59,360 nucleotides of DNA, from contig SBBM01000038.1 in assembly GCA_005239725.1 (NCBI GenBank), positions 1 to 59,360 on the forward strand, given 5' to 3'. The notes under the pieces are model-generated. The model had not been told where the DNA came from. It did not search any database and saw only the letters and a program-made list of their open reading frames with translations. Made by a program: the position numbers and the translations under genes. This document shows positions 1-59,360 of this stretch, one piece after another (position 1 is the first letter of the stretch; the number at the start of each line of letters is the position of its first letter). The DNA is from Planctomycetales bacterium. GTDB taxonomy: Bacteria > Omnitrophota > Gorgyraeia > Gygaellales > Profunditerraquicolaceae.

Positions 1-90
1 ACCTTAGCAACCTCTTGTTGAACAGGGGGATTCTCTGCTGCCTGTTCAACCTTAGCAACCTCTTGTTGAACAGGGGGATTCTCTGCCGGA
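1..90. repeat. 48-bp tandem repeat inside a coding frame
   Basis: Bases 1-38 recur at 49-86 with a 48-base period, and the array continues off the window edge. The period is 16 codons, so copy number can change without breaking the frame. On the minus strand it encodes a Pro/Glu/Gln-rich 16-residue unit in the tail of the ligase-like protein. Confidence 0.85.
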
Positions 91-992
91 GAACCGTTGA
101 TAGGCATGGGATTAGAAGATAATTTTTTGCTAAAGTCATTATTTTTGGCATTGAGGCTTCTGCCAAAATGTAAATCAGGAATCCTATTTCCGGCAAATTT
201 CGCCATGCTGGCCAACTTTGCGGAAATCACTTCTTTTTTTACGCTTTTTGCATCAAAAAAGAATAAAGAAATTCCGGAGACTATAATAAAAATTGGGATG
301 AAATAAACAAAAAATTGGATTGAGTTCTTTTTATTGGAGAAACAAAACAGAAACACAACTAATCCCATAATAGCAACCCACGATGTACGTACTCCCCATA
401 TAATTATAAGATACGAATTGAACGCACAAAGAACCGTTATAAATATTTTAGCGATACGCCGTTTTACAAATGTAAAAAAAGGAACCGCAAAAGATAAGGC
501 TATTCCGAAATACAGCAAGTAATTAAACGCCTTTATTCTGCCAAAAAATTCATGCAATAGTACCCAGGGAGAAGTGGTATAAATACACAACCTGACAATC
601 GTTAATCCAATAATATTGCTTAAGACGACGGCGAATAAAAATAATCTTAGGCTCTTTTTCTCGGAAAATACCGCAAACACAAAAGGACAAAATAAAATAT
701 ATATGCAATAAACCAGATCGCGTAAAGCAAATAAATTTCCGTCGATTAGACCCTTAACTAAATATGAACAGCCAAACACAAAATAAGCAATGATAAATGT
801 TAAAAAGACCTGCGGTATTTTAAAGATTTTCCTTGCATTAAAGAAAAGCGTAAGGACGCCGAAAAAAATAAAAAATTCGGTGACATAAACCGGGCCGATA
901 TGCAATATGGAAAATTCTCTGCCAAACGCCATAACGAAGAAAATGAACGCAATAAATGCCGCGAGGAATGTTTTATTGAATACCCTGTCCAT
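1..992 (-). CDS. O-antigen ligase/polymerase-like membrane protein (partial)
   Basis: An open frame of 330 codons runs from an ATG at 992 off the window edge with no stop, so the C-terminus is missing. It has about nine hydrophobic segments separated by short charged loops, as in Wzy/WaaL O-antigen polymerases and ligases, followed by a soluble stretch. The last 30 or so residues are a proline- and glutamate-rich tandem repeat of 16 residues (EQAAENPPVQQEVAKV). Its start overlaps the upstream glycosyltransferase by 20 bases. By context it would polymerise or ligate lipid-linked glycan on the outer face of the inner membrane. The family call rests on topology and context only; no catalytic residue was identified. 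Confidence 0.6.
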   Translation of the reverse strand, partial: MDRVFNKTFLAAFIAFIFFVMAFGREFSILHIGPVYVTEFFIFFGVLTLFFNARKIFKIPQVFLTFIIAYFVFGCSYLVKGLIDGNLFALRDLVYCIYILFCPFVFAVFSEKKSLRLFLFAVVLSNIIGLTIVRLCIYTTSPWVLLHEFFGRIKAFNYLLYFGIALSFAVPFFTFVKRRIAKIFITVLCAFNSYLIIIWGVRTSWVAIMGLVVFLFCFSNKKNSIQFFVYFIPIFIIVSGISLFFFDAKSVKKEVISAKLASMAKFAGNRIPDLHFGRSLNAKNNDFSKKLSSNPMPINGSPAENPPVQQEVAKVEQAAENPPVQQEVAK

Positions 993-2184
993 TTTTATAT
1001 TTTCCCGCAATAATTTGCTCATATGCCGAAATTGTCTTTTTATGTAAGACTTCCCAGGTGAAATTATTCTTGACCAATTGGCTTCCGCTAATACCCATAT
1101 TCCTGGCGATATCGGGATTATCCAATAATTCCGCTATCTTTTGAGCAATAAATCCCGGAACAGGCTTAACCAGACGGCCGTTAACCCCATCCTTTATAAG
1201 ATGTCCGATTTGCGGGATGTCCAACCCGATTACCGGTTTGCAAAAAGCCCAGGCCTCGAGAAAAACCGCCCCAAAACTTTCTTGAGCCGAAGGCAGACAA
1301 AAAATATCGCATGCGGCAAGGGCATCCGTCTTTGTCTGTAAATCCACAATGCCAAGATGCATTATTCTTTTATTACGGCACCTCTGAAATAATTTCCGGG
1401 AATATTCCGTATGCGGGCCAATAAAAATAAAACTGACATCTTTATATTTATTTAAAACTATTTTTGCTGATTTCATCAATTGCGAAATCCCTTTATACTT
1501 ATACCCCTGGCCAATAAACAAAACTATTTTCCCGGGTATATTTAACTTATTCCTAAACCCCCCTGGATCAGGCTTATCCGCTATAACCGGGCCTGTGCCG
1601 GTTACAAATATCTTCTTTTCATCCACGCCAAGCCCTATGTATATTTCTTTTTCGTATGGCGTTAATGCGAATAAACCGTCAGCCTTGCGGTAAAGTTCGT
1701 GGTATTCCTTAAAGAACCAATGGCTCCAGCGCGGATGATGTAACGGCGTAAAAACAAACGGTATATTTAATTTCTTGGCCATTATGTAACTGGCATAAGC
1801 TAACGGTTCCCGGCCAACCCGTATATTGTGGATTAAATCAGGTTTACCAAAATCAGCCGATAACTTATTTTCGATAACTTCAGCAATGGCACGTATATTA
1901 CGCTTCTTGTTCAAATAATACGTAAATACATACGGCAACATCTTTAATTTTTCCTTTTTTGTGAACGAAACCCGCTTTACACTTACGCCCTCAAAGTTAA
2001 AAGCTTTTTCCTTTTCCGGCGCCTTTAACGTCGTGCCCAAAAGCCAGTCATTCCGATTAGTATCAAAAAAACATATTACTTCCACATCATGCGCCTTAGC
2101 GGACATCCTGGCAATTTCATGCGCATATAACTGGGCGCCTCCCATCGAAGGCGGATAACTTGTAATTGTATAAAGTATATTCAT
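973..2184 (-). CDS. GT4 family glycosyltransferase
   Basis: This 403-residue protein has the two-domain GT-B layout. The N-terminus YPPSMGGAQ carries the GG loop of retaining GT4 enzymes. The C-terminal domain has GQGYKYKG and the EX7E nucleotide-sugar motif ESFGAVFLE near residue 315. It probably transfers one sugar from a nucleotide donor to the growing lipid-linked glycan on the cytoplasmic side. It follows the methyltransferase gene by seven bases and overlaps the ligase-like gene, which fits one transcript. Donor and acceptor cannot be read from the sequence. Confidence 0.9.
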   Translation of the reverse strand: MNILYTITSYPPSMGGAQLYAHEIARMSAKAHDVEVICFFDTNRNDWLLGTTLKAPEKEKAFNFEGVSVKRVSFTKKEKLKMLPYVFTYYLNKKRNIRAIAEVIENKLSADFGKPDLIHNIRVGREPLAYASYIMAKKLNIPFVFTPLHHPRWSHWFFKEYHELYRKADGLFALTPYEKEIYIGLGVDEKKIFVTGTGPVIADKPDPGGFRNKLNIPGKIVLFIGQGYKYKGISQLMKSAKIVLNKYKDVSFIFIGPHTEYSRKLFQRCRNKRIMHLGIVDLQTKTDALAACDIFCLPSAQESFGAVFLEAWAFCKPVIGLDIPQIGHLIKDGVNGRLVKPVPGFIAQKIAELLDNPDIARNMGISGSQLVKNNFTWEVLHKKTISAYEQIIAGKYKNGQGIQ

Positions 2185-2191
2185 AACGGCC

Positions 2192-3469
2192 TTATTGTTT
2201 AGGCTTGATAATTTCGATTTCCGGCAAAGGGAAAATCATACCGGTCCCCCTATCCAGCATCTTTTTTTCCCTTCGTAAGAATTCATTCTTAAAATGCCAC
2301 GGTAAAACAAGGTAATAATCCGGCCTCATTGCACGGGATTCGGCTTCGCTTATTATAGGAATATCTGTGCCTATAGTACGCGCCCCATATTTATCCGGAT
2401 TCCTATCCGCAGCATAATCAATGATAGAATTATCAATGCCGCAAAGCTGCAAAATCGTATTACCTTTCGTAGAAGCGCCGTAAACGTGAATTCTTTTGCC
2501 GCGACGCCTTAATTCTTTAAGTAATGCGGACAGTTTTCTTTTATGCATATTAATGCGGCTTTGAAAATCTTTATAAGGTTTTTCTGTTTCCAGCTCAAAA
2601 TCGAGTTCCTCCTTACGCAGGCATTGCAAGGTTTGCATAAATTCATGATTATGGAATTTAAAATTATCAATATGAGTCGCACAGCAACGTATGCTTCCGC
2701 CATTTACATCATTAAGTTCCACCTTTACCATTTTCATATCTGACTTTTTCAGGATATACTCGATAACCGCCAGGCTGTAATATTCTAAATGCTCATGGCA
2801 GATTGTGTCATAGGAATTCATTCTTAACATCGAAGGCATGTAAGACATTTCAAATATCCAGAGGCCTTCAGGGGAAAGGCATTTCTTGATATGGCGCACA
2901 AAGTCAACCGGGGATTCAAGGTCATAGAACATGGCAATTGAAGTAATTATATCAAAGGGCTTTCCCTTTGTCTTTTTAGTTAATTCTTCCGAAGGAAAAA
3001 TATCCTGGATAACCTTAATATTGCCTTTTATGCTCCTGGCAACATCCGAAGGGTCAATTCCAAATCTAATAAAATTTGCGGGATAATAACCAAGAAGCGT
3101 ACCGTCATTGCATCCTATATCCAAAATACGTGCCGGGCGCTTCGGCATAATGAGTAATGCCTCTTCGACTATCCCCTTTAAATGATTGCGCATGGTTTGG
3201 TTTGTACCCGAGCGGTACCAATACGTCGAATACAATATCTCTGGAGGGACCGTAGCAGCCATTTGCAACAATCCGCAGGCGTTTTCATCTTTAGTCGGAT
3301 CACAACGGACCAGAGATGTCGGGATTTTCCTCATTGGAGGCAACGGCTTACCCGGCTTGATAAAAGACCCTTGAAGGTATTGTTCCCCGATATCTATCAC
3401 CTTGGTAAGCGCAGATGACCCACAAACACGGCATGTCTTCCGGTATGTTATATGCACTTTCTCTCCCAT
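2192..3469 (-). CDS. SAM-dependent C-methyltransferase with zinc-binding N-terminus
   Basis: The 425 residues follow the three-part plan of NDP-sugar C-methyltransferases such as TylC3. A cysteine-rich zinc site comes first (C13, C16, then C56 and C65), followed by a Rossmann SAM domain with ILDIGCNDG at 115-123. A C-terminal Methyltransf_14-type domain contains HVYGASTKGN near residue 330. Family members methylate C3 of 4-keto deoxysugars, so a branched deoxysugar is a reasonable product. The start overlaps the preceding GT2 gene by 22 bases. The exact sugar substrate is not known. Confidence 0.85.
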   Translation of the reverse strand: MGEKVHITYRKTCRVCGSSALTKVIDIGEQYLQGSFIKPGKPLPPMRKIPTSLVRCDPTKDENACGLLQMAATVPPEILYSTYWYRSGTNQTMRNHLKGIVEEALLIMPKRPARILDIGCNDGTLLGYYPANFIRFGIDPSDVARSIKGNIKVIQDIFPSEELTKKTKGKPFDIITSIAMFYDLESPVDFVRHIKKCLSPEGLWIFEMSYMPSMLRMNSYDTICHEHLEYYSLAVIEYILKKSDMKMVKVELNDVNGGSIRCCATHIDNFKFHNHEFMQTLQCLRKEELDFELETEKPYKDFQSRINMHKRKLSALLKELRRRGKRIHVYGASTKGNTILQLCGIDNSIIDYAADRNPDKYGARTIGTDIPIISEAESRAMRPDYYLVLPWHFKNEFLRREKKMLDRGTGMIFPLPEIEIIKPKQ

Positions 3470-4473
3470 TTCGTAAAAGAGACGACTTTATTTTCGATCT
3501 TATGTTTTATATAAAATGCCAACGAAACAAAAAATTTCAACGCGCCTAACTTCCTGGCAGCATACACGACGAGCGGGGAATAACCGCAGTAAAAGAGTTT
3601 CTTTTCTACTGTATCCCATAATTTCATATCCTCTACTGAACTCCGCACTTTTATCAAATAATGCAAACCTACCTCCCGCCGCAAAACCGCAAAAAATAAC
3701 TTCTTTAATTCCAGGTCATTTTTAAAAAGATTATCCGCCAAAAGTGTATAGCCGTCAATATCCAACATAAATCTTTTCAGCAGACCCTTGGCCAAAAAAC
3801 TGTCGTTATCTCCACGGCACAACACAAGCATTTCTTTAATATATTTCGTTTTACATCCTATGCCGGCAAACGAAAACAGCCTGTACACATGCGCATAACC
3901 TGTGCCCATAAACAGTTCCGGACAACCAACCTGATTCCATTTCCGGCGTTTAAAAACTATCGAACTGCAATAACTAAAGAGTGCCCCCAGGGAACGCGAT
4001 TTTTCCAAATAATCAATAAGCTCATCTTTTTTGGAAAAATTAAAAACTTTATCCGCTATTCCCGATATAAGCCATAGTCTTTTTTTAAGCGGCCTTAAAT
4101 AAAAATCGCATTCTATTCTATTGCATATATATATATCGTGGCCTTCCCTTATCTCGTCAAGCACCCTTTTAATGGCTCCGGGCTTTAATTTATCATCGCT
4201 TGACATAAACCAACAATAATCTCCGCTCGCAAGTTCTACGGATTTTGCCAAATCCCTGTCTACTCCAATATTTTTATTCCGTTGAAAAAAACGTATACGC
4301 GGAAATTCCCTCTGATACCTTTCTACCACTTCGGCAGTATCATCGACAGAGGCTCCGTCTATAATAACAATTTCCACCTCGTCGGTAGCTTGGCAAATAA
4401 TACTCTCCAGGGTCTCTCCGATAAAGGCGGAGAAATTATAAGTAGGTATGCACAACGAAAGTTTTATGGCCAT
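3448..4473 (-). CDS. GT2 family glycosyltransferase
   Basis: This 341-residue protein begins with the GT-A signature LSLCIPTYN. DGAS follows at 39-42 and the metal-binding acidic motif SSDD lies at 91-94. The C-terminal half, rich in basic and aromatic residues, has no recognised domain and may contact acceptor or membrane. It lies five bases after the next upstream GT2 gene and overlaps the methyltransferase that follows. It is expected to be an inverting cytoplasmic transferase; sugar and linkage cannot be assigned. Confidence 0.88.
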   Translation of the reverse strand: MAIKLSLCIPTYNFSAFIGETLESIICQATDEVEIVIIDGASVDDTAEVVERYQREFPRIRFFQRNKNIGVDRDLAKSVELASGDYCWFMSSDDKLKPGAIKRVLDEIREGHDIYICNRIECDFYLRPLKKRLWLISGIADKVFNFSKKDELIDYLEKSRSLGALFSYCSSIVFKRRKWNQVGCPELFMGTGYAHVYRLFSFAGIGCKTKYIKEMLVLCRGDNDSFLAKGLLKRFMLDIDGYTLLADNLFKNDLELKKLFFAVLRREVGLHYLIKVRSSVEDMKLWDTVEKKLFYCGYSPLVVYAARKLGALKFFVSLAFYIKHKIENKVVSFTKWERKCI

Positions 4474-4478
4474 ATAAT

Positions 4479-5369
4479 TTAACGCAGTCTCAAGTAATCC
4501 ACGATTCCAGCCATTGTCCCCTTAAGAAAATAACGGTATCTATACATCCTGTTCTTCGATTCAATGGTTTTGGGAAAAAAATCATATTGCAATGTCCGGA
4601 TTAAACTCGTCAACAACCTCCAGATAACGAAAGTGATATAGATATAGAGATGGCGCAGATCAGAAAATACCTGCTTTGTAAGCATTGCGGAAATTCCGTA
4701 TGAATAATTAAATGCCTTTACATCAGAGGTCTCTGATTGGCGTCTGTGATAAACAACGAGGCCGGGATAATACAAAATCTTTACGCCTGATTTCTTCAAG
4801 CGGAAGAAATAATCCGTCTCTTCGGCTGCCCTGTATTTTCCTCCTATACCAAACCGCTCGTCATAACCACCAACTTTAAAAATAACCTCGCGGCTTATGA
4901 TATGCGCTCCACCCCTAAAATAATTGAAGTCGAAAAAATTCAAATATCTTTTCTTATCATCTAAAAGGTCGACAAACGATTCAGAAGTCAGCGGGTCGCG
5001 CAATACCGGACAGAAAACACTTGCTTTTTCCGAAGAAATAACCTTTTCTAAAACTCCTAGAAAATTATCCGCCAAAATAATGTCATCATCAATCAAAACA
5101 ACATACTCTCCCCGGCTAAGCTTTAAAGCCTTATTCCGGGTTGCCGATAATCCGCAGTTTTTATCACTGAACAAATAAGTTATTTTGCCGGAACTTTCAA
5201 AACTTTCGACCACCTGCCGCGTAGCGTCAACCGAAGCATCATCACTGACAATAATCTCATAATCTGAAAAACTCTGTTTAAGAATACTTGCAATCGTTTC
5301 CTTGAGTATTTTTGCCCGATTGCAGGTTGAAACAACAATGCTAAAACGCATTTTCTCATTTAGTTGCAT
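4479..5369 (-). CDS. GT2 family glycosyltransferase
   Basis: This 296-residue GT-A enzyme has FSIVVSTCNRAK at the N-terminus, VSDDAS near 41-46 and the metal-binding DDD at 94-96. A GGAHIIS and GGYDERF region around 155-170 is typical of rhamnosyl- and galactofuranosyl-type GT2 enzymes. A hydrophobic stretch around residue 240 may tether it to the membrane. The start at 5369 overlaps the previous gene by 14 bases. An ATG at 5351 (MRFSIVV) would avoid the overlap and is equally plausible, since neither start has a strong ribosome site. Confidence 0.88.
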   Translation of the reverse strand: MQLNEKMRFSIVVSTCNRAKILKETIASILKQSFSDYEIIVSDDASVDATRQVVESFESSGKITYLFSDKNCGLSATRNKALKLSRGEYVVLIDDDIILADNFLGVLEKVISSEKASVFCPVLRDPLTSESFVDLLDDKKRYLNFFDFNYFRGGAHIISREVIFKVGGYDERFGIGGKYRAAEETDYFFRLKKSGVKILYYPGLVVYHRRQSETSDVKAFNYSYGISAMLTKQVFSDLRHLYIYITFVIWRLLTSLIRTLQYDFFPKTIESKNRMYRYRYFLKGTMAGIVDYLRLR

Positions 5370-6345
5370 AACCGGTTAATAATTTTATCCTGCGGATATT
5401 TGTTTTCAAATAAAACAAAATCCTACGTAACGGCAAAGGGAAATAACTAAAAAACCATAACGCGTAAAATTTACATTTTGACAAAGAAGCGGGGAATAAA
5501 TACGGCCATATTATCTGGCGGGCCCTAACGGTATAATTGCTTTTTATACAAAAAAAGGCTTCCAGGAAACCGGGCCCGGAATCATCTAAACCCGATTTCG
5601 CAACAAGGCTATCCAATAATTCCTTTTTTAAAATCAAGGTATCATCGCGAAAGGCACGGCGCTCCTCGTAGGATTTTCTTGCCAATTCCGCGTATGCCGC
5701 TTGCAAACGCGACTTACTTATAGAAATACTGTCCAAAAGCACCCTACGATAATAAAGCACCTTATTCACCGAACCCGCCATCGTAAATTCAATCAGGCGT
5801 AAATATAAATCATAGTCCTGCGCATACCGGAAGAAATCCCGGTACCCTCCTGCTTTTTCCAGGGCTTTTTTTCGAAAAAGCACCGAGCCATGGCAGAAAA
5901 AGTTTTTTCTAGCAAGACCGCGGGTAATCTTATCTGGATTATCCTCCTTGGGGCCAAAATCGAATATGCACCCTTCACTATCAATAAGCCCATAATTACA
6001 TCCCACAAACCCTATCCTGCCTTGACCATCAAGAAGTTGGACCTGACGCTGGAATCTTTGCGGCAACGAAACGTCATCCGCATCCTGCCGGGCTATATAT
6101 TCACCCCTTGCCTTGCCAAGTGCAATATTTAAACTCTTTGTAAGACCCTGGTTTTTGTGCTCAATAACAACTACCCTTGGGTCTAATTTCTGATAAATGC
6201 CGATTATCTCAGCCGTATCGTCGGTTGAACCATCATTGACAATAATAAATTCGAAATCCTTAAATGTCTGATTAAGTACAGATTCAATAGATTCTTTTAG
6301 TGTTTCCGCGCCGTTATAAACCGCCATTATCACCGAAATCTTCAT
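5356..6345 (-). CDS. GT2 family glycosyltransferase
   Basis: The 329-residue product opens with ISVIMAVYNGAETL, then NDGSTDDT near 38 and the DXD-type motif DADD at 88-91. This is the core of EpsE/WaaE-like GT2 enzymes, which fold as GT-A and use a divalent metal to bind nucleotide sugar. The C-terminal 60 residues are basic and aromatic, with a possible membrane-associating segment. It is four bases from the methyltransferase gene upstream. Specificity is unknown. Confidence 0.9.
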   Translation of the reverse strand: MKISVIMAVYNGAETLKESIESVLNQTFKDFEFIIVNDGSTDDTAEIIGIYQKLDPRVVVIEHKNQGLTKSLNIALGKARGEYIARQDADDVSLPQRFQRQVQLLDGQGRIGFVGCNYGLIDSEGCIFDFGPKEDNPDKITRGLARKNFFCHGSVLFRKKALEKAGGYRDFFRYAQDYDLYLRLIEFTMAGSVNKVLYYRRVLLDSISISKSRLQAAYAELARKSYEERRAFRDDTLILKKELLDSLVAKSGLDDSGPGFLEAFFCIKSNYTVRARQIIWPYLFPASLSKCKFYALWFFSYFPLPLRRILFYLKTNIRRIKLLTGYATK

Positions 6346-6349
6346 ATAC

Positions 6350-7021
6350 TTATCTTGTTATCTCCCTGGAAATCACAACCGCATATATCTCGCCGTAACA
6401 AATCCTGAATGATTCAATCGCCAGCCCGGCGTCATTCATCTCTTTTTTAAAACTATCCAAAGTATACTCTATGCAATGCGTTGGGTCGAGCCTATACTCA
6501 ACTCCCATTTCCTTTTTATATAAAGTAATCCAATCGCGGTCAAGCATTGGAACCCGAATTAAGAAGCGGCTAGAGTATTTTTTAAGCCTTTGCAAGAAAA
6601 TTACCCGGTCATTGATATGTTCAAGCACATTAGAAAGGATTACGCAATCAAATTTATCGTTAAATTCATAGCCCGTAACATCAGCACATACAAAGTCTGC
6701 CTTTGAAGTCTTTTTTGCTTTTATGATGTTTGAAAATGAGATGTCTATGCCCACGACCCTTTTGCAGCGGGTTGCCAGATCTGCAGTCAATGCCCCATTG
6801 CCGCAGCCAACATCCAATACTGACCATTCCGGATGGATATTTTCCGTAAACCAGCGATGATAATCTAATAACCTATGCTTTGGGTGCAGGCCGCCCATCT
6901 CCAGGCGCTGCGATAAATATCCTGCTAAACCGTAAAATAAATTGTGCAACTTAAGAACAACGCAGACCAGAAAATATAACAAACCCCGGATCAATGAACT
7001 GCGCGACTCTTGTTTTTTCAT
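6350..7021 (-). CDS. class I SAM-dependent methyltransferase
   Basis: The 223 residues contain motif I VLDVGCGNG at 68-76, motif II VGID near 90 and LSNVLEHI near 130, a standard Methyltransf_11/23 fold. An N-terminal hydrophobic stretch (LLYFLVCVVL, about 14-23) could associate the enzyme with the membrane, which would suit a lipid-linked glycan substrate. It sits between two glycosyltransferase genes with gaps of about five bases. O-methylation of a sugar is the simplest inference. Confidence 0.85.
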   Translation of the reverse strand: MKKQESRSSLIRGLLYFLVCVVLKLHNLFYGLAGYLSQRLEMGGLHPKHRLLDYHRWFTENIHPEWSVLDVGCGNGALTADLATRCKRVVGIDISFSNIIKAKKTSKADFVCADVTGYEFNDKFDCVILSNVLEHINDRVIFLQRLKKYSSRFLIRVPMLDRDWITLYKKEMGVEYRLDPTHCIEYTLDSFKKEMNDAGLAIESFRICYGEIYAVVISREITR

Positions 7022-7026
7022 CGGAC

Positions 7027-8169
7027 TTAAGCCTTCCTGGACAACAATTTTCCGTAACTCTCTAATTCCATATCTACAATCTTAGAAATGCTGCAATATT
7101 TCAGAATATATTCACGGGCATTATTTCCTAATTTTTTCCGCAGCGCAGAATCTCCCATAAGTCGCAAAATAGCCCGCGAGATTTCCTGTGCGTTATTACC
7201 GCATAAAATTCCGTTTATTCCATCTTGGATAATTTCACGAATACCGACCACATCAGTGCCGATGACCGCTTTTCCGCAACTCATCGCCTCCAAAAGGCTT
7301 TTAGGGTTTCCTTCCCAAACAGAGGGCAAAACAAACATCGGGTATTTTGCAATTAGTGCCGGCAGTTGGTTATTCGGATATACCCCCAAAAAATGCACAT
7401 CAGCGTTAATTTTTCTGGCATATTCCGATAGTTCATCCCTAAGGTCTCCGCGACCGATTAAATCTAAACCGAAATCGGCTCTTTTGCATGCCGCAATAAG
7501 GAGAAAAATATTTTTCTCTCTATTCAAACGCCCGATAAAGAAAATCCTATTGGGGAATGTTTCCGAAGAAATTCGGGGCGAGAAAATATCCGTATCGATA
7601 AAATTAGAAAATACGGAAATTTTTCTTCTCGTGATACCGAATCTATTCTGGACAAAAACCGCAGAATGCTCAGAAGTAAGATTTATATGGTCAGCAAAAA
7701 AATAAACCATCCTTGATATTAAATAAAACCACCACCTCACACGAAAAGGAAATTTTTCGGCAAGCAACACATAATAATGCTCAAACCCGCACCTAACCAA
7801 AAGCTTACCGCCGCATACAAATTTAGCTGCTAAAGCTACCCAACCGCCCCACATTTGATTGGTTTTATAGATATTATATTTTTTGAGGGTCTTGCGGAAT
7901 TTTATCGGCAGCCAGAATGATTGAAAAAATGCCAACTTCCGGTTTTTAAACTTCTTCACAGTCGCATAAGCCGGAATAATTTCTATTTGCGGCAACCTCT
8001 CTCTATAATTATAATCATCCTGATTGCCATAAGTGAAAAAGGCGATTTTCGCTCCCTGTTTTATTAAACCCGTGTATAACGAAACCTCCCTGTCGAGTAT
8101 GCCGGACTCATCCCATTTTTTTAAACTACCCTCATACGTAAAGAACAAACAAATTCTTTTATCTTCCAT
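7027..8169 (-). CDS. GT4 family glycosyltransferase
   Basis: The protein has 380 residues with GT-B architecture. The C-terminal domain carries FFIGRLNREKN and the EX7E motif EGNPKSLLE near residue 285, followed by MSCGKAVIGTDVVGI. The N-terminal domain lacks a clear GG loop and starts ICLFFTYEGSLKKWDESG. It lies between two methyltransferase genes and should add one sugar of the repeat unit. Donor unknown. Confidence 0.9.
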   Translation of the reverse strand: MEDKRICLFFTYEGSLKKWDESGILDREVSLYTGLIKQGAKIAFFTYGNQDDYNYRERLPQIEIIPAYATVKKFKNRKLAFFQSFWLPIKFRKTLKKYNIYKTNQMWGGWVALAAKFVCGGKLLVRCGFEHYYVLLAEKFPFRVRWWFYLISRMVYFFADHINLTSEHSAVFVQNRFGITRRKISVFSNFIDTDIFSPRISSETFPNRIFFIGRLNREKNIFLLIAACKRADFGLDLIGRGDLRDELSEYARKINADVHFLGVYPNNQLPALIAKYPMFVLPSVWEGNPKSLLEAMSCGKAVIGTDVVGIREIIQDGINGILCGNNAQEISRAILRLMGDSALRKKLGNNAREYILKYCSISKIVDMELESYGKLLSRKA

Positions 8170-8189
8170 ATGGCATTGTGTGCAAAAAA

Positions 8190-8870
8190 TCAGGATTTTT
8201 TAATAATGGCATCCGCGAAGCAGTTTCCATATTTATTATAGTAAATCAATTTTCCCGGGAAAAATGATTTTATCTGTTGAAATGTAAGGTCCCCCGAAGG
8301 ATTTGCGGTAGTAACCTTCACGGGTTCTCCGGGGAAACCAAGCACCATATACCCTCCGGGCGCAAGAACACGGTACCACTCCTTGGCAGCAATCTCCGGG
8401 GCATAAGCGTGGTCTAAGGTATTTGAGTACACTATATTAAACTTGCCTTCCCGCTCCTTCGGCATTTCATCAAAGCTGCATATGCGCACATCTTTTCTTC
8501 TGCCGTCAGGATTGATTTCTACCCCCACAACGCTTCTTTCATCAATTTTCGCCACATCGCTCATGCCCATAGACTCTAACCAGGGAAACCTGGAAGAAAA
8601 GGCATATTGCTCTTTTTCGGATAAGCGCATGAGAATAGCTTTTAAACGCCCGCCGAAAAATAAATTCCGGAAAATATCCAATTCCCGTCCATTTCGCGTC
8701 CCTAAACAAAGGATTGGGCCCCTGATATTACCCCCGGAACTTTTGTAAATCACTTCTTTAAAACGCGCAACGCAACGCGTGCTTACCTTGCAAAAACGAA
8801 ATTTTCTTTTGGAGGCCTCAATCTGGGCTGCAAGATACTCTTCTTTCGAAAATTTTCCTAAATTATGCAT
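8190..8870 (-). CDS. SAM-dependent methyltransferase-like protein
   Basis: This 226-residue protein has a divergent motif I (ILCLGTRNG near 53-61) and a late-domain pattern RVLAPGGYMVLGFPGEP typical of Methyltransf_11 folds. A long insertion separates motif I from VVGVEINPDG near 115. The start ATG has a good ribosome site, AAAAGGAGAA, just upstream. It follows a 164-base gap holding a decayed coding remnant. The substrate is unknown, and because motif I is weak the catalytic activity should be viewed cautiously. Confidence 0.7.
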   Translation of the reverse strand: MHNLGKFSKEEYLAAQIEASKRKFRFCKVSTRCVARFKEVIYKSSGGNIRGPILCLGTRNGRELDIFRNLFFGGRLKAILMRLSEKEQYAFSSRFPWLESMGMSDVAKIDERSVVGVEINPDGRRKDVRICSFDEMPKEREGKFNIVYSNTLDHAYAPEIAAKEWYRVLAPGGYMVLGFPGEPVKVTTANPSGDLTFQQIKSFFPGKLIYYNKYGNCFADAIIKKS

Positions 8871-9025
8871 TTAATTTCTCCTTTTTTATCAAAACTTTAA
8901 CTGCCGGGAAACGGACTATCCCCATAAAGGCAGCGGCTTTCTTCTCTTCAGCATTAATCAATTTTTCCTCAATTTTTGCATGTACGATTTATATCCACAA
9001 TCAAATTATTATAAAAATTATCCAT
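8863..9025 (-). pseudogene. Short decayed coding remnant
   Basis: Between the GT4 gene ending at 9035 and the methyltransferase starting at 8870, two frames look protein-like. Frame one starts at the ATG at 9025 and stops after 18 residues (MDNFYNNLIVDINRTCKN). A second frame then runs through KIEEKLINAEEKKAAAF to VLIKKEKLNA and stops at 8863, overlapping the next start. Both have ordinary amino-acid composition, which suggests one small gene broken by a frameshift. No family was recognised. A chance frame is possible given the short length. Confidence 0.35.
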
Positions 9026-9034
9026 AGTCGTTTC

Positions 9035-10000
9035 TCAAATGCTTAATCCCTGTTCGGCAATGAATAGGCCCCCATATTCTATGCACATCTCTCTTCCGGA
9101 CGGCGCTAGGTTGATCACTTTTTTTTTGAGCTCGGCATAATTATCGCGCGCTTCCTGCAATGCCTTTTTAACATCATCTCTGAAACCTATACCATAGTAT
9201 CTTCCAAATTCTACTATTCCGCCGCCATCTTCGTGATACACAAGAGGCAACCCGCATTGCGCTCCCTCGATATGATGCATACCGCAAGGCTCCCATAAAG
9301 AAGCGGTCAAATATATATGGCTGGCACGTAGTAGATCCGCTAACTTTTTTCCATATACAGGAGGATATGTCTTTGCAGAGCGCCAATGGATTTCTTTCGG
9401 CCAATGTCCGACTACCGTCAGGGAAAACCCCGCCAATTCGCCAGCGGCAATCATCCTGTCGACTTCCTGATAAACCTTGAACCCTTTCATCCAATTATCT
9501 GACCAATGATGTGTAATGATGCCAAAATTGCTACCTCCGATACCGCTACAATTTATTTTAGGGCAAAAAATCTTATCATCCGCGCCATTACGTATTACTT
9601 TGTGCGGCCGATTAGGGTCGAACCAACGGCTGACAAAGTAATCTTTTAACCAGTCCGAAATAAATACCGTAAAATCGGCAACCTCATTTGCCCGGCAAAG
9701 ACGACCATCCACAAAGTCCGTACCTTTACGCTGATCACATTCATTAATACGGTGCACGCACTTAACATTGGGGTGCCGCTGTTTAAATTTGTTTATTTCA
9801 GGTATATCGAACTCAGTTGTATCTGTTGGCCATGATTTAACAATTAGAATATGGGTAACATCAGGTTCTAACCGGTATGTAACTTTACATCCTTTCTTTT
9901 TGATATATAATACAAACTGTTCCACAAACTGATTTCCTCCTCCCCAGGGAGAAAATCTCGGTTTCATATTGATGGCTATTTTTATTCTACTATTATTCAC
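9035..10000 (-). CDS. GT4-like glycosyltransferase with GTG start
   Basis: The product is a GT-B glycosyltransferase with KPRFSPWGGGNQF at the N-terminus and the EX7E motif EPCGMHHIE followed by GAQCGLPLV. The longest frame begins at 10072, but that start overlaps the upstream gene by 80 bases. A GTG at 10000, fused to the upstream stop (GTGAATAA), gives 321 residues starting VNNSRIKIAIN, which fits the family N-terminus better. The conserved pattern of this subfamily (NMKP, HRINECD, EGAQCGLP) is seen in hypothetical capsule transferases. Specificity unknown. Confidence 0.82.
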   Translation of the reverse strand: MNNSRIKIAINMKPRFSPWGGGNQFVEQFVLYIKKKGCKVTYRLEPDVTHILIVKSWPTDTTEFDIPEINKFKQRHPNVKCVHRINECDQRKGTDFVDGRLCRANEVADFTVFISDWLKDYFVSRWFDPNRPHKVIRNGADDKIFCPKINCSGIGGSNFGIITHHWSDNWMKGFKVYQEVDRMIAAGELAGFSLTVVGHWPKEIHWRSAKTYPPVYGKKLADLLRASHIYLTASLWEPCGMHHIEGAQCGLPLVYHEDGGGIVEFGRYYGIGFRDDVKKALQEARDNYAELKKKVINLAPSGREMCIEYGGLFIAEQGLSI

Positions 10001-11087
10001 TGAGAACTTCTTTGTAAAGAGACACGTATTTCCCCGCAATGATATCCCAATCGTAATCTTTGACGGTTTCAAGTCCGTTTTTTATTAGGACATTTTTTAA
10101 ATCGTTATCATGAATAATTTCCTCGACACATCTAACCAGGCTATCAATGTCATCCACGCCGGCAAGAAACCCGTTCTCCCCATGCCTAATTAAGTCCGGG
10201 GCCATTCCGACAGAAGTTGAAACCAAGGGAACCCCTGAGGCCATGGATTCCATAATCGCTTCCGGCCCACCTTCTTCGCGTGAAGAAACAAGATATAAAT
10301 CAAGGCAATTATAAAAATCGGGCATCTTGGCATAATTATTAACGAATCGATATGTATACGGGATGCCGGCTATGTCGAGATTTTTTTTAATGTAGCCCCG
10401 GGCAGGGCCTGTTAACAAGCAATGTATTTTCAGTCTCTGGGATAAGCGCTTTACAACTGCGATAAAAATATCCGGGCCTTTAAGTAGTTTCGGCTCCAAA
10501 CCCTCATTCCAACCGTTCCCGTCCTTCTGGAATGAACCTATACAAATCGCATCTTCCGGTATACCAAAACTATTACGCAATTTTTTTCTTTTATCTTCCG
10601 GAAAAGGCACAAAAAGCTTCGCCTCTACTCCAATAGGGATAAACGCTATTTTCTCTTCCGGGATGCCCCAGGAAATCAACCTGTTTCTCATTATGGAATT
10701 TGCTGCAATAATACGATTGACCCTGTCAACCGAATCTATGAGTTTATTTATACTATTATCCATTTCCGCGCTAATGCCGAAATTGCCGTGAAAAATAGTC
10801 ACGATTATTCTATTAAAAGAATGCACGAAATTATCTATACTGCCGGCGAAAGTATGAAGAGACCCGAAATGAATAAGCCAATTAACAAAAAACTTCGGCG
10901 AAGTGTCGATGCGAAAATCCAGATTTCGAATACGGGCACCCCGGGAAATATATCCACCGATTCTTTTAATCACCCAATCAGCGCCTTCAACAATATGTAC
11001 AATACCTTTTGTTTTCCTGCGTTTCCCCCCGGATAACTTCCAGGTTAAAAAACTAAATATTTTTATCAGGTAACTTAATAAATACAT
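9993..11087 (-). CDS. GT4 family glycosyltransferase
   Basis: This 364-residue protein has a GT-B fold with TIFHGNFG in the N-terminal domain and IPIGVEAKLF at the interdomain hinge. The EX7E motif EGGPEAIME is followed by SMASGVPLVSTSVG. The N-terminal 15 residues (YLLSYLIKIFSFLTW) are hydrophobic and may anchor it to the membrane. It directly precedes a second GT4 gene by a start-stop overlap and follows a methyltransferase gene by six bases. The sugar is not predictable. Confidence 0.9.
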   Translation of the reverse strand: MYLLSYLIKIFSFLTWKLSGGKRRKTKGIVHIVEGADWVIKRIGGYISRGARIRNLDFRIDTSPKFFVNWLIHFGSLHTFAGSIDNFVHSFNRIIVTIFHGNFGISAEMDNSINKLIDSVDRVNRIIAANSIMRNRLISWGIPEEKIAFIPIGVEAKLFVPFPEDKRKKLRNSFGIPEDAICIGSFQKDGNGWNEGLEPKLLKGPDIFIAVVKRLSQRLKIHCLLTGPARGYIKKNLDIAGIPYTYRFVNNYAKMPDFYNCLDLYLVSSREEGGPEAIMESMASGVPLVSTSVGMAPDLIRHGENGFLAGVDDIDSLVRCVEEIIHDNDLKNVLIKNGLETVKDYDWDIIAGKYVSLYKEVLSE

Positions 11088-11093
11088 CTTTTT

Positions 11094-11744
11094 TCAAAAT
11101 TTTGTTGCAATAACGGAATAGCCCGTAGTTATAAGGGAATTGACTCCTGTAAATCTTTTATCCGCATATTTCGACAGAAACCTAAAAACATGATATAGTT
11201 TATAGGTAACTCTGGGCAAAAATTTATTCACATTAAGAGTATTTTTAATAACGACATGAAATAGGTCAAAAATAACAGCAAATATTCCACCCATAGACGT
11301 GATGAAAAACTGCTTAAAACCCGCATTTACTAATTCTATTTTAAGCTTTGCCTCTGTCCACCGCTGGTAATCATCAGGGTCGCCATGTATGGCATACAAA
11401 AACGGCATGGTCATAATTAGTTTTCCTCCCGGCTTTAATATCCGGGATATTTCTAAAAACGCCGCTTCCGGCCTTTCCAGATGCTCAAGAATTTCGCAGA
11501 AAATTACGGTGTCGAAGGCATTGTCTGCAAAAGGCATCTTGTATACGCTACATGCGTAATCAGGCGAAGTCGTTAGATCTATATTTAAATACTCCCAGGA
11601 TTCTATAGAATGAAGCGGGGGCCGGAAAAACCCCCTCTTGTTATCTTTTTTCCCGCCGATATCAAGAACTCTCCCGCTCATAAACTTCTTGCTCGCATTA
11701 AGAAAATCGTCGATATAATATCTGCGCAAAGTTAATGTAATCAT
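11094..11744 (-). CDS. class I SAM-dependent methyltransferase
   Basis: The 216 residues show a Methyltransf_11 layout: VLDIGGKKDN near 27-35, LNIDLTTSPD near 64, FCEILEHLERPEAAF near 92 and ILKPGGKLIMTMPF. Motif I is GGKKDN instead of GCGTG, a form shared by a known subset of glycan-cluster methyltransferases. The C-terminal part is hydrophobic and aromatic, possibly membrane-associated. It sits between a B12 radical SAM gene and a GT4 gene. The sugar substrate is not known. Confidence 0.82.
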   Translation of the reverse strand: MITLTLRRYYIDDFLNASKKFMSGRVLDIGGKKDNKRGFFRPPLHSIESWEYLNIDLTTSPDYACSVYKMPFADNAFDTVIFCEILEHLERPEAAFLEISRILKPGGKLIMTMPFLYAIHGDPDDYQRWTEAKLKIELVNAGFKQFFITSMGGIFAVIFDLFHVVIKNTLNVNKFLPRVTYKLYHVFRFLSKYADKRFTGVNSLITTGYSVIATKF

Positions 11745-11755
11745 AAATTCGGCCC

Positions 11756-13252
11756 TTAACTAAAAACCGGTATCCTTTTAACGATATACCGATAATACCA
11801 ATCCAGAATCCTGAACTCGAGCGTAAACTTGTAGAAAACATATTTCAAACGCAATTTAGACAAAATAGCCATAAATAAAAAAATTATACCTTTAGCCGGA
11901 TTCTTGCGTATTCTTTTCCAAATATAGCTATAGGTATTTGTGGCCAATTGAACGCTTGTCCAGATATATTGGTTAAAATACATTTTCTTTATCCAGGGAG
12001 GATGCGCCCCTCCCAAAATTTCGGCTTTTGCCCATTCCTCCAGGGAAGCCGGCATCTTCAGGTTGTAATCCCTTACACACATATCATACAATTCCCCTCC
12101 CGGATAGGGCCTAAAATTAGCCGGTCCGTTAATAGCGGCGCGCGGTTCAATGCGCAGGATATCCCTGATTAATTTCAATGTCTGCATCTGCTCTTTTTTG
12201 GTTTCCGTGGGAATCCCAATCATGAAAGAAACAACCGGCAAAATATTAAACTTTTTTATGCGCCTTACAAAATTTAAGATATCCTCAACCGTACAGCCTT
12301 TTTTTAATAAATTGAGCACCCTGGGAGAACCCGATTCTCCTCCGATGCTAAGCTTATTGCATCCTGAATCAGCTAAAAGTTTAAGGTACGTATCGTCAAT
12401 ATACGTTTCCCGCAAGTATTCCGCCCGGGGATTAGCAAGCCAGGTAATCTTTATATTCCTATCTAAAATACCTTGGGCAATTTCTTTAACCTGGGTTCTG
12501 CTTGACATAAAAACCTCATCCCTGAAACCTATCCGTTTAATCCCATATTCGCGGTAAAGGTGCTGGATCTCGTCCAAAACATTCTTAGATTCTCGATACC
12601 TTATTTTCTTATTTTTCGATACCACATTTATACAGAAGGCGCAATTATAAGGACATCCTCGGCTTGTCTGGACTCTTATGATTGTGCGTTTTATGACATC
12701 CATCACTTCCTTCTTAACAAAAGACCAATCTATAAAAGGCAGGCTATTCATATCTATAAAATTCCTGTCCGGAGTAGTAACTATATTGCCGTCTTCCCTA
12801 AAACTTATCCCTCGTATCTTATGCAAATCAATAATGCCCGATTCATAGCACCTAACAATTTCAAGCATCGTTTCTTCGCCTTCGCCCCTGACAACAATAT
12901 CCGCAAGCCGGCTTTTTGCGGTCTGTTCAGGAAAGAGCGTAGCATGCGGACCTCCCCATATAATTTTCATCCGCGCATTTATTTTTTTTAGCCTCTCTAA
13001 CTCCGGGAACAAGTATTTTATATGTACGCTCATCGCGTAAACACCGAGTAAATCCGCGTCCCTTGCTTCATTGCTAAGCATCTCCTGATAACCCGGTTCC
13101 ACCGAACAATCAATCAAAGTAACATTATATCCACTCTTTTTAAGCACTGTCGCTATATACAATAGACCGGTCGGAGTATTATAAATACCTATCCCTCCCC
13201 CGGGAGGATAGATGAGCAATATTTTTATTTTATCTTTAATCAAACTGGCCAT
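11756..13252 (-). CDS. B12-binding radical SAM protein
   Basis: An N-terminal cobalamin-binding Rossmann domain (ILLIYPPGG; WGGPHATLFP; RGEGEET) is followed by a radical SAM barrel with the 4Fe-4S motif CPYNCAFC, cysteines near 200, 204 and 207. The frame opens at 13273, but an ATG at 13252 is preceded by GAGGA at good spacing and avoids overlapping the GT2 gene, giving 498 residues. Such enzymes methylate unactivated carbons or phosphinate carbons, or do other radical chemistry, using methylcobalamin and SAM. The substrate here is probably a sugar or lipid carrier intermediate, by context only. Confidence 0.85.
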   Translation of the reverse strand: MASLIKDKIKILLIYPPGGGIGIYNTPTGLLYIATVLKKSGYNVTLIDCSVEPGYQEMLSNEARDADLLGVYAMSVHIKYLFPELERLKKINARMKIIWGGPHATLFPEQTAKSRLADIVVRGEGEETMLEIVRCYESGIIDLHKIRGISFREDGNIVTTPDRNFIDMNSLPFIDWSFVKKEVMDVIKRTIIRVQTSRGCPYNCAFCINVVSKNKKIRYRESKNVLDEIQHLYREYGIKRIGFRDEVFMSSRTQVKEIAQGILDRNIKITWLANPRAEYLRETYIDDTYLKLLADSGCNKLSIGGESGSPRVLNLLKKGCTVEDILNFVRRIKKFNILPVVSFMIGIPTETKKEQMQTLKLIRDILRIEPRAAINGPANFRPYPGGELYDMCVRDYNLKMPASLEEWAKAEILGGAHPPWIKKMYFNQYIWTSVQLATNTYSYIWKRIRKNPAKGIIFLFMAILSKLRLKYVFYKFTLEFRILDWYYRYIVKRIPVFS

Positions 13253-13259
13253 ATAATCC

Positions 13260-14072
13260 TCAAACCTGCCCATCTATAATTCTGCGGCAAATATTAATCC
13301 ACCTTATTTTTTCCCTGCGCGCGATGTATTTTATAATATATCTTGAGACTGAAAAGATTTTGAGAAACCATCTATTTTTGTGCTTGGCTAAACCGCCAGT
13401 GCTACCCCTGCCGAAATGCGAAGCGATTAATTTACCGTTATCCGTATAATATTCCATACAAATTACATCCCGGAAAGGGCCATTCTTAAAATCACGAGTG
13501 CATTTTGCATCGAGTATTTTTCCGGCATACCCGGCATTTGTGAATTTCGGTCTCCACTCCCAGCAAGTATCCTTTCCATTTGTAATATCGCCGGGCCGGC
13601 AAGATATATCGAGCGACTTATATGATTGCGTATCAAAAATAACAAAAAACTGAAATGGAAAATCCGCAGGTTTATTTGCACTTCTAGATTTGCTTAAAGG
13701 CGAACCGGCTATCTTTACATTGCCGGAAATCATGCCAACCATATAGTCATCCCAGCCTTTTAATAAGGGAGTGCTGTCGCTGTCGAGTATAACAGTATAT
13801 TTAGCGCGGGATTCGCCGATTAAGAAATCCAGCGCCTCGGCGTGAGCCCAGGAACCGCTTTTGTCAGTTTTCCTGTAAAAAACTTTAACAAAATCATATC
13901 TTCTCTGTAAGGCATTTAATTTTTTTAGGTTCCGGGCATCCGAACCGTTATCATTAATCAAAACCTGACATTTCCGCCTGGTTAATTTATCAATTGCATA
14001 TAAGCTTAACTCGATAAAATTAGAGGTATTGAAATTGGTAATAACTATACAGAGTTCAGTTGTATTAATCAT
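13260..14072 (-). CDS. GT2-like glycosyltransferase
   Basis: This 270-residue GT-A protein starts CIVITNFNTSNFIELS and has the acidic motif DSDS at 97-100. A CWEWRPKFTNAGYAG region lies around 168-182. It ends with the basic, aromatic tail common in membrane-associated transferases. It is coupled to the ABC transporter gene by an ATGA overlap. The NDNGS motif at 40-44 in place of the usual DDGS is a small deviation. Donor and acceptor are unknown. Confidence 0.8.
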   Translation of the reverse strand: MINTTELCIVITNFNTSNFIELSLYAIDKLTRRKCQVLINDNGSDARNLKKLNALQRRYDFVKVFYRKTDKSGSWAHAEALDFLIGESRAKYTVILDSDSTPLLKGWDDYMVGMISGNVKIAGSPLSKSRSANKPADFPFQFFVIFDTQSYKSLDISCRPGDITNGKDTCWEWRPKFTNAGYAGKILDAKCTRDFKNGPFRDVICMEYYTDNGKLIASHFGRGSTGGLAKHKNRWFLKIFSVSRYIIKYIARREKIRWINICRRIIDGQV

Positions 14073-15931
14073 ACGCCGTTATCTATCTTAATATTTTTAA
14101 ACTGCAGATTGTATAATAGCCGGTAAGTCGGAGACTTTCCTAGAAGCTCCTGGTGTGTCCCTATCCCTTCAACCGCCCCGTTCCGCAAAACAACGATCTT
14201 ATGCGCGTGAAGAATCGTAGATAGCCTATGGGCAATCACAATAGCTGTGGCATTTTCCAGTATTTTCTCTATGGCAGACTGAACCTGCCTCTCTGATTCG
14301 CTGTCAAGCGAACTTGTCGCCTCATCAAGGATTAATATATGAGGATTAGCCACGACTGCCCTGGCGATGGCAATGCGCTGGCATTGCCCTCCGGAAAGGA
14401 GCACGCCCCTTTCCCCAACTACAGTGTCATAGCCGGCCGGTAAACTGGTTATAAAACTATGTATATTGGCTATTTCCGCTGCTTTTAGAACATCCGGATC
14501 CGATAAATATTCCCTTCCGTAACGGATATTATTCCGGATCGTATCATTAAAAAGAATGCTTTGCTGGGGTACGACCCCGAAAATCCTACGGTAGCTGTCT
14601 TGTCTTATCCGCCTTAAGTCAACTCCATCAATAGAAATCACACCCTCAGTAGGGTCATAAAACCTCAGGATTAAATCCACCAAGGTGGATTTCCCGGCGC
14701 CGCTCGGGCCGACAATAGCGACAATCTCTCCCTTTCTTACCTCAAAAGAAACACTATCCAGGACCGGGCCATTCCCATAGGAAAAAGATGCATTGTCTAA
14801 CAACAGACTATCTTTAAAATCACTCTTGTCCTCTTTTCCGTCTACAACCTTCGGCTTAAGCCGTAGTAATTCGTCAATCCTGGCGTATGACGCCAATAGC
14901 GCCTGTATCCACGACACATTAACGGCAAGTTTGTTTATGGGATTTATCAGAAGCTGGCCGACAAAAATAAACATGGCAAAACCCTCTACCGTAAGGTTCC
15001 CGTGCATTAATTGCTGAGCGGCGATAAGGACAATGCCGACCATGGCAAAGGCGTCCAAAATAGACCGCGTCGGCTCCTGAAGGTTTTTAACCTTACCTGC
15101 TTTCAGTTCGGCACCAACTACCCCGTCAATCCCTTTTTCCAGCTTTTTGATCTCATACTTCTCGCCCCCGAATGATTTTATCACTCTTACAGAAGTAAAA
15201 ACTTCATGGAGCATATTTGAAAACTCCGCGGCCTTATCAAGCAGCATGCGGGTGGTACTGCTTAATGGCCGTTTAATAAGCTCCGTCAGGCCGAACTGCG
15301 CCAAAATCAGCCCGAATGCAACAAAAGTCAATACGACATTGGTGCTGAATAAATAAGTGCTGTATATTATTATCAGGATACTATGGTAAAACAGACTCCG
15401 CACTAACGGCCCCACGCCATTAGCCGTATTTTTGGCATCTTGCATGATACGCGACATCAAATCACCGGTCTTTTGATGATTAAAAAATACCATATTCAAA
15501 GAAAGGATGTGATGGGCTATATCCATTTGTATTAATTTTATGGCGCGGGTCTCAATGGAAAGCGACAAAAGGAATCCTGCGTAATTAATAATAGAGGAAA
15601 GGGCTACTAACAGCATATAAATGACGGTCAGGATAAGCAGGGAATTCCATTTATCATGCGAAAATGAGGAGATAACCCCCATTACCCGGCCACCAATGTG
15701 GTTAAGGTCAAGTGAACCTGCCATCGATTGGGTGCCTGCAACATCATGCTGGCCTACAACAATATTCATTATTCCCGCCAATACTACCGGCTGGCTTGCT
15801 GCAATAAAATTTGCCACAAGAGTAACGGGAATAAGTAAAATTATTAGCCGGCGCAAGGGCCAGGCATACGTCTTTACAAGATACCCGAAAGAAACCTTAT
15901 TCTTAACTTTTCCGTTCATATGATTGCTCAT
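14069..15931 (-). CDS. MsbA-like ABC exporter (fused permease and ATPase)
   Basis: At 620 residues this is a half-transporter that would act as a homodimer. Six membrane segments span about 25-345. The ATPase domain has Walker A GPSGAGKST at 408-416, signature LSGGQCQR at 512-519 and Walker B ILILDEATSSLD at 532-543. The family flips lipid-linked glycans or lipid A (MsbA, PglK, WlaB). Between glycosyltransferases it is the natural candidate to flip the lipid-linked oligosaccharide to the periplasm. Its start is ATGA-coupled to a decayed methyltransferase gene. No Wzx or Wzm/Wzt homologue was found in the window. Confidence 0.92.
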   Translation of the reverse strand: MSNHMNGKVKNKVSFGYLVKTYAWPLRRLIILLIPVTLVANFIAASQPVVLAGIMNIVVGQHDVAGTQSMAGSLDLNHIGGRVMGVISSFSHDKWNSLLILTVIYMLLVALSSIINYAGFLLSLSIETRAIKLIQMDIAHHILSLNMVFFNHQKTGDLMSRIMQDAKNTANGVGPLVRSLFYHSILIIIYSTYLFSTNVVLTFVAFGLILAQFGLTELIKRPLSSTTRMLLDKAAEFSNMLHEVFTSVRVIKSFGGEKYEIKKLEKGIDGVVGAELKAGKVKNLQEPTRSILDAFAMVGIVLIAAQQLMHGNLTVEGFAMFIFVGQLLINPINKLAVNVSWIQALLASYARIDELLRLKPKVVDGKEDKSDFKDSLLLDNASFSYGNGPVLDSVSFEVRKGEIVAIVGPSGAGKSTLVDLILRFYDPTEGVISIDGVDLRRIRQDSYRRIFGVVPQQSILFNDTIRNNIRYGREYLSDPDVLKAAEIANIHSFITSLPAGYDTVVGERGVLLSGGQCQRIAIARAVVANPHILILDEATSSLDSESERQVQSAIEKILENATAIVIAHRLSTILHAHKIVVLRNGAVEGIGTHQELLGKSPTYRLLYNLQFKNIKIDNGV

Positions 15932-16275
15932 GTTTTTTGCGGATAAGAATCTCCTGATTCATCGGTATAAATAAAATCAAAGGTGTTGTCGCCAAAAGGC
16001 AAAGCTTCAACCTTATGTGTAGTAAATCCCTCGACCGCTATTCCTGTTTCCTTCGCCCTAAGAAGGACAATTTGGTTTGCCTCTTCGTTTGGCTCGACTC
16101 CAGAAACTATGCAATCTTTTTTATGCAATTCGACTGCAAACCCCTTCTTTCGGCAACTTCTTCGCTCCGGCGCATTGACACCCAATATTCCGGATCCCCT
16201 AACCCGACCTGCTTATAGGTGCGCCTCCAATAATCCTTTAAACGGTTTATAATTTTCTTCGGAATAAGCGCTCAT
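15928..16275 (-). pseudogene. Decayed SAM methyltransferase
   Basis: A gene start at 16275 (MSAYSEENYK) is ATGA-coupled to the GT2 gene but hits a stop after 20 codons. The next frame continues with KDYWRRTYKQVGLGDPEYW and SMRRSEEVAERRG, which resembles methyltransferase N-termini. The first frame then resumes with FAVELHKKDCIVSGVEPNEE and LPFGDNTFDFIYTD, matching SAM motifs II to IV. The motif I glycine loop expected between these parts is missing, and the C-terminal third after FDFIYTD is absent. Two frame changes, a lost motif and a truncation show a dead gene. The in-frame tail from 16185 to 15928 (85 residues) may still be translated. Confidence 0.7.
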
Positions 16276-16916
16276 AATTTATTCCGGTTCTTTCTGAACC
16301 CGGGATTCTTATGCATATCAGTCGCAGAGTTTCCATGCTTAACATAGTTATACAAGGGCACGGGAAGATGGTAGATCTTCTCATGTTCAATACGGCTGAA
16401 TAAATCCTTATCCTCAAAAATCCTCTTTTCATGATTGTAGGACCCTATCATCTCCAGATAAGAGGTGCGAAACATAAGCCCGCAGGCAATGCCGTTATCC
16501 TTAAATGATTCTTTGGTTATGATCCGCTCTTCGTTATCGGTTATAAAATAATCGCAGGATGCCCCGACATATTTGGGATTGAATTTAAGAAAATTATAAA
16601 GCATATACAAAAATGCCGGCTGCACATAATCGTCGGAATCTACGCGCACAAAATATTTTCCCCGGGAATTTGCCACCCCTATCTGGGCACTTGCCCCTAT
16701 GCCTAAATTTTTCTTATTCCTTATGACCTTTATTTCCCCTGCCTTTACGAACGTCTCAATGGCCTCAATGGAATCATCAGTGCTGGCATCGTCGACAACA
16801 ATAATCTCATAATACGACTTATTAAGGTCCTGGTTCAATAAAGACCTTATGCACCTGCGTATAAGTTTGCCGTAATTATAATTAACCACTATTACCGAAA
16901 TATCGATAAGCCTCAT
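16272..16916 (-). CDS. GT2 family glycosyltransferase
   Basis: This compact 214-residue GT-A domain opens ISVIVVNYNYGKLI. It has VDDASTDDS at 41-49 and the metal motif DSDD at 93-96. It is shorter than typical GT2 enzymes (250-350) and ends soon after the catalytic domain. The start at 16916 is preceded by AGGAG at good spacing and lies within the tail of the upstream radical SAM gene. The stop overlaps the start of the decayed methyltransferase. Confidence 0.85.
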   Translation of the reverse strand: MRLIDISVIVVNYNYGKLIRRCIRSLLNQDLNKSYYEIIVVDDASTDDSIEAIETFVKAGEIKVIRNKKNLGIGASAQIGVANSRGKYFVRVDSDDYVQPAFLYMLYNFLKFNPKYVGASCDYFITDNEERIITKESFKDNGIACGLMFRTSYLEMIGSYNHEKRIFEDKDLFSRIEHEKIYHLPVPLYNYVKHGNSATDMHKNPGFRKNRNKL

Positions 16917-18399
16917 TCCTCACTCTCCTTTTTTTTAACAACCCTCCATCGCTAATGCCGTCCTTCCTCCGTGAGCCATCGCCGCGGAAAAGGAAAAAAA
17001 GATGCCTCCATGAACTGCCCATAAAAGTAAAAAACAGCGATAAACTCCGGAAAAATACCAATATCCGGAATATCTGGCGCGGCCGCAAATAATAACGCCT
17101 GATAGCCAGCTTCCTCAAATCATTAATCTCATCTTTTGCTAAAGAAGTATGCCGGTAATCAATAGGCACATCGTGCGTTATATGGTTCCATTTATCCCAT
17201 TCATTATTCATTTCAAAATCTTTCTGATAATATTTCCGGAATATGGGGGTACCGGGATAAGGCATAAGGATATTAAACCCTGCCATTGTCGAATCAAGCT
17301 TAATAGCAAAATCAATGGTCTCCAAAATAGTCTGGCGCGTATCTTTGGGGTTGCCGATCATAAATGAATTAAGGTAATCTATCCCTACCTTTTTGCAATT
17401 CATACATGCCCGGTAAATATCTTCTTTTGAAACGTTCTTGCCTAGTTGTTTCAAAACTTCTGTATTTCCGCTTTCTATCCCGAATTGGATAAAAACGCAT
17501 CCCGCCTTTTTCATCATTTTTAATAATTCCACGTCCTGGCAATGGTCGGTGCGCGCGAATATAAACCAGGTAATCTTTATTTTCTCATCGATGATCCTCT
17601 GGCATATAAGGCGCGCCCTCTCCTGGTCAGCCATAAAATTATCATCAAGGATATGCAGGTGCCTTATCCCGTAAGTAGATGTGATATGGCGGATAAGGCC
17701 GAGGAAATAATCCACACTATGCGCCCTCAATTTCCTCCCGGTTACGGCGTTTGCGCAAAAAGTGCACGTTGCCGGGCACCCTCTGGAGGACATAACAAAA
17801 GTGCTATCCTCGCGTATACGGTAAACAACCGAAGGGGCGTATTCCTTTATGGGCAAAAGATGATAAGCCGGATAAGGGATGGCATCCAAATCTTCTATCA
17901 TCTCCCTCGGAGGATTCAATATTGTCTCTCCTGCCTGCCGATAACAGATACCCTTGATGCTGGAAAAATCCGTCCGTTTTTGACTTAAAAATTTCACCAG
18001 TTCAACAGTCGTAAATTCCCCTTCCCCGGAGATTACGAAATCTATTTCAGGAGTTAACTCCAATGATTCCCTGGGAAGGACGGTTACATGTGCTCCGCCC
18101 ACCAATATAGGTATGCCCGCAAAATTGCTTTTTAACTCCCGGGCGATCTTCTGTGCCGAATTAAATGTGGGAGTGACTGCGGTTAAGCCGAACAAATCAG
18201 GTCCGAATGCCTTTATTTCGCTGATCAATTCCGGTAGTGGCGCATTATGCAGGTTAGGGTCAAAAACCTTAACCTCGCACCCCTCCCTCTCCAATGCGGC
18301 CGCCACATAAAGTAGGCCCAAAGGAATAGAGGCGTCCTGCCTGATATTCAGTTTTTTGTAAATCAATAAATACGGAGGATTAATTAGGGCTATTTTCAT
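16882..18399 (-). CDS. B12-binding radical SAM protein
   Basis: The 505-residue product has the cobalamin-binding Rossmann domain (IALINPPYLL; VGGAHVTVLPRE; SGEGEFT) and the 4Fe-4S motif CPATCTFC with cysteines at 208, 212 and 215. GIESGN and MPYPGTP follow, typical of this superfamily. The last 16 residues after DGGLLKK come from a frame that runs over an eight-A tract. One extra A would end the protein at KKKESEE with a stop overlapping the next ATG, so the tail may reflect slippage or a sequence error. A membrane-facing hydrophobic patch lies near residue 455. Confidence 0.85.
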   Translation of the reverse strand: MKIALINPPYLLIYKKLNIRQDASIPLGLLYVAAALEREGCEVKVFDPNLHNAPLPELISEIKAFGPDLFGLTAVTPTFNSAQKIARELKSNFAGIPILVGGAHVTVLPRESLELTPEIDFVISGEGEFTTVELVKFLSQKRTDFSSIKGICYRQAGETILNPPREMIEDLDAIPYPAYHLLPIKEYAPSVVYRIREDSTFVMSSRGCPATCTFCANAVTGRKLRAHSVDYFLGLIRHITSTYGIRHLHILDDNFMADQERARLICQRIIDEKIKITWFIFARTDHCQDVELLKMMKKAGCVFIQFGIESGNTEVLKQLGKNVSKEDIYRACMNCKKVGIDYLNSFMIGNPKDTRQTILETIDFAIKLDSTMAGFNILMPYPGTPIFRKYYQKDFEMNNEWDKWNHITHDVPIDYRHTSLAKDEINDLRKLAIRRYYLRPRQIFRILVFFRSLSLFFTFMGSSWRHLFFLFRGDGSRRKDGISDGGLLKKRRVRNEAYRYFGNSG

Positions 18400-20530
18400 G
18401 GGCTTGACTACTTTTTAATATTTGGTAAATATCAACATCGCTATTTGAATAAACTTTATACATTAATTCCTCATCAAATGACATAAGCCAGACATTTAAC
18501 TCCCTGCGTTTATCAACCAGGACATAAGATACATTAAATTTATCTCGCATTTCGATAAGTGCGCCTCTATCCTTTTTATCAAAAAATGAACTTAAAAGTA
18601 TTCGCCGGTCAGCAAAAGGGACATACGCGGGGTCTTGTTTATAAACATTGGCCCACCGATGAAATTGCGGGGTAGGAAACGTCCCTTCTAAAAAAAATCT
18701 TCGCTCAGAAAAAGCTGAATAATAAAAATATTTTTCCCGTTCCGAGAATTCCGTATAGTACCATGTTTTCTTTTCCTTCCATAAATCTTGCGTAAAATTT
18801 ACCGCTATTACCGCGTCACGGGGAGTATTTTCCCGCAGCCATCGCAAACCCTTGAACAAGCCTGCGGATAAAAGCGGTTTCTCTCCGTATCGCTTTACGT
18901 AATAATAACGGCTGACCGTAGGAAACGCACATTTCACAACGGTAGTAGTAAGCCCGGAAATAAGCAAAATCAAAACAATAAATTTTGCTGCCAAATTTTT
19001 ATGCGACTTAGAACCTATTTTAAACAACGCTGTTAAACCTTTAGTCGACATAATCGCCAGCGGAACGCTTCCATAACCAAGAAAACCCCATTCTCCTCCA
19101 TTGAGCGAGAATAGCATCGCAATAAAAAAAGAACCCAAATATAAGCTCATAAGCCAGACTTCTTCCGTATTAAGATTGAGCTTGCGGTAAATGATAAAAA
19201 GCATAAAGCCGAATATGGATAGCGGGGCATAACCGAATATAACAAAACCCGGCAAGCCTACTTTTACCAACCATAATAAACCAGGGAAATATTTATGCGC
19301 ATAATACATAGCAACAGAATTAATATCGATATCAAAGAGCAGCTTGAAGGGTGTAAACTTAACATAGTTTACATAAATTGACTGCGTATAACTTTTAGTA
19401 ATGACATACGTGACGCACATCAGGAGAAACAGGATAGCAATAACTTTATCTACATTATGCCGGATAAAGATTTGCCAAGCCAATATACCGGCTATTCCCA
19501 TAATTAATATAGGCATAAGAACGGACTTTGTGAAAGCAGATGCTGCGATCAACAATATTATAAGTGATATCTTTGCCATGCCGAAATCAGCGCTACCGCG
19601 AGTGGCTTCTGCAATCAGTACGATTAAAGCGACAAAGAAAACTATGCCCATAAGAAACCCTGGACTTTGAAAAGCAGACCAGAAAATGTAGTTAAAGAAA
19701 AGGTCATCGGCATAAAGCGCGGCTGACCCCATTTTTCTGGCGCTATTAAGGACGAATAATCCCGACAAACTGCCGATAAGCAAAACTAATGAAGCGGTCG
19801 CCACCCCTGTGAACTTGCCTATCAATTCTCTGCCTGCCCAACAAAGTACCATCGCCCATAAGAAATATAGTTCGAAGGGAAATAAACGCAACACCACCCT
19901 GCTCAGGTCTATGCCGGTTATGCTTGATGCCGTGGCGATATGAATATAAGGCAAGAAATAATACCGCATAGGTTCACCGGAAACGCTCGGATTTTGAAAA
20001 GGAAAATTATGCCACTTGACCTCACCGGCCAGGCTTAGATGCCACACCAAATCTTGATAATAAGTGACTCCCTGTGTCTCTGAAGGCAAATAGACCCCGG
20101 AAATATTGCAGAACTTTATCACCAAGATAACCCCGATGGAAATAATAATATAAGCCAGCATTTCACTATTCATAATCCTCTCTCTCTCTCTTACGTCCTT
20201 AAGCTTAGGGATTACGAAAGGAAACAGACAAAAGCCGATGAGCATCGTCCCGTAAAAAGTTATCCCCTGGCCGAGAAGGGGCCTAAATAAATATACCCAT
20301 CCCTCCAGAACATAACCCAATGCCCATCCAAGACAGAATTGCCTCAATGCAGTTCCGCGATCTTTTATCAAAACAAGATAAACAACCCAGCCCGGAAACA
20401 AGACATAGAAAAAGGAATAACTTAGATATTTAAAACAGTCAAAAAAAGTTATGCCTGATGTTACGGCAATAATCATAAAACCGCAAAGCGCCGATAAAAC
20501 AAGAATAACATTCTTTATTATATTACTCAT
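18380..20530 (-). CDS. Large GT-C-like multi-pass membrane protein
   Basis: The 716 residues form about 13 membrane helices followed by a soluble C-terminal domain of about 170 residues. The loop near 155-185, YYQDLVWHLSLAGEVKW, has the acidic placement of GT-C sugar transferases, and the LRWLRENTPRDAVIAVN region resembles the periplasmic domain of DUF2298/GT39-like proteins. Family members use polyprenyl-phosphate sugars on the outer membrane face. It could add a side sugar after flipping. The start is ATGA-coupled to the SPASM gene. The assignment is by topology, not a catalytic motif. Confidence 0.6.
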   Translation of the reverse strand: MSNIIKNVILVLSALCGFMIIAVTSGITFFDCFKYLSYSFFYVLFPGWVVYLVLIKDRGTALRQFCLGWALGYVLEGWVYLFRPLLGQGITFYGTMLIGFCLFPFVIPKLKDVRERERIMNSEMLAYIIISIGVILVIKFCNISGVYLPSETQGVTYYQDLVWHLSLAGEVKWHNFPFQNPSVSGEPMRYYFLPYIHIATASSITGIDLSRVVLRLFPFELYFLWAMVLCWAGRELIGKFTGVATASLVLLIGSLSGLFVLNSARKMGSAALYADDLFFNYIFWSAFQSPGFLMGIVFFVALIVLIAEATRGSADFGMAKISLIILLIAASAFTKSVLMPILIMGIAGILAWQIFIRHNVDKVIAILFLLMCVTYVITKSYTQSIYVNYVKFTPFKLLFDIDINSVAMYYAHKYFPGLLWLVKVGLPGFVIFGYAPLSIFGFMLFIIYRKLNLNTEEVWLMSLYLGSFFIAMLFSLNGGEWGFLGYGSVPLAIMSTKGLTALFKIGSKSHKNLAAKFIVLILLISGLTTTVVKCAFPTVSRYYYVKRYGEKPLLSAGLFKGLRWLRENTPRDAVIAVNFTQDLWKEKKTWYYTEFSEREKYFYYSAFSERRFFLEGTFPTPQFHRWANVYKQDPAYVPFADRRILLSSFFDKKDRGALIEMRDKFNVSYVLVDKRRELNVWLMSFDEELMYKVYSNSDVDIYQILKSSQAHENSPN

Positions 20531-21723
20531 AAATAACTCTTCCTGGAGATATACTTTAAACTTTTGCCTCTGACTACCCCTACCAAAAAAGAAAGCGGCT
20601 TATAGCGCGACATGGCGTTATTTATCCCGATATCTATCAGCGGACAAGTCTTACAAAGCGGTATCCCATCCCTGCCCTCCTTTAGATGCTGGCGGAATTT
20701 CTGGTAACCCTGGCTGTTCCATACTTTTTTAAACGACTCCTTTGATAAGTCTCCGAAAACAACCTGCCCGTCAAAATAAATACAACATGGATAAACTTTG
20801 CCATCCCAGGTGACCGAAGCCGTATAATAGGGGAAAAAACACGGACGGTCGCCTGCTATCGAATCTCTTATATCGGTAAATATGGTATTCAAATTCTTGC
20901 ATACCGAATTAAGTTTAAGCGCATTAGCATAATCAAAGGCCTCTTTCAAATATCTCTCATCTTCTCTGTTCAGGGAATTAGCCATTCTGCCTGCTTCGCC
21001 ATATGTATACATTTTTGTGAATGTAGGAGGGATACCGAATTCTCTAAGGCAAAACTTAAGCATATCCGTCGCTTCATGTATATTATCCTTATTCAAGGTC
21101 ATATTAAGGCCTACGATCGGGTAAATTGAATTCCTGCTTTTCTTTAATCCAATCAATGTTTTAATATTTCCAACCACTTTCTCAAAGTCTGTGCCGAAGC
21201 GCATTTTCTCCATAAGAATCTTCGTGCAGCTATCAAAGGAAACAAGTAGATGTGAAAGTTGGGCATCGATTAAACTTCGGCTAAGTTCCGCGGTTAAAAG
21301 CGTAGCATTGGTGGTTATGCGCACAACCATTTTCTTATTTCGCGCGTACCCCACCATATCTGCGATCCCTGGATGCAAAAGAGGTTCTCCGAATTGCGCC
21401 AAAGTAAGAAATACGGGATTTACCTCATCAATTATCTTCCGGTATAAAGCAAAATCCATATTCCCTCTATCCCTGGTTAATAAATCTGTCCTGGGGCAGA
21501 TCGCGCACCTTAAATTACATTTTGCACTCGACTCTATGCACAGGGCAATCGGATAAAACGACTTCTTTTCGGAGCGGATAATAGATATGCCATTGGATAC
21601 ACACTTCAATAAAAATTTAAAGCTAAAAGGTATCTCCTGGAGGACAGCCTGATATGCAACACTATCCCTGGATAACTTCTTCAAGATATAGTCCGCAACA
21701 GGATTCGTAATTTTATTCTTCAC
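20527..21723 (-). CDS. Radical SAM/SPASM domain protein
   Basis: The 398-residue protein has the radical SAM motif CNLRCAIC with cysteines at 69, 73 and 76. A C-terminal SPASM/twitch region follows with PCFFPYY, PCCIYFDG and CKTCPL cysteines for extra iron-sulfur clusters. It has no N-terminal B12 domain. SPASM proteins usually modify peptides or sugars, or act in cofactor maturation. Here it may modify a glycan precursor or a peptide acceptor, but the substrate is unknown. Confidence 0.82.
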   Translation of the reverse strand: MKNKITNPVADYILKKLSRDSVAYQAVLQEIPFSFKFLLKCVSNGISIIRSEKKSFYPIALCIESSAKCNLRCAICPRTDLLTRDRGNMDFALYRKIIDEVNPVFLTLAQFGEPLLHPGIADMVGYARNKKMVVRITTNATLLTAELSRSLIDAQLSHLLVSFDSCTKILMEKMRFGTDFEKVVGNIKTLIGLKKSRNSIYPIVGLNMTLNKDNIHEATDMLKFCLREFGIPPTFTKMYTYGEAGRMANSLNREDERYLKEAFDYANALKLNSVCKNLNTIFTDIRDSIAGDRPCFFPYYTASVTWDGKVYPCCIYFDGQVVFGDLSKESFKKVWNSQGYQKFRQHLKEGRDGIPLCKTCPLIDIGINNAMSRYKPLSFLVGVVRGKSLKYISRKSYL

Positions 21724-22456
21724 TTATTTTATTTACTTTCCTGCCAATATAAGAAAATGAATAAGCAATATTGTGGGCATTCCGGCTATTTGCTAAAAGT
21801 AAGTCCATATATTTTAAAGGAAAAAATATAATGATAAAAAGTTGGGATAAAACAGAATAAACCGCCTTACTGTTAAAAGAAAACAAAATTGCCAGATACT
21901 CTTTTAGCATACAAACGAGTGCAGAAGTCGGGCCTCCTGAAGGCAGACACTCTACCATGGCAAATCCCGAACTATCCCATAATTTAACAAATCCTTCCAT
22001 CGTAAAGCGATAATAATCTTTAGGATTGCCGTGATAACTCTGCATAAAAGGCACGGTAGAATAAACTACCCCTCCGTCTTTTAATACACGGTAAATTTCC
22101 GATATCATCTTCTGACTGTCTTCGACATGTTCGATAACGTACTCAAGAATGACTAAATCGAAAGACCCGTCCAGAAACGGCATGTTCCTGGCGTCGGCAA
22201 CAATATCTACGTTCGCAAAGGGTTCGATATCCAAATTAACACATTTATTCCCAAATCTTTTTGTCCCTGAACCAAGATTCAAAATCCCGGCATTTTCAGG
22301 CAAGCTTTTCAAGAGCCGTTTGCGGGCCCCATTAGAAATAAAAGCGGGATTAAAAATAAATTCAAAGACCGAGGCGAGCTTCGGGCTACGCCGAATAAAA
22401 TTCTTCCATCGCACCCTTAGATCGCCGGGATTTAGCTGATCATCCGTATTTTTCAT
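21713..22456 (-). CDS. class I SAM-dependent methyltransferase
   Basis: The 247 residues contain ILNLGSGT at 58-65, LDIEPFANVDIVAD near 75 and LEYVIEHVEDSQ near 108. VYSTVPFMQSYHG follows, a Methyltransf_11 fold. This version resembles the methyltransferase at 11094 in having MPF and HGNPKDYYRF, so the two may be paralogues acting on related sugars. It starts with a TAATG overlap with the FAD oxidoreductase gene. The C-terminal part has a hydrophobic segment near residue 200. Confidence 0.83.
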   Translation of the reverse strand: MKNTDDQLNPGDLRVRWKNFIRRSPKLASVFEFIFNPAFISNGARKRLLKSLPENAGILNLGSGTKRFGNKCVNLDIEPFANVDIVADARNMPFLDGSFDLVILEYVIEHVEDSQKMISEIYRVLKDGGVVYSTVPFMQSYHGNPKDYYRFTMEGFVKLWDSSGFAMVECLPSGGPTSALVCMLKEYLAILFSFNSKAVYSVLSQLFIIIFFPLKYMDLLLANSRNAHNIAYSFSYIGRKVNKISEE

Positions 22457-23877
22457 TAGTCAATTATCCTGTATTCGCTAATTCTCTTTTTAAGTTCCTC
22501 CCAAATGCCCTTCATGGGCATGCCTGCCAAAAGGCTATCAGTAATAAATCTACCCATATCCAAACAGTGATCGGCATTGTTATAATTGTAGAATCCTATC
22601 CGCCCCGAAAGAAGCAGGTTATCGACTGTCTGTAATTCATCATAAATCATCCCCAGGTCCGTTTTATAACCTACGCCATATCTGGGGTAAAACCTTGGGA
22701 AACGCCTCACCAGCGAATCTTGCACCCATTCGGGTTTAATCAATCCTATTTTTACTAAATCTACGGCACACTTATCCGCGAGCATCTTATCAGACTGTGT
22801 ATACAAAATCCCGGACTCGTAATCCGTAAAATCGCAGCATAAAACAGTTTTGCCATTAGGAACCATATCCCTATCCATATTCTTCTGCTCAAAAATACGG
22901 CTGAAAACAATATCTTTGCCGGGAAAGAATATCCAATGGTCGTCGATAACCTTCTCTTTATCCAAAAATAAATAAACCAAAATAACCGAACGATATTCTA
23001 ATTTATTGACCAGGTCCCCGGCATTTTCAATATTCTTCCCGGAGCCTTCAGGAAAAATACTCAATAACTGGTCAAGATGGATTGCCGAAATAACAATATC
23101 CGCTTCTACCGTCTTCTTGTTTCCGTTTACATTTAACAGGACCTTGCGAATACTGCCATTTTGCAGTTGAAATGATTCGGCCTTCGTTTCAGTTATGACC
23201 GAACCGCCATTCTTTACTATTTCCCGCGCCATTTTATCGGCAAGCGCACCAAAACCGCCTTTGGGATAATAAAAAAACCGGGCATCCGTGGTTGCCTTTT
23301 CTTTTTTTAGGCCCAGCGCCCTCGCTAAAACATCCAGTATATTAGCGCTGGGAATCCGCGTTTTGGCTATATCGGCAGAAAGTGTTTCAGGGCTACCCCA
23401 AACCTTATCCGCCAAAGGCTTAAAAACAAGTTCATAAAGATTATACCCGAATTTACTTACCACAAAATCTTCATAGCTTTCGATTTTTCTTTTTCGGCCT
23501 GTTCTGGCGACCATGCCCTTAAGTGTACTAATCCCGCATTGAAAAAGGTTTTTATGACCCATTTTTAATACCAGATCAGCCATACTTATCGGATAATTAA
23601 GATATTGCCCGAAAAGATAAATACCATTTTTCTTTTTGTGCTGTATAGCCTCTTCACCCAGTAACATCTTAAATTCAGCGAGTATGCCGGGAATAACCGA
23701 ATAAACTTTATGTGCGCCATAATCCAAAAGAAAATCTTTGTGCCGGAATGTCCCGCAAACACCTCCCACCGCAGATTCTTTCTCAACAACCGTAACATCA
23801 AACTTACCTGTTCGAGACAACATAAACCCGGCAGAAAGCCCACCCAAACCACCGCCCAATATCACTACCCTCTTCAC
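22456..23877 (-). CDS. FAD-dependent oxidoreductase (UDP-galactopyranose mutase / amine oxidase-like)
   Basis: This 473-residue protein begins VVILGGGLGGLSAGF, the dinucleotide-binding loop of FAD/NAD-dependent enzymes, with VVEKE near 30. A C-terminal LLSGRIGFYNYNNADHCLDMG resembles the FAD-binding ending of protoporphyrinogen oxidase and UDP-galactopyranose mutase relatives. KPLADKVWGSP and YPKGGFGAL lie in the middle. In glycan clusters such proteins are often described as UGM-like sugar mutases or oxidoreductases. Function beyond FAD redox or isomerase chemistry cannot be settled. Confidence 0.75.
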   Translation of the reverse strand: MKRVVILGGGLGGLSAGFMLSRTGKFDVTVVEKESAVGGVCGTFRHKDFLLDYGAHKVYSVIPGILAEFKMLLGEEAIQHKKKNGIYLFGQYLNYPISMADLVLKMGHKNLFQCGISTLKGMVARTGRKRKIESYEDFVVSKFGYNLYELVFKPLADKVWGSPETLSADIAKTRIPSANILDVLARALGLKKEKATTDARFFYYPKGGFGALADKMAREIVKNGGSVITETKAESFQLQNGSIRKVLLNVNGNKKTVEADIVISAIHLDQLLSIFPEGSGKNIENAGDLVNKLEYRSVILVYLFLDKEKVIDDHWIFFPGKDIVFSRIFEQKNMDRDMVPNGKTVLCCDFTDYESGILYTQSDKMLADKCAVDLVKIGLIKPEWVQDSLVRRFPRFYPRYGVGYKTDLGMIYDELQTVDNLLLSGRIGFYNYNNADHCLDMGRFITDSLLAGMPMKGIWEELKKRISEYRIID

Positions 23878-23881
23878 TAAC

Positions 23882-25315
23882 TCACCTTTCTTTTATCTTC
23901 GGCCTGAATAATATTAAAAATAATCTTCTAAATACATATTTAATATCTTTTAATTTAAGCAGGCCTATGATTTTATAAATCCGCTGAGGGTTTAAATAAT
24001 AAAAGAAAATTACCCTCACTTGAATTTTCTTCAATTCCTTCAGGGTCATGCCGTTAGGCGAATAAGTTATTTCTCCGCTCGAAAAAGAGGGCAAAAAATC
24101 ATCTCTAATCTCGGCTTTTTGAACTAATTCGTCGTAGAGCGAAGTCCCTGGCAATGGTGTAAAATTCCCGAAAGAGGCAAAATCAAGACCTATTTTATCT
24201 GGGAACCTGCCGGTATTGTAATTATCCTTTACTGACTCATTAGGAAAACCTAAAATAAAAAACCCCACTGTCTGAAATCCCGCTCTTTTAGCCAAGGCTA
24301 CTTTTTCCTTGATCAGCTCGATGGTTATGCCTTTAGAAATATATTTTAAGGTATCTGCAGAAGCAGTTTCTATTCCGAAACCAAGAGAATAAAATCCAAC
24401 CTTTTTCATAACCGAAAGCATTTCTTCATCCACAGTATCAAGGCGTATCCCGTTGGGCATAGCTATCGATATATCCAGGCTCTCATTCGCTATCCCCTGG
24501 CAAATATCGCGTACATGCTTCTTGCTGAACGTAAAGTTATCATCCATAATATGTATTTCTCTGGCCCCGTAATTAACAACCAAATCTTTAATTTCCGCAA
24601 CAACATGCGCGGGGCTCCGGCTGCGTATCTTTTTTCCGGTATTTAAACCCGAGGCGCAAAAGCGGCAAAGAAACGGGCAGCCCCTTGTTGTTATAATTGT
24701 ACCGACGGGTGAGCGCCGGTGAAAAAGCCCCATAGGGCTGCCGCCCCTAAGATAACCATCTACGTTTATAATATTTTTATAATCAATGAAATCATACTCA
24801 TCAATATCGGGATTAAATTTATTCGCGTTAACACAGGTTATGCCGTTATCTCTATAAATCAAGCCCGCGATACGATTGATATCTTCCTTTAGCCGGCCGC
24901 TCTGCAAAGACTCTACTAAGGCCGTTAAACCCAATTCCCCATCGCTAATTATGCCAAAATCGGCAGATGGTAAATCCCGGAATATTTTCTCGCGTATGGC
25001 ATTTACATGAGGCCCTCCCACTACCAAACAAACAGACTTTCCTAATTCGGATTTTATGCGGTTTAAAACTTCGCGTGTAACCAGGACAGCATGCGAAAAT
25101 ACAGTTATCCCTAAAACATCGGGTTTCTCTTCTTTAATCCGCCTGACAAACTTATCCACGCTATGATAACCCAAAACATCACTATCAATAACAACAACTT
25201 CGGCATCAGGAATATGTTTTTTTATATAGCTGCCTATATAACCCAAGCCTATTGGGAGTGTCAAAATCATAACGCTTTCCTGCGGCATAGGTGGTTTGGC
25301 TAAGACAACCTTCAT
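23882..25315 (-). CDS. B12-binding radical SAM protein
   Basis: The product has 477 residues. The N-terminal domain shows VVLAKPPMPQES and VVGGPHVNAIREK, the cobalamin-binding Rossmann pattern. The radical SAM cysteines lie at 213, 217 and 220 in CPFLCRFC. IHIMDDNFTFS, FGIETAS and TPLPGTSLYDEL follow. The N-terminal motif lacks the classic DxHxxG, which is normal for this subgroup. It is flanked by an FAD oxidoreductase gene and a methyltransferase gene, with a short gap to the first and overlap with the second. The substrate is unknown. Confidence 0.85.
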   Translation of the reverse strand: MKVVLAKPPMPQESVMILTLPIGLGYIGSYIKKHIPDAEVVVIDSDVLGYHSVDKFVRRIKEEKPDVLGITVFSHAVLVTREVLNRIKSELGKSVCLVVGGPHVNAIREKIFRDLPSADFGIISDGELGLTALVESLQSGRLKEDINRIAGLIYRDNGITCVNANKFNPDIDEYDFIDYKNIINVDGYLRGGSPMGLFHRRSPVGTIITTRGCPFLCRFCASGLNTGKKIRSRSPAHVVAEIKDLVVNYGAREIHIMDDNFTFSKKHVRDICQGIANESLDISIAMPNGIRLDTVDEEMLSVMKKVGFYSLGFGIETASADTLKYISKGITIELIKEKVALAKRAGFQTVGFFILGFPNESVKDNYNTGRFPDKIGLDFASFGNFTPLPGTSLYDELVQKAEIRDDFLPSFSSGEITYSPNGMTLKELKKIQVRVIFFYYLNPQRIYKIIGLLKLKDIKYVFRRLFLILFRPKIKER

Positions 25316-26229
25316 GTTTCTCTCTTTTTCGCGATAACCAATGTCTGGCCGACCCAGTAGGGAATATTCAAATCCCCCACGCTAAGCATGCGGCTGATAT
25401 TTTCTCCGATAGCGCCGATAGCCCCGACATAAGCTTTTGAACGGCTAAAAATATAACTTAGCGCTAACTGTTGATAATGAGGTTTAATCTTTAAAACTGA
25501 AAAACCGGAATCTCGCAGCATTTTAACCATGGTTTGGCGGGTAAAATAATATAAATGCACCGACAAAAGAAAAACCCACCTTCGTCCCATCATTCGCGCA
25601 ATCCAGCTTCCTATGTCCGGATAATTAACAACCAATAAACCGTTCTTTTTCAAAACCCTGCGGCATTCGCATAAAACGCTTTTCGGATCTGGCGTATGCT
25701 CAAGAACATCCCAAAGAGTCGCCACATCAAAGAAATCCTGCGGATATTTTTGCTCAAAAATCGTCCCCGGCTTAATGTCGACAGCGTAATGTTTCTTTCC
25801 CCACTCGCAAAGCCAACGGTTAGGTTCACAGCCATGAATATCCCATCCTCTTTGCTTGGCCACGTGCAAAAAGGAACCACCGGCCGTCCCAATATCCAGG
25901 ATTTTACCCGGATGGGGATAGAACCTCATAATCCCATCCAAACACTTACCGAAAGTAACTTCCCGCCCCTTTACCTGCGAAACAAAAGTCTCATCACTCC
26001 CGTTTCTATACGCATCCAGAATAATATTATGTTTTAAGCGGGGATTAATATAGAGAAAACCACAATTTTTGCAAGCAACCAATTGATCAATTAATAGTTC
26101 ATCACCAGATGACCTGAACTTTGCGGCATAATCTTTATCCTTCTCCAAGTCATACCTTGGTTCAAAGATTACTTTATATTCGGAATTCCCGCAAAGATTG
26201 CAATTAACTTTTTCGAAGTTATCGCTCAT
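25312..26229 (-). CDS. Methyltransferase with N-terminal zinc ribbon
   Basis: The 305-residue protein pairs a zinc site (C10, C13, C53, C56) with a SAM domain carrying ILDIGTAGG at 110-118, HGCEPN near 133 and LWDVLEHTPDP. This is the common Methyltransf_23 family of O-antigen and exopolysaccharide clusters. It starts with a TAATG overlap with the GT2 gene upstream. O-methylation of a sugar on the lipid carrier or nucleotide is inferred; the acceptor is not known. Confidence 0.85.
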   Translation of the reverse strand: MSDNFEKVNCNLCGNSEYKVIFEPRYDLEKDKDYAAKFRSSGDELLIDQLVACKNCGFLYINPRLKHNIILDAYRNGSDETFVSQVKGREVTFGKCLDGIMRFYPHPGKILDIGTAGGSFLHVAKQRGWDIHGCEPNRWLCEWGKKHYAVDIKPGTIFEQKYPQDFFDVATLWDVLEHTPDPKSVLCECRRVLKKNGLLVVNYPDIGSWIARMMGRRWVFLLSVHLYYFTRQTMVKMLRDSGFSVLKIKPHYQQLALSYIFSRSKAYVGAIGAIGENISRMLSVGDLNIPYWVGQTLVIAKKRET

Positions 26230-27164
26230 TATATTTCTTTTTCTTTTGAGACAGCAAAATAGTTGTTCTTTTTGATAAGCGCGCTAAGTTCTGCAAATCT
26301 GGTATTAACCGCGCTTAAAATTAATCCTGTGGCCAGAAACAAAAAGGCGGCAACTCCCAAGATAATCCCGCTGATAAGAAAAACATTCAGCAACCTTGTT
26401 AAAGTATACGCATAAATTATTAATAAAAAAGAACAGGCGCCCAATACAATAAAGATAAAAGTAAAGAAATGGTGCGGCTTATGATCCCGTAAAAGCATCG
26501 CCATGGTTACCATAATACGGTAGCCATCAGAAAAAGAACTTAATTTCGAAAAACTCCCTTGAGGACGGCACCTATACATAATGGGCACTTCTTTAACAAT
26601 ATATCCATGCTCCAGGGTCTGCAAAGCAAGTTCTGTTTCAATCTCAAAACCCATGGTAATCAAGGGTATATTTTTAGCAACATCTTTAGTAAAAACGCGG
26701 TACCCAGAAAGCACATCTTTATATTTCGTCCGGAAAATTAAATTAAGCACGCTGGTGATAAACCAATTGCCAAATTGATGTAGCGGACGGATTGAATTAT
26801 GATTATTCTCTCCCAGGCGATTGCCTACCACCATGTCAGCCTGGTCTTTCAAAAGAGGCTCGATTAACTTATGCACTTCCTCCGCAGGATAAGTGTCATC
26901 GCCATCAACCATAACATAAATATCCGCGTCCAGCTTTTCAAAAATAGACCTCACTACCCATCCTTTACCCTGTTTCTTTTCATGAATGATTTTTGCGCCC
27001 TCGGCAACAGCAATTTCTTGCGTCCTGTCAGTGGAATTATTATCAAAAACTACGATCTCTGCCTGCGGCAGTTCTCTTTGAAAACCATTAATTACCCTCT
27101 TTATGCTCATTTCCTCATTGTAGCAAGGGATAGCCACTACAATTTTCTTATCCTTATAGCTCAT
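26229..27164 (-). CDS. DPM1-like GT2 with C-terminal membrane helices
   Basis: The 311 residues start VVAIPCYNEEMSIKRVI, with DNNSTDRT at 41-48, DGDD at 87-90 and VMVDGDDTYPAEE. Two or more hydrophobic helices near 230-295 end the protein. This layout matches dolichol- or polyprenyl-phosphate mannosyl/glucosyl transferases that build a lipid-phosphate sugar donor. It could supply polyprenyl-phosphate sugar to the GT-C-like protein at 18380, which is an inference. Confidence 0.88.
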   Translation of the reverse strand: MSYKDKKIVVAIPCYNEEMSIKRVINGFQRELPQAEIVVFDNNSTDRTQEIAVAEGAKIIHEKKQGKGWVVRSIFEKLDADIYVMVDGDDTYPAEEVHKLIEPLLKDQADMVVGNRLGENNHNSIRPLHQFGNWFITSVLNLIFRTKYKDVLSGYRVFTKDVAKNIPLITMGFEIETELALQTLEHGYIVKEVPIMYRCRPQGSFSKLSSFSDGYRIMVTMAMLLRDHKPHHFFTFIFIVLGACSFLLIIYAYTLTRLLNVFLISGIILGVAAFLFLATGLILSAVNTRFAELSALIKKNNYFAVSKEKEI

Positions 27165-28651
27165 CCTGCCCCCTTCTGAAGTAAAAGACTCATTTGAAAC
27201 GTCCGGTAAAGAACCATCTCCATTTTTGTCTTAAACGACTTTATAAGAAAACGCAAAACCTGAGTAATAATCTTCGGAAAATGAAACAAAATCTTGTTAA
27301 AAAGAAAAACAGCATACAACCCCATCCTCTGGGAATTCAAAAATGAATAATCCCTCCTCCAGACTGGAGAGAAATTTAACTGCGAAAAATTATAGTATCC
27401 TTTAAACTCTTTAAACAATTCTGAACCCGGAACCGGAGTAATTATAAAGACCGCGATTTCATCCGCCCCTGCACCCGCCATCTCCTTTGCTATTTTCCGG
27501 GTAGCCCTTATCTCATCTTTGCCTTCTCCCGGAAAACCCAGCACAAAGCAAACCTGCGAAAAAATCTTCAGACTGTTCATTTTCTTAACCATATTTACCG
27601 CGTGATTAAGGTTAAAAGGCTTATCCATTAATTCTAAAACTTTTTCCGAGCCGCTTTCCGGAGATATCGAAATATAGTTGCATCCGGATTTCGCCATTAA
27701 CTCAAGCGTTTCTTCATTCTTGATTGTCTCCACTTTTGTCCCTGAAACAAGCTTCCAAATTACCTTAAGCCCCCGCCTTAGGATTTCCCGGCAGATCTCG
27801 CGGGTGCGTTCATCTAAAATAGTGGGATTAACATCCTCAACGTGAAACTCGCTTACACCGTAATACCTCTGCATATATTCCATTTCATCAACAATATTCT
27901 TGGCTGTCCTTGCAAGCCATTTATGGGCAGAAAAAAATGGCATAAGACAAAAGCGGCAGCCGTATACGCAACCCCGGGAGGTTAAGATCGGCAGGTATTT
28001 TTTTGTCTCAAAAGGGCCATGTCCATATTTCAAGTTCCAGTAGTTATCCAAAGGAAAATATTCCCAAGCCGGGAACCCGAGCGCGTCAAGATTGTCAATT
28101 CGCTTTTCGGGATACCGGTAGTAGATAATACCGCCTCTTTTGTACCCTAAACCATCGATATCCTCAAGGGTGCCTTTGCCTTCGATTGCCCTGATTAAAT
28201 CCAATCCCCTTATTTCCGGTTCGCCGGTTAAAATAAAATCTGCGCCATTATTATACAAATCTTCCTGCACCTCTTTTAATGAATAAGATGTAACTGCCTG
28301 GGTGTTCTCCATAATCACGGCCTGTGCCTGGGGGAAACGCGCCTTTACCGCTTTTAAAATATTCGTCAAAGCTAAATAATATGTAACATTACTGGCATAA
28401 ATAAAGATTATCCCGGCATTCACAGGAATGCGGTCAACAACTTCCTGCGTATTTAATCCCTGTATTAAAAAGTTTTCTACAACTGCGGCTTTTTTAGGAT
28501 TATCTCCGAAAGCATCTATAACCTTAAAGTCATACTCTGCTTTCTTTAAAGCTGCGGCAAAATAAGCCAGGCCGATAGGCATATAGACCACGCCTGTTGT
28601 AAATAAATCACTGCGCTGGGCTATAAGATTAGGATTAATCAGAACAATCAT
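27161..28651 (-). CDS. B12-binding radical SAM protein
   Basis: The ATG at 28651 sits in an ATGA overlap with the NeuB-like gene. It is preferred over the upstream in-frame ATG at 28723, which would add 24 residues read from within that gene. The 496-residue product has an atypical cobalamin-like N-domain, the cluster motif CVYGCRFC at 228-235, and HVEDVNPT plus SPESGSEKVL further on. Hydrophobic and basic residues at the C-terminus may face the membrane. The substrate is unknown. Confidence 0.83.
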   Translation of the reverse strand: MIVLINPNLIAQRSDLFTTGVVYMPIGLAYFAAALKKAEYDFKVIDAFGDNPKKAAVVENFLIQGLNTQEVVDRIPVNAGIIFIYASNVTYYLALTNILKAVKARFPQAQAVIMENTQAVTSYSLKEVQEDLYNNGADFILTGEPEIRGLDLIRAIEGKGTLEDIDGLGYKRGGIIYYRYPEKRIDNLDALGFPAWEYFPLDNYWNLKYGHGPFETKKYLPILTSRGCVYGCRFCLMPFFSAHKWLARTAKNIVDEMEYMQRYYGVSEFHVEDVNPTILDERTREICREILRRGLKVIWKLVSGTKVETIKNEETLELMAKSGCNYISISPESGSEKVLELMDKPFNLNHAVNMVKKMNSLKIFSQVCFVLGFPGEGKDEIRATRKIAKEMAGAGADEIAVFIITPVPGSELFKEFKGYYNFSQLNFSPVWRRDYSFLNSQRMGLYAVFLFNKILFHFPKIITQVLRFLIKSFKTKMEMVLYRTFQMSLLLQKGAG

Positions 28652-29361
28652 CTGGCGGCAATTTTCTCCATTATCCGCGCATACTTCGATAAATCCGAAA
28701 GTTCCTGCGGAGTCATGCTGCATACATGGTCAGGGCCGACAAGCCCCTTATTAAGCGTGAAGTGTTTTTCTATAATATTTGCGCCCCTTGCTACGGCAAT
28801 TAAGGACATCTCTATTCCGATTGTATGGTCACTAAAACCTTGGTAGGGTAATCCAGCAAAAGAGGCCGGCAATTCAATATCAGAATATTCACACGGATAC
28901 TTAGGCACACAGTACAAATACCTGGCATTTTTATCCTTATAAGGGACACCCTTGCCTTTCCAGAATCCCAGCGAAATAAAAGTCTCTTTACCAGTCTTTA
29001 GTATCTCCCGGCAAAGCTCTTTATCCTGAACAGAACGGCTGGCTATTTTATGCCGTCTGACCCCTAAAGATTCAATCCATCCAAATCTCTCTAAATCAAA
29101 AACCGAAGCCATAAATTCAATCCCTTCTTCGTCAGACCATCTCTTTAAAACTTTTGCCTGCGCAAAATTGAACTGGACGCTTAAGGCGAACTCATAATTC
29201 TTCTTGTCCGGATAAGTACCTTTTGGCCCGAAAATTTTATCCGGGTCATAAAATTGGAATTTGGCGATATCTGCCCCGCAAAGTTTAGCCTGCCTTATAA
29301 GCTCATGCGCCAGGTTAATATTCCCATTGTGATTAATGCCGATTTCCGCAATTATAATCAT
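28648..29361 (-). CDS. NeuB-like nonulosonate synthase lacking the SAF domain
   Basis: This 237-residue TIM-barrel protein has EIGINHNG at 6-13, KFQFY near 34, GFSDHTIG near 175 and IEKHFTLNK with GPDH near 208. These are the NeuB family core that condenses phosphoenolpyruvate with an amino-hexose. Full-length relatives (about 340 residues, as at 33637) add a C-terminal antifreeze-like SAF domain that helps bind substrate across the dimer. This one ends right after the barrel at an ATGA junction, so it looks naturally short and not broken. GPDH resembles NeuB more than PseI. Confidence 0.8.
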   Translation of the reverse strand: MIIIAEIGINHNGNINLAHELIRQAKLCGADIAKFQFYDPDKIFGPKGTYPDKKNYEFALSVQFNFAQAKVLKRWSDEEGIEFMASVFDLERFGWIESLGVRRHKIASRSVQDKELCREILKTGKETFISLGFWKGKGVPYKDKNARYLYCVPKYPCEYSDIELPASFAGLPYQGFSDHTIGIEMSLIAVARGANIIEKHFTLNKGLVGPDHVCSMTPQELSDLSKYARIMEKIAAR

Positions 29362-30026
29362 ATTAAACCTTCCTTCCTCCTGGCTTTATAAATATCTTCA
29401 GCGATTTTAAAATCCTCTTCCGTGTCGATATCGATTAATTCCACCCTATCATTTATTTCAATGAATTCAACCTCTTTCCAATCCCAATACCTGCCGTTTT
29501 TAAAAAAATAGTCCTTATTGAAAAAGTAAAGCGCATGGGCAAATTCATATACAGGCTCAATGGCCTTTGTATTGATTGTCTTCATGGATAAATCAAAATT
29601 TAAGGGCTTGCGATCGGCATTTATAAAAAAGTTTCTCCGCATTACTACCGAAAATGCCGGGTGATATCCGCCATCTCTGCATGCAGAAAGAAAGTTTTTG
29701 ATTGTTTCCACCTTCAAAAATGGCAAGCAGCCATTAACAATAAGCAAATATTCAAAATCTACTGCCTTTAGAAAAGAAAGTATATCTGTTATAGGGCCGT
29801 CTATAGTTATGGATTTCTTATCCCGCTTAATAAACCTTACTCCGGCCTCCCTGCTTTTCTCCTCAAATTCAGGTTCAAATCCGGCAAAAAATGCCTCATC
29901 CTTAAAATATGCCAATTTTTTTAAAACGATGTTCGTCAACGTAGTATCGCCGAAAGGCCTCAGCATCTTATTCGGGCACCTCTGACTCTGTTTCCTGGCA
30001 AAAGAAAATACACCTATTTTATTCAT
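29358..30026 (-). CDS. CMP-nonulosonate cytidylyltransferase (NeuA-like)
   Basis: The 222-residue product has a divergent nucleotide-binding start, FARKQSQRCPNKMLRPFGD, equivalent to the (A)RxGSKxxxxKN loop of NeuA, and a C-terminal EIDTEEDFKIAE pattern (VELIDIDTEED). It should activate a nonulosonic acid with CTP. It overlaps the SAF-less NeuB-like gene by ATGA. As a second copy beside the PseF candidate at 38597, it may serve a different acid such as neuraminic or legionaminic acid. The divergent loop lowers confidence in exact specificity. Confidence 0.8.
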   Translation of the reverse strand: MNKIGVFSFARKQSQRCPNKMLRPFGDTTLTNIVLKKLAYFKDEAFFAGFEPEFEEKSREAGVRFIKRDKKSITIDGPITDILSFLKAVDFEYLLIVNGCLPFLKVETIKNFLSACRDGGYHPAFSVVMRRNFFINADRKPLNFDLSMKTINTKAIEPVYEFAHALYFFNKDYFFKNGRYWDWKEVEFIEINDRVELIDIDTEEDFKIAEDIYKARRKEGLI

Positions 30027-30966
30027 TCAAAAACTCCTTAAAAGTAATATTGCGTATGCCGGGGATAGGCTGCGCAAATTCAAATGGCTCAAAAACATTG
30101 GTAAACTCAATTTTCCCGTAACGCATGATTTTTTCCATATCTTCAAATTCATATGGAGGGCGCATAAATTTCTTTTTATTTTCCTTAAAACACGGGCTGA
30201 AAACGGATATAGCCTTTTTAAAAAACCTGGCAAAGTGCCGGATACTTCTAAAGGTATATAACGAGGAATATTCCATGCTGCCCATCATCGACATATCCAT
30301 CCCGACAAAATATATCTTTTCAAACCCCATATAAGCTTCAAGAGGTAATAAGGCTATAGCCGCTGAATTTAAATGGTTAAAACTATTCAGGACCAAACAA
30401 CCATCTTCCTCAAGAGGCTGATAATATCTTTCCAATGAAAAATCTCCATCTGAATACTTATCGTCATAATAAAAGAGGTCATTTTTAAATCCATCCAATG
30501 CCTTTTTTGATCTTAAATGTGTGATTACCGCAGTACCGGAAATTTTACTAAACAGGTCGAATGGCGAATTCTTTAATTTTATCTCCGGCTTCCAGCGGTA
30601 CCTTTTATGCGGGCCTCGATGGGGAAGATATACTTCAAAATAATCATTAAAGTTGCTTTTGAAATAGCAGTACTCTTCGGCATATTCCGGCTTTAAAAGC
30701 CCGGTCAAATCGATATCGGCAAGAAATGACTGCAAGATAACATGCTGGAAAGAATTCGTCTGGCATTTCTCCGGGAAAAAGGCCAGATAGAAATCGGGCT
30801 TGAGATTAAAATTTAAGAACCGTGTTGTAAGCGATTTTGCCTCTAAAAATACAGTGTAGCGATCTTTATCTACCATACCTAAATTAAAACCATTCTCCAG
30901 GATGGACGGACCGCCCATAATATTCAAAGCCGCCCTACCTTTATATTTATTTTTCAGACGTATCAT
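30019..30966 (-). CDS. Maf/DUF115-like protein, candidate nonulosonate transferase
   Basis: The 315 residues include an N-terminal NIMGGPSILENG (near 15-26) and a central GFEKIYFVGMDMSMMGS (near 217-233). That pattern recalls the GPS loop and the YxxGxD block of the Maf/DUF115 and GT42 sialyltransferase-like fold. Maf proteins transfer pseudaminic or legionaminic acid to flagellin in Campylobacter and Aeromonas. Here the gene overlaps a CMP-nonulosonate cytidylyltransferase gene, which supports a transferase role. The match is by eye and weak; the protein could instead be another GT-A-like enzyme. Confidence 0.45.
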   Translation of the reverse strand: MIRLKNKYKGRAALNIMGGPSILENGFNLGMVDKDRYTVFLEAKSLTTRFLNFNLKPDFYLAFFPEKCQTNSFQHVILQSFLADIDLTGLLKPEYAEEYCYFKSNFNDYFEVYLPHRGPHKRYRWKPEIKLKNSPFDLFSKISGTAVITHLRSKKALDGFKNDLFYYDDKYSDGDFSLERYYQPLEEDGCLVLNSFNHLNSAAIALLPLEAYMGFEKIYFVGMDMSMMGSMEYSSLYTFRSIRHFARFFKKAISVFSPCFKENKKKFMRPPYEFEDMEKIMRYGKIEFTNVFEPFEFAQPIPGIRNITFKEFLNE

Positions 30967-30974
30967 AAATTTTT

Positions 30975-32309
30975 CTATCTAAAATAAAGTTCGCACAACA
31001 TGTTCTTTAGATAATTCAAGTCTTTATTCAATCTTTTTATTTTAATAAAATCGCCGTCCGCAACCACATTAAGCATCCCCCGGTAATACCAATTTAAATA
31101 ATGGGCCATACCGTCTGCGTTATCCTCCCGTTCATAGGTAAAGAAATTCTTGCGCACGCGATGTATGCCATCAAAAAACCACTTATCGTATCCTAACCAT
31201 GATGGCAAGAACCCCCAGATTATTTCAAGCGCGGATCCGGAAAAAGGAAGTTCAAGAACATCGTATATCTTAAATTCTTCAATCTTCCCTGAAAATGATT
31301 CGAGAAACTTCCGGCTTAATAAATGCTGACAGGAGCAGCCAAACCACTCAGGGCCATTTTCCAAATGATACCTCACCCCATTTTCTTCTTTAAAACCTAC
31401 CAGCTCCGTTAATCTGCGCTTTTTGGTATTTACAACAATATACGGTATTACGGGAAAAACCGCCTTACGCCCGGAACGCACACTTTCTGCCGAACGGAAT
31501 TGTTCATATTTTTTTACGGCAAAATCAAATATACGCAAATTATTCCGGAATAATCCGGGAGTGAACAAGCCTTTTTCCCTGGCCCTATATGTCATTTCAT
31601 ATATCTTATTTCTAAGGTTAGTTAAAAACCAATATTCTCTCCCCATGTCCGGGGTATGGTTTTGAGTCTCAATTTGAATGTCTGAACTCCATTTTTCATA
31701 GAGGGCGTCAAAATTTTTATCCCTACGAAAAATCCCGAATGTATCTGCAATCATCCTGTCATGGAATATGTCCATTTCTAAACCAGACGCATTTCTGCGG
31801 TTTAAATTCGTAACCAGTTCCCTGGGAAGACGCTGCTTTTCATGCCCGGAAGAAATAAAGTTTACTCCATTATTAACAGAAAAACTAACCGCAGATTCAA
31901 GAACATGCGAAGAAGTAAAAACACTCCCTTCCTGGATAAAAAATACGCGCTCATAATTTTTCCACAAGCCGGTCTTTATAAATTTATACCAGGCCCCGGA
32001 ATCCAACGCATGGTCATTTTCGAATTCAAGATTAACAACATTATGCCCTTTCACCTTACAGACATCATTAACCCGGGCATCCTCATCGCTCAGCTGCGGA
32101 TTGACGCCGCATCTTATCGCTATCCTGCGGTATTCATCATAACTGCGTTTACCTTCGCAAGAACCATTGCCTTTCTGGTAAATAAAAAACAGGTCCATGT
32201 TTCGATAACCTTGTGCCAGAGTAGAAATTAAGGTAGACATTATCAGCCAAGGCTTATGATGCACGCAGAAAACAAGCGCGAGTTTATTTTTCATATTATT
32301 CATAATCAC
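30975..32309 (-). CDS. Uncharacterised 444-residue protein, possible GT-A transferase
   Basis: I do not recognise this protein. Its start, KLALVFCVHHKPWLIMSTLISTL, resembles a GT2 N-terminal strand and helix. No clear DXD is seen; DDE and ED-type acidic pairs occur. The C-terminal third is rich in Trp, Tyr, Arg and Lys. It is eight bases from the Maf-like gene and ATGA-coupled to the next gene. Its position suggests a glycan transferase or a related modifier, but nothing in the sequence proves it. Confidence 0.55.
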   Translation of the reverse strand: MIMNNMKNKLALVFCVHHKPWLIMSTLISTLAQGYRNMDLFFIYQKGNGSCEGKRSYDEYRRIAIRCGVNPQLSDEDARVNDVCKVKGHNVVNLEFENDHALDSGAWYKFIKTGLWKNYERVFFIQEGSVFTSSHVLESAVSFSVNNGVNFISSGHEKQRLPRELVTNLNRRNASGLEMDIFHDRMIADTFGIFRRDKNFDALYEKWSSDIQIETQNHTPDMGREYWFLTNLRNKIYEMTYRAREKGLFTPGLFRNNLRIFDFAVKKYEQFRSAESVRSGRKAVFPVIPYIVVNTKKRRLTELVGFKEENGVRYHLENGPEWFGCSCQHLLSRKFLESFSGKIEEFKIYDVLELPFSGSALEIIWGFLPSWLGYDKWFFDGIHRVRKNFFTYEREDNADGMAHYLNWYYRGMLNVVADGDFIKIKRLNKDLNYLKNMLCELYFR

Positions 32310-33640
32310 AGCAGCAGATCAAAAATTCGCTTACTGGAATTGTAATCATCGAAGCCAATATAGTCTTTTATATACATTGACCGCTTATCCGCACTAATAG
32401 TAAAATCCTTCAAATCCCTCACTGCCAGTTCCGAGATAACTTGCTCGGCCGTCATACATTGGCTCACTCCTGCATAGTTAAAGACCGAGGGTGATTTATC
32501 CGAAAAGAAAAACTTTCCTTTATCGTCGGGAAAAAATGATGCATCGGGAAGAATATTAAGATGGTAAACATTGGAAAATGCTGCGCTCAAAACCGAAAAA
32601 CTATAATAAGATACTACCAGCACCGCCAAAGAAAGCAGCTCTTTCAATACGGGGGGATTATTATGAGTTTCATCGTCAATCACAAAAAGATCGGAATTTT
32701 TTTTAATATATTCGGACACGGGAAATTTTAATCTGGGCTTAATAACCAGAAAGAGGTCATTCTTACGGGCGAAGTGCCTTATCGCTTTAAAAACTTTATT
32801 CTCATTAATTCCTCTCCGCCACCAGCTAAATGCTGCGGGATCCCTTAAAATATGATAAAGATCCTTGGCATCCAGCAGTCTCTTCTTGAAAAAGGAGTTT
32901 TTCTTACCATGATCCAAGAACCCTTCCTTGGTCGCGAACGTATTTATACCCAAACCGGCAAAAGCCTTTTCCCAGGCCGATTGGGGATTCCAATTTTGAT
33001 AAGGAAAAGGCAAGTATAACAAAATTTTCTTACCCGCAGGAATTCCGTATTTTCGCCGGATCGATTCCGGCTCCCCTAAATCTTTAAAAGAATCAAACTC
33101 CGGCTGCCCGACCACTTTTATCGTAAGATTATCGAATGCATCCCGGTTTCCCTGTCTGGAAAATCTGCCAAGAAAATCTCTCCCCATGTTCACCCATTTA
33201 TCCGTAAAGACAGCAAAGATGACTTTGGAAAGGCGATACGGCTTTTCACTGTTGGCAAACTCAAAAAAATCATCTACCGCGTGCTGAAGTGCAATCCATT
33301 GGAAATTAAATTCGCAAACCGTTTCTCCTTTCCAATACATAAAAGGCTGATGCAGAGAAAACACGACATCGCCCTTATCAAGCCCTTTCAATGCAACCTG
33401 TAGCTCTGCGTTATCGAAAAACATCTTATCACTTTTAAAAATCCTTGTTTTGACTATATTGCCGGAGAATTTAGGCACATATTCAATATACGGAAAAACG
33501 CGCCCCTTTGAAGACTTTTTAGGATGAGCATAATCATGCCAGGACTCAACGTCATACCCTCTCAAAAAAGCCTCTTTTATTAAAGGCGTATAATAACGGT
33601 AGTACATTATTTTATGAACAAGAAAAATTGCACGTTTCAT
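32306..33640 (-). CDS. GT-B-like transferase, CDP-glycerol transferase-like
   Basis: The 444-residue protein looks like a GT-B enzyme: a Rossmann-like N-terminus (KRAIFLVHKIM), an ILLYLPFPYQNW segment near 210, then LVIKPRLKFP and LAVLVVSYYSFSVLSAAF. The last parts resemble the donor-binding region of CDP-glycerol glycerophosphotransferases and capsule polymer transferases (TagF-like). It is ATGA-coupled to both neighbours, which include the pseI gene. It may transfer a nonulosonate or a phospho-polyol. The call is tentative. Confidence 0.5.
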   Translation of the reverse strand: MKRAIFLVHKIMYYRYYTPLIKEAFLRGYDVESWHDYAHPKKSSKGRVFPYIEYVPKFSGNIVKTRIFKSDKMFFDNAELQVALKGLDKGDVVFSLHQPFMYWKGETVCEFNFQWIALQHAVDDFFEFANSEKPYRLSKVIFAVFTDKWVNMGRDFLGRFSRQGNRDAFDNLTIKVVGQPEFDSFKDLGEPESIRRKYGIPAGKKILLYLPFPYQNWNPQSAWEKAFAGLGINTFATKEGFLDHGKKNSFFKKRLLDAKDLYHILRDPAAFSWWRRGINENKVFKAIRHFARKNDLFLVIKPRLKFPVSEYIKKNSDLFVIDDETHNNPPVLKELLSLAVLVVSYYSFSVLSAAFSNVYHLNILPDASFFPDDKGKFFFSDKSPSVFNYAGVSQCMTAEQVISELAVRDLKDFTISADKRSMYIKDYIGFDDYNSSKRIFDLLL

Positions 33641-34668
33641 TCCTTTATGTATTCTAAGCGAATAGGCATGGCTTTTTTAATATCGCAGGCGGCCTTACGC
33701 CCCAATAACCCTTTTAAATATTTCGGGGGCAATCCATGAACCGGACGTATAGAACGAATATTTTCAAGCGTTAACCTCTCGCCTTTTCTGATATCTCTCG
33801 CGCAAAAAAGCGACCGCCGAAAGATTTTATTTTGCCTTTCCCTGCGGCTTAATTTAAAGGTTGCCTCGCCCAGAGAATCCTCAGCAATGCGCACATTCTC
33901 AACAAGCGCCATTAATTCTTGCGGCTCAAGCGAAAAAAAACTGTCCGGGGTCTTAATTTTCCGGGAAAGGGTAAAATGTTTTTCGATTATCCGCGCCCCC
34001 TGGGCAACGGCCGCAACTGCGGCGGCAATGCCCAGGGTATGGTCCGATAATCCTACCGGAAGTTTGAATAATTTTGCCATATACGGTATTGCCCGTAAAT
34101 TCATCGCTTTTGGCTCTGCCGGGTAATCACTCACGCACTTTAACAGCATTATATCTTTTCCCCCGGCTCTTTTTGCTGCGCTTACCGCTTCTCTTATCTC
34201 GTTAAGGCTGGCCATCCCGGTTGAAAGTATTAAGGGTTTATGCGTCTTTGCCGCGTATTCGATCAAGGGTATATCCACCAATTCGAAGGAAGCGATCTTA
34301 TGCAGGGGCACTTCCAGGTCTTCCAGAAAATCCACGGAGGTCCTATCGAAAGCAGTCGAAAAAAATACAATTCCCTGGGAATCCGCGGTTTTTTTCAGCT
34401 TTTTAAACCAGTCCCAGGGCGTATAGGCCTTCTCGTATAATTGATATAAGGTTTGGCTTCCCCATTTGCCGTGCTTTATCCGGAAATATTTATTATCCGC
34501 ATCAAGAGTCAAAGTGTCCGGGGTATAAGTCTGGAATTTTACCGCGTCAACCCCGCATTTTGCGGCCTCCCTGATCATCTGTATCGCGCGTTTTAAACTC
34601 TGCCCGTGGTTAGCCGATATTTCCGCGATGACAAATACCTTATTCCCTAATTTAAATTTGCTCGCCAT
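33637..34668 (-). CDS. pseI: Pseudaminic acid synthase PseI-like
   Basis: The 343-residue enzyme joins a TIM barrel to a C-terminal SAF domain (ARDIRKGERLTLENIR near 290). It has EISANHGQ at 15-22, VKFQTYTPDT near 43, SDHTLG near 208 and IEKHFTL near 230. TPDSFFSLEP replaces the GPDH form of NeuB, and DSxFSL is the PseI hallmark. It condenses phosphoenolpyruvate with 2,4-diacetamido-2,4,6-trideoxy-altrose. It follows pseGH by five bases, completing the Pse set. Confidence 0.88.
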   Translation of the reverse strand: MASKFKLGNKVFVIAEISANHGQSLKRAIQMIREAAKCGVDAVKFQTYTPDTLTLDADNKYFRIKHGKWGSQTLYQLYEKAYTPWDWFKKLKKTADSQGIVFFSTAFDRTSVDFLEDLEVPLHKIASFELVDIPLIEYAAKTHKPLILSTGMASLNEIREAVSAAKRAGGKDIMLLKCVSDYPAEPKAMNLRAIPYMAKLFKLPVGLSDHTLGIAAAVAAVAQGARIIEKHFTLSRKIKTPDSFFSLEPQELMALVENVRIAEDSLGEATFKLSRRERQNKIFRRSLFCARDIRKGERLTLENIRSIRPVHGLPPKYLKGLLGRKAACDIKKAMPIRLEYIKE

Positions 34669-34673
34669 AAGTT

Positions 34674-36089
34674 TTAGCTAAATTTATAGACGTATGATAA
34701 ATAACCATCAACATTATTATTCGTGCCGGCAACATAGCCGGCTTTTGCGAAAGCCTCTTGCGAAACAAAATTATCCCTTTCTATGTTGGCAATGATTTCC
34801 GGAAATTTATTTTTTTTCTCTTCGATGAACTTAGTGGTACCCGAGCGGATTAATTTAGCACCGAGGCCCCTGCCGAAGAAATCCGGATTAAGATTGACAT
34901 TAACTATAACCCTGGATTTACCCTCATCGAATCTGATGACCCCCACTTTATTCTTTCCTTGCTTGGCAATATACATTTTTATGCGAGGGCTATTACTGAC
35001 CCTGGCGAACCATTCCTTGTGTGCCTTAAGGCCTATTTTCGTTTTATTGAAACACCGCCTTCTTACCTCGGGGTGGTTGCGCCATTTCCAAATGTCAAGC
35101 ACGTCTTTTCCGGTAGGCTTCTCAAGAATCAGCCTGTTCTTCGCTTCTTTTAAAAGAAACATTGCAATCCTTGCCGCACCTTTACCGTCTATTGTGCGCT
35201 GCCCGACTATACTCCTTCTATTACGCTGCCGGTAATCGCATAAAGATGCAATGGCGCGGCTTAACCTTACGAATAAATCCTTCTGGCTAAACCATCCAAC
35301 GTATTCAATAAAACCATTCTTCTGCCAGCACTTCAAGTTATATAATTGATTATCCGCAAAACAAATTCCTATGGTCGGAACACCGGTCCTGGCCAACTCA
35401 TAGGTAGTCTGGCCTCCGGAAGAAACGCATAAATCTGCCTGCAACATAAGCCGCCTCATCTTTTCCGCCTTTAAGGGTTTTACCTTTTGACTAACAGTCG
35501 TAAGATTAAAATCATAATCTGACAGGAAACCCGTAATCTTTCTTATGAACTTCTCCCGGTTCATCCCGCCGAAAGTAATCAAAATATTGCTGATTTTTTT
35601 GTTTATTCTTTTTCTTCGAAACCGCAGAAACTCTTTCCGCAAGATTACGTATTCAGCACCGATAAGATATTTTATTCCCTTGTTCTTTTTATATCCCGGG
35701 CCGGTTTTATCGCAAACCGAAGGGTTAATAATAACATCGGCGGGGTAATCCAGCCGGTTGTAGTCATCAATAACAGCGACCAAAGGCCTATTTGCCAAAG
35801 AAGCGATTTTTTTGTAAAACGACTCCGGAACTAAATAAGAATCAACAATCACAATAGAGCTGCCCTTAATCAATTCCATAACTTTGCCGTTTTTTTTCAC
35901 CCAATCCATGGCCGTGAAATCTGCATTATTGCATTTCAGGAAACTTTTGGCATGTCTATCGGCGTTTATAACAAATTTCAGCTCGGAATGAGGCTCCTCC
36001 CTCCGCAATGCATAGGCCAAAGCCAGGCACCTGGACAGATGCCCGAATCCTCTATTCCTGCCTCCTTCGGTCAAAATTAAAATCTTCAT
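34674..36089 (-). CDS. Fused PseG hydrolase and PseH acetyltransferase
   Basis: The 471-residue protein has two enzymes of the Pse route in one chain. Residues 1-318 are PseG-like, with GFGHLSRC at 14-21 (H17 aligns with the catalytic base of Campylobacter PseG) and SSGGQTTYELARTG near 229. Residues about 325-471 form a GNAT acetyltransferase domain with the coenzyme A loop FGRGLGAKLI. PseH N4-acetylates UDP-4-amino-4,6-dideoxy-AltNAc and PseG removes UDP. Fusing the enzymes of consecutive steps could pass the intermediate directly. PseG and PseH are usually separate proteins. Confidence 0.85.
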   Translation of the reverse strand: MKILILTEGGRNRGFGHLSRCLALAYALRREEPHSELKFVINADRHAKSFLKCNNADFTAMDWVKKNGKVMELIKGSSIVIVDSYLVPESFYKKIASLANRPLVAVIDDYNRLDYPADVIINPSVCDKTGPGYKKNKGIKYLIGAEYVILRKEFLRFRRKRINKKISNILITFGGMNREKFIRKITGFLSDYDFNLTTVSQKVKPLKAEKMRRLMLQADLCVSSGGQTTYELARTGVPTIGICFADNQLYNLKCWQKNGFIEYVGWFSQKDLFVRLSRAIASLCDYRQRNRRSIVGQRTIDGKGAARIAMFLLKEAKNRLILEKPTGKDVLDIWKWRNHPEVRRRCFNKTKIGLKAHKEWFARVSNSPRIKMYIAKQGKNKVGVIRFDEGKSRVIVNVNLNPDFFGRGLGAKLIRSGTTKFIEEKKNKFPEIIANIERDNFVSQEAFAKAGYVAGTNNNVDGYLSYVYKFS

Positions 36090-36091
36090 CT

Positions 36092-36844
36092 CTACAGCCT
36101 TACGGGTATGTCGTCTTTATGCATCTCTTCTTTGCATAGTTGAGGCGTAATACTGGTAAAATGAAATATGCTTGCTGCCGCAACTGCCGAAGCTCCGGCC
36201 TTTATTGCCTTACTGCAATCCGCAGGGCTGGCGGCGCCTCCGGCAACAATGAGCGGAATACTCATAAGCGAGGAAACATAATTGATCAATCCCAGGTCAT
36301 AGCCGGACATAAGGCCATCTAGGTCCGCGTTATTAAGCAGTATCTCGCCCACTCCGGAATCTATCAAAAATTTCAAAGCATCCTCCAGGGAGAAATTTAT
36401 CGTCCTCCCTGAATGCGAATAAAGCTCATATTTTTGGACCTGGCCCTTTTTGACATCAATTGAAGCTACGATACATTGACTGCCGAATACCGAAACTGCT
36501 TCTTTGGCAAATGCCGGTTTTTCAAAAAGTACGGAATTTAAAGATACTTTATCTGCACCTGCCTCAAGGGCCCTGGCAATATCCGCACAGGTCTTTATCC
36601 CCCCTCCTACCGTCAGCGGCATAAAACACTCAGAGGCTACGGCGTTAACTGTATGCAGGTCAATCCCCCGGTTCTCTTTGGATGCATCTATATCAAGCAA
36701 GATTAATTCATCAACATTACGCGAATTATAGACCCTGGCTACTACGATGGGATTCCCTAAATTCCGGCGCACGTCAAATTTGATTGTTTTAAGTACGGAA
36801 TACCCATCCAAAAGGACTATCGGTATGACCCGGTGGCGTAACAT
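36092..36844 (-). CDS. HisF-like cyclase subunit of a sugar amidination set
   Basis: The 250-residue TIM barrel resembles imidazole glycerol phosphate synthase subunit HisF. The first catalytic aspartate of HisF (Asp11 in IPCLDV) is replaced by leucine (IPIVLLDG), while the second remains in ASIDVKK near 139. The same change is typical of HisF2 proteins in LPS loci, which pass ammonia to an amidotransferase and do not make histidine. It follows the HisH gene by a TAATG overlap, next to the sugar amidotransferase gene. Confidence 0.85.
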   Translation of the reverse strand: MLRHRVIPIVLLDGYSVLKTIKFDVRRNLGNPIVVARVYNSRNVDELILLDIDASKENRGIDLHTVNAVASECFMPLTVGGGIKTCADIARALEAGADKVSLNSVLFEKPAFAKEAVSVFGSQCIVASIDVKKGQVQKYELYSHSGRTINFSLEDALKFLIDSGVGEILLNNADLDGLMSGYDLGLINYVSSLMSIPLIVAGGAASPADCSKAIKAGASAVAAASIFHFTSITPQLCKEEMHKDDIPVRL

Positions 36845-37455
36845 TAAAATCTGCCCTCACAAAAATTTTTGAGCAATTTCAAACCCGGTTCCTGACTCTT
36901 TTCGGGATGAAACTGCACGCCCAATATATGGCCCTTTTGTACGGCCGCCAGGAAATCTACCCCGTAGTTGCTAAAAGCGGACGTAACCGGTTCATCGGTT
37001 ATCATTTCATAGCTATGCACAAAATAAAAACAGGAGTTATCGTTAATGGAACTAAACACCTTAAAGTCCCCAAAACGCACATCATTCCAACCTATATGGG
37101 GAAGGCGCAGGCCGTGTTGAGAAGCCCGGTGGCGCAAAACTCTTCCCTTAATAAAGCCCAGACCTTCTGTGCCGCCGCCCTCCTCTCCAAAACCGGCAAA
37201 AAGCTGCATGCCGAGGCATATCCCCAGGATGGGAACCTTATCCCCCAGGACCTTATCCTTCAGGAGCTTATCCAGACCTAACGCCTTCAAGCGCGCTGCC
37301 ACTTCAAAGAAATTTCCCACCCCGGGGAAAATCAATTTTTCCGATTTGCTGACATCCCCGGGATTATCGGATACTGCATGGGGTATCTTTAAATACTTCA
37401 ATGCCCGGCTTACGCTGGCGATATTGCCTGTCCCCAAATTAATAACCGTAATCAA
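36844..37455 (-). CDS. HisH-like glutamine amidotransferase subunit
   Basis: The 203-residue class I glutaminase has GVGNF near 45, the nucleophile elbow GICLGMQ with C80, and the FHPEKS motif with H183 and E185. It releases ammonia from glutamine, passed through the paired HisF-like barrel. Its place between HisF and an N-acetyl sugar amidotransferase matches the WbpG-HisH2-HisF2 trio of Pseudomonas, which makes an acetamidino group on a sugar. It overlaps the amidotransferase gene by 17 bases. No other his genes are nearby. Confidence 0.9.
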   Translation of the reverse strand: MITVINLGTGNIASVSRALKYLKIPHAVSDNPGDVSKSEKLIFPGVGNFFEVAARLKALGLDKLLKDKVLGDKVPILGICLGMQLFAGFGEEGGGTEGLGFIKGRVLRHRASQHGLRLPHIGWNDVRFGDFKVFSSINDNSCFYFVHSYEMITDEPVTSAFSNYGVDFLAAVQKGHILGVQFHPEKSQEPGLKLLKNFCEGRF

Positions 37456-38578
37456 TTTTTGTCACATCTCCGTTCTTATCTTTAACCAGTTTTCCGTCTT
37501 TGTCGACAAGAAAAATCTTCTTATTCGTAAACCGGTCCAAAGTCTTAAAGAATTCTTCTTTACTACAGCCTATAAATTTTAGGAAATCCGGGATGTATTT
37601 CCAGGGAATTTTACCCTCATACTCCCGGACCAGCTTTATAGCTTTATCGCGCGTAATCCTGCCGTTTCTTATCTCAATGCAAAGCTGGTCGGTAGCCCTT
37701 CCGTAACCGTATTTTAAAAATTTCATATAATCATGCAACCCGGCCACCCACTTGCAATCCAAGTTTTCAAAATTATAGTACGCACCTTCTACCGGGCCGT
37801 CCGGATTAGGATTCCAGCCCATCTTAATCATCTTATCGCCGTGTTCGTAGGCATCCCATTTAAGATAATAGCCGAGGAACAATCCGGTGACTCCCACATC
37901 TTTCAACTCTTTATCGGAAGGATACTCAAAGGCAAGCAGGTCTTTTTTATCAAAACCTTCGTGGTATAAATCGGATATCCGGTATCCGTACATCTGGAAT
38001 TGCTCCAGCCAGTTCCGGTCCAAATAGTTATTACCCCTTTTAGAGGCCGGACCGCCGTATTCAAGCTGGGAATTTTCGCCCCAGATAAGAAGGGGAATTT
38101 TATATTGCACGGAAACCCTGGGAGGCGCGGTAAATATGCCGATATGCTCTGGCCAGCAGGAATCTCCCAGGTCAAAAAAACCCTTTCTGACCATCTGCCG
38201 GTAAATCTTGCGGTTAGCGCCCACCTGCACAATATCAAAACCCAGGTCGCGCAGGAAAAGAATATTCTTCAGCCCCACTTCGGTCATTTCGCAGGGAATA
38301 AAATTAACGCAGAGAGGATTCATCCCGAATTCATACTTCATTGTGTATGCCTGGTAACAACTGTCTTTACCTCCACTGACCGGGATAATACAATCCCACC
38401 AACTCCCATCTTTATTGCGGTAGCGTTCCAGAATCTCTTCAAATTCTTTGCGCCTCGCCTTCCAGTCTATCTCCGTATGTTTCCTCTCCGCAGAACGGCA
38501 GGCATCACATACCCCTTCGCTATCGAATACCTGCTCCGGGCGCGTATCAGGCATAATGCATTTCTGGCAATACTTCAT
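37439..38578 (-). CDS. N-acetyl sugar amidotransferase (WbpG/PseA-like)
   Basis: The 379-residue protein has paired CxxC motifs (C4, C7, C24, C27) for a metal, then the PP-loop ATP-binding motif PVSGGKDS at 66-73. It activates an acetamido oxygen with ATP and replaces it with ammonia delivered by the HisH/HisF pair, giving an acetamidino group. The PseA homologue in Campylobacter makes Pse5Ac7Am. A good GGAGA ribosome site precedes the ATG. Its presence in a Pse operon supports an amidino-Pse product. Confidence 0.88.
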   Translation of the reverse strand: MKYCQKCIMPDTRPEQVFDSEGVCDACRSAERKHTEIDWKARRKEFEEILERYRNKDGSWWDCIIPVSGGKDSCYQAYTMKYEFGMNPLCVNFIPCEMTEVGLKNILFLRDLGFDIVQVGANRKIYRQMVRKGFFDLGDSCWPEHIGIFTAPPRVSVQYKIPLLIWGENSQLEYGGPASKRGNNYLDRNWLEQFQMYGYRISDLYHEGFDKKDLLAFEYPSDKELKDVGVTGLFLGYYLKWDAYEHGDKMIKMGWNPNPDGPVEGAYYNFENLDCKWVAGLHDYMKFLKYGYGRATDQLCIEIRNGRITRDKAIKLVREYEGKIPWKYIPDFLKFIGCSKEEFFKTLDRFTNKKIFLVDKDGKLVKDKNGDVTKIDYGY

Positions 38579-38596
38579 TGCTTAAGTCTCCATTTC

Positions 38597-39292
38597 TTAT
38601 TTTTTAAAATAGAATTTTACCAGCCTAAAACTCTCTTTATCGTCAACTTCAATGGTATACTCTCTCTCCTGGATTATCCCGGCGATTTTCTTGCCCATAA
38701 AAACATGGGCTCCGGTTTTGCCTTTTGTATTCATAAGCACTGCTGTGCGTATCGCTACAATTGCCCCGTCCAGAAGATACATCGGCTCTACATCCTGCCG
38801 GCGGTATTTAACAGCGCCCTTAAACAGCGGAAGAAGAAACCCTTTTTTATCCCTGCGTTTCATCCACTGCGGTAATTGGGTAACCGGGTATACGGTCACT
38901 GCGCTATCAGCCTTACTGCTTATTAATTTCCGCACAACGTTATCAACCTGCCTTTTTTTGCGGATGGGGATATTTGCCTGTAACCACACAATGATATCGG
39001 CAAAATAACCTTCGGTATTTTTCAGGTATTCCACCGCATGCCTTAACGCCAGCTCTATCGGCGCGGAATCCGTGGCATACTCCGCCGGCCTCTTTATAAC
39101 CTGGACAGAGTATCTTTGCGCCGCGCTAGCTATTTTTTCATCATCAGTTGAAACTACAATTTTATTTACCAGCTTCGACTCCTGCGCCGCCCTAATCGCA
39201 TAATAAATAAGCGGCTTGCCGAAAAGCGGCAGAATATTCTTGTTTTTTAAACCCTTACTTCCTCCCCTTGCCGGTATGATACAGAGTGCCTT
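38597..39292 (-). CDS. pseF: CMP-pseudaminic acid cytidylyltransferase (PseF-like)
   Basis: The 231-residue enzyme begins KALCIIPARGGSKGLKNKN, the CTP-binding loop of NeuA/PseF enzymes, with VVSTDDEKIAS near 48. The frame is open from 39316, but the ATG at 39292 gives the family N-terminus and does not overlap the radical SAM gene. It activates Pse with CTP for a transferase. A NeuA function cannot be ruled out from sequence alone, but the Pse genes on both sides favour PseF. Confidence 0.85.
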   Translation of the reverse strand, partial: KALCIIPARGGSKGLKNKNILPLFGKPLIYYAIRAAQESKLVNKIVVSTDDEKIASAAQRYSVQVIKRPAEYATDSAPIELALRHAVEYLKNTEGYFADIIVWLQANIPIRKKRQVDNVVRKLISSKADSAVTVYPVTQLPQWMKRRDKKGFLLPLFKGAVKYRRQDVEPMYLLDGAIVAIRTAVLMNTKGKTGAHVFMGKKIAGIIQEREYTIEVDDKESFRLVKFYFKK

Positions 39293-39302
39293 CATATTTT
39301 TA

Positions 39303-40676
39303 TTATTCCATCTCAACGTGTTTTATTTTATTCCAAGCCTTCAACTCTTCAATCATGTACGACTGTATCGCATATAATTCCTGGTCGGTAAAATCCGTAA
39401 AATTCACCCTTACTTTTTCTCCCTGTTCCCCTAAACCCAGAATGTATTCCTCTTCATCCTGTATCTTGCCCTGCCCTGAAGCCATACGGTAAAGTTCCGT
39501 GCCCGGATAAGGGGTCAAAAAGAAGATAACCTCGGGTGCCAACTCTAGCTCCTTGCAAAAGTCAATAGTCTCCTGAATGGTCTCCTTTGTTTCTCCTGGA
39601 TAACCGATCATAAACGAACAATCTGCCCAGCCCAGATATTTTCTGGTCAGGCGAATAGCCTTCTTGGCCTGCTCAACGCTAACCTGTTTGTTTATAATAT
39701 CCAGCATCTTCTGGCTTCCGGATTCAATGCCATAGCCGATAAGAACGCACCCGCTATCAGCCATCGTCCTAATCAAATCTTCGGTCATAAGGTTTACCCT
39801 GCCGGCGCAGCCCCAGGTTATTTTTTTACTCACCGTTTTGCTGAATGACTTCAATAAACGGCAAAACTGGTGAACAAATTCTCTATTCATCACAAATTCA
39901 TCATCAATAAAATGAAAATATGTAACCTTATATTTTTCATAAAGGGTCTTGATTTCCTCGAGGATATTTCCGGGGGACCTGTGCCGGTGCCCCATTCCCA
40001 TAAAATCATGGTAGCAATAAATACACCGATACGGACAACCCCTGGTAGCAAACAGGTTAATGGACAGCTGCCAGCTTCCCTGCGCTGAGCCGTCAATCCA
40101 TTTATTCCGGTTCGGCGCGCCGACAGGGTTCTTAAGATATATATCCATAGGGAAAAGGTCCCATGCCGGCAAAGGAATACTATCCAGGTCTTCAATAGGA
40201 GGGCGTTTGCCGGTGATGATTATCTTGCCGTCGGCATCCTTATATTGTATGCCTTTAACTTTAGACAAATCCGCTTTATCCTGTAAAACTGTTATCAATT
40301 CGCGTACAGTCTCTTCTCCTTCGCCGATGCAGACTATATCCGCCTGATTTTTCCCCAAAATGATATGCGGTATAGACGTCCCTACGCTACCGCCTATAAT
40401 AATTTTCTTGTGCGGGTGATATTTCTTTAGCAAAAAAATGAGCCATTTAACATATTTATACGTAGTGACAATGCCGCCTATCCCGACCACATCAAATTCT
40501 GTATTTTTAATTTTTTGTTCCACCTTTGCCCTATCCCACCTGTAAGCATTAATATCCAGGACTTTAACCTCATGTCCATCCCGAAGCAGGACCGAAGATA
40601 TGTAACCCAACCCCGCAGGGAAAACATTCGGCTTGGCCCATTCGCGGATAGGCGGATTTATCAGCAGGATTTTCAT
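39303..40676 (-). CDS. B12-binding radical SAM protein inside the Pse genes
   Basis: The 457-residue protein has the cobalamin-binding pattern (ILLINPPIRE; IIGGSVGTSIPH; IGEGEET) and the iron-sulfur motif CPYRCIYC with cysteines at 214, 218 and 221. FHFIDDEF and GYGIESGS follow. Its gene overlaps pseC by ATGA and precedes the PseF-like gene, so it is expressed with the Pse enzymes. A radical C-methylation or similar change of a Pse precursor is possible, but this is a guess from position. Confidence 0.85.
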   Translation of the reverse strand: MKILLINPPIREWAKPNVFPAGLGYISSVLLRDGHEVKVLDINAYRWDRAKVEQKIKNTEFDVVGIGGIVTTYKYVKWLIFLLKKYHPHKKIIIGGSVGTSIPHIILGKNQADIVCIGEGEETVRELITVLQDKADLSKVKGIQYKDADGKIIITGKRPPIEDLDSIPLPAWDLFPMDIYLKNPVGAPNRNKWIDGSAQGSWQLSINLFATRGCPYRCIYCYHDFMGMGHRHRSPGNILEEIKTLYEKYKVTYFHFIDDEFVMNREFVHQFCRLLKSFSKTVSKKITWGCAGRVNLMTEDLIRTMADSGCVLIGYGIESGSQKMLDIINKQVSVEQAKKAIRLTRKYLGWADCSFMIGYPGETKETIQETIDFCKELELAPEVIFFLTPYPGTELYRMASGQGKIQDEEEYILGLGEQGEKVRVNFTDFTDQELYAIQSYMIEELKAWNKIKHVEME

Positions 40677-41815
40677 ACGGACAATTCCTTTACTTTCGAT
40701 ATTACATATTTTATTTCCGGGACCGTTAACCCGGGGAAAAGCGGAAGCGTAACTGCCAGGCTATAATATTTTTCTGCCAGGGGGCATTTAACGCCTTTAT
40801 AATCCGGAAGATTGCTATAATAGGGGTGCCGGTAAACCGGAATATAATGGACTTGCGCTAGAATACCTGAATTGCGCAAACCTTCATAAACCTTTTTTTG
40901 CATTGCGGAATTCTTTAGCCGCAGGCAATAAATATGCCAGGAAGAATGAACATATTCTTTTTCTACAGGAAGAACCAGCCCGGATACCATTTTTAATGCC
41001 TCGTTGTAGATATCGCGTATTTCTCTACGCCTCTTTATAAAACTATCCAATTTTTTCAGTTGGCTTAGGCCCAATGCGCACTGAAAATCCGTGATGCGGT
41101 AATTAAAACCCAATTCCTGCATTTCGTAATGCCAAAACCCGGCGCCTTTCTTCTTAAACTTATTGAAATCTTTAGTTATTCCGTGCGCCCGCAGGCCTAA
41201 AAGCTTTTCATAAAAACTCTTGCTATTGGTCAATACCGCGCCGCCTTCGCCGGTAGTAATGCTTTTAACCGGATGAAAGCTAAATACGGTCATATCCGAA
41301 TATTTACAGGCACCGATTTTTGAGCCCTTATATTCCGCGCCAAGGGCATGACAGGCATCCTCAATCACCGCCAGGTTATATTTCCGGGCAATACCGCCTA
41401 TCTCCTCCATATCGCAGGGATGTCCGGCAAAATGCACCGGCATCAATGCCCTTGTCTTGCCCGATATTTTCTTTCTTATTTCCAAGGGGTTAATATTTAC
41501 AGTATCTTCCTGTATATCCGAAAACACTGGTTTGCCGCCGCAATATAAAACCGAGTTTGCCGAAGCCGCAAACGTTATAGGCGAAATTATTACCTCATCG
41601 CGATGGCCGATGCCGGCTGAAAGACATGCAATATGTAAAGCTGCAGTTCCGCTGGATACGGCTACGGCATATTTGGCTCCGGTATATTTACAAAGAGCGT
41701 CCTCAAATTCCTTTATCTTCGGCCCCTGGGTAAGCCAATCAGATTTCAAAATCTTTACGACTTCTCTGATATCGGCGGTATCGATAGCCTGCCTGCCGTA
41801 AGGAATAGGCCTCAT
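40673..41815 (-). CDS. pseC: UDP-4-amino-4,6-dideoxy-AltNAc aminotransferase PseC
   Basis: The DegT/DnrJ-type aminotransferase has SSGTAALH at 54-61 and the PLP-binding lysine K184 in FSFHPVKSITTGEGG. The chosen ATG at 41815 (MRPIPYGRQ) matches the usual PseC N-terminus (380 residues) and avoids the 22-base overlap created by the in-frame ATG at 41839. It converts the 4-keto product of PseB to the 4-amino sugar using glutamate. It lies between pseB and a radical SAM gene. Confidence 0.9.
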   Translation of the reverse strand: MRPIPYGRQAIDTADIREVVKILKSDWLTQGPKIKEFEDALCKYTGAKYAVAVSSGTAALHIACLSAGIGHRDEVIISPITFAASANSVLYCGGKPVFSDIQEDTVNINPLEIRKKISGKTRALMPVHFAGHPCDMEEIGGIARKYNLAVIEDACHALGAEYKGSKIGACKYSDMTVFSFHPVKSITTGEGGAVLTNSKSFYEKLLGLRAHGITKDFNKFKKKGAGFWHYEMQELGFNYRITDFQCALGLSQLKKLDSFIKRRREIRDIYNEALKMVSGLVLPVEKEYVHSSWHIYCLRLKNSAMQKKVYEGLRNSGILAQVHYIPVYRHPYYSNLPDYKGVKCPLAEKYYSLAVTLPLFPGLTVPEIKYVISKVKELSV

Positions 41816-41817
41816 CT

Positions 41818-42795
41818 TTATTCCTTTATTATTGCACACAGCTCTCTACCGGAAAGCCAATGTGAATTAGAATCGCTTGTGTACCTAAAACCGTCAGGGA
41901 GCTTCTTTCCTGACTTATGATTCCCTCGGCACCACCAGGAATGCTCGGGGGTAATGATAAAATTTTTTGCGAACTCCACGGCATGCCTGGATTCATCTTC
42001 CGTGAGCAGGCATTCATGGATCTTTTCTCCCGGCCTGATGCCCGTATATTTAATTTTGCAACCGGGGGCAAGCGCATCCGCCAAATCCACGATTTTTGTG
42101 CTCGGGCATTTCGGCACGAATATTTCTCCGCCGTGCATTTCCTCAATACACCTGATGACGAATTCAACGCCTTGCTTTAAGGTAAGCCAAAAACGGGTCA
42201 TTCTCTTATCCGTAACCGTAACTGTCCCGGTTGAACTCTGCTTCTTAAACAACGGTATTACGCTACCCCTGCTGCCGACAACATTACCGTACCTTACGCA
42301 GGACATCTTGGTTTTCCGCTTGGGGCCGACATACGAATTGGCGGCAATAAATAATTTTTCCATGCACATTTTGGTTGCCCCGTATAAATTTACCGGATTA
42401 ACCGCCTTATCCGTACTGATAGCCATAACCTTGGCTACATTATGGTCGATAGCGGCATTAATGACATTTTGTGCCCCCAGGATATTGGTTTTGATCGCTT
42501 CAAACGGATTGTACTCGCAAGAGGGCACCTGTTTCAGGGCGGCGGCATGGACCACGATGTCGACACCATCCATAGCCCGCTCAACCCTTTCTTTATCCCT
42601 GACGTCTCCGATAAAAAATCTTAAGTACCGGTTACCATCAAACTTCTTATCCATCTCATACTGTTTCAACTCATCTCGGCTAAAAATCCTTATAGCTTTT
42701 GGCTTATATTTAGCAAGCATGATCTCGACGAATTTGTGCCCGAACGAGCCTGTGCCACCGGTGAGAAGTATAGTCTTATCTTTCCAGTAATCCAC
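41818..42795 (-). CDS. pseB: UDP-N-acetylglucosamine 4,6-dehydratase (inverting) PseB
   Basis: The 325-residue SDR enzyme has TGGTGSFG at 12-19, STDKAVNP near 127-134 and the catalytic Y138-K142 in NLYGATK. These residues match PseB, including the D129-K130 pair that gives its C5 inversion. It makes UDP-2-acetamido-2,6-dideoxy-arabino-hexos-4-ulose, the first step of pseudaminic acid synthesis. It is the first biosynthetic gene after the regulator and methyltransferase genes. Confidence 0.92.
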   Translation of the reverse strand: MDYWKDKTILLTGGTGSFGHKFVEIMLAKYKPKAIRIFSRDELKQYEMDKKFDGNRYLRFFIGDVRDKERVERAMDGVDIVVHAAALKQVPSCEYNPFEAIKTNILGAQNVINAAIDHNVAKVMAISTDKAVNPVNLYGATKMCMEKLFIAANSYVGPKRKTKMSCVRYGNVVGSRGSVIPLFKKQSSTGTVTVTDKRMTRFWLTLKQGVEFVIRCIEEMHGGEIFVPKCPSTKIVDLADALAPGCKIKYTGIRPGEKIHECLLTEDESRHAVEFAKNFIITPEHSWWCRGNHKSGKKLPDGFRYTSDSNSHWLSGRELCAIIKE

Positions 42796-42810
42796 AATTT
42801 CCTCCTTTTA

Positions 42811-43680
42811 TTATTGATCCAGACAATAACGCCTGTCTTTTTCAAATACAGCATATACGAATTGCGCAAACAGCGATAAAGGCACAAAGTGGCGGCAGGA
42901 AAAAAAACCGATTTTTGGTTTAAAAATATTTGCCAACTGCCTGTCCCCCTTAATGATCGAGTAAAAAAACAGGTGTGATACCCGCAGCCTGCATTTTTTT
43001 GCAATGTGCCTGATCTCGGAAAATGTCAGGAAATGATGCGAACTGAAATTATTCCGGTCAGCCCAAAACTTCTTCCTGGAATAATACTTTATATATTTAA
43101 GGCAGAGTTGGGTGATCCGGGATATTCCATGCCTCGGCTCAATTAAAAGGATGCAGCCGTTCTCCGATAGATGAGAAACACATTTCTGCATAAATTCGGT
43201 CCGATTCGGGATATGGTGTATAGAATTAATAAATACTATCATGTCAAACTTCCGCTTAAACTCGGTTCTTAAGAAATCCCCGCAAATTAATTCAGATTTT
43301 ACGCGGTCATCCGCACGAATGACTTCTTTGGCGATATACTCGATAAAAGGTTTCACAATATCGATAGCCGTATAATTTATCAAATTCGGGGAATCCAAAA
43401 ACAGCCTAGCATAAAATCCGTTCCCCGGTCCAATCTCTAACACAGATGAAGGAGAATAGCTGCCGATAGCCCAACTGACGATCCTGCCTTCCTTAGTTTC
43501 GCCGGCAGGGATGAATCTCATATGGTCACGGTCATAACTCCCTGGGTTTGCATATTGGGCATTATTATGCAAACGCGTAGACTCCAGCAATGCGGCCTTT
43601 TCATCAGTAGCCAACAAACGCCACATCAAATGATTCGGCAGCATAAAATAGAGAAATACCCCCAGGTGGCTGTTAAGCAA
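42811..43680 (-). CDS. SAM-dependent methyltransferase with TTG start
   Basis: The class I methyltransferase has VLEIGPGNG near 80-88 and INSIHHIPNRTEF, typical of Methyltransf_12/23. A GTG at 43719 opens the frame but would overlap the regulator by 47 bases. The TTG at 43680 has a perfect AGGAGG at 43687-43692, six bases away, so it is the likely start (289 residues). The stop of the regulator lies inside the first codons, which suggests translational coupling. The N-terminal YFMLPNHL stretch may associate with the membrane. Confidence 0.8.
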   Translation of the reverse strand: MLNSHLGVFLYFMLPNHLMWRLLATDEKAALLESTRLHNNAQYANPGSYDRDHMRFIPAGETKEGRIVSWAIGSYSPSSVLEIGPGNGFYARLFLDSPNLINYTAIDIVKPFIEYIAKEVIRADDRVKSELICGDFLRTEFKRKFDMIVFINSIHHIPNRTEFMQKCVSHLSENGCILLIEPRHGISRITQLCLKYIKYYSRKKFWADRNNFSSHHFLTFSEIRHIAKKCRLRVSHLFFYSIIKGDRQLANIFKPKIGFFSCRHFVPLSLFAQFVYAVFEKDRRYCLDQ

Positions 43681-44014
43681 TTTTAGCCTCCTCTCTGGCG
43701 GCAAGCTCTTCCAATTCACGTTTTATCAAATTGTATTCGCTTTCCTTAATTTTCAAAAAGTGCTGCATAAGCTGCAGCTTGTGCTGGAGTCCTTGCTTTG
43801 TGAGGATATAATTTATTTTGCGTAGTTTACCTGGATGATTTGAAAAATTTTTAACCTCGATTAAGCCTTTTTTGATAAGTTCTCTGAGGAGGTAATTAGT
43901 TTTGCCCAAAGAAATGCCCAGATTTTGCGAAATTGCTCGCTGAGTAATCTTTGGGTTAGATTCTATCTCCTTGATAATAAAAAGGATATCTTCTTTTTGA
44001 GGTTGTTCAATCAT
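43673..44014 (-). CDS. EPS-associated MarR-family regulator
   Basis: The 113-residue winged helix protein has RAISQNLGISLGKTNYLLREL, a helix-turn-helix near 22-42, then the wing KINYILTKQGLQHK and a C-terminal coiled coil with ESEYNLIKRELEELAAREE. This fits the EPS-associated MarR group (GISLGKVNYCL pattern) that heads exopolysaccharide clusters. It should regulate the downstream glycan genes, including itself. The ATG lies only six bases after a sigma70-like -10 box. Confidence 0.85.
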   Translation of the reverse strand: MIEQPQKEDILFIIKEIESNPKITQRAISQNLGISLGKTNYLLRELIKKGLIEVKNFSNHPGKLRKINYILTKQGLQHKLQLMQHFLKIKESEYNLIKRELEELAAREEAKIA

Positions 44015-44020
44015 TGAACT

Positions 44021-44049
44021 ATTTTAGCATAAAAAAAACGGAAAATCAA
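44021..44049 (-). promoter_or_regulatory. Sigma70-like promoter for the EPS regulator operon
   Basis: On the minus strand TTGATT (44044-44049) is followed after exactly 17 bases by TAAAAT (44021-44026), preceded by TGC. The expected start of transcription, seven bases further, falls at the A of the regulator's ATG (44014), so the message is probably leaderless. No ribosome site fits before this ATG. Confidence 0.65.
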
Positions 44050-44077
44050 GGTCATATTCTCTGTATGTAAAAGCAAG

Positions 44078-44120
44078 ATAGAAATTTCATATTTTTAGCA
44101 AAATAGAAATTTCATATTTT
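44078..44120. repeat. Two 18-bp direct repeats with GAAATTTC palindrome
   Basis: The 18-base sequence starting ATAGAAATTTC occurs at 44078-44095 and 44103-44120, 25 bases apart. Each has the perfect 8-base palindrome GAAATTTC. They lie upstream of the promoter and just after the chimeric gene at 44119. They could be operators for the regulator, or the repeated terminal binding sites of a transposable element (some IS families carry such repeats at their ends). Confidence 0.6.
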
Positions 44121-44307
44121 AAAGAGCGCCTACCAGAGTTTCTTCTTTCTCTTCAAAGTCTAAGGAAGTCGGTAATCTAAAGTTCCTCCAGGGATGATCC
44201 TTAGGAGGAATGTATTTCTTTCTTAGGTTTTTAAAAGGTTCTTTTGGTTTTGGTGCCCCATTTAAACACGGCATAACTATGCTTAATTCCAGGCTGTTAC
44301 CTTCCAT
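44119..44307 (-). pseudogene. Chimera of GT2 gene start and transposase-like remnant
   Basis: The first 16 residues MEGNSLELSIVMPCLN are a GT2 glycosyltransferase start, coupled to the upstream methyltransferase by an 11-base overlap. After about base 44259 the frame changes character: PPKDHPWRNFRLP resembles the C-terminal end of rve-type transposases. The likely event is insertion of a mobile element into a GT2 gene, followed by loss of most of both. No matching left end or full GT2 remainder is seen. The transposase resemblance is from memory and not certain. Confidence 0.5.
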
Positions 44308-45112
44308 TCTTCTGCACCGCCTTTTGAAAAACCAGCAAAATACTGTGTCCGGCGAACAATGATGTCGATAAATCTAAACACTTTAGAAAAAACTTAACGA
44401 AAATATCATTTCCGCAATACGAATACAACTTCTGAAGGACCGGCCTGAATAAAACTATTTCGTTTTTAAGACCCTTTATGCCGTCAATCGGGGATGCCTC
44501 TTTTAATATAAAACCCCTGGCCTGAAAATCTCTTATGACACGTTGCGCATTTAATGCAAACTGGTAAAAATCATCTCTAGATTTATCCTCATACAAAGGA
44601 TAAAAACCGATCATCGCTTTCAGCCGTCTCAATATAGACATATAGGGAAAAACCAGAAATAAATAGCCTCCGTCTTTGATAACCCTGTGCATCTCGGATA
44701 ATATTTCGCCATACCCTCCTTGAAAATGCTCAATTACCCCCCAGGACCAATATCCCGAAAAATAGCCATTCTCAAAAGGCAGCTGCCTTACGTCCGCAAA
44801 CCTGACTTCAATTTCCGGAACAAATTTTTGCAAAGACTTGACTGTTTCCGCAGCATAATCAACACCAATACATTTGTATCCGCTATTCACCAGAGATGCG
44901 ATATTAAATCCATTGCCGCAGCCACCCTCAAGGATAATGCCATCTGAAGGCTTTAGGTACTTTCTGGTCACCGTGCTGACAAAGGTATTTTTTTTTGCAA
45001 GTAACCGGGCGCGTATGTCTTTATTAATATTCCAGTGATTATCCCAAAAGACAGGCGTTGCCTTTAGCTCGGCGAAAATTAATTGATTCCGGGCAGAGTC
45101 GAAATATTTCAT
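44297..45112 (-). CDS. class I SAM-dependent methyltransferase
   Basis: The 271 residues contain IILEGGCGNG at 59-68, GVDYAAETV near 84 and YWSWGVIEHFQGGYGE. A MHRVIKDGGYLFLVFPY block follows, a Methyltransf_11 fold. It follows the UDP-xylose synthase gene by six bases. Its C-terminal half has a hydrophobic segment (FVKFFLKCLDLSTSL). It likely methylates a sugar in the same pathway. It was followed by a GT2 gene that is now truncated. Confidence 0.82.
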   Translation of the reverse strand: MKYFDSARNQLIFAELKATPVFWDNHWNINKDIRARLLAKKNTFVSTVTRKYLKPSDGIILEGGCGNGFNIASLVNSGYKCIGVDYAAETVKSLQKFVPEIEVRFADVRQLPFENGYFSGYWSWGVIEHFQGGYGEILSEMHRVIKDGGYLFLVFPYMSILRRLKAMIGFYPLYEDKSRDDFYQFALNAQRVIRDFQARGFILKEASPIDGIKGLKNEIVLFRPVLQKLYSYCGNDIFVKFFLKCLDLSTSLFAGHSILLVFQKAVQKNGR

Positions 45113-45118
45113 TATCTT

Positions 45119-46060
45119 TTATACGGTTTTGCCGACCTTTATCGTAAAATACTTTATGGTGCGGTTAAGCCCTTCTTCCAATGATATTTTTGGCTGCCAG
45201 TTAAGCATGGCCCTGGCCTTTGTAATGTCAGGGCGGCGCTGTTTGGGGTCGTCTTCGGGAAGCGGCAGGAATTTAATCTTTGATTTTGAGCCGGTTAATG
45301 TAATTACCTTATTTGCTAATTCAAGTACTGTAAATTCAAAAGGGGTGCCCAGATTCAACGGCCCGGGATAATCAACTTCCATAAATTTGGTTATACCTTC
45401 AATCAAGTCGTCAACGTAACAAAAAGAACGCGTCTGCAGGCCATTGCCGTAAATGGTCAGCTCCTGGTTTGTTAATGCATGGCAGATGAAATTTGAAACT
45501 ACCCGCCCGTCATCAACGCGCATATATGGTCCATACGTATTAAATATCCTTATTACCCTTACATTGATGCCGTTCTGGCGGTAATATGCGAAGGTTAAAG
45601 CCTCTGCCGCACGTTTTGCCTCATCGTAACAAGAACGCGGCCCGATAGGATTAACGTTGCCCCAATATTCTTCCGGCTGGGGCGTAACTAACGGATCGCC
45701 ATAAATTTCCGAGGTAGATGCCAGGAAAAACTTCGCCTTCTTTGCTTTGCATATTCCGAGGCAATTATACGTCCCAAGTAAACCGACTTTCAGGGTCTTT
45801 ATAGGGTATTTTAAATAATCTTTCGGAGAGGCCGGCGAAGCAAAATGCATTACCCAGTCCAATTCTCCGTCTATAAGCAATGATTCGGATATATCATGCG
45901 TTCTAACCGAAAACTTGGGGTTATTCAATAAATCGCGAATATTTCCTTCATCGCTGGTTATAAAATTATCAACGCAAACCACCTCATTCCCGTCATTTAT
46001 CAGCCTTCTGCACAGATGTGAACCTAAAAAACCGGCGCCCCCCGTGATTAGTATCCGCAT
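45119..46060 (-). CDS. UDP-glucuronate decarboxylase (UDP-xylose synthase)
   Basis: The 313-residue SDR enzyme has [11 protein letters not shown] at 5-15, [10 protein letters not shown] near 115 and the catalytic YDEAK (Y near 145). The signature [20 protein letters not shown] is characteristic of UXS. It converts UDP-glucuronate to UDP-xylose through a bound keto intermediate. Its partner, UDP-glucose dehydrogenase, is encoded directly upstream, so UDP-xylose is a likely donor for this locus. Confidence 0.93.
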
Positions 46061-46061
46061 C

Positions 46062-47357
46062 TTAACCTCTCCCTATACATTTGTAAATAAAGCCCATATT
46101 CTTCATTTTTGCCGGGCCAAAAATATTTCTTCCGTCGACGATTACCGGATGGCTGAGCAACTTTTTAATTTTTTCCAAATCCAGCCTCTTAAACTCATCC
46201 CATTCAGTCATAATCAAAAGGCAATTAGCTTTTCGCGCTGCTTCGTAAGGGTCATTGCAGAATTTAACCCCTTTTAATTCCGCGCTTGCTTTCGGCATGG
46301 CCTTGGGATCGTAAGCCTTAAGCCGCGCCCCCGCAGATATAAGCATCTTTGCTATATCCATAGCCACGGAATTGCGGATATCGTCTGTGTCGGGCTTAAA
46401 ACTCAAACCCAGGATGCCGATAGTTTTATCCTTGATTATCCATAAGGCTTCTTCAATTTTCTTGAATAAAACTTTTTTCTGTTCGTCATTTATGCGCCGA
46501 ACTGCTTTAAGTAATTCAAATTCATATCCTTTTACATGCGCCAAATGTATAAAGGCATCCACGTCCTTGGGAAAACAGGAGCCGCCGTAACCTGCACCGG
46601 CATTTAAAAACGACCGGCCTATGCGTTTATCCAAACCCATTGCCTCCGCCACTTTTTCCACATCCGCACCCACTCTCTCACAGATACTGGCGATAGCGTT
46701 GATAAACGAAATCTTGGTTGCCAGGAAAGAATTACAGGCGTGTTTTATGATTTCCGCGGTTTCGATATTGCAGGCGATTATCGGCGTCTTTAAAGGGCCA
46801 TAGAGCTTGCGCATAATCTCTTCGGCAGTCTTACTCGCTACGCCTATAATTATCCTGTCGGGATGCATGGCATCGGTTAAGGCCTGGCCTTCTCTGATGA
46901 ACTCCGGATTAGAAACAACATCAAAAGCGACCTTGCGCGAATTGCTCATTTCTATTGTACGCTTGATTTTTTCGCCGGTTTCTGCCGGCACTGTGCTCTT
47001 TTCCACAATAACTTTATATTCCTTCATAGCCCCGGCAATCGCGCGCGCGACTTTCTCCACTGCGGATAAATCCGCGCTCCCGTCGGAGCGGGATGGCGTG
47101 CCAACGCAAATAAAAATAATCTGGGATTTCTCTGTCGCTTCCTTTATGCTGAAAATAAAATTAAGCCTCTTTGCCTTTTTATTTCTTAAAACCATCTCTT
47201 CCAGGCCCGGCTCATATATCGGCATTATCCCCTTTTTAAGGCTTACAATTTTTTTCTTATCGTTATCCACGCAAATTACCCGGTTTCCCAACTCGGCAAG
47301 GCATGCCGCCGTAACCAAACCCACATAGCCCGAACCAATAACAGCTACTTTTTGCAT
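46062..47357 (-). CDS. ugd: UDP-glucose 6-dehydrogenase
   Basis: The 431-residue protein has the NAD motif GSGYVGLV at 8-15, [15 protein letters not shown] near 92 and the catalytic cysteine in [12 protein letters not shown] near 265. These are standard for UDP-glucose/GDP-mannose dehydrogenases. It makes UDP-glucuronate, the substrate of the next gene. A clean GGAGGT ribosome site precedes the ATG. Upstream is a short gap holding a palindrome repeat. Confidence 0.93.
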
Positions 47358-47370
47358 TTGAGTACCTCCG

Positions 47371-47392
47371 TTTTGGGGACAGGTGCCTTCTT
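47371..47392. repeat. GGACAGGTGCC-type palindromic repeat
   Basis: On the minus strand this reads as a GGCACCTGTCCCC block with flanking AAGAA and AAAA. It matches the same style of short palindrome repeat found at 51050, 52401, 54034 and 59341 in this window. It lies upstream of the ugd ribosome site. Confidence 0.6.
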
Positions 47393-47438
47393 TTACTTTA
47401 GAGCTAACAAGATAGCATCTGCCCCCGATTAGATTATC

Positions 47439-48962
47439 TCAAAGACAGTCCTTGTCACGGCCGAAGTCATCTTTTAGCCTGACAATATCGTCTTCCTCAA
47501 GGTAAGTTCCGGTCTGGACCTCGACAATTTTCAATACGGAATTACCTACGTTGGTCAGCCGGTGTATGCAGGAAACAGGAATAAATGTACTTTCGTTGGA
47601 ATTGACATAATACGATTTCTTGCCTTTGACAATCTTAGCCTTTCCTTCAACAACTACCCAGTGTTCGCTGCGTTTCTTATGCAGCTGCAGGCTTAAGGAA
47701 CACCCCGTTTTGACCTCAACTAATTTTATTTTAAAACCCTCCCCTCTGTCCAGCACAGTATAGCTGCCCCAGGGCCGCTTTACTGTGCGGTGAAAATAGT
47801 GCTCCGGGCGCTTATTGGCCTTTAAAATGTCAACCACTTTTTTCACTTCTTCGCTTTTGTCTTTTTTGGTTATAAGAAGGGCGTCAGGGGTATCAACAAC
47901 GATTAAGTCATTCAATCCTATGGTAGCGATTAAATGGTCTTTGCCTAAAACCGTTACATTCCTGCTTCCCAGATTAATTATATCGCCTATCAGGGCATTG
48001 CCTTTATTATCCTTCGGGAGAATCTCATCCCATGCCTGCCAACTCCCCAAATCCGACCAGCCGAGGTTGTCAGCTTTTAACATCAAAAGAGAATGCGACT
48101 TTTCAAGTATGCCGTAATCAAAGGATATGGCGCTAATATTATCCCAGACTGGATTTATATCGCCTGCCACATTGATTTTGGTTAGCTGCTTATACACGGA
48201 AGGCAGATGGATTTTGAAATCGCTTAAAAACTTCCTGCAGGAGCCGACGAAAATTCCGCTGTTCCAAAAATACCCTTTATTTTTTACGAATTTTTTTGCA
48301 GTGGCCAAATCCGGCTTTTCAAGGAATTTTTCCACTTCATAGATTTCCCTCGGGGACAGGTTCCTTTCGATCATCGTTATTTTTGGGGGCAGGCCTCTTC
48401 CGTTACGTTGCGATAGCCAAGACGAAGACTCTCCCCGCTTAGCGAGGCAAGACGGGATTTGTCCCGGTTTAGCTAGCCTTTTAACCTTTATATAGCCATA
48501 GCCGGTTGCCGGGCGGTATGGTGGTATGCCAAAAACAACCAGACGTTCATCGCATAAGTTAAAAGCCTTATTCAATGCGGCGCGGAACTGATTTGCGTGG
48601 TTAATCATGTGGTCGCAGGGAAGGACGCATACCCGGGCATCCGGAAAACGCAAGGAAATCAGGCGGACTGCAAGCCCGATGGAGGGAGCGGTATTTTTAG
48701 GGCTAGGCTCGCAAATTATATTTTCCTGAGGGATATTTAACGGAGAGACAAACTCAATAATCTGATTGCGGTACAGGTCTGAAGTAACTATAAAGATATT
48801 TTTTGCCGGAATCAACGGTTTTATCCGGCTGACAGTCTGCGCAAATAAACTGTCATTCTCATGCAAGGAAAGAAATTGCTTTGGCTCAAGTGTGCGGCTT
48901 TGCGGCCAGAATCTCGAACCCTGCCCGCCCGCTAAGAGTACGGCGTAGTTATGATTAGGCAT
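47439..48962 (-). CDS. manC: Mannose-1-phosphate guanylyltransferase / mannose-6-phosphate isomerase
   Basis: The 507-residue bifunctional enzyme has the guanylyltransferase motif LAGGQGSRFWPQSR at 10-23, FVEKP-like YEVEKFLEKPD and the cupin-type phosphomannose isomerase domain (LHKKRSEHWVVVEG, FIPVSCIHRLTNVG) at the C-terminus. It makes GDP-mannose, a donor for mannose- or fucose-type sugars. Residues about 163-194 are an extra Gly/Ser/Arg-rich stretch encoded by a dispersed palindrome repeat in frame. Family members lack this insertion, which lies between the YGYIKVKRL strand and the VEKF loop. Confidence 0.9.
   Translation of the reverse strand: MPNHNYAVLLAGGQGSRFWPQSRTLEPKQFLSLHENDSLFAQTVSRIKPLIPAKNIFIVTSDLYRNQIIEFVSPLNIPQENIICEPSPKNTAPSIGLAVRLISLRFPDARVCVLPCDHMINHANQFRAALNKAFNLCDERLVVFGIPPYRPATGYGYIKVKRLAKPGQIPSCLAKRGESSSWLSQRNGRGLPPKITMIERNLSPREIYEVEKFLEKPDLATAKKFVKNKGYFWNSGIFVGSCRKFLSDFKIHLPSVYKQLTKINVAGDINPVWDNISAISFDYGILEKSHSLLMLKADNLGWSDLGSWQAWDEILPKDNKGNALIGDIINLGSRNVTVLGKDHLIATIGLNDLIVVDTPDALLITKKDKSEEVKKVVDILKANKRPEHYFHRTVKRPWGSYTVLDRGEGFKIKLVEVKTGCSLSLQLHKKRSEHWVVVEGKAKIVKGKKSYYVNSNESTFIPVSCIHRLTNVGNSVLKIVEVQTGTYLEEDDIVRLKDDFGRDKDCL
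48380..48475. repeat. Palindromic repeat element inserted in frame in manC
   Basis: About 60 bases here closely match the element at 52401-52460: GCAGGCCTCTTCCG, then TTGC, AT and GCCAAGACGA are shared with only scattered changes. A longer flank adds GGGACAAATCCC. The element keeps the manC frame and adds about 30 residues to the protein. This recalls the in-frame palindromic elements of Rickettsia. Confidence 0.7.
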
Positions 48963-48974
48963 ATTAGATTCTTT

Positions 48975-50204
48975 TCACAGATAAAACCAAGGTAAAGCAA
49001 TAACATTATCCGCGAGGAGCTCTTTTCTACCTCCCATCGTAATCACAAATCCATGTTTTGCTGCCTTGCCGTAATCGTTTAAAAAACTTTTCAACCCTTT
49101 TATATCCGATTGAGCCACAAAAGAAGAACTTTTAATCTCTATTGGAATAACTGTACTACCCATATCAATAACGCAATCGACTTCCGCGCCTGCGGATGTC
49201 CGCCAATAGCATATTTTATAATTTTTATTTAATGCCTTTATCCTCCTGATTATTTCAAGCATAACCGCATGCTCAAAAAGGACGCCTTTTTGAGCATTTA
49301 CCAGTCCGCCGGTAAGCGGAAAACGGGCTAAGACATTCCGTACGCCTATGTCAAAAAAGTAATAACGAGGGGAGGAAAGAATCCGTTTACGGGAATTTTT
49401 CAGGTACGGTTCTATCTTTTCGATAACCAGGGTATCTTCGAGTATATTATAAAATTCTTTGACCGCAGGTTGGCTGACTCCTGATTCGGCTGAAAGCTTA
49501 TATAGATTAGGGTTTGTGCCGGACCCTACGGCAGCAAGCTCAAGAAAACGGGAAAAGGCGCCTATTTTTCTGCTCAACGCCTCTGCCCTAATTTCCTCTT
49601 CAAGGTATATCTCGACGTAGGCCTTTAAAAAATCCTCCCTTTCTTTCTGGGATAATCTCACAATTCCAGGCAATGAACCGTAAATAAGCGTATCCTCAAA
49701 CGAATAAGGAACATCGTAATTAATATTACCAATGGCCAGCTCCGTTATGGCGCTGCCCCGGATTAATCCTAACTCTCCCCATAGCAAAGGGCTTAAATGA
49801 TAACGTTTTATTCTACCCGGCAGAAGGTTAATGCCCTGCCGTTTTAATTTCCGCGCAGATGAACCGGTAAGTATAAAATGCGCATCCTTATCATCAATGA
49901 GGGCCTGCACCGCGTCAAATAACGCCGGGACTTTTTGCGCCTCGTCAATAAAAACGCAGGGGTTATTTTTAAACGCGCGGACCTGGCCAATCAGTCTCGA
50001 AGGCTCTCTCTCTAACTCTATCCGCAGAGAAGGCTCCTGTAAAAGGTATTTTACGGTATTCTTTACCTTTTTAAGGCATTCATTTACCAGTGTAGTCTTA
50101 CCGACCTGACGCGGGCCTAAAATAAGGGATGAGTGGCCTTTTTTTATTCCGGCGGCGATTGCCTTATTGAGGTATCGTAATAATGGTTTATTTTTACCTT
50201 GCAT
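48975..50204 (-). CDS. AAA ATPase with DUF4143-type C-terminus
   Basis: The 409-residue protein has Walker A GPRQVGKT at 30-37 and a Walker B block CVFIDEAQK near 88-96. ILTGSSARKLK is the sensor region, and the C-terminal half is the DUF4143 nuclease-like fold (CYWRTSAGAEVDCVID near 330). These proteins are common in archaea and bacteria with no agreed function; the C-terminal fold is shared with restriction-type nucleases. The gene has its own leaderless promoter and is not sugar-related, so it may be a passenger. Confidence 0.85.
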   Translation of the reverse strand: MQGKNKPLLRYLNKAIAAGIKKGHSSLILGPRQVGKTTLVNECLKKVKNTVKYLLQEPSLRIELEREPSRLIGQVRAFKNNPCVFIDEAQKVPALFDAVQALIDDKDAHFILTGSSARKLKRQGINLLPGRIKRYHLSPLLWGELGLIRGSAITELAIGNINYDVPYSFEDTLIYGSLPGIVRLSQKEREDFLKAYVEIYLEEEIRAEALSRKIGAFSRFLELAAVGSGTNPNLYKLSAESGVSQPAVKEFYNILEDTLVIEKIEPYLKNSRKRILSSPRYYFFDIGVRNVLARFPLTGGLVNAQKGVLFEHAVMLEIIRRIKALNKNYKICYWRTSAGAEVDCVIDMGSTVIPIEIKSSSFVAQSDIKGLKSFLNDYGKAAKHGFVITMGGRKELLADNVIALPWFYL

Positions 50205-50206
50205 AA

Positions 50207-50222
50207 ATAAAGTATACTTTAT
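50207..50222. promoter_or_regulatory. 16-bp perfect palindrome over the -10 box
   Basis: ATAAAGTATACTTTAT is a perfect 16-base inverted repeat that covers the -10 box of the ATPase promoter. This position is ideal for a repressor that blocks RNA polymerase, perhaps the product itself. Confidence 0.6.
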
Positions 50223-50239
50223 ATTTTGATTCTTGTCAA
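50211..50239 (-). promoter_or_regulatory. Strong sigma70-like promoter for the AAA ATPase
   Basis: On the minus strand TTGACA (50234-50239, perfect consensus) is followed by 17 bases and TATACT (50211-50216). The ATG starts six bases after the -10 box, so transcription is expected to begin at the A of the start codon and give a leaderless message. The layout matches the promoter at 44021-44049. Confidence 0.75.
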
Positions 50240-50256
50240 GCAGATAATTAATCTGC
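50240..50256. repeat. Small inverted repeat at the epimerase stop
   Basis: GCAGAT and ATCTGC flank a five-base loop, forming a six-pair stem at the end of the epimerase gene. There is no U-tract after it, so it is not a standard terminator. It could slow or attenuate transcripts before the ATPase promoter. Confidence 0.35.
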
Positions 50257-51225
50257 CGGGGAGAGTCCCTGAAAATAGTCGACTGTCTTTCTTAGGCCAT
50301 CTTCAAAGCCGATTTTTGACTCGTAACCCAAAACCTCTCTTGCCTGAGAAATATCCGCAAGCGTCTTAAAAACATCACCCGGCCTTATCGGAAGGAACAA
50401 AGGCTTAATTTTCTTATTCATGATTTTATTAAGCAGAGCGACCAAATCTAAAACCGTATTGTCTTTTCCGGTGGCAATATTAAAAAGCGCGTATTTAATG
50501 CCGGGGGTCGTCGCTGCTAATATGTTAGCCTCGACTACATTGGCGACATAAGTAAAATCCCGCGACTGTTTTCCGTTGCCAAAAATGGGCGGCTGTTTTC
50601 CTTTGAGCATGCAACTGATAAACTTTGGAATTACTACCGCATACTGGTCATCAAGCGCCTGCCTGGGCCCAAAGACATTAAAATAACGTAAAGATACTGT
50701 TTCTAAACCATAAATCTTAGAATATATGCGACAGTAATATTCACTGCATAATTTGGTTAATGCGTAAGGAGAAATGAGCCTGGAGAGCTCGGTTTCTCTC
50801 TCCGGGAATTTATCCGTATCGCCATATATGGAACTCGAAGAAGCGAATACAAAACGTTTTACCTTTTGCGCATGCGCTGCCTTAAGCATATTCAGGGTGC
50901 CGTTGATATTAACATCATTATATTCGTAGGGATTAATCAAGGACCTCGGCACGGAGCGCAATGCCGCCTGGTGTAAAACAAAATCCACACCGAAGCATGC
51001 GCGCAAACAGATTTTGTAATTGCGGATGTCGCCCTTGAGCAATTCAAAAGCAGGGACAGTCCCCTTCGGGGGCAGCCCCTGGCGAATAAATTTAAGGTTA
51101 AATTCTTTGCCAGAAGAGAAATTATCCAAAACGCGCACAAAATTACCCTCTTTAAGCAGCCGTTCAACTATATGCGACCCGATAAAACCAGCCCCTCCGG
51201 TTACCAGATACTTTCTCTTCCTCAT
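50248..51225 (-). CDS. NAD-dependent UDP-hexose 4-epimerase
   Basis: The 325-residue SDR enzyme has VTGGAGFIGSH at 8-18, DNFSSG near 36, SSSSIYG near 130 and the YALTK tyrosine-lysine pair near 153. The ALRSVPRSLINP block is close to WbpP-type UDP-GlcNAc C4-epimerases. An unusual stretch, QGLPPKGTVPAF at about 47-58, is encoded by a GGGACAGTCCCC-type palindrome repeat in the frame and sits in a surface loop position. It may supply UDP-GalNAc or UDP-galactose to the locus. Confidence 0.85.
   Translation of the reverse strand: MRKRKYLVTGGAGFIGSHIVERLLKEGNFVRVLDNFSSGKEFNLKFIRQGLPPKGTVPAFELLKGDIRNYKICLRACFGVDFVLHQAALRSVPRSLINPYEYNDVNINGTLNMLKAAHAQKVKRFVFASSSSIYGDTDKFPERETELSRLISPYALTKLCSEYYCRIYSKIYGLETVSLRYFNVFGPRQALDDQYAVVIPKFISCMLKGKQPPIFGNGKQSRDFTYVANVVEANILAATTPGIKYALFNIATGKDNTVLDLVALLNKIMNKKIKPLFLPIRPGDVFKTLADISQAREVLGYESKIGFEDGLRKTVDYFQGLSPAD
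51050..51083. repeat. GGGACAGTCCCC palindromic repeat inside a coding frame
   Basis: The 34 bases contain GGGACAGTCCCC and a CCCCTTCGGGGG hairpin. They lie in frame in the epimerase gene and encode the QGLPPKGTVPAF stretch. The same type of repeat occurs between genes in this window. Confidence 0.7.
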
Positions 51226-51229
51226 TTTA

Positions 51230-52396
51230 TCATTTCTCCACTTTTAGGAAACGCCGGCTGCCGACTTTAAGCACGCCTGGCAGAACAATACTGAAATTCT
51301 CGTCGGTAACCTTGTTGCCATTAAACTCCACTGCCCCTTGCTGCAATAACCGGCGCGCTTCGTTTTTACTCTTTGCCAAACCGCTCCCGACAATTACGTC
51401 AATAACTTTTACCGGGCCCGAAATTTTAAAAACCGGCATAGCATCGGGAATCTGTCTGGAGCTAAATACCTTCTCAAAATTATCCGCGGCCTTATCCGCT
51501 GTTTCAGCCGAATGATACTTTCCGATAATAATCTTGGCTAATTTTACCTTTGCCTCTTTAGGATGCATAGCTTTCACACTATCCAAATCCTCGACGGTAA
51601 GCAGGGTGTAATATTTAAACATCAACTCATCGGATATCGACATAATCTTACCAAACATATCGTCGGGCTTCTCATTTATCCCGACATAATTTCCGTAAGA
51701 TTTGCTCATTTTCTGTGCGCCGTCAGTACCTTCCAGAAGCGGCATAGTAATAACAACCTGCTGCTCCTGGTTAAAGTCTTTCTGGATATCCCTGCCGATC
51801 AAAAGATTAAATATCTGGTCTGTCCCCCCTATTTCCACATCCGCTTCCAACTTTACGGAATCAAAACCCTGCAAAACCGGATACATAAACTCCAGGAGCG
51901 AAATATCTTTATTATCCGAAAGCCTTTTTTTAAAATCCGCCCGCGCAAGCATCTGCGATACTGTCGCATGCGTGGTCAGCTTTAGGATTTCCAGGACACT
52001 CATCTTGTCAAACCATTCGCCGTTGAAAACAACCTTAATTTTATGGATATCCAGTATTTTGGAAACTTGTTTTTTGTAGGTTTCGGCATTCCTGCGCACC
52101 TCTTCCGGGGTAAGTTGCTTTCTTGTTTCTGACCTCCCGCTGGGGTCTCCGATACGCCCGGTAAAATCACCGATAAGAAAATAAACCTGGTGCCCTAAAT
52201 CCTGAAACTGGCGCAGTTTGCTTAATAATACCGTGTGCCCCAGGTGCAAATCCGGGGCAGTGGGGTCAAAACCGGCTTTTATGCGCAAGGGCCGGTTCTC
52301 CTTTTGGGCGCTTTCTAATTTCCGGATTAATTCCTCCTCGGAAATTATGTCAACTGCGCCGCGCTTGATTATTTCTAATTGATTTTTAATGTCCAT
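51230..52396 (-). CDS. tyrS: Tyrosyl-tRNA synthetase
   Basis: The 388-residue class I synthetase has HLGH at 51-54 and KMSKS at 229-233. It ends with an S4 domain ([25 protein letters not shown]). It charges tRNA-Tyr. It is an essential housekeeping gene and sits beside rpsA in the core operon. Its upstream gap is taken over by a palindrome repeat, so the ribosome site before the ATG is weak (AAAAAGAG). Confidence 0.96.
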
Positions 52397-52400
52397 AGCT

Positions 52401-52460
52401 CTTTTTGGAGACAGGCCTCTTCCGCTACTTTGCTATCGCCAAGACGAGGACTGTCCCCAT
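52401..52460. repeat. Palindromic repeat element between rpsA and tyrS
   Basis: On the minus strand GGGGACAG near one end pairs with CTGTCTCC near the other, around a middle part that starts TCTTGGCGATAGC. The block matches the manC copy at 48380 along about 60 bases. It fills the gap between the two genes. Confidence 0.7.
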
Positions 52461-52464
52461 TTGG

Positions 52465-54006
52465 CTATATCTTCGCCGACAACCCCATCTTGCACTGCTC
52501 GACATCAACCTTGATTACCTTAACTTTTATTTTGTCGCCCGGCTTAAGCTGCTTTAACTGCTCCTGGTCTATCTCGTTGGAGAAAACCAGTCCTTCCAGG
52601 TCTTCGTCTATTTTTGCAAACACGCCAAAATCCGTAATGTTGACAACCTCGACCTCAAGCTGGGTATCTAAGGGGTATTTCTTGGCGATTTCCGGCCAGG
52701 GGTTAGGCTGCAATTGCTTTAACCCTAGAGCGATACGCTGATTTTGGGCATCAACCGAAAGGATTGCCACCTCTATCTTTTGGCCTTTTTTCAGAACATC
52801 CTGGGGATGAGCTATCCTTTTCGTCCAGGATAAGTCAGAAATATGAATCATCCCTTCAAGGGCTAAGTCTAGTTCCACAAATACTCCATACTTGGTAAAA
52901 CCCTTTACTTTTCCCTGGACAGTTGCGCCGGGCGCATATTTAGAACCCGCTTCAAGCCACGGATTTTGCTCTAATTGTTTGAGACTGAGGGCGATTTTCC
53001 TGGCTTCTTTGTCCACGTTTAAGACCTGGACCTCAAGCATATCGCCTATGGCAAACATTTCCGCCGGATTTTCCACCCTCTTTACCCAGGATATCTCGGA
53101 TACGTGGATAAGGCCCTCAATGCCTTTTTCCAGTTCCACAAAAATTCCGTAAGGAAGTATGTTTACCACCTTGCCCTTGACCTTAGTCCCGGCGGTGTAT
53201 TTGGTCTCAATGTCTCCCCAGGGGTCGGGAGTCCTCTGTTTTAGGCCCAAAGAAATCTTATTTGACTCCTTATCAATATTCAGCACCACTACCTCTATCC
53301 TGTCTCCCACAGCTACTATCTCGGAAGGATGCGTCACCTTTGACCAGGACATATCGGTAATATGCAGGAGGCCGTCCACTCCGCCCAAATCAATAAATGC
53401 GCCGAAATCGGTTATGGCTTTTACAGTGCCCGGATATACCTCCCCTGCCCTTAATTCCTGCCAGATTTTTTCCCGGGCCTTATCTTTTTCCTTCTGCATA
53501 GCCTCCCGGCGGGAAAGTATAATACTGTACCTGAGCTTATTAATCTTTACAATCTTAAACTTAAATACCTTGTAAAGTATGTCCTTATCCGGCACATTTT
53601 TGAAAGCCGATAAGGATGATGGCAAAAACCCGTCTATGCCCATAACATCAACGAGGAAACCGCCCTTTACTTTCTTGGTGGGCTTACCGTCAACGAGCTC
53701 CCCGTCCTCAAAATTCTTTACCACCTGGCCCCAACCCTGCATGTGTTTTGCCTTTTCGCGGGAGAGCACGATTGTCCCCACCTCGTTTTCAATAGACTCA
53801 ACAAGAAAATCGAGCTCTTTGCCTACTTCCAGTTCGTCTTTGCCGAATTCGGTTATAGGGACTATTCCTTCGGACTTAAAATCCACATCAACCAGCACCT
53901 CTTTCTGTTTTAGCCAGACAATCTTGCCTTTAACCACCTGGCCTTCCCGGATGATTTTTATGCTTTCGTTATACATCTGTTCCAAAGCGGACCTTTCTTC
54001 TGACAT
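52465..54006 (-). CDS. rpsA: 30S ribosomal protein S1
   Basis: The 513 residues are made of six S1 RNA-binding repeats, with the recurring pattern G-x-VKG-x-V-x(8)-GxFVELE-x(6)-GLIH (near 195, 280, 365 and 450 most clearly). S1 helps recruit structured mRNAs to the ribosome. A good GAGGAA site precedes the ATG. It follows ispH with a 38-base gap that contains a GGGACAGTCCC palindrome. Confidence 0.95.
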   Translation of the reverse strand: MSEERSALEQMYNESIKIIREGQVVKGKIVWLKQKEVLVDVDFKSEGIVPITEFGKDELEVGKELDFLVESIENEVGTIVLSREKAKHMQGWGQVVKNFEDGELVDGKPTKKVKGGFLVDVMGIDGFLPSSLSAFKNVPDKDILYKVFKFKIVKINKLRYSIILSRREAMQKEKDKAREKIWQELRAGEVYPGTVKAITDFGAFIDLGGVDGLLHITDMSWSKVTHPSEIVAVGDRIEVVVLNIDKESNKISLGLKQRTPDPWGDIETKYTAGTKVKGKVVNILPYGIFVELEKGIEGLIHVSEISWVKRVENPAEMFAIGDMLEVQVLNVDKEARKIALSLKQLEQNPWLEAGSKYAPGATVQGKVKGFTKYGVFVELDLALEGMIHISDLSWTKRIAHPQDVLKKGQKIEVAILSVDAQNQRIALGLKQLQPNPWPEIAKKYPLDTQLEVEVVNITDFGVFAKIDEDLEGLVFSNEIDQEQLKQLKPGDKIKVKVIKVDVEQCKMGLSAKI

Positions 54007-54033
54007 TTTAATTTCCTCCTTAAATAAAATTTT

Positions 54034-54046
54034 AGGGACAGTCCCT
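54034..54046. repeat. AGGGACAGTCCCT palindrome between ispH and rpsA
   Basis: A perfect short inverted repeat, of the same type as the other GGGACAGTCCC elements in this window. It overlaps the ispH stop codon region. Confidence 0.7.
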
Positions 54047-54896
54047 ATTTATGCCTTATTTTCTCAATTATTTTTTTCGCCAGCCAATCAGGCGCGGACG
54101 CGCCGCTTATTATCCCCACAGTTTTGGCGCCCTTTAATATTTTATCCAGGGGCGCATCTTCCTTTTCAATCAGGTACGTATTTTTGTTGATTTTCCGCCC
54201 GATTGAAAATAGCCTCTTGGTATTTGCGCTCATCTTAGAGCCGATAACCAGCAGCACGTCGGAAGACCTTGCAAGCTTTGCGGCTTCCTTCTGCCGGTTG
54301 GCCGTATCCAGGCAGATGGTGTTAAATATCTGCGCCTCTCTCACTTCGGGATTCTTCTCTAAAATCTTGCTTACCATCAGGAAGAATTTATCTTTTGCCT
54401 GGGTAGTCTGGGAAATAATCCCGATTTTTTTAAACGTTATTTTGCCATCATTAATATCCTCTGCCTTATCAATAACCCGCGCCCCGGGAGCCAGGTCTAA
54501 AAGTGCTCTTATTTCAGGGTGCTTTTCGTCGCCGATAATAACCACTTTAAACCCCTGTCCATAGAGCCTTGAGCATATCCTCTGCACCGAAGAAACATAG
54601 GGGCACGTTACATCAATGAGTTTTAAATTTTTCTTCTTAGCCGCAATAAGCACGCGCTTCGGGCTGCCGTGGGAAGGTAAAATTACCGTTGAGCGGGCTT
54701 CTATATTGTCCAGTGAATTAACTACACATAGGTTCCTTTCTTTAAGCCTCTTAATAACCTGGGGGTTATGAATTATCTGGCCTAAAGAATAAACTTTGTT
54801 TTCTTTAGCGGAAAGCAATGTCTTTTCGGCAATATTAATTGCCCTGCGGACACCTGAACAAAAGCCGGTATTCCTGGCTAATTTGATACTGAGCAT
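54045..54896 (-). CDS. ispH: 4-hydroxy-3-methylbut-2-enyl diphosphate reductase
   Basis: The 283-residue iron-sulfur enzyme has the three cluster cysteines at C13 (GFCSGV), C98 (DVTCPYVS) and C195 (NTICLDTANRQ). It makes IPP and DMAPP in the MEP pathway of isoprenoid synthesis, needed for the lipid carrier undecaprenyl phosphate. It overlaps plsC by 19 bases. The order plsC-ispH-rpsA is common in bacteria. Confidence 0.94.
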   Translation of the reverse strand: MLSIKLARNTGFCSGVRRAINIAEKTLLSAKENKVYSLGQIIHNPQVIKRLKERNLCVVNSLDNIEARSTVILPSHGSPKRVLIAAKKKNLKLIDVTCPYVSSVQRICSRLYGQGFKVVIIGDEKHPEIRALLDLAPGARVIDKAEDINDGKITFKKIGIISQTTQAKDKFFLMVSKILEKNPEVREAQIFNTICLDTANRQKEAAKLARSSDVLLVIGSKMSANTKRLFSIGRKINKNTYLIEKEDAPLDKILKGAKTVGIISGASAPDWLAKKIIEKIRHK

Positions 54897-55474
54897 GCAA
54901 TACGCCTGATCTCATCCATCGCAAGCCGGGCAACGTCCTGATAAGGCATCCTCCTTTCCACAGAAATTTGTTTTCCGAAATACACGGAAATCTTGTCAAA
55001 ATGAAAAAATTTTGCGCCTATAGGAAGAATTTTCTCTGAGCCCTTTATGAAAGCCGGGACTATGGGGGCGCCGGTCTTTGTGGCTACGAAACCTATGCCT
55101 GCCTCTGGCCTATCGGACAACCCGTTAAACTGGCGTCTGCCTTCCGGGAACAAAACTAATCCCTGCCCGCCCTTTAGCCGGCGTATAGATTCTTTTAACG
55201 CCGAGATATCTGCCGCGCCCCTCTTGACCGGAAATGCACCCAATTGAAAAAGAAACCAGGAAGTTAAAGGATTACAAAATAGTTCTTCTTTCGCCATAAA
55301 ACTTACCCTGCGCGGGCAGGTTGAGCCCATAAGTATGGGGTCTAAATTGCTCACGTGGTTAGCCGCCAGAATAAAGCCTCCTTTTCGGGGGAGATTTTTT
55401 ATTCCCTGCACCTTTAACCCGAACATAAGCCTGCACAGCCAATAAGCAGACCATTTGGCAAGAAAGTGAATCAT
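54878..55474 (-). CDS. plsC: 1-acyl-sn-glycerol-3-phosphate acyltransferase
   Basis: The 198-residue enzyme has the HX4D motif NHVSNLDP (H40, D45) and the FPEGRRQ motif near 112. It acylates lysophosphatidic acid in phospholipid synthesis. The N-terminal hydrophobic stretch suits a membrane enzyme. It is coupled to the phosphohexomutase gene by ATGA. Confidence 0.92.
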   Translation of the reverse strand: MIHFLAKWSAYWLCRLMFGLKVQGIKNLPRKGGFILAANHVSNLDPILMGSTCPRRVSFMAKEELFCNPLTSWFLFQLGAFPVKRGAADISALKESIRRLKGGQGLVLFPEGRRQFNGLSDRPEAGIGFVATKTGAPIVPAFIKGSEKILPIGAKFFHFDKISVYFGKQISVERRMPYQDVARLAMDEIRRIACSVSN

Positions 55475-56871
55475 AGCCCTATAATCTTCCTGCCGAATTC
55501 AAGCAGTTTTTTTGATTTGCTTAAGGCTTTCGATTCCGCGTAAATGCGCATAATCGGCTCTGTGCCCGAAGCCCTGAACATAAGCCAGCTTCCGTCTTCG
55601 CAAATCAATTTTGTCCCGTCATAATCTTTAATCTTCACGACTTTTTTGCCCAGGATGCTTTTTATTTTCCTAAAATCTATACTTTTCTGCGCATGCTGGG
55701 CCTGAAGTTTCAAATCTTTCCTTACATAGTAGTATTTGCCGTAATGCGCTTCCATGCCCCGCAGTATTTTAATCATGGGCGACTTCCGATAACACATCAT
55801 TTCTAAGAGCAATAAACCTGCCAAACTGCCGTCTCTTTCCGGGATATAATCCTTAAAGCCCATGCCGCCTGCTTCTTCGCCTCCGACGAGAATATCCTTT
55901 TCCTGCATTAATTCCGAGATGTATTTAAAACCCACCGGAGTTTCATATAATTTAAGACCCAAATCCTTGGCTAAATTATCCATGAGGTTTGTCCCGACAA
56001 TAGTCTTGACTATTCCGCCGGACATCTTCCTATCCTGGATAAGGTGCAGGGTCAAAAGCCCGAGTACCTTCTGGGGATAAATAAACTCCCCTCTGCCGGC
56101 AAATGCCGCGATGCGGTCGGCATCTCCATCTAAGACAAGGGCTAAATCAAATTTCTCCTTTTTCATCCGCGCAACTGTCTGGCCTAAATTTTCCAAAACC
56201 GGCTCAGGTCTTAAGCCTTCAAAAGAAGGATTCGCATCCTGACGCAAGAATTCCAATTTAATTTTTGTTCCCTTAAGGACTTCGGCGATAAATCCGTTTC
56301 CGCTGCCGTGCATGACATCAACCAGGACTCTAAACTTTGCATTTTTTAATTTCTTTAAATCAATGTAACCGCGCAAGAATTTCACGTAATCTCTTGTCAA
56401 GTCAGCTTTCATTATCCGTCCCTTTTTCGCTGGCTTCCCTGTGTGCGGCCTGCTTAATAACCTCTCCACTTCGTTTGTCACATCAACGCCTGCTGCCCCT
56501 CCTGAAGCTGTTTTTATTTTTATGCCGTTATATGAAGCAGGGTTATGGGAGGCCGTAATCATAACGCCCGAAGTCAGCTTTTTATGCCGCACGGCAAAGC
56601 TTAAAGCCGGGGTAGGTATTGCCCTGTCAGAGAGGATTACATCTATTCCGTTATTTGCCAAAACTTCCGCCACCGCTTGGGCATATTTATCGGACAAAAA
56701 ACGGGTATCATAACCGACTGCCATTTTCGCTTTGCCATTGCCGACTTGCCCGTTGTAATAATCCGCGATTGCCCGGGCAACGCGTCTAACATTCGCGAAA
56801 GTAAAGTTATCGCTGATAATCCCGCGCCATCCGTCTGTGCCGAATTTAATCTCTTGCGTTATCCCTCGCAC
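55471..56871 (-). CDS. Phosphoglucomutase/phosphomannomutase
   Basis: The 466-residue protein has the phosphoserine loop TASHNP (S108), the metal loop DGDADR near 242 and the sugar-binding loop GGEEAGG near 330. The C-terminal block FRASGTEPIMRIYAE binds phosphate. It interconverts hexose 1- and 6-phosphates and could feed GDP-mannose and UDP-glucose synthesis. Substrate preference (glucose, mannose or glucosamine) is not clear; a GlmM-like role is less likely as GVMITASHNP fits PMM/PGM. Confidence 0.9.
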   Translation of the reverse strand: MRGITQEIKFGTDGWRGIISDNFTFANVRRVARAIADYYNGQVGNGKAKMAVGYDTRFLSDKYAQAVAEVLANNGIDVILSDRAIPTPALSFAVRHKKLTSGVMITASHNPASYNGIKIKTASGGAAGVDVTNEVERLLSRPHTGKPAKKGRIMKADLTRDYVKFLRGYIDLKKLKNAKFRVLVDVMHGSGNGFIAEVLKGTKIKLEFLRQDANPSFEGLRPEPVLENLGQTVARMKKEKFDLALVLDGDADRIAAFAGRGEFIYPQKVLGLLTLHLIQDRKMSGGIVKTIVGTNLMDNLAKDLGLKLYETPVGFKYISELMQEKDILVGGEEAGGMGFKDYIPERDGSLAGLLLLEMMCYRKSPMIKILRGMEAHYGKYYYVRKDLKLQAQHAQKSIDFRKIKSILGKKVVKIKDYDGTKLICEDGSWLMFRASGTEPIMRIYAESKALSKSKKLLEFGRKIIGL

Positions 56872-57503
56872 CTTAATCTCCTTATTGCTTTACGATAATT
56901 GCCTGAGCCAAAAACATAGGAACCCGCCACCAATATGTTTGCCCCTGCCGCTACCGCAATTTTGGCTGTTCTTTCGTTTATGCCGCCGTCTACCGAAATA
57001 TCCCCCTTAAACATTGAACGCAGTCTTTTTATTTTTGACAAGACGCTCTCAATAAATTCCTGACCGGCAAAACCCGGATTAACCGTCATTATCAGCGCAA
57101 AATCGGCAAATTTAAGCACATTTTTTATTTTAGATAGCGGTGTGCCCGGATTTAACGAAATGCCGAATCTTATACCCCTTGCAGCTAATTTTGATTTTTG
57201 GATTTTGATTTTTGATTTTGATATAGTTTCTATGTGCACAGTAATCATATCGCTTCCGGCCTTCACAAAAGAATCAATCAGCTTTTCGGGATTCTCTATC
57301 ATTAAATGCACGTCCAAGGGCAGTTTTGTCGAGCCTTTTAAGTCTTTTATGACAACAGGGCCTATGGTTATGTTAGGGACGAACTGGCCGTCCATAACAT
57401 CAACATGAATCATATCTGCGCCGGCGGCTTCGACCTTTTTAAGCTCTTTGCCCAAACAACTGAAATCCGCGGATAATATCGAAGGTGCAATTTTTATTCT
57501 CAT
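56859..57503 (-). CDS. rpe: Ribulose-phosphate 3-epimerase
   Basis: The 214-residue TIM barrel has IAPSILSADF at 5-14, HVDVMDGQFVPN near 34, HLMIENP near 66, NPGFAGQ near 144 and VDGGINERT near 175. It interconverts ribulose 5-phosphate and xylulose 5-phosphate. An unusual Lys/Ile-rich stretch (KSKIKIQKSKLAA near 93) replaces the usual surface helix and comes from a simple AAATC-like repeat. The rest of the enzyme is intact. Confidence 0.93.
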   Translation of the reverse strand: MRIKIAPSILSADFSCLGKELKKVEAAGADMIHVDVMDGQFVPNITIGPVVIKDLKGSTKLPLDVHLMIENPEKLIDSFVKAGSDMITVHIETISKSKIKIQKSKLAARGIRFGISLNPGTPLSKIKNVLKFADFALIMTVNPGFAGQEFIESVLSKIKRLRSMFKGDISVDGGINERTAKIAVAAGANILVAGSYVFGSGNYRKAIRRLRCEG

Positions 57504-58066
57504 TTATATAATTTATTTTTATTGATATAATCAAAAACTGCTTCGGGGACGAGGTAGCGGAAGGATTTCCCTTCCTTCACCCGCGCCCGTATTTCAAACG
57601 CCGAGACATCCACTGCCCTGATGGCAAGCGTTGAAATATATGACGGGATCTTTTCCAAAGGATAACCCGGCCTGGTTGCCACGATAAATTTTACCATCTT
57701 GATAATCTCATTTAAATCCTTCCATTCTTCCAGGTATTTAAGCAGGTCCGAACCGGTGATAAAATATAATTCTTCATCGGGATAGCTCTCGTTAAACTCC
57801 CGTATAGTATCTATCGTGTAAGAGCGGCCTTTCCTTTTTATTTCAATACCTGAAACAGAAAAATATTTATTGTTCTTTGTGGCTATTTTTATCATATCGT
57901 ACCTTGCCGCAGCAGGCGCAACATCAGAATTATCCTTGTGCGGCGGAAAATAGGCCGGTACGAATATGACTTTGTCAAGGCAGAGTTTCTCCCTTATTTC
58001 CTCGGCAAGTATCAGGTGGCCGATGTGGATGGGATTGAATGTACCGCCTAAAATGCCTATTTTCAT
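57500..58066 (-). CDS. nadD: Nicotinate-nucleotide adenylyltransferase
   Basis: The 188-residue nucleotidyltransferase has GGTFNPIHIGH at 7-17, a KIATKN block, FITGSDLLKYLEEW near 104 and the ISTLAIRAVDVSAFEIR C-terminal motif. It makes deamido-NAD in NAD synthesis. It is ATGA-coupled to rpe and proA. Confidence 0.94.
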   Translation of the reverse strand: MKIGILGGTFNPIHIGHLILAEEIREKLCLDKVIFVPAYFPPHKDNSDVAPAAARYDMIKIATKNNKYFSVSGIEIKRKGRSYTIDTIREFNESYPDEELYFITGSDLLKYLEEWKDLNEIIKMVKFIVATRPGYPLEKIPSYISTLAIRAVDVSAFEIRARVKEGKSFRYLVPEAVFDYINKNKLYK

Positions 58067-59328
58067 TTTCTTATCTGTCCATTTCCGTAGACAATGTATT
58101 TATACGTGGTCAATTCTTCGAGCGCCATAGGCCCGCGGGCGTGCAGCTTATCGGTTGAAATTCCGATTTCTCCGCCCATGCCAAATTGATAACCGTCGGT
58201 AAAACGTGTTGAGGCATTATGGTAAACGCAGGCCGAATCAACTTTCTTCAGAAATTCGTCCGCGGTTTTCTTATTTTCGGTGATAATACTATCTGAATGA
58301 TGCGAACCGTAAAAATTTATGTGGTTTACTGCTTCCCTTAAATCCCTGACTACCTTTACCGAAAGGATTAAATCTAAATACTCGGTAGCGTAATCTTTTT
58401 CGTTTGCCTTTTTTGCCCCTTTAAAAGCCTTGCGCGTAAAATCGCAGCCGCGAATTTCTACTCCGGCATCGCTAAATCTTTGAAGCATCCGGGGTAAAAA
58501 TTTTCCGGCGATATCTTTATGCACAAGCATACTCTCCATGGCATTACAAACGCCAGGGCGCTGGACTTTAGCGTTAAAACAAATCTTTTCTGCTTTGCTT
58601 AAATCCGCCTGTTTATCCACATAAACATGGCATATCCCTTTGTAATGTTTTATCACCGGCATCCGCGAAGATTTAACAACCTTATTAATCAAGCCTTTTC
58701 CTCCGCGGGGCATAACCAGATCAATGTAAGTATTCTGCTTAAGCAGAATATCTACTGCCCGCCTATCTTTTATCGCAACCATATTTATCATACCCCTAGG
58801 TATAGGATATTTCTTTATCGCTTCTTTTATTAATCCGTAAATCGCCATATTGGAAACGAGCGCCTCGCTTCCTCCCCGCAGGATTACGCTATTACCCGAC
58901 TTAAAGCAAAGCCCTATACAGTCGGAGGTGACATTAGGACGTGACTCATAGATAATCGCGATAACGCCTATGGGAACACGCACCTTTTTTATCAAGAGCC
59001 TGTTTGGCCTGCGCCATTCTTTTATAACTTGCCCGACGTAATCCGGGAGCTTGGCAATCTCTATTAGAGAATCACACATCTGGGAAATCCGTTTCTCGTT
59101 CAATATAAGCCTGTCTATTAAAGCCGGAGACAAGCCGGATTTTCTGGCCGCCTTTACATCCTTTTTATTGGCCTTTAATATAACGTCCCTTTTCTTATTC
59201 AAAAGATAAGCCATATCCCTGATTGCCCTATTCTTCAGGGTGGCGGGCAAGCCAAAGGCCGAACGAAAGGCCTTTTGGGCTCTTTTAGCTATTTCAATAA
59301 TGCCTGTTTCTAACTCATTATTTTTCAT
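58063..59328 (-). CDS. proA: Glutamate-5-semialdehyde dehydrogenase
   Basis: The 421-residue enzyme has VPIGVIAIIYESRPNVT near 118, the substrate cysteine in RPGVCNAMES near 260 and the ending HARGPMALEELTTYKYIV. It reduces glutamyl 5-phosphate in proline synthesis. No proB is in the window; it may lie upstream, outside. The start is the ATG at 59328, shortly after a GGGACGTTTCCC-type palindrome. Confidence 0.95.
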   Translation of the reverse strand: MKNNELETGIIEIAKRAQKAFRSAFGLPATLKNRAIRDMAYLLNKKRDVILKANKKDVKAARKSGLSPALIDRLILNEKRISQMCDSLIEIAKLPDYVGQVIKEWRRPNRLLIKKVRVPIGVIAIIYESRPNVTSDCIGLCFKSGNSVILRGGSEALVSNMAIYGLIKEAIKKYPIPRGMINMVAIKDRRAVDILLKQNTYIDLVMPRGGKGLINKVVKSSRMPVIKHYKGICHVYVDKQADLSKAEKICFNAKVQRPGVCNAMESMLVHKDIAGKFLPRMLQRFSDAGVEIRGCDFTRKAFKGAKKANEKDYATEYLDLILSVKVVRDLREAVNHINFYGSHHSDSIITENKKTADEFLKKVDSACVYHNASTRFTDGYQFGMGGEIGISTDKLHARGPMALEELTTYKYIVYGNGQIRK

Positions 59329-59340
59329 AATGTTATATTC

Positions 59341-59355
59341 AAGGGAAACGTCCCC
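59341..59355. repeat. GGGAAACGTCCCC palindrome-like repeat
   Basis: AAGGGAAACGTCCCC lies between proA and the window edge. It belongs to the GGGAC...GTCCC palindromes seen through this region, though the centre differs. It may be a partial copy, as the window ends here. Confidence 0.5.
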
Positions 59356-59360
59356 TATAA

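What the first reader, a model, noticed from the sequence alone, without database searches (positions are those of the whole stretch)
33637..42795. Pseudaminic acid operon with an amidination trio
PseB, PseC, PseF-like, a PseG-PseH fusion and PseI lie together, with WbpG/PseA-like amidotransferase, HisH-like and HisF-like genes between them. This predicts an acetamidino-pseudaminic acid activated by CMP. Amidinated Pse is known in Campylobacter with PseA; pairing the complete Pse set with the three-gene HisH/HisF amidination system is an uncommon combination.
Basis: partly seen in the sequence, partly recalled or inferred. Interest (0 to 1): 0.7.

Follow-up and report, generated by a model that had tools for sequence, protein, structure and literature searches.

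The report
Pseudaminic acid operon with radical-SAM enzyme
A bacterial gene cluster encodes relatives of all the enzymes for the sialic-acid-like sugar pseudaminic acid and of those for a known nitrogen-adding step, and also an apparently unstudied vitamin-B12-type radical enzyme whose gene sits beside the same sugar genes in other bacterial phyla; that enzyme would likely give the sugar a further, so far undescribed change, perhaps an extra methyl group on carbon.

Summary
PseB, PseC, a PseF-like enzyme, a PseA-type amidotransferase, HisH, HisF, a PseG-PseH fusion and PseI form one tight minus-strand operon in an Omnitrophota genome with a separate histidine set. CMP-activated acetamidino-Pse is a fair prediction. 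The stated novelty is not supported: Campylobacter pseH, hisF, hisH and pseA carry consecutive locus tags.

In 21 of 25 loci it or its relative lies directly after PseC, directly before PseF, or directly before a Gfo/Idh dehydrogenase; 24 of 25 have Pse genes nearby. The loci span several phyla. A control B12 radical-SAM family has no PseB, PseF, PseG, PseH or PseI within 1.5 kb in 19 loci; two have a PseC-like gene. The amidination trio is in only 5 of 25. Searches of open-licence papers found none linking such an enzyme to nonulosonic acids. Most likely it modifies the sugar at carbon, probably by C-methylation; the reaction is inferred, not shown.

The parts
41818..42795 (-). PseB, UDP-GlcNAc 4,6-dehydratase (inverting)
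   Evidence: TIGR03589 496.1 bits, cut-off 407.75
40673..41839 (-). PseC aminotransferase
   Evidence: TIGR03588 499.1 bits, cut-off 423.5
39303..40676 (-). B12-binding/radical-SAM enzyme, conserved in Pse operons; predicted sugar-modifying enzyme
   Evidence: PF02310 and PF04055; CPYRCIYC motif; AF2 model pLDDT 92.5 and fold matches; Pse genes in the stretch in 24 of 25 loci
38597..39316 (-). PseF-like CMP-sugar synthetase (homologues start near the ATG at 39295)
   Evidence: TIGR03584 112.5 bits, cut-off 205.7; closest solved structures are CMP-NeuAc synthetases
37439..38578 (-). WbpG/PseA-type N-acetyl sugar amidotransferase
   Evidence: TIGR03573 374.8 bits, cut-off 203.2; SGGKDS and two CxxC; solved relative 8wex
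36844..37455 (-). HisH-like glutaminase of the amidination trio
   Evidence: TIGR01855 206.9 bits, cut-off 105.4; GICLG and FHPEKS; second HisH elsewhere in the genome
36092..36844 (-). HisF2/WbuZ-like subunit of the amidination trio
   Evidence: TIGR03572 257.0, NF038364 243.6, HisF 207.1 bits, all below cut-off; Leu where the genome's own HisF has its first Asp, read by eye; canonical HisF elsewhere
34674..36089 (-). PseG-PseH fusion (UDP-sugar hydrolase + GNAT acetyltransferase)
   Evidence: TIGR03590 124.9 and TIGR03585 44.7 bits, both below cut-off; the same fusion in 5 of 25 loci, this one included
33637..34668 (-). PseI synthase (NeuB + SAF domains)
   Evidence: TIGR03586 463.2 bits, cut-off 340.25; the only one of 3 matches over cut-off in the genome
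42811..43719 (-). class I methyltransferase just upstream of PseB; possibly part of the unit
   Evidence: PF08242 50.9 bits
43673..44014 (-). MarR-type EPS-associated regulator upstream
   Evidence: TIGR04176 103.3 bits, cut-off 88; relatives near the Pse genes in L013, L021, L031, L036
30019..30966 (-). stand-alone Maf/GT42-like protein, candidate CMP-nonulosonate transferase

Best explanation
This nine-gene operon encodes relatives of all six pseudaminic-acid enzymes plus the amidotransferase-HisH-HisF trio, and it is predicted to make CMP-activated, acetamidino-substituted Pse on which the B12-type radical-SAM enzyme encoded between PseC and PseF would install one more change at carbon, most likely a C-methyl group. 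Inferred route: PseB and PseC give UDP-4-amino-4,6-dideoxy-L-AltNAc, the PseH domain acetylates it, the PseG domain removes UDP, PseI condenses with phosphoenolpyruvate, and the PseF-like enzyme adds CMP. HisH would release ammonia from glutamine and HisF2 would pass it to the amidotransferase, which turns one acetamido group into acetamidino. The radical-SAM enzyme would act before CMP transfer, on an intermediate shared by two kinds of operon. The finished sugar likely goes to an envelope glycan. Shown: gene content, order, family, predicted fold and conserved context. Inferred: every reaction, the order of steps and the product. My separate odds: amidinated Pse-type product 0.75; radical-SAM enzyme acts on this pathway 0.8; its reaction is methylation 0.5.
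Confidence: 0.45

Rival explanations
1. The operon is an ordinary Campylobacter-type Pse5Ac7Am cluster. The radical-SAM gene is a passenger that works on another part of the glycan or lipid, as the several other B12 radical-SAM genes of this glycan region presumably do.
For: The window has at least four other radical-SAM genes near glycosyltransferases, three of them with B12 domains over cut-off; the product class needs no radical chemistry; of 86 genomes (of 384) with a PseI-family match at E <= 1e-90, 60 of the 384 being over the PseI cut-off, only 7 carry this radical-SAM gene at E <= 1e-100, though the longer form was not searched for in the phylum and two more such genomes surfaced (G379, G113).
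Against: Its place beside PseC, PseF or the Gfo/Idh dehydrogenase is kept in 21 of 25 loci across phyla, often with coding overlap, and the control family does not show this.
Confidence: 0.2
2. The radical-SAM enzyme works like DesII or AprD4: it abstracts hydrogen next to the 4-amino group of the PseC product, causing deamination, dehydrogenation or epimerisation, so that the final sugar is not a Pse backbone.
For: PseC is directly upstream in 12 of 25 loci, as DesI precedes DesII in the desosamine pathway (order recalled); DesII acts on a TDP-4-amino-4,6-dideoxy sugar (PMC11434129, passages); AprD4 is the best solved match by sequence and by Z; a Gfo/Idh dehydrogenase and a class III aminotransferase follow in one operon type; 8 of 16 synthases fit NeuB better than PseI.
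Against: In the window a PseH domain, a PseI over its cut-off and the amidination trio are all present, which suits a retained 7-nitrogen; Pse intermediates have no vicinal diol for AprD4 chemistry (from recalled structures).
Confidence: 0.2
3. The amidination trio serves a different sugar of the same cluster, for example a 2,3-diamino hexuronate as in Pseudomonas, and only shares the operon with Pse genes.
For: The model WbuX is a subfamily of N-acetyl sugar amidotransferases, not tied to one sugar (name and type); a UDP-glucose dehydrogenase relative and a second nonulosonate gene pair lie in the window.
Against: The trio is embedded between PseF and PseG-PseH, and in other loci it is again inside or next to the Pse genes (L021, L031, L040; L042 on the opposite strand). 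Whether the window holds the other genes for a diamino hexuronate was not tested.
Confidence: 0.1

Closest known systems
Campylobacter jejuni/coli Pse5Ac7Am locus (pseH-hisF-hisH-pseA, Cj1313-Cj1316c)
   Same: Pse genes plus a PseA-type amidotransferase with HisH and HisF genes, consecutive locus tags (PMC12102941, passages).
   Different: Here a B12 radical-SAM gene sits between PseC and PseF, PseG and PseH are fused, and no flagellin was found in the 79.9% complete genome. That Campylobacter lacks the radical-SAM gene is recalled, not searched.
Pseudomonas WbpG-HisH2-HisF2 amidination system
   Same: Amidotransferase, HisH and HisF2-type families (NCBIfam WbuX, HisH, WbuZ and AglZ/HisF2).
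   Different: Genetic setting is Pse, not a diamino-hexuronate (the Pseudomonas sugar is recalled; named also in a passage of PMC11676643).
B12-type radical-SAM enzymes AprD4, MgmA, OxsB, CysS, TsrM
   Different: 18-23% identity; Thr71 at the position aligned with the CysS Trp; gene tied to Pse genes in 24 of 25 loci.
Vibrio sp. B9-25K2 Pse-type cluster with SpsF-like cytidylyltransferase
   Same: PseB, PseC, PseG with a cytidylyltransferase other than PseF, as in the second operon type seen here (PMC7371886, passages).
   Different: The passages seen mention no radical-SAM gene; it has an aldo-keto reductase fused to the cytidylyltransferase.

Membership tests
Pseudaminic acid (PseB-C-H-G-I-F) pathway | PseB, PseC and PseI equivalogs over curated cut-off | tested here: met
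   496.1/407.75, 499.1/423.5, 463.2/340.25 bits
Pseudaminic acid (PseB-C-H-G-I-F) pathway | PseG, PseH and PseF over curated cut-off | tested here: inconclusive
   124.9/153.55, 44.7/93.1 and 112.5/205.7 bits: homologous and in place, but below cut-off; the PseF of L013 and of nine other radical-SAM loci, and of the radical-SAM-less G136, also fall below it
Pseudaminic acid (PseB-C-H-G-I-F) pathway | CMP-Pse is the product | not testable with these tools
   needs LC-MS/NMR
WbpG-HisH2-HisF2 amidination system | N-acetyl sugar amidotransferase with PP-loop | tested here: met
   TIGR03573 374.8/203.2 bits; SGGKDS at 68
WbpG-HisH2-HisF2 amidination system | HisH glutaminase with intact Cys and His-Glu | tested here: met
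   206.9/105.4 bits; GICLG, FHPEKS; motif roles recalled
WbpG-HisH2-HisF2 amidination system | HisF2/WbuZ equivalog over cut-off | tested here: inconclusive
   WbuZ 257.0/299.7, AglZ/HisF2 243.6/310, HisF 207.1/294.55 bits: nearest to HisF2-type families, over none
WbpG-HisH2-HisF2 amidination system | genes are extra copies beside a histidine-pathway set | tested here: met
   HisF 380.4/294.55 bits and HisH 235.5/105.4 bits on contig C1
Cobalamin-binding radical-SAM enzymes (N-terminal domain class) | B12-binding and radical-SAM domains, CxxxCxxC | tested here: met
   PF02310 61.5/32.1, PF04055 89.0/29.5 bits; CPYRCIYC at 214
Cobalamin-binding radical-SAM enzymes (N-terminal domain class) | fold of solved members | tested here: met
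Cobalamin-binding radical-SAM enzymes (N-terminal domain class) | cobalamin is bound and methyl is transferred | not testable with these tools
   needs purified protein
AprD4 diol dehydratases (NF033070) | equivalog cut-off | tested here: not met
   96.2 of 500 bits
BchE and HpnJ equivalogs | equivalog cut-off | tested here: not met
   192.0 of 481.35 and 173.9 of 577.6 bits
TokK/CysS-type methylases | Trp in the loop after strand 3, under cobalt | tested here: inconclusive
   Thr71 aligns with the CysS Trp, read by eye from one phmmer alignment; T 50, S 3 of 53; position from PMC13331322 section 3
Maf/GT42 nonulosonate transferases (30019-30966) | fold | tested here: inconclusive

The most novel reading that the evidence does not exclude
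A B12-dependent radical-SAM enzyme is a built-in step of a widespread branch of nonulosonic acid biosynthesis. It C-methylates a Pse-pathway intermediate and so makes carbon-branched sialic-acid-like sugars, a class with no member known to me, in uncultured bacteria of several phyla and in at least one archaeal bin.
Probability: 0.3. Interest if true: 0.8.

Novelty: new variant of a known kind. Interest (0 to 1): 0.6.

Why it matters
All the steps known to me in nonulosonic acid biosynthesis are dehydratase, aminotransferase, acyltransferase, hydrolase, aldol-type, amidotransferase and ordinary methyltransferase reactions. A radical-SAM step would add unactivated-carbon chemistry to bacterial sialic-acid-like sugars, would predict sugar masses that a search list of known nonulosonic acids lacks, and can be tested by one in vitro reconstitution with genes that are all in this operon. 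It also gives a function-bearing context to a large radical-SAM family (1260 proteins at E <= 1e-60 among the 7995 candidates scored) whose listed members are unnamed or called radical SAM protein, YgiQ or Mg-protoporphyrin cyclase.

Tried and rejected
Trio as the novelty: rejected, because the same gene set is known from Campylobacter and it is present in only 5 of 25 related loci. HisH/HisF as misplaced histidine genes: rejected, because the genome has a second set over cut-off. Chance adjacency in a radical-SAM-rich glycan region: tested with a control family and not supported; the control family is a looser set (35-39% identity) than the orthologues, and its p-value ignores kinship. Co-occurrence of the radical-SAM gene with PseI in the phylum: 7 of 9 genomes against 86 of 384, hypergeometric p 5.6e-4, kinship also ignored. 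AprD4-type diol dehydration: kept only inside a rival, since Pse intermediates lack a vicinal diol (recalled structures). A special PseF clade that marks the radical-SAM product: not clean, since the radical-SAM-less PseF of G136 scores alike (119.5 bits) and sits among the best matches. The tree is weakly resolved (5 of 22 inner branches well supported, 12 open), and the two operon types are no more clustered on it than shuffled labels. Cultured hosts: the plasmid collection gave one 30% match, and its annotated neighbours are not Pse genes. The plasmid matches to the amidotransferase were all under 60% identity and not followed up. Flagellar destination: no flagellin found, weak evidence at 79.9% completeness. 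Foldseek alone found no relative of the 30019-30966 protein at E <= 0.001. Promoter-like sites 50 against 39.7 (sd 6.4) in shuffles, terminator-like 21 against 20.2: of little use. No solved structure matched PseG-PseH by sequence. Papers: 'pseudaminic acid' + 'radical SAM' gave 5 papers, seen as a listing only, with titles on other subjects; 'nonulosonic acid' + 'radical SAM' 0; 'nonulosonic acid' + 'C-methyl' 0; (three of four terms on Pse, cobalamin, methyltransferase) held 22 papers, 20 listed, none with a relevant title; one search held 577, and none of the 15 listed has 'B12-dependent radical SAM', so it says little. The library holds only open-licence PMC papers.
Full report
Setting. 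The window is contig C57 of a 1.46-Mb, 79.9% complete genome. Four of its relatives of the 'same class' (G073, G175, G185, G221) coincide in coordinates with records titled Candidatus Omnitrophota (L028, L031, L032, L029), so the host belongs to that phylum.

On the minus strand from 42795 to 33637 lie PseB, PseC, a B12-binding radical-SAM protein, a PseF-like cytidylyltransferase, an N-acetyl sugar amidotransferase (WbpG/PseA type), HisH, HisF, a PseG-PseH fusion and PseI. Neighbours overlap or lie at most 18 bases apart. PseB, PseC, PseI, the amidotransferase and HisH pass curated cut-offs; PseF, PseG, PseH and HisF2 do not, though each has that family as its best match. For PseF the listed TTG start overlaps the radical-SAM gene by 14 bases; homologues begin near the ATG at 39295, seven bases after it.

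The trio is dedicated. The genome has a second HisF (380.4 bits) and HisH (235.5 bits), both over cut-off and about 1.3 kb apart on contig C1 with a weaker HisF-type match, probably HisA, between them. Read by eye from the sequences printed, the operon HisF lines up with that HisF without gaps at the N-terminus, has Leu where it has its first Asp, and keeps the second; the catalytic roles of these Asp residues are recalled. This suits an ammonia-channel partner and not a histidine enzyme.

The trio with Pse is not new. PMC12102941 (passages) lists PseH Cj1313, HisF Cj1314c, HisH Cj1315c and PseA Cj1316c; its authors read hisH/hisF as histidine genes, and their role in amidination is recalled by me. 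PMC3958885 and PMC13130089 (passages) describe acetamidino-Pse in Campylobacter, and PMC13317340 (passages) reports Pse5Ac7Am gene sets in four Clostridium species. For Tannerella, amidinated Pse is tied to a different candidate enzyme (PMC6120980, passages). The PseG-PseH fusion also recurs: 5 of 25 loci, the window included.

The unusual gene is the radical-SAM ORF. In 384 genomes of the phylum, 9 match at E <= 1e-100: the window's own, five at 66-71% identity in other families of the class, and three at 44-46%. In all five close relatives it lies beside PseC and/or PseF. A scan of one genome per species (GTDB 220) found 23 loci; its two seed peptides limit it to relatives that keep them but do not select for context. 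With the window and L013 these make 25 loci. PseC is directly upstream in 12, PseF directly downstream in 11, a Gfo/Idh/MocA dehydrogenase directly downstream in 9; at least one of these holds in 21. The other four are L034 (no Pse gene), L041 and L042 (a cytidylyltransferase follows, Pse genes nearby) and L043 (contig end). Labels rest on BLAST against the window's proteins and L030's cassette at E <= 1e-8, so a weak PseC label can be a general sugar aminotransferase. The named records are titled Omnitrophota, Deltaproteobacteria, Vogelbacteria, Margulisiibacteriota, Actinomycetota, Nitrospirae or Thermodesulfovibrionales, Brocadiaceae, Planctomycetota, Saganbacteria, Acidobacteria, Chloroflexi or Anaerolineales, a Pacearchaeota archaeon and three plain 'bacterium'; all 23 are metagenome bins, so single records may be misbinned.

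Control. Another B12 radical-SAM protein of the same window (16882-18399; both domains over cut-off) was searched in 384 genomes of the phylum. None of its 19 loci, the window's own included, has PseB, PseF, PseG, PseH or PseI within 1.5 kb; two have a PseC-like aminotransferase (42% and 28%). All six close orthologues of the Pse-linked gene, the window's own included, have PseC and/or PseF there; of the three 44-46% relatives one has PseI. Seen from PseF: of the eight best PseF matches in the phylum, the window's included, seven are directly preceded by a radical-SAM gene of this kind (five of the short form, two at 36-37% identity, like the longer form of L037-L042); G136 has PseC there instead. 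Thirty PseF loci were fetched from a longer list. In the 22 others none has one directly upstream, though L092 shows only about 550 bases there; L091, L105 and L109 have a 26-33% match downstream.

Two operon types. Type I runs PseC, radical SAM, PseF, then PseG, sometimes fused to PseH, and PseI. Type II runs PseC, radical SAM, Gfo/Idh dehydrogenase, a CTP_transf_3 cytidylyltransferase, class III aminotransferase; single loci vary. I call the cytidylyltransferase SpsF-like by resemblance to cases in PMC7371886 and PMC7439481 (passages); no family model names it so. On a weakly resolved tree the two types intermix, with seven label changes, at least three forced by well-supported branches. The PseC-radical-SAM pair is therefore the steadier unit and the downstream cassette is exchanged, which points to a substrate before CMP transfer. 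All 16 synthases of the 25 loci were scored: the window, L021, L026, L028, L029, L031, L037 and L042 fit PseI best and pass its cut-off; L013, L023, L025, L030, L035, L036 and both of L041 fit NeuB better, of which L025 passes both cut-offs and the others neither. The enzyme may thus serve more than one backbone.

Mechanism. Of the four full-length structures that PMC13331322 compares, three are methyltransferases, and methylation as the commonest reaction of the class is general knowledge. The intermediates offer no vicinal diol for AprD4-type chemistry (recalled structures). I therefore commit to C-methylation at about even odds given that the enzyme acts here. The chief chemical rival is DesII-like removal of the 4-amino group from the PseC product (PMC11434129, passages).

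Verdict.

Noticed in passing
window 28648-30026: Second nonulosonate pair: a 237-residue NeuB without the C-terminal SAF domain (169.9 bits to the NeuB model, cut-off 399.65) and a divergent cytidylyltransferase, next to the Maf/GT42-like protein.
   Followed up: partly
L041:10845-16743: Anaerolineales locus carrying relatives of the window's second cytidylyltransferase (48%), of the ORF at 30975-32309 (41%) and of the Maf-like protein (43%) soon after a longer-form radical-SAM gene.
   Followed up: partly
window 30975-32309 and 32306-33640: Two proteins of 444 residues without a Pfam match (E <= 0.05 and 0.001); the second has a very weak BFO_1060 glycosyltransferase hit (18.6 bits). Possible novel glycosyltransferases.
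   Followed up: no
L032:4665-6524: Open frame of 619 residues that appears to fuse the cytidylyltransferase and class III aminotransferase of the type II operon.
   Followed up: no
L021:8357-9004: TIGR03587 'pseudaminic acid biosynthesis-associated methylase' (193 bits, cut-off 112.05) beside the amidination genes, with relatives in L028 and L040 (not scored); possibly N-methylates the amidino group.
   Followed up: partly
window 11756-13273, 16882-18399, 20527-21723, 23882-25315, 27161-28723: Five more radical-SAM proteins in the same glycan region, three with a B12-binding domain and one with SPASM; this density is itself unexplained.
   Followed up: partly
L037-L042: A longer (about 560-600 residue) form of the same radical-SAM family, 36-42% identical, also in Pse-type loci; 504 proteins at E <= 1e-80 among the 7995 candidates scored.
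   Followed up: partly
L021:16654-19179: A second HisH, HisF and amidotransferase set in the same locus, 32-45% identical to the window's.
   Followed up: no
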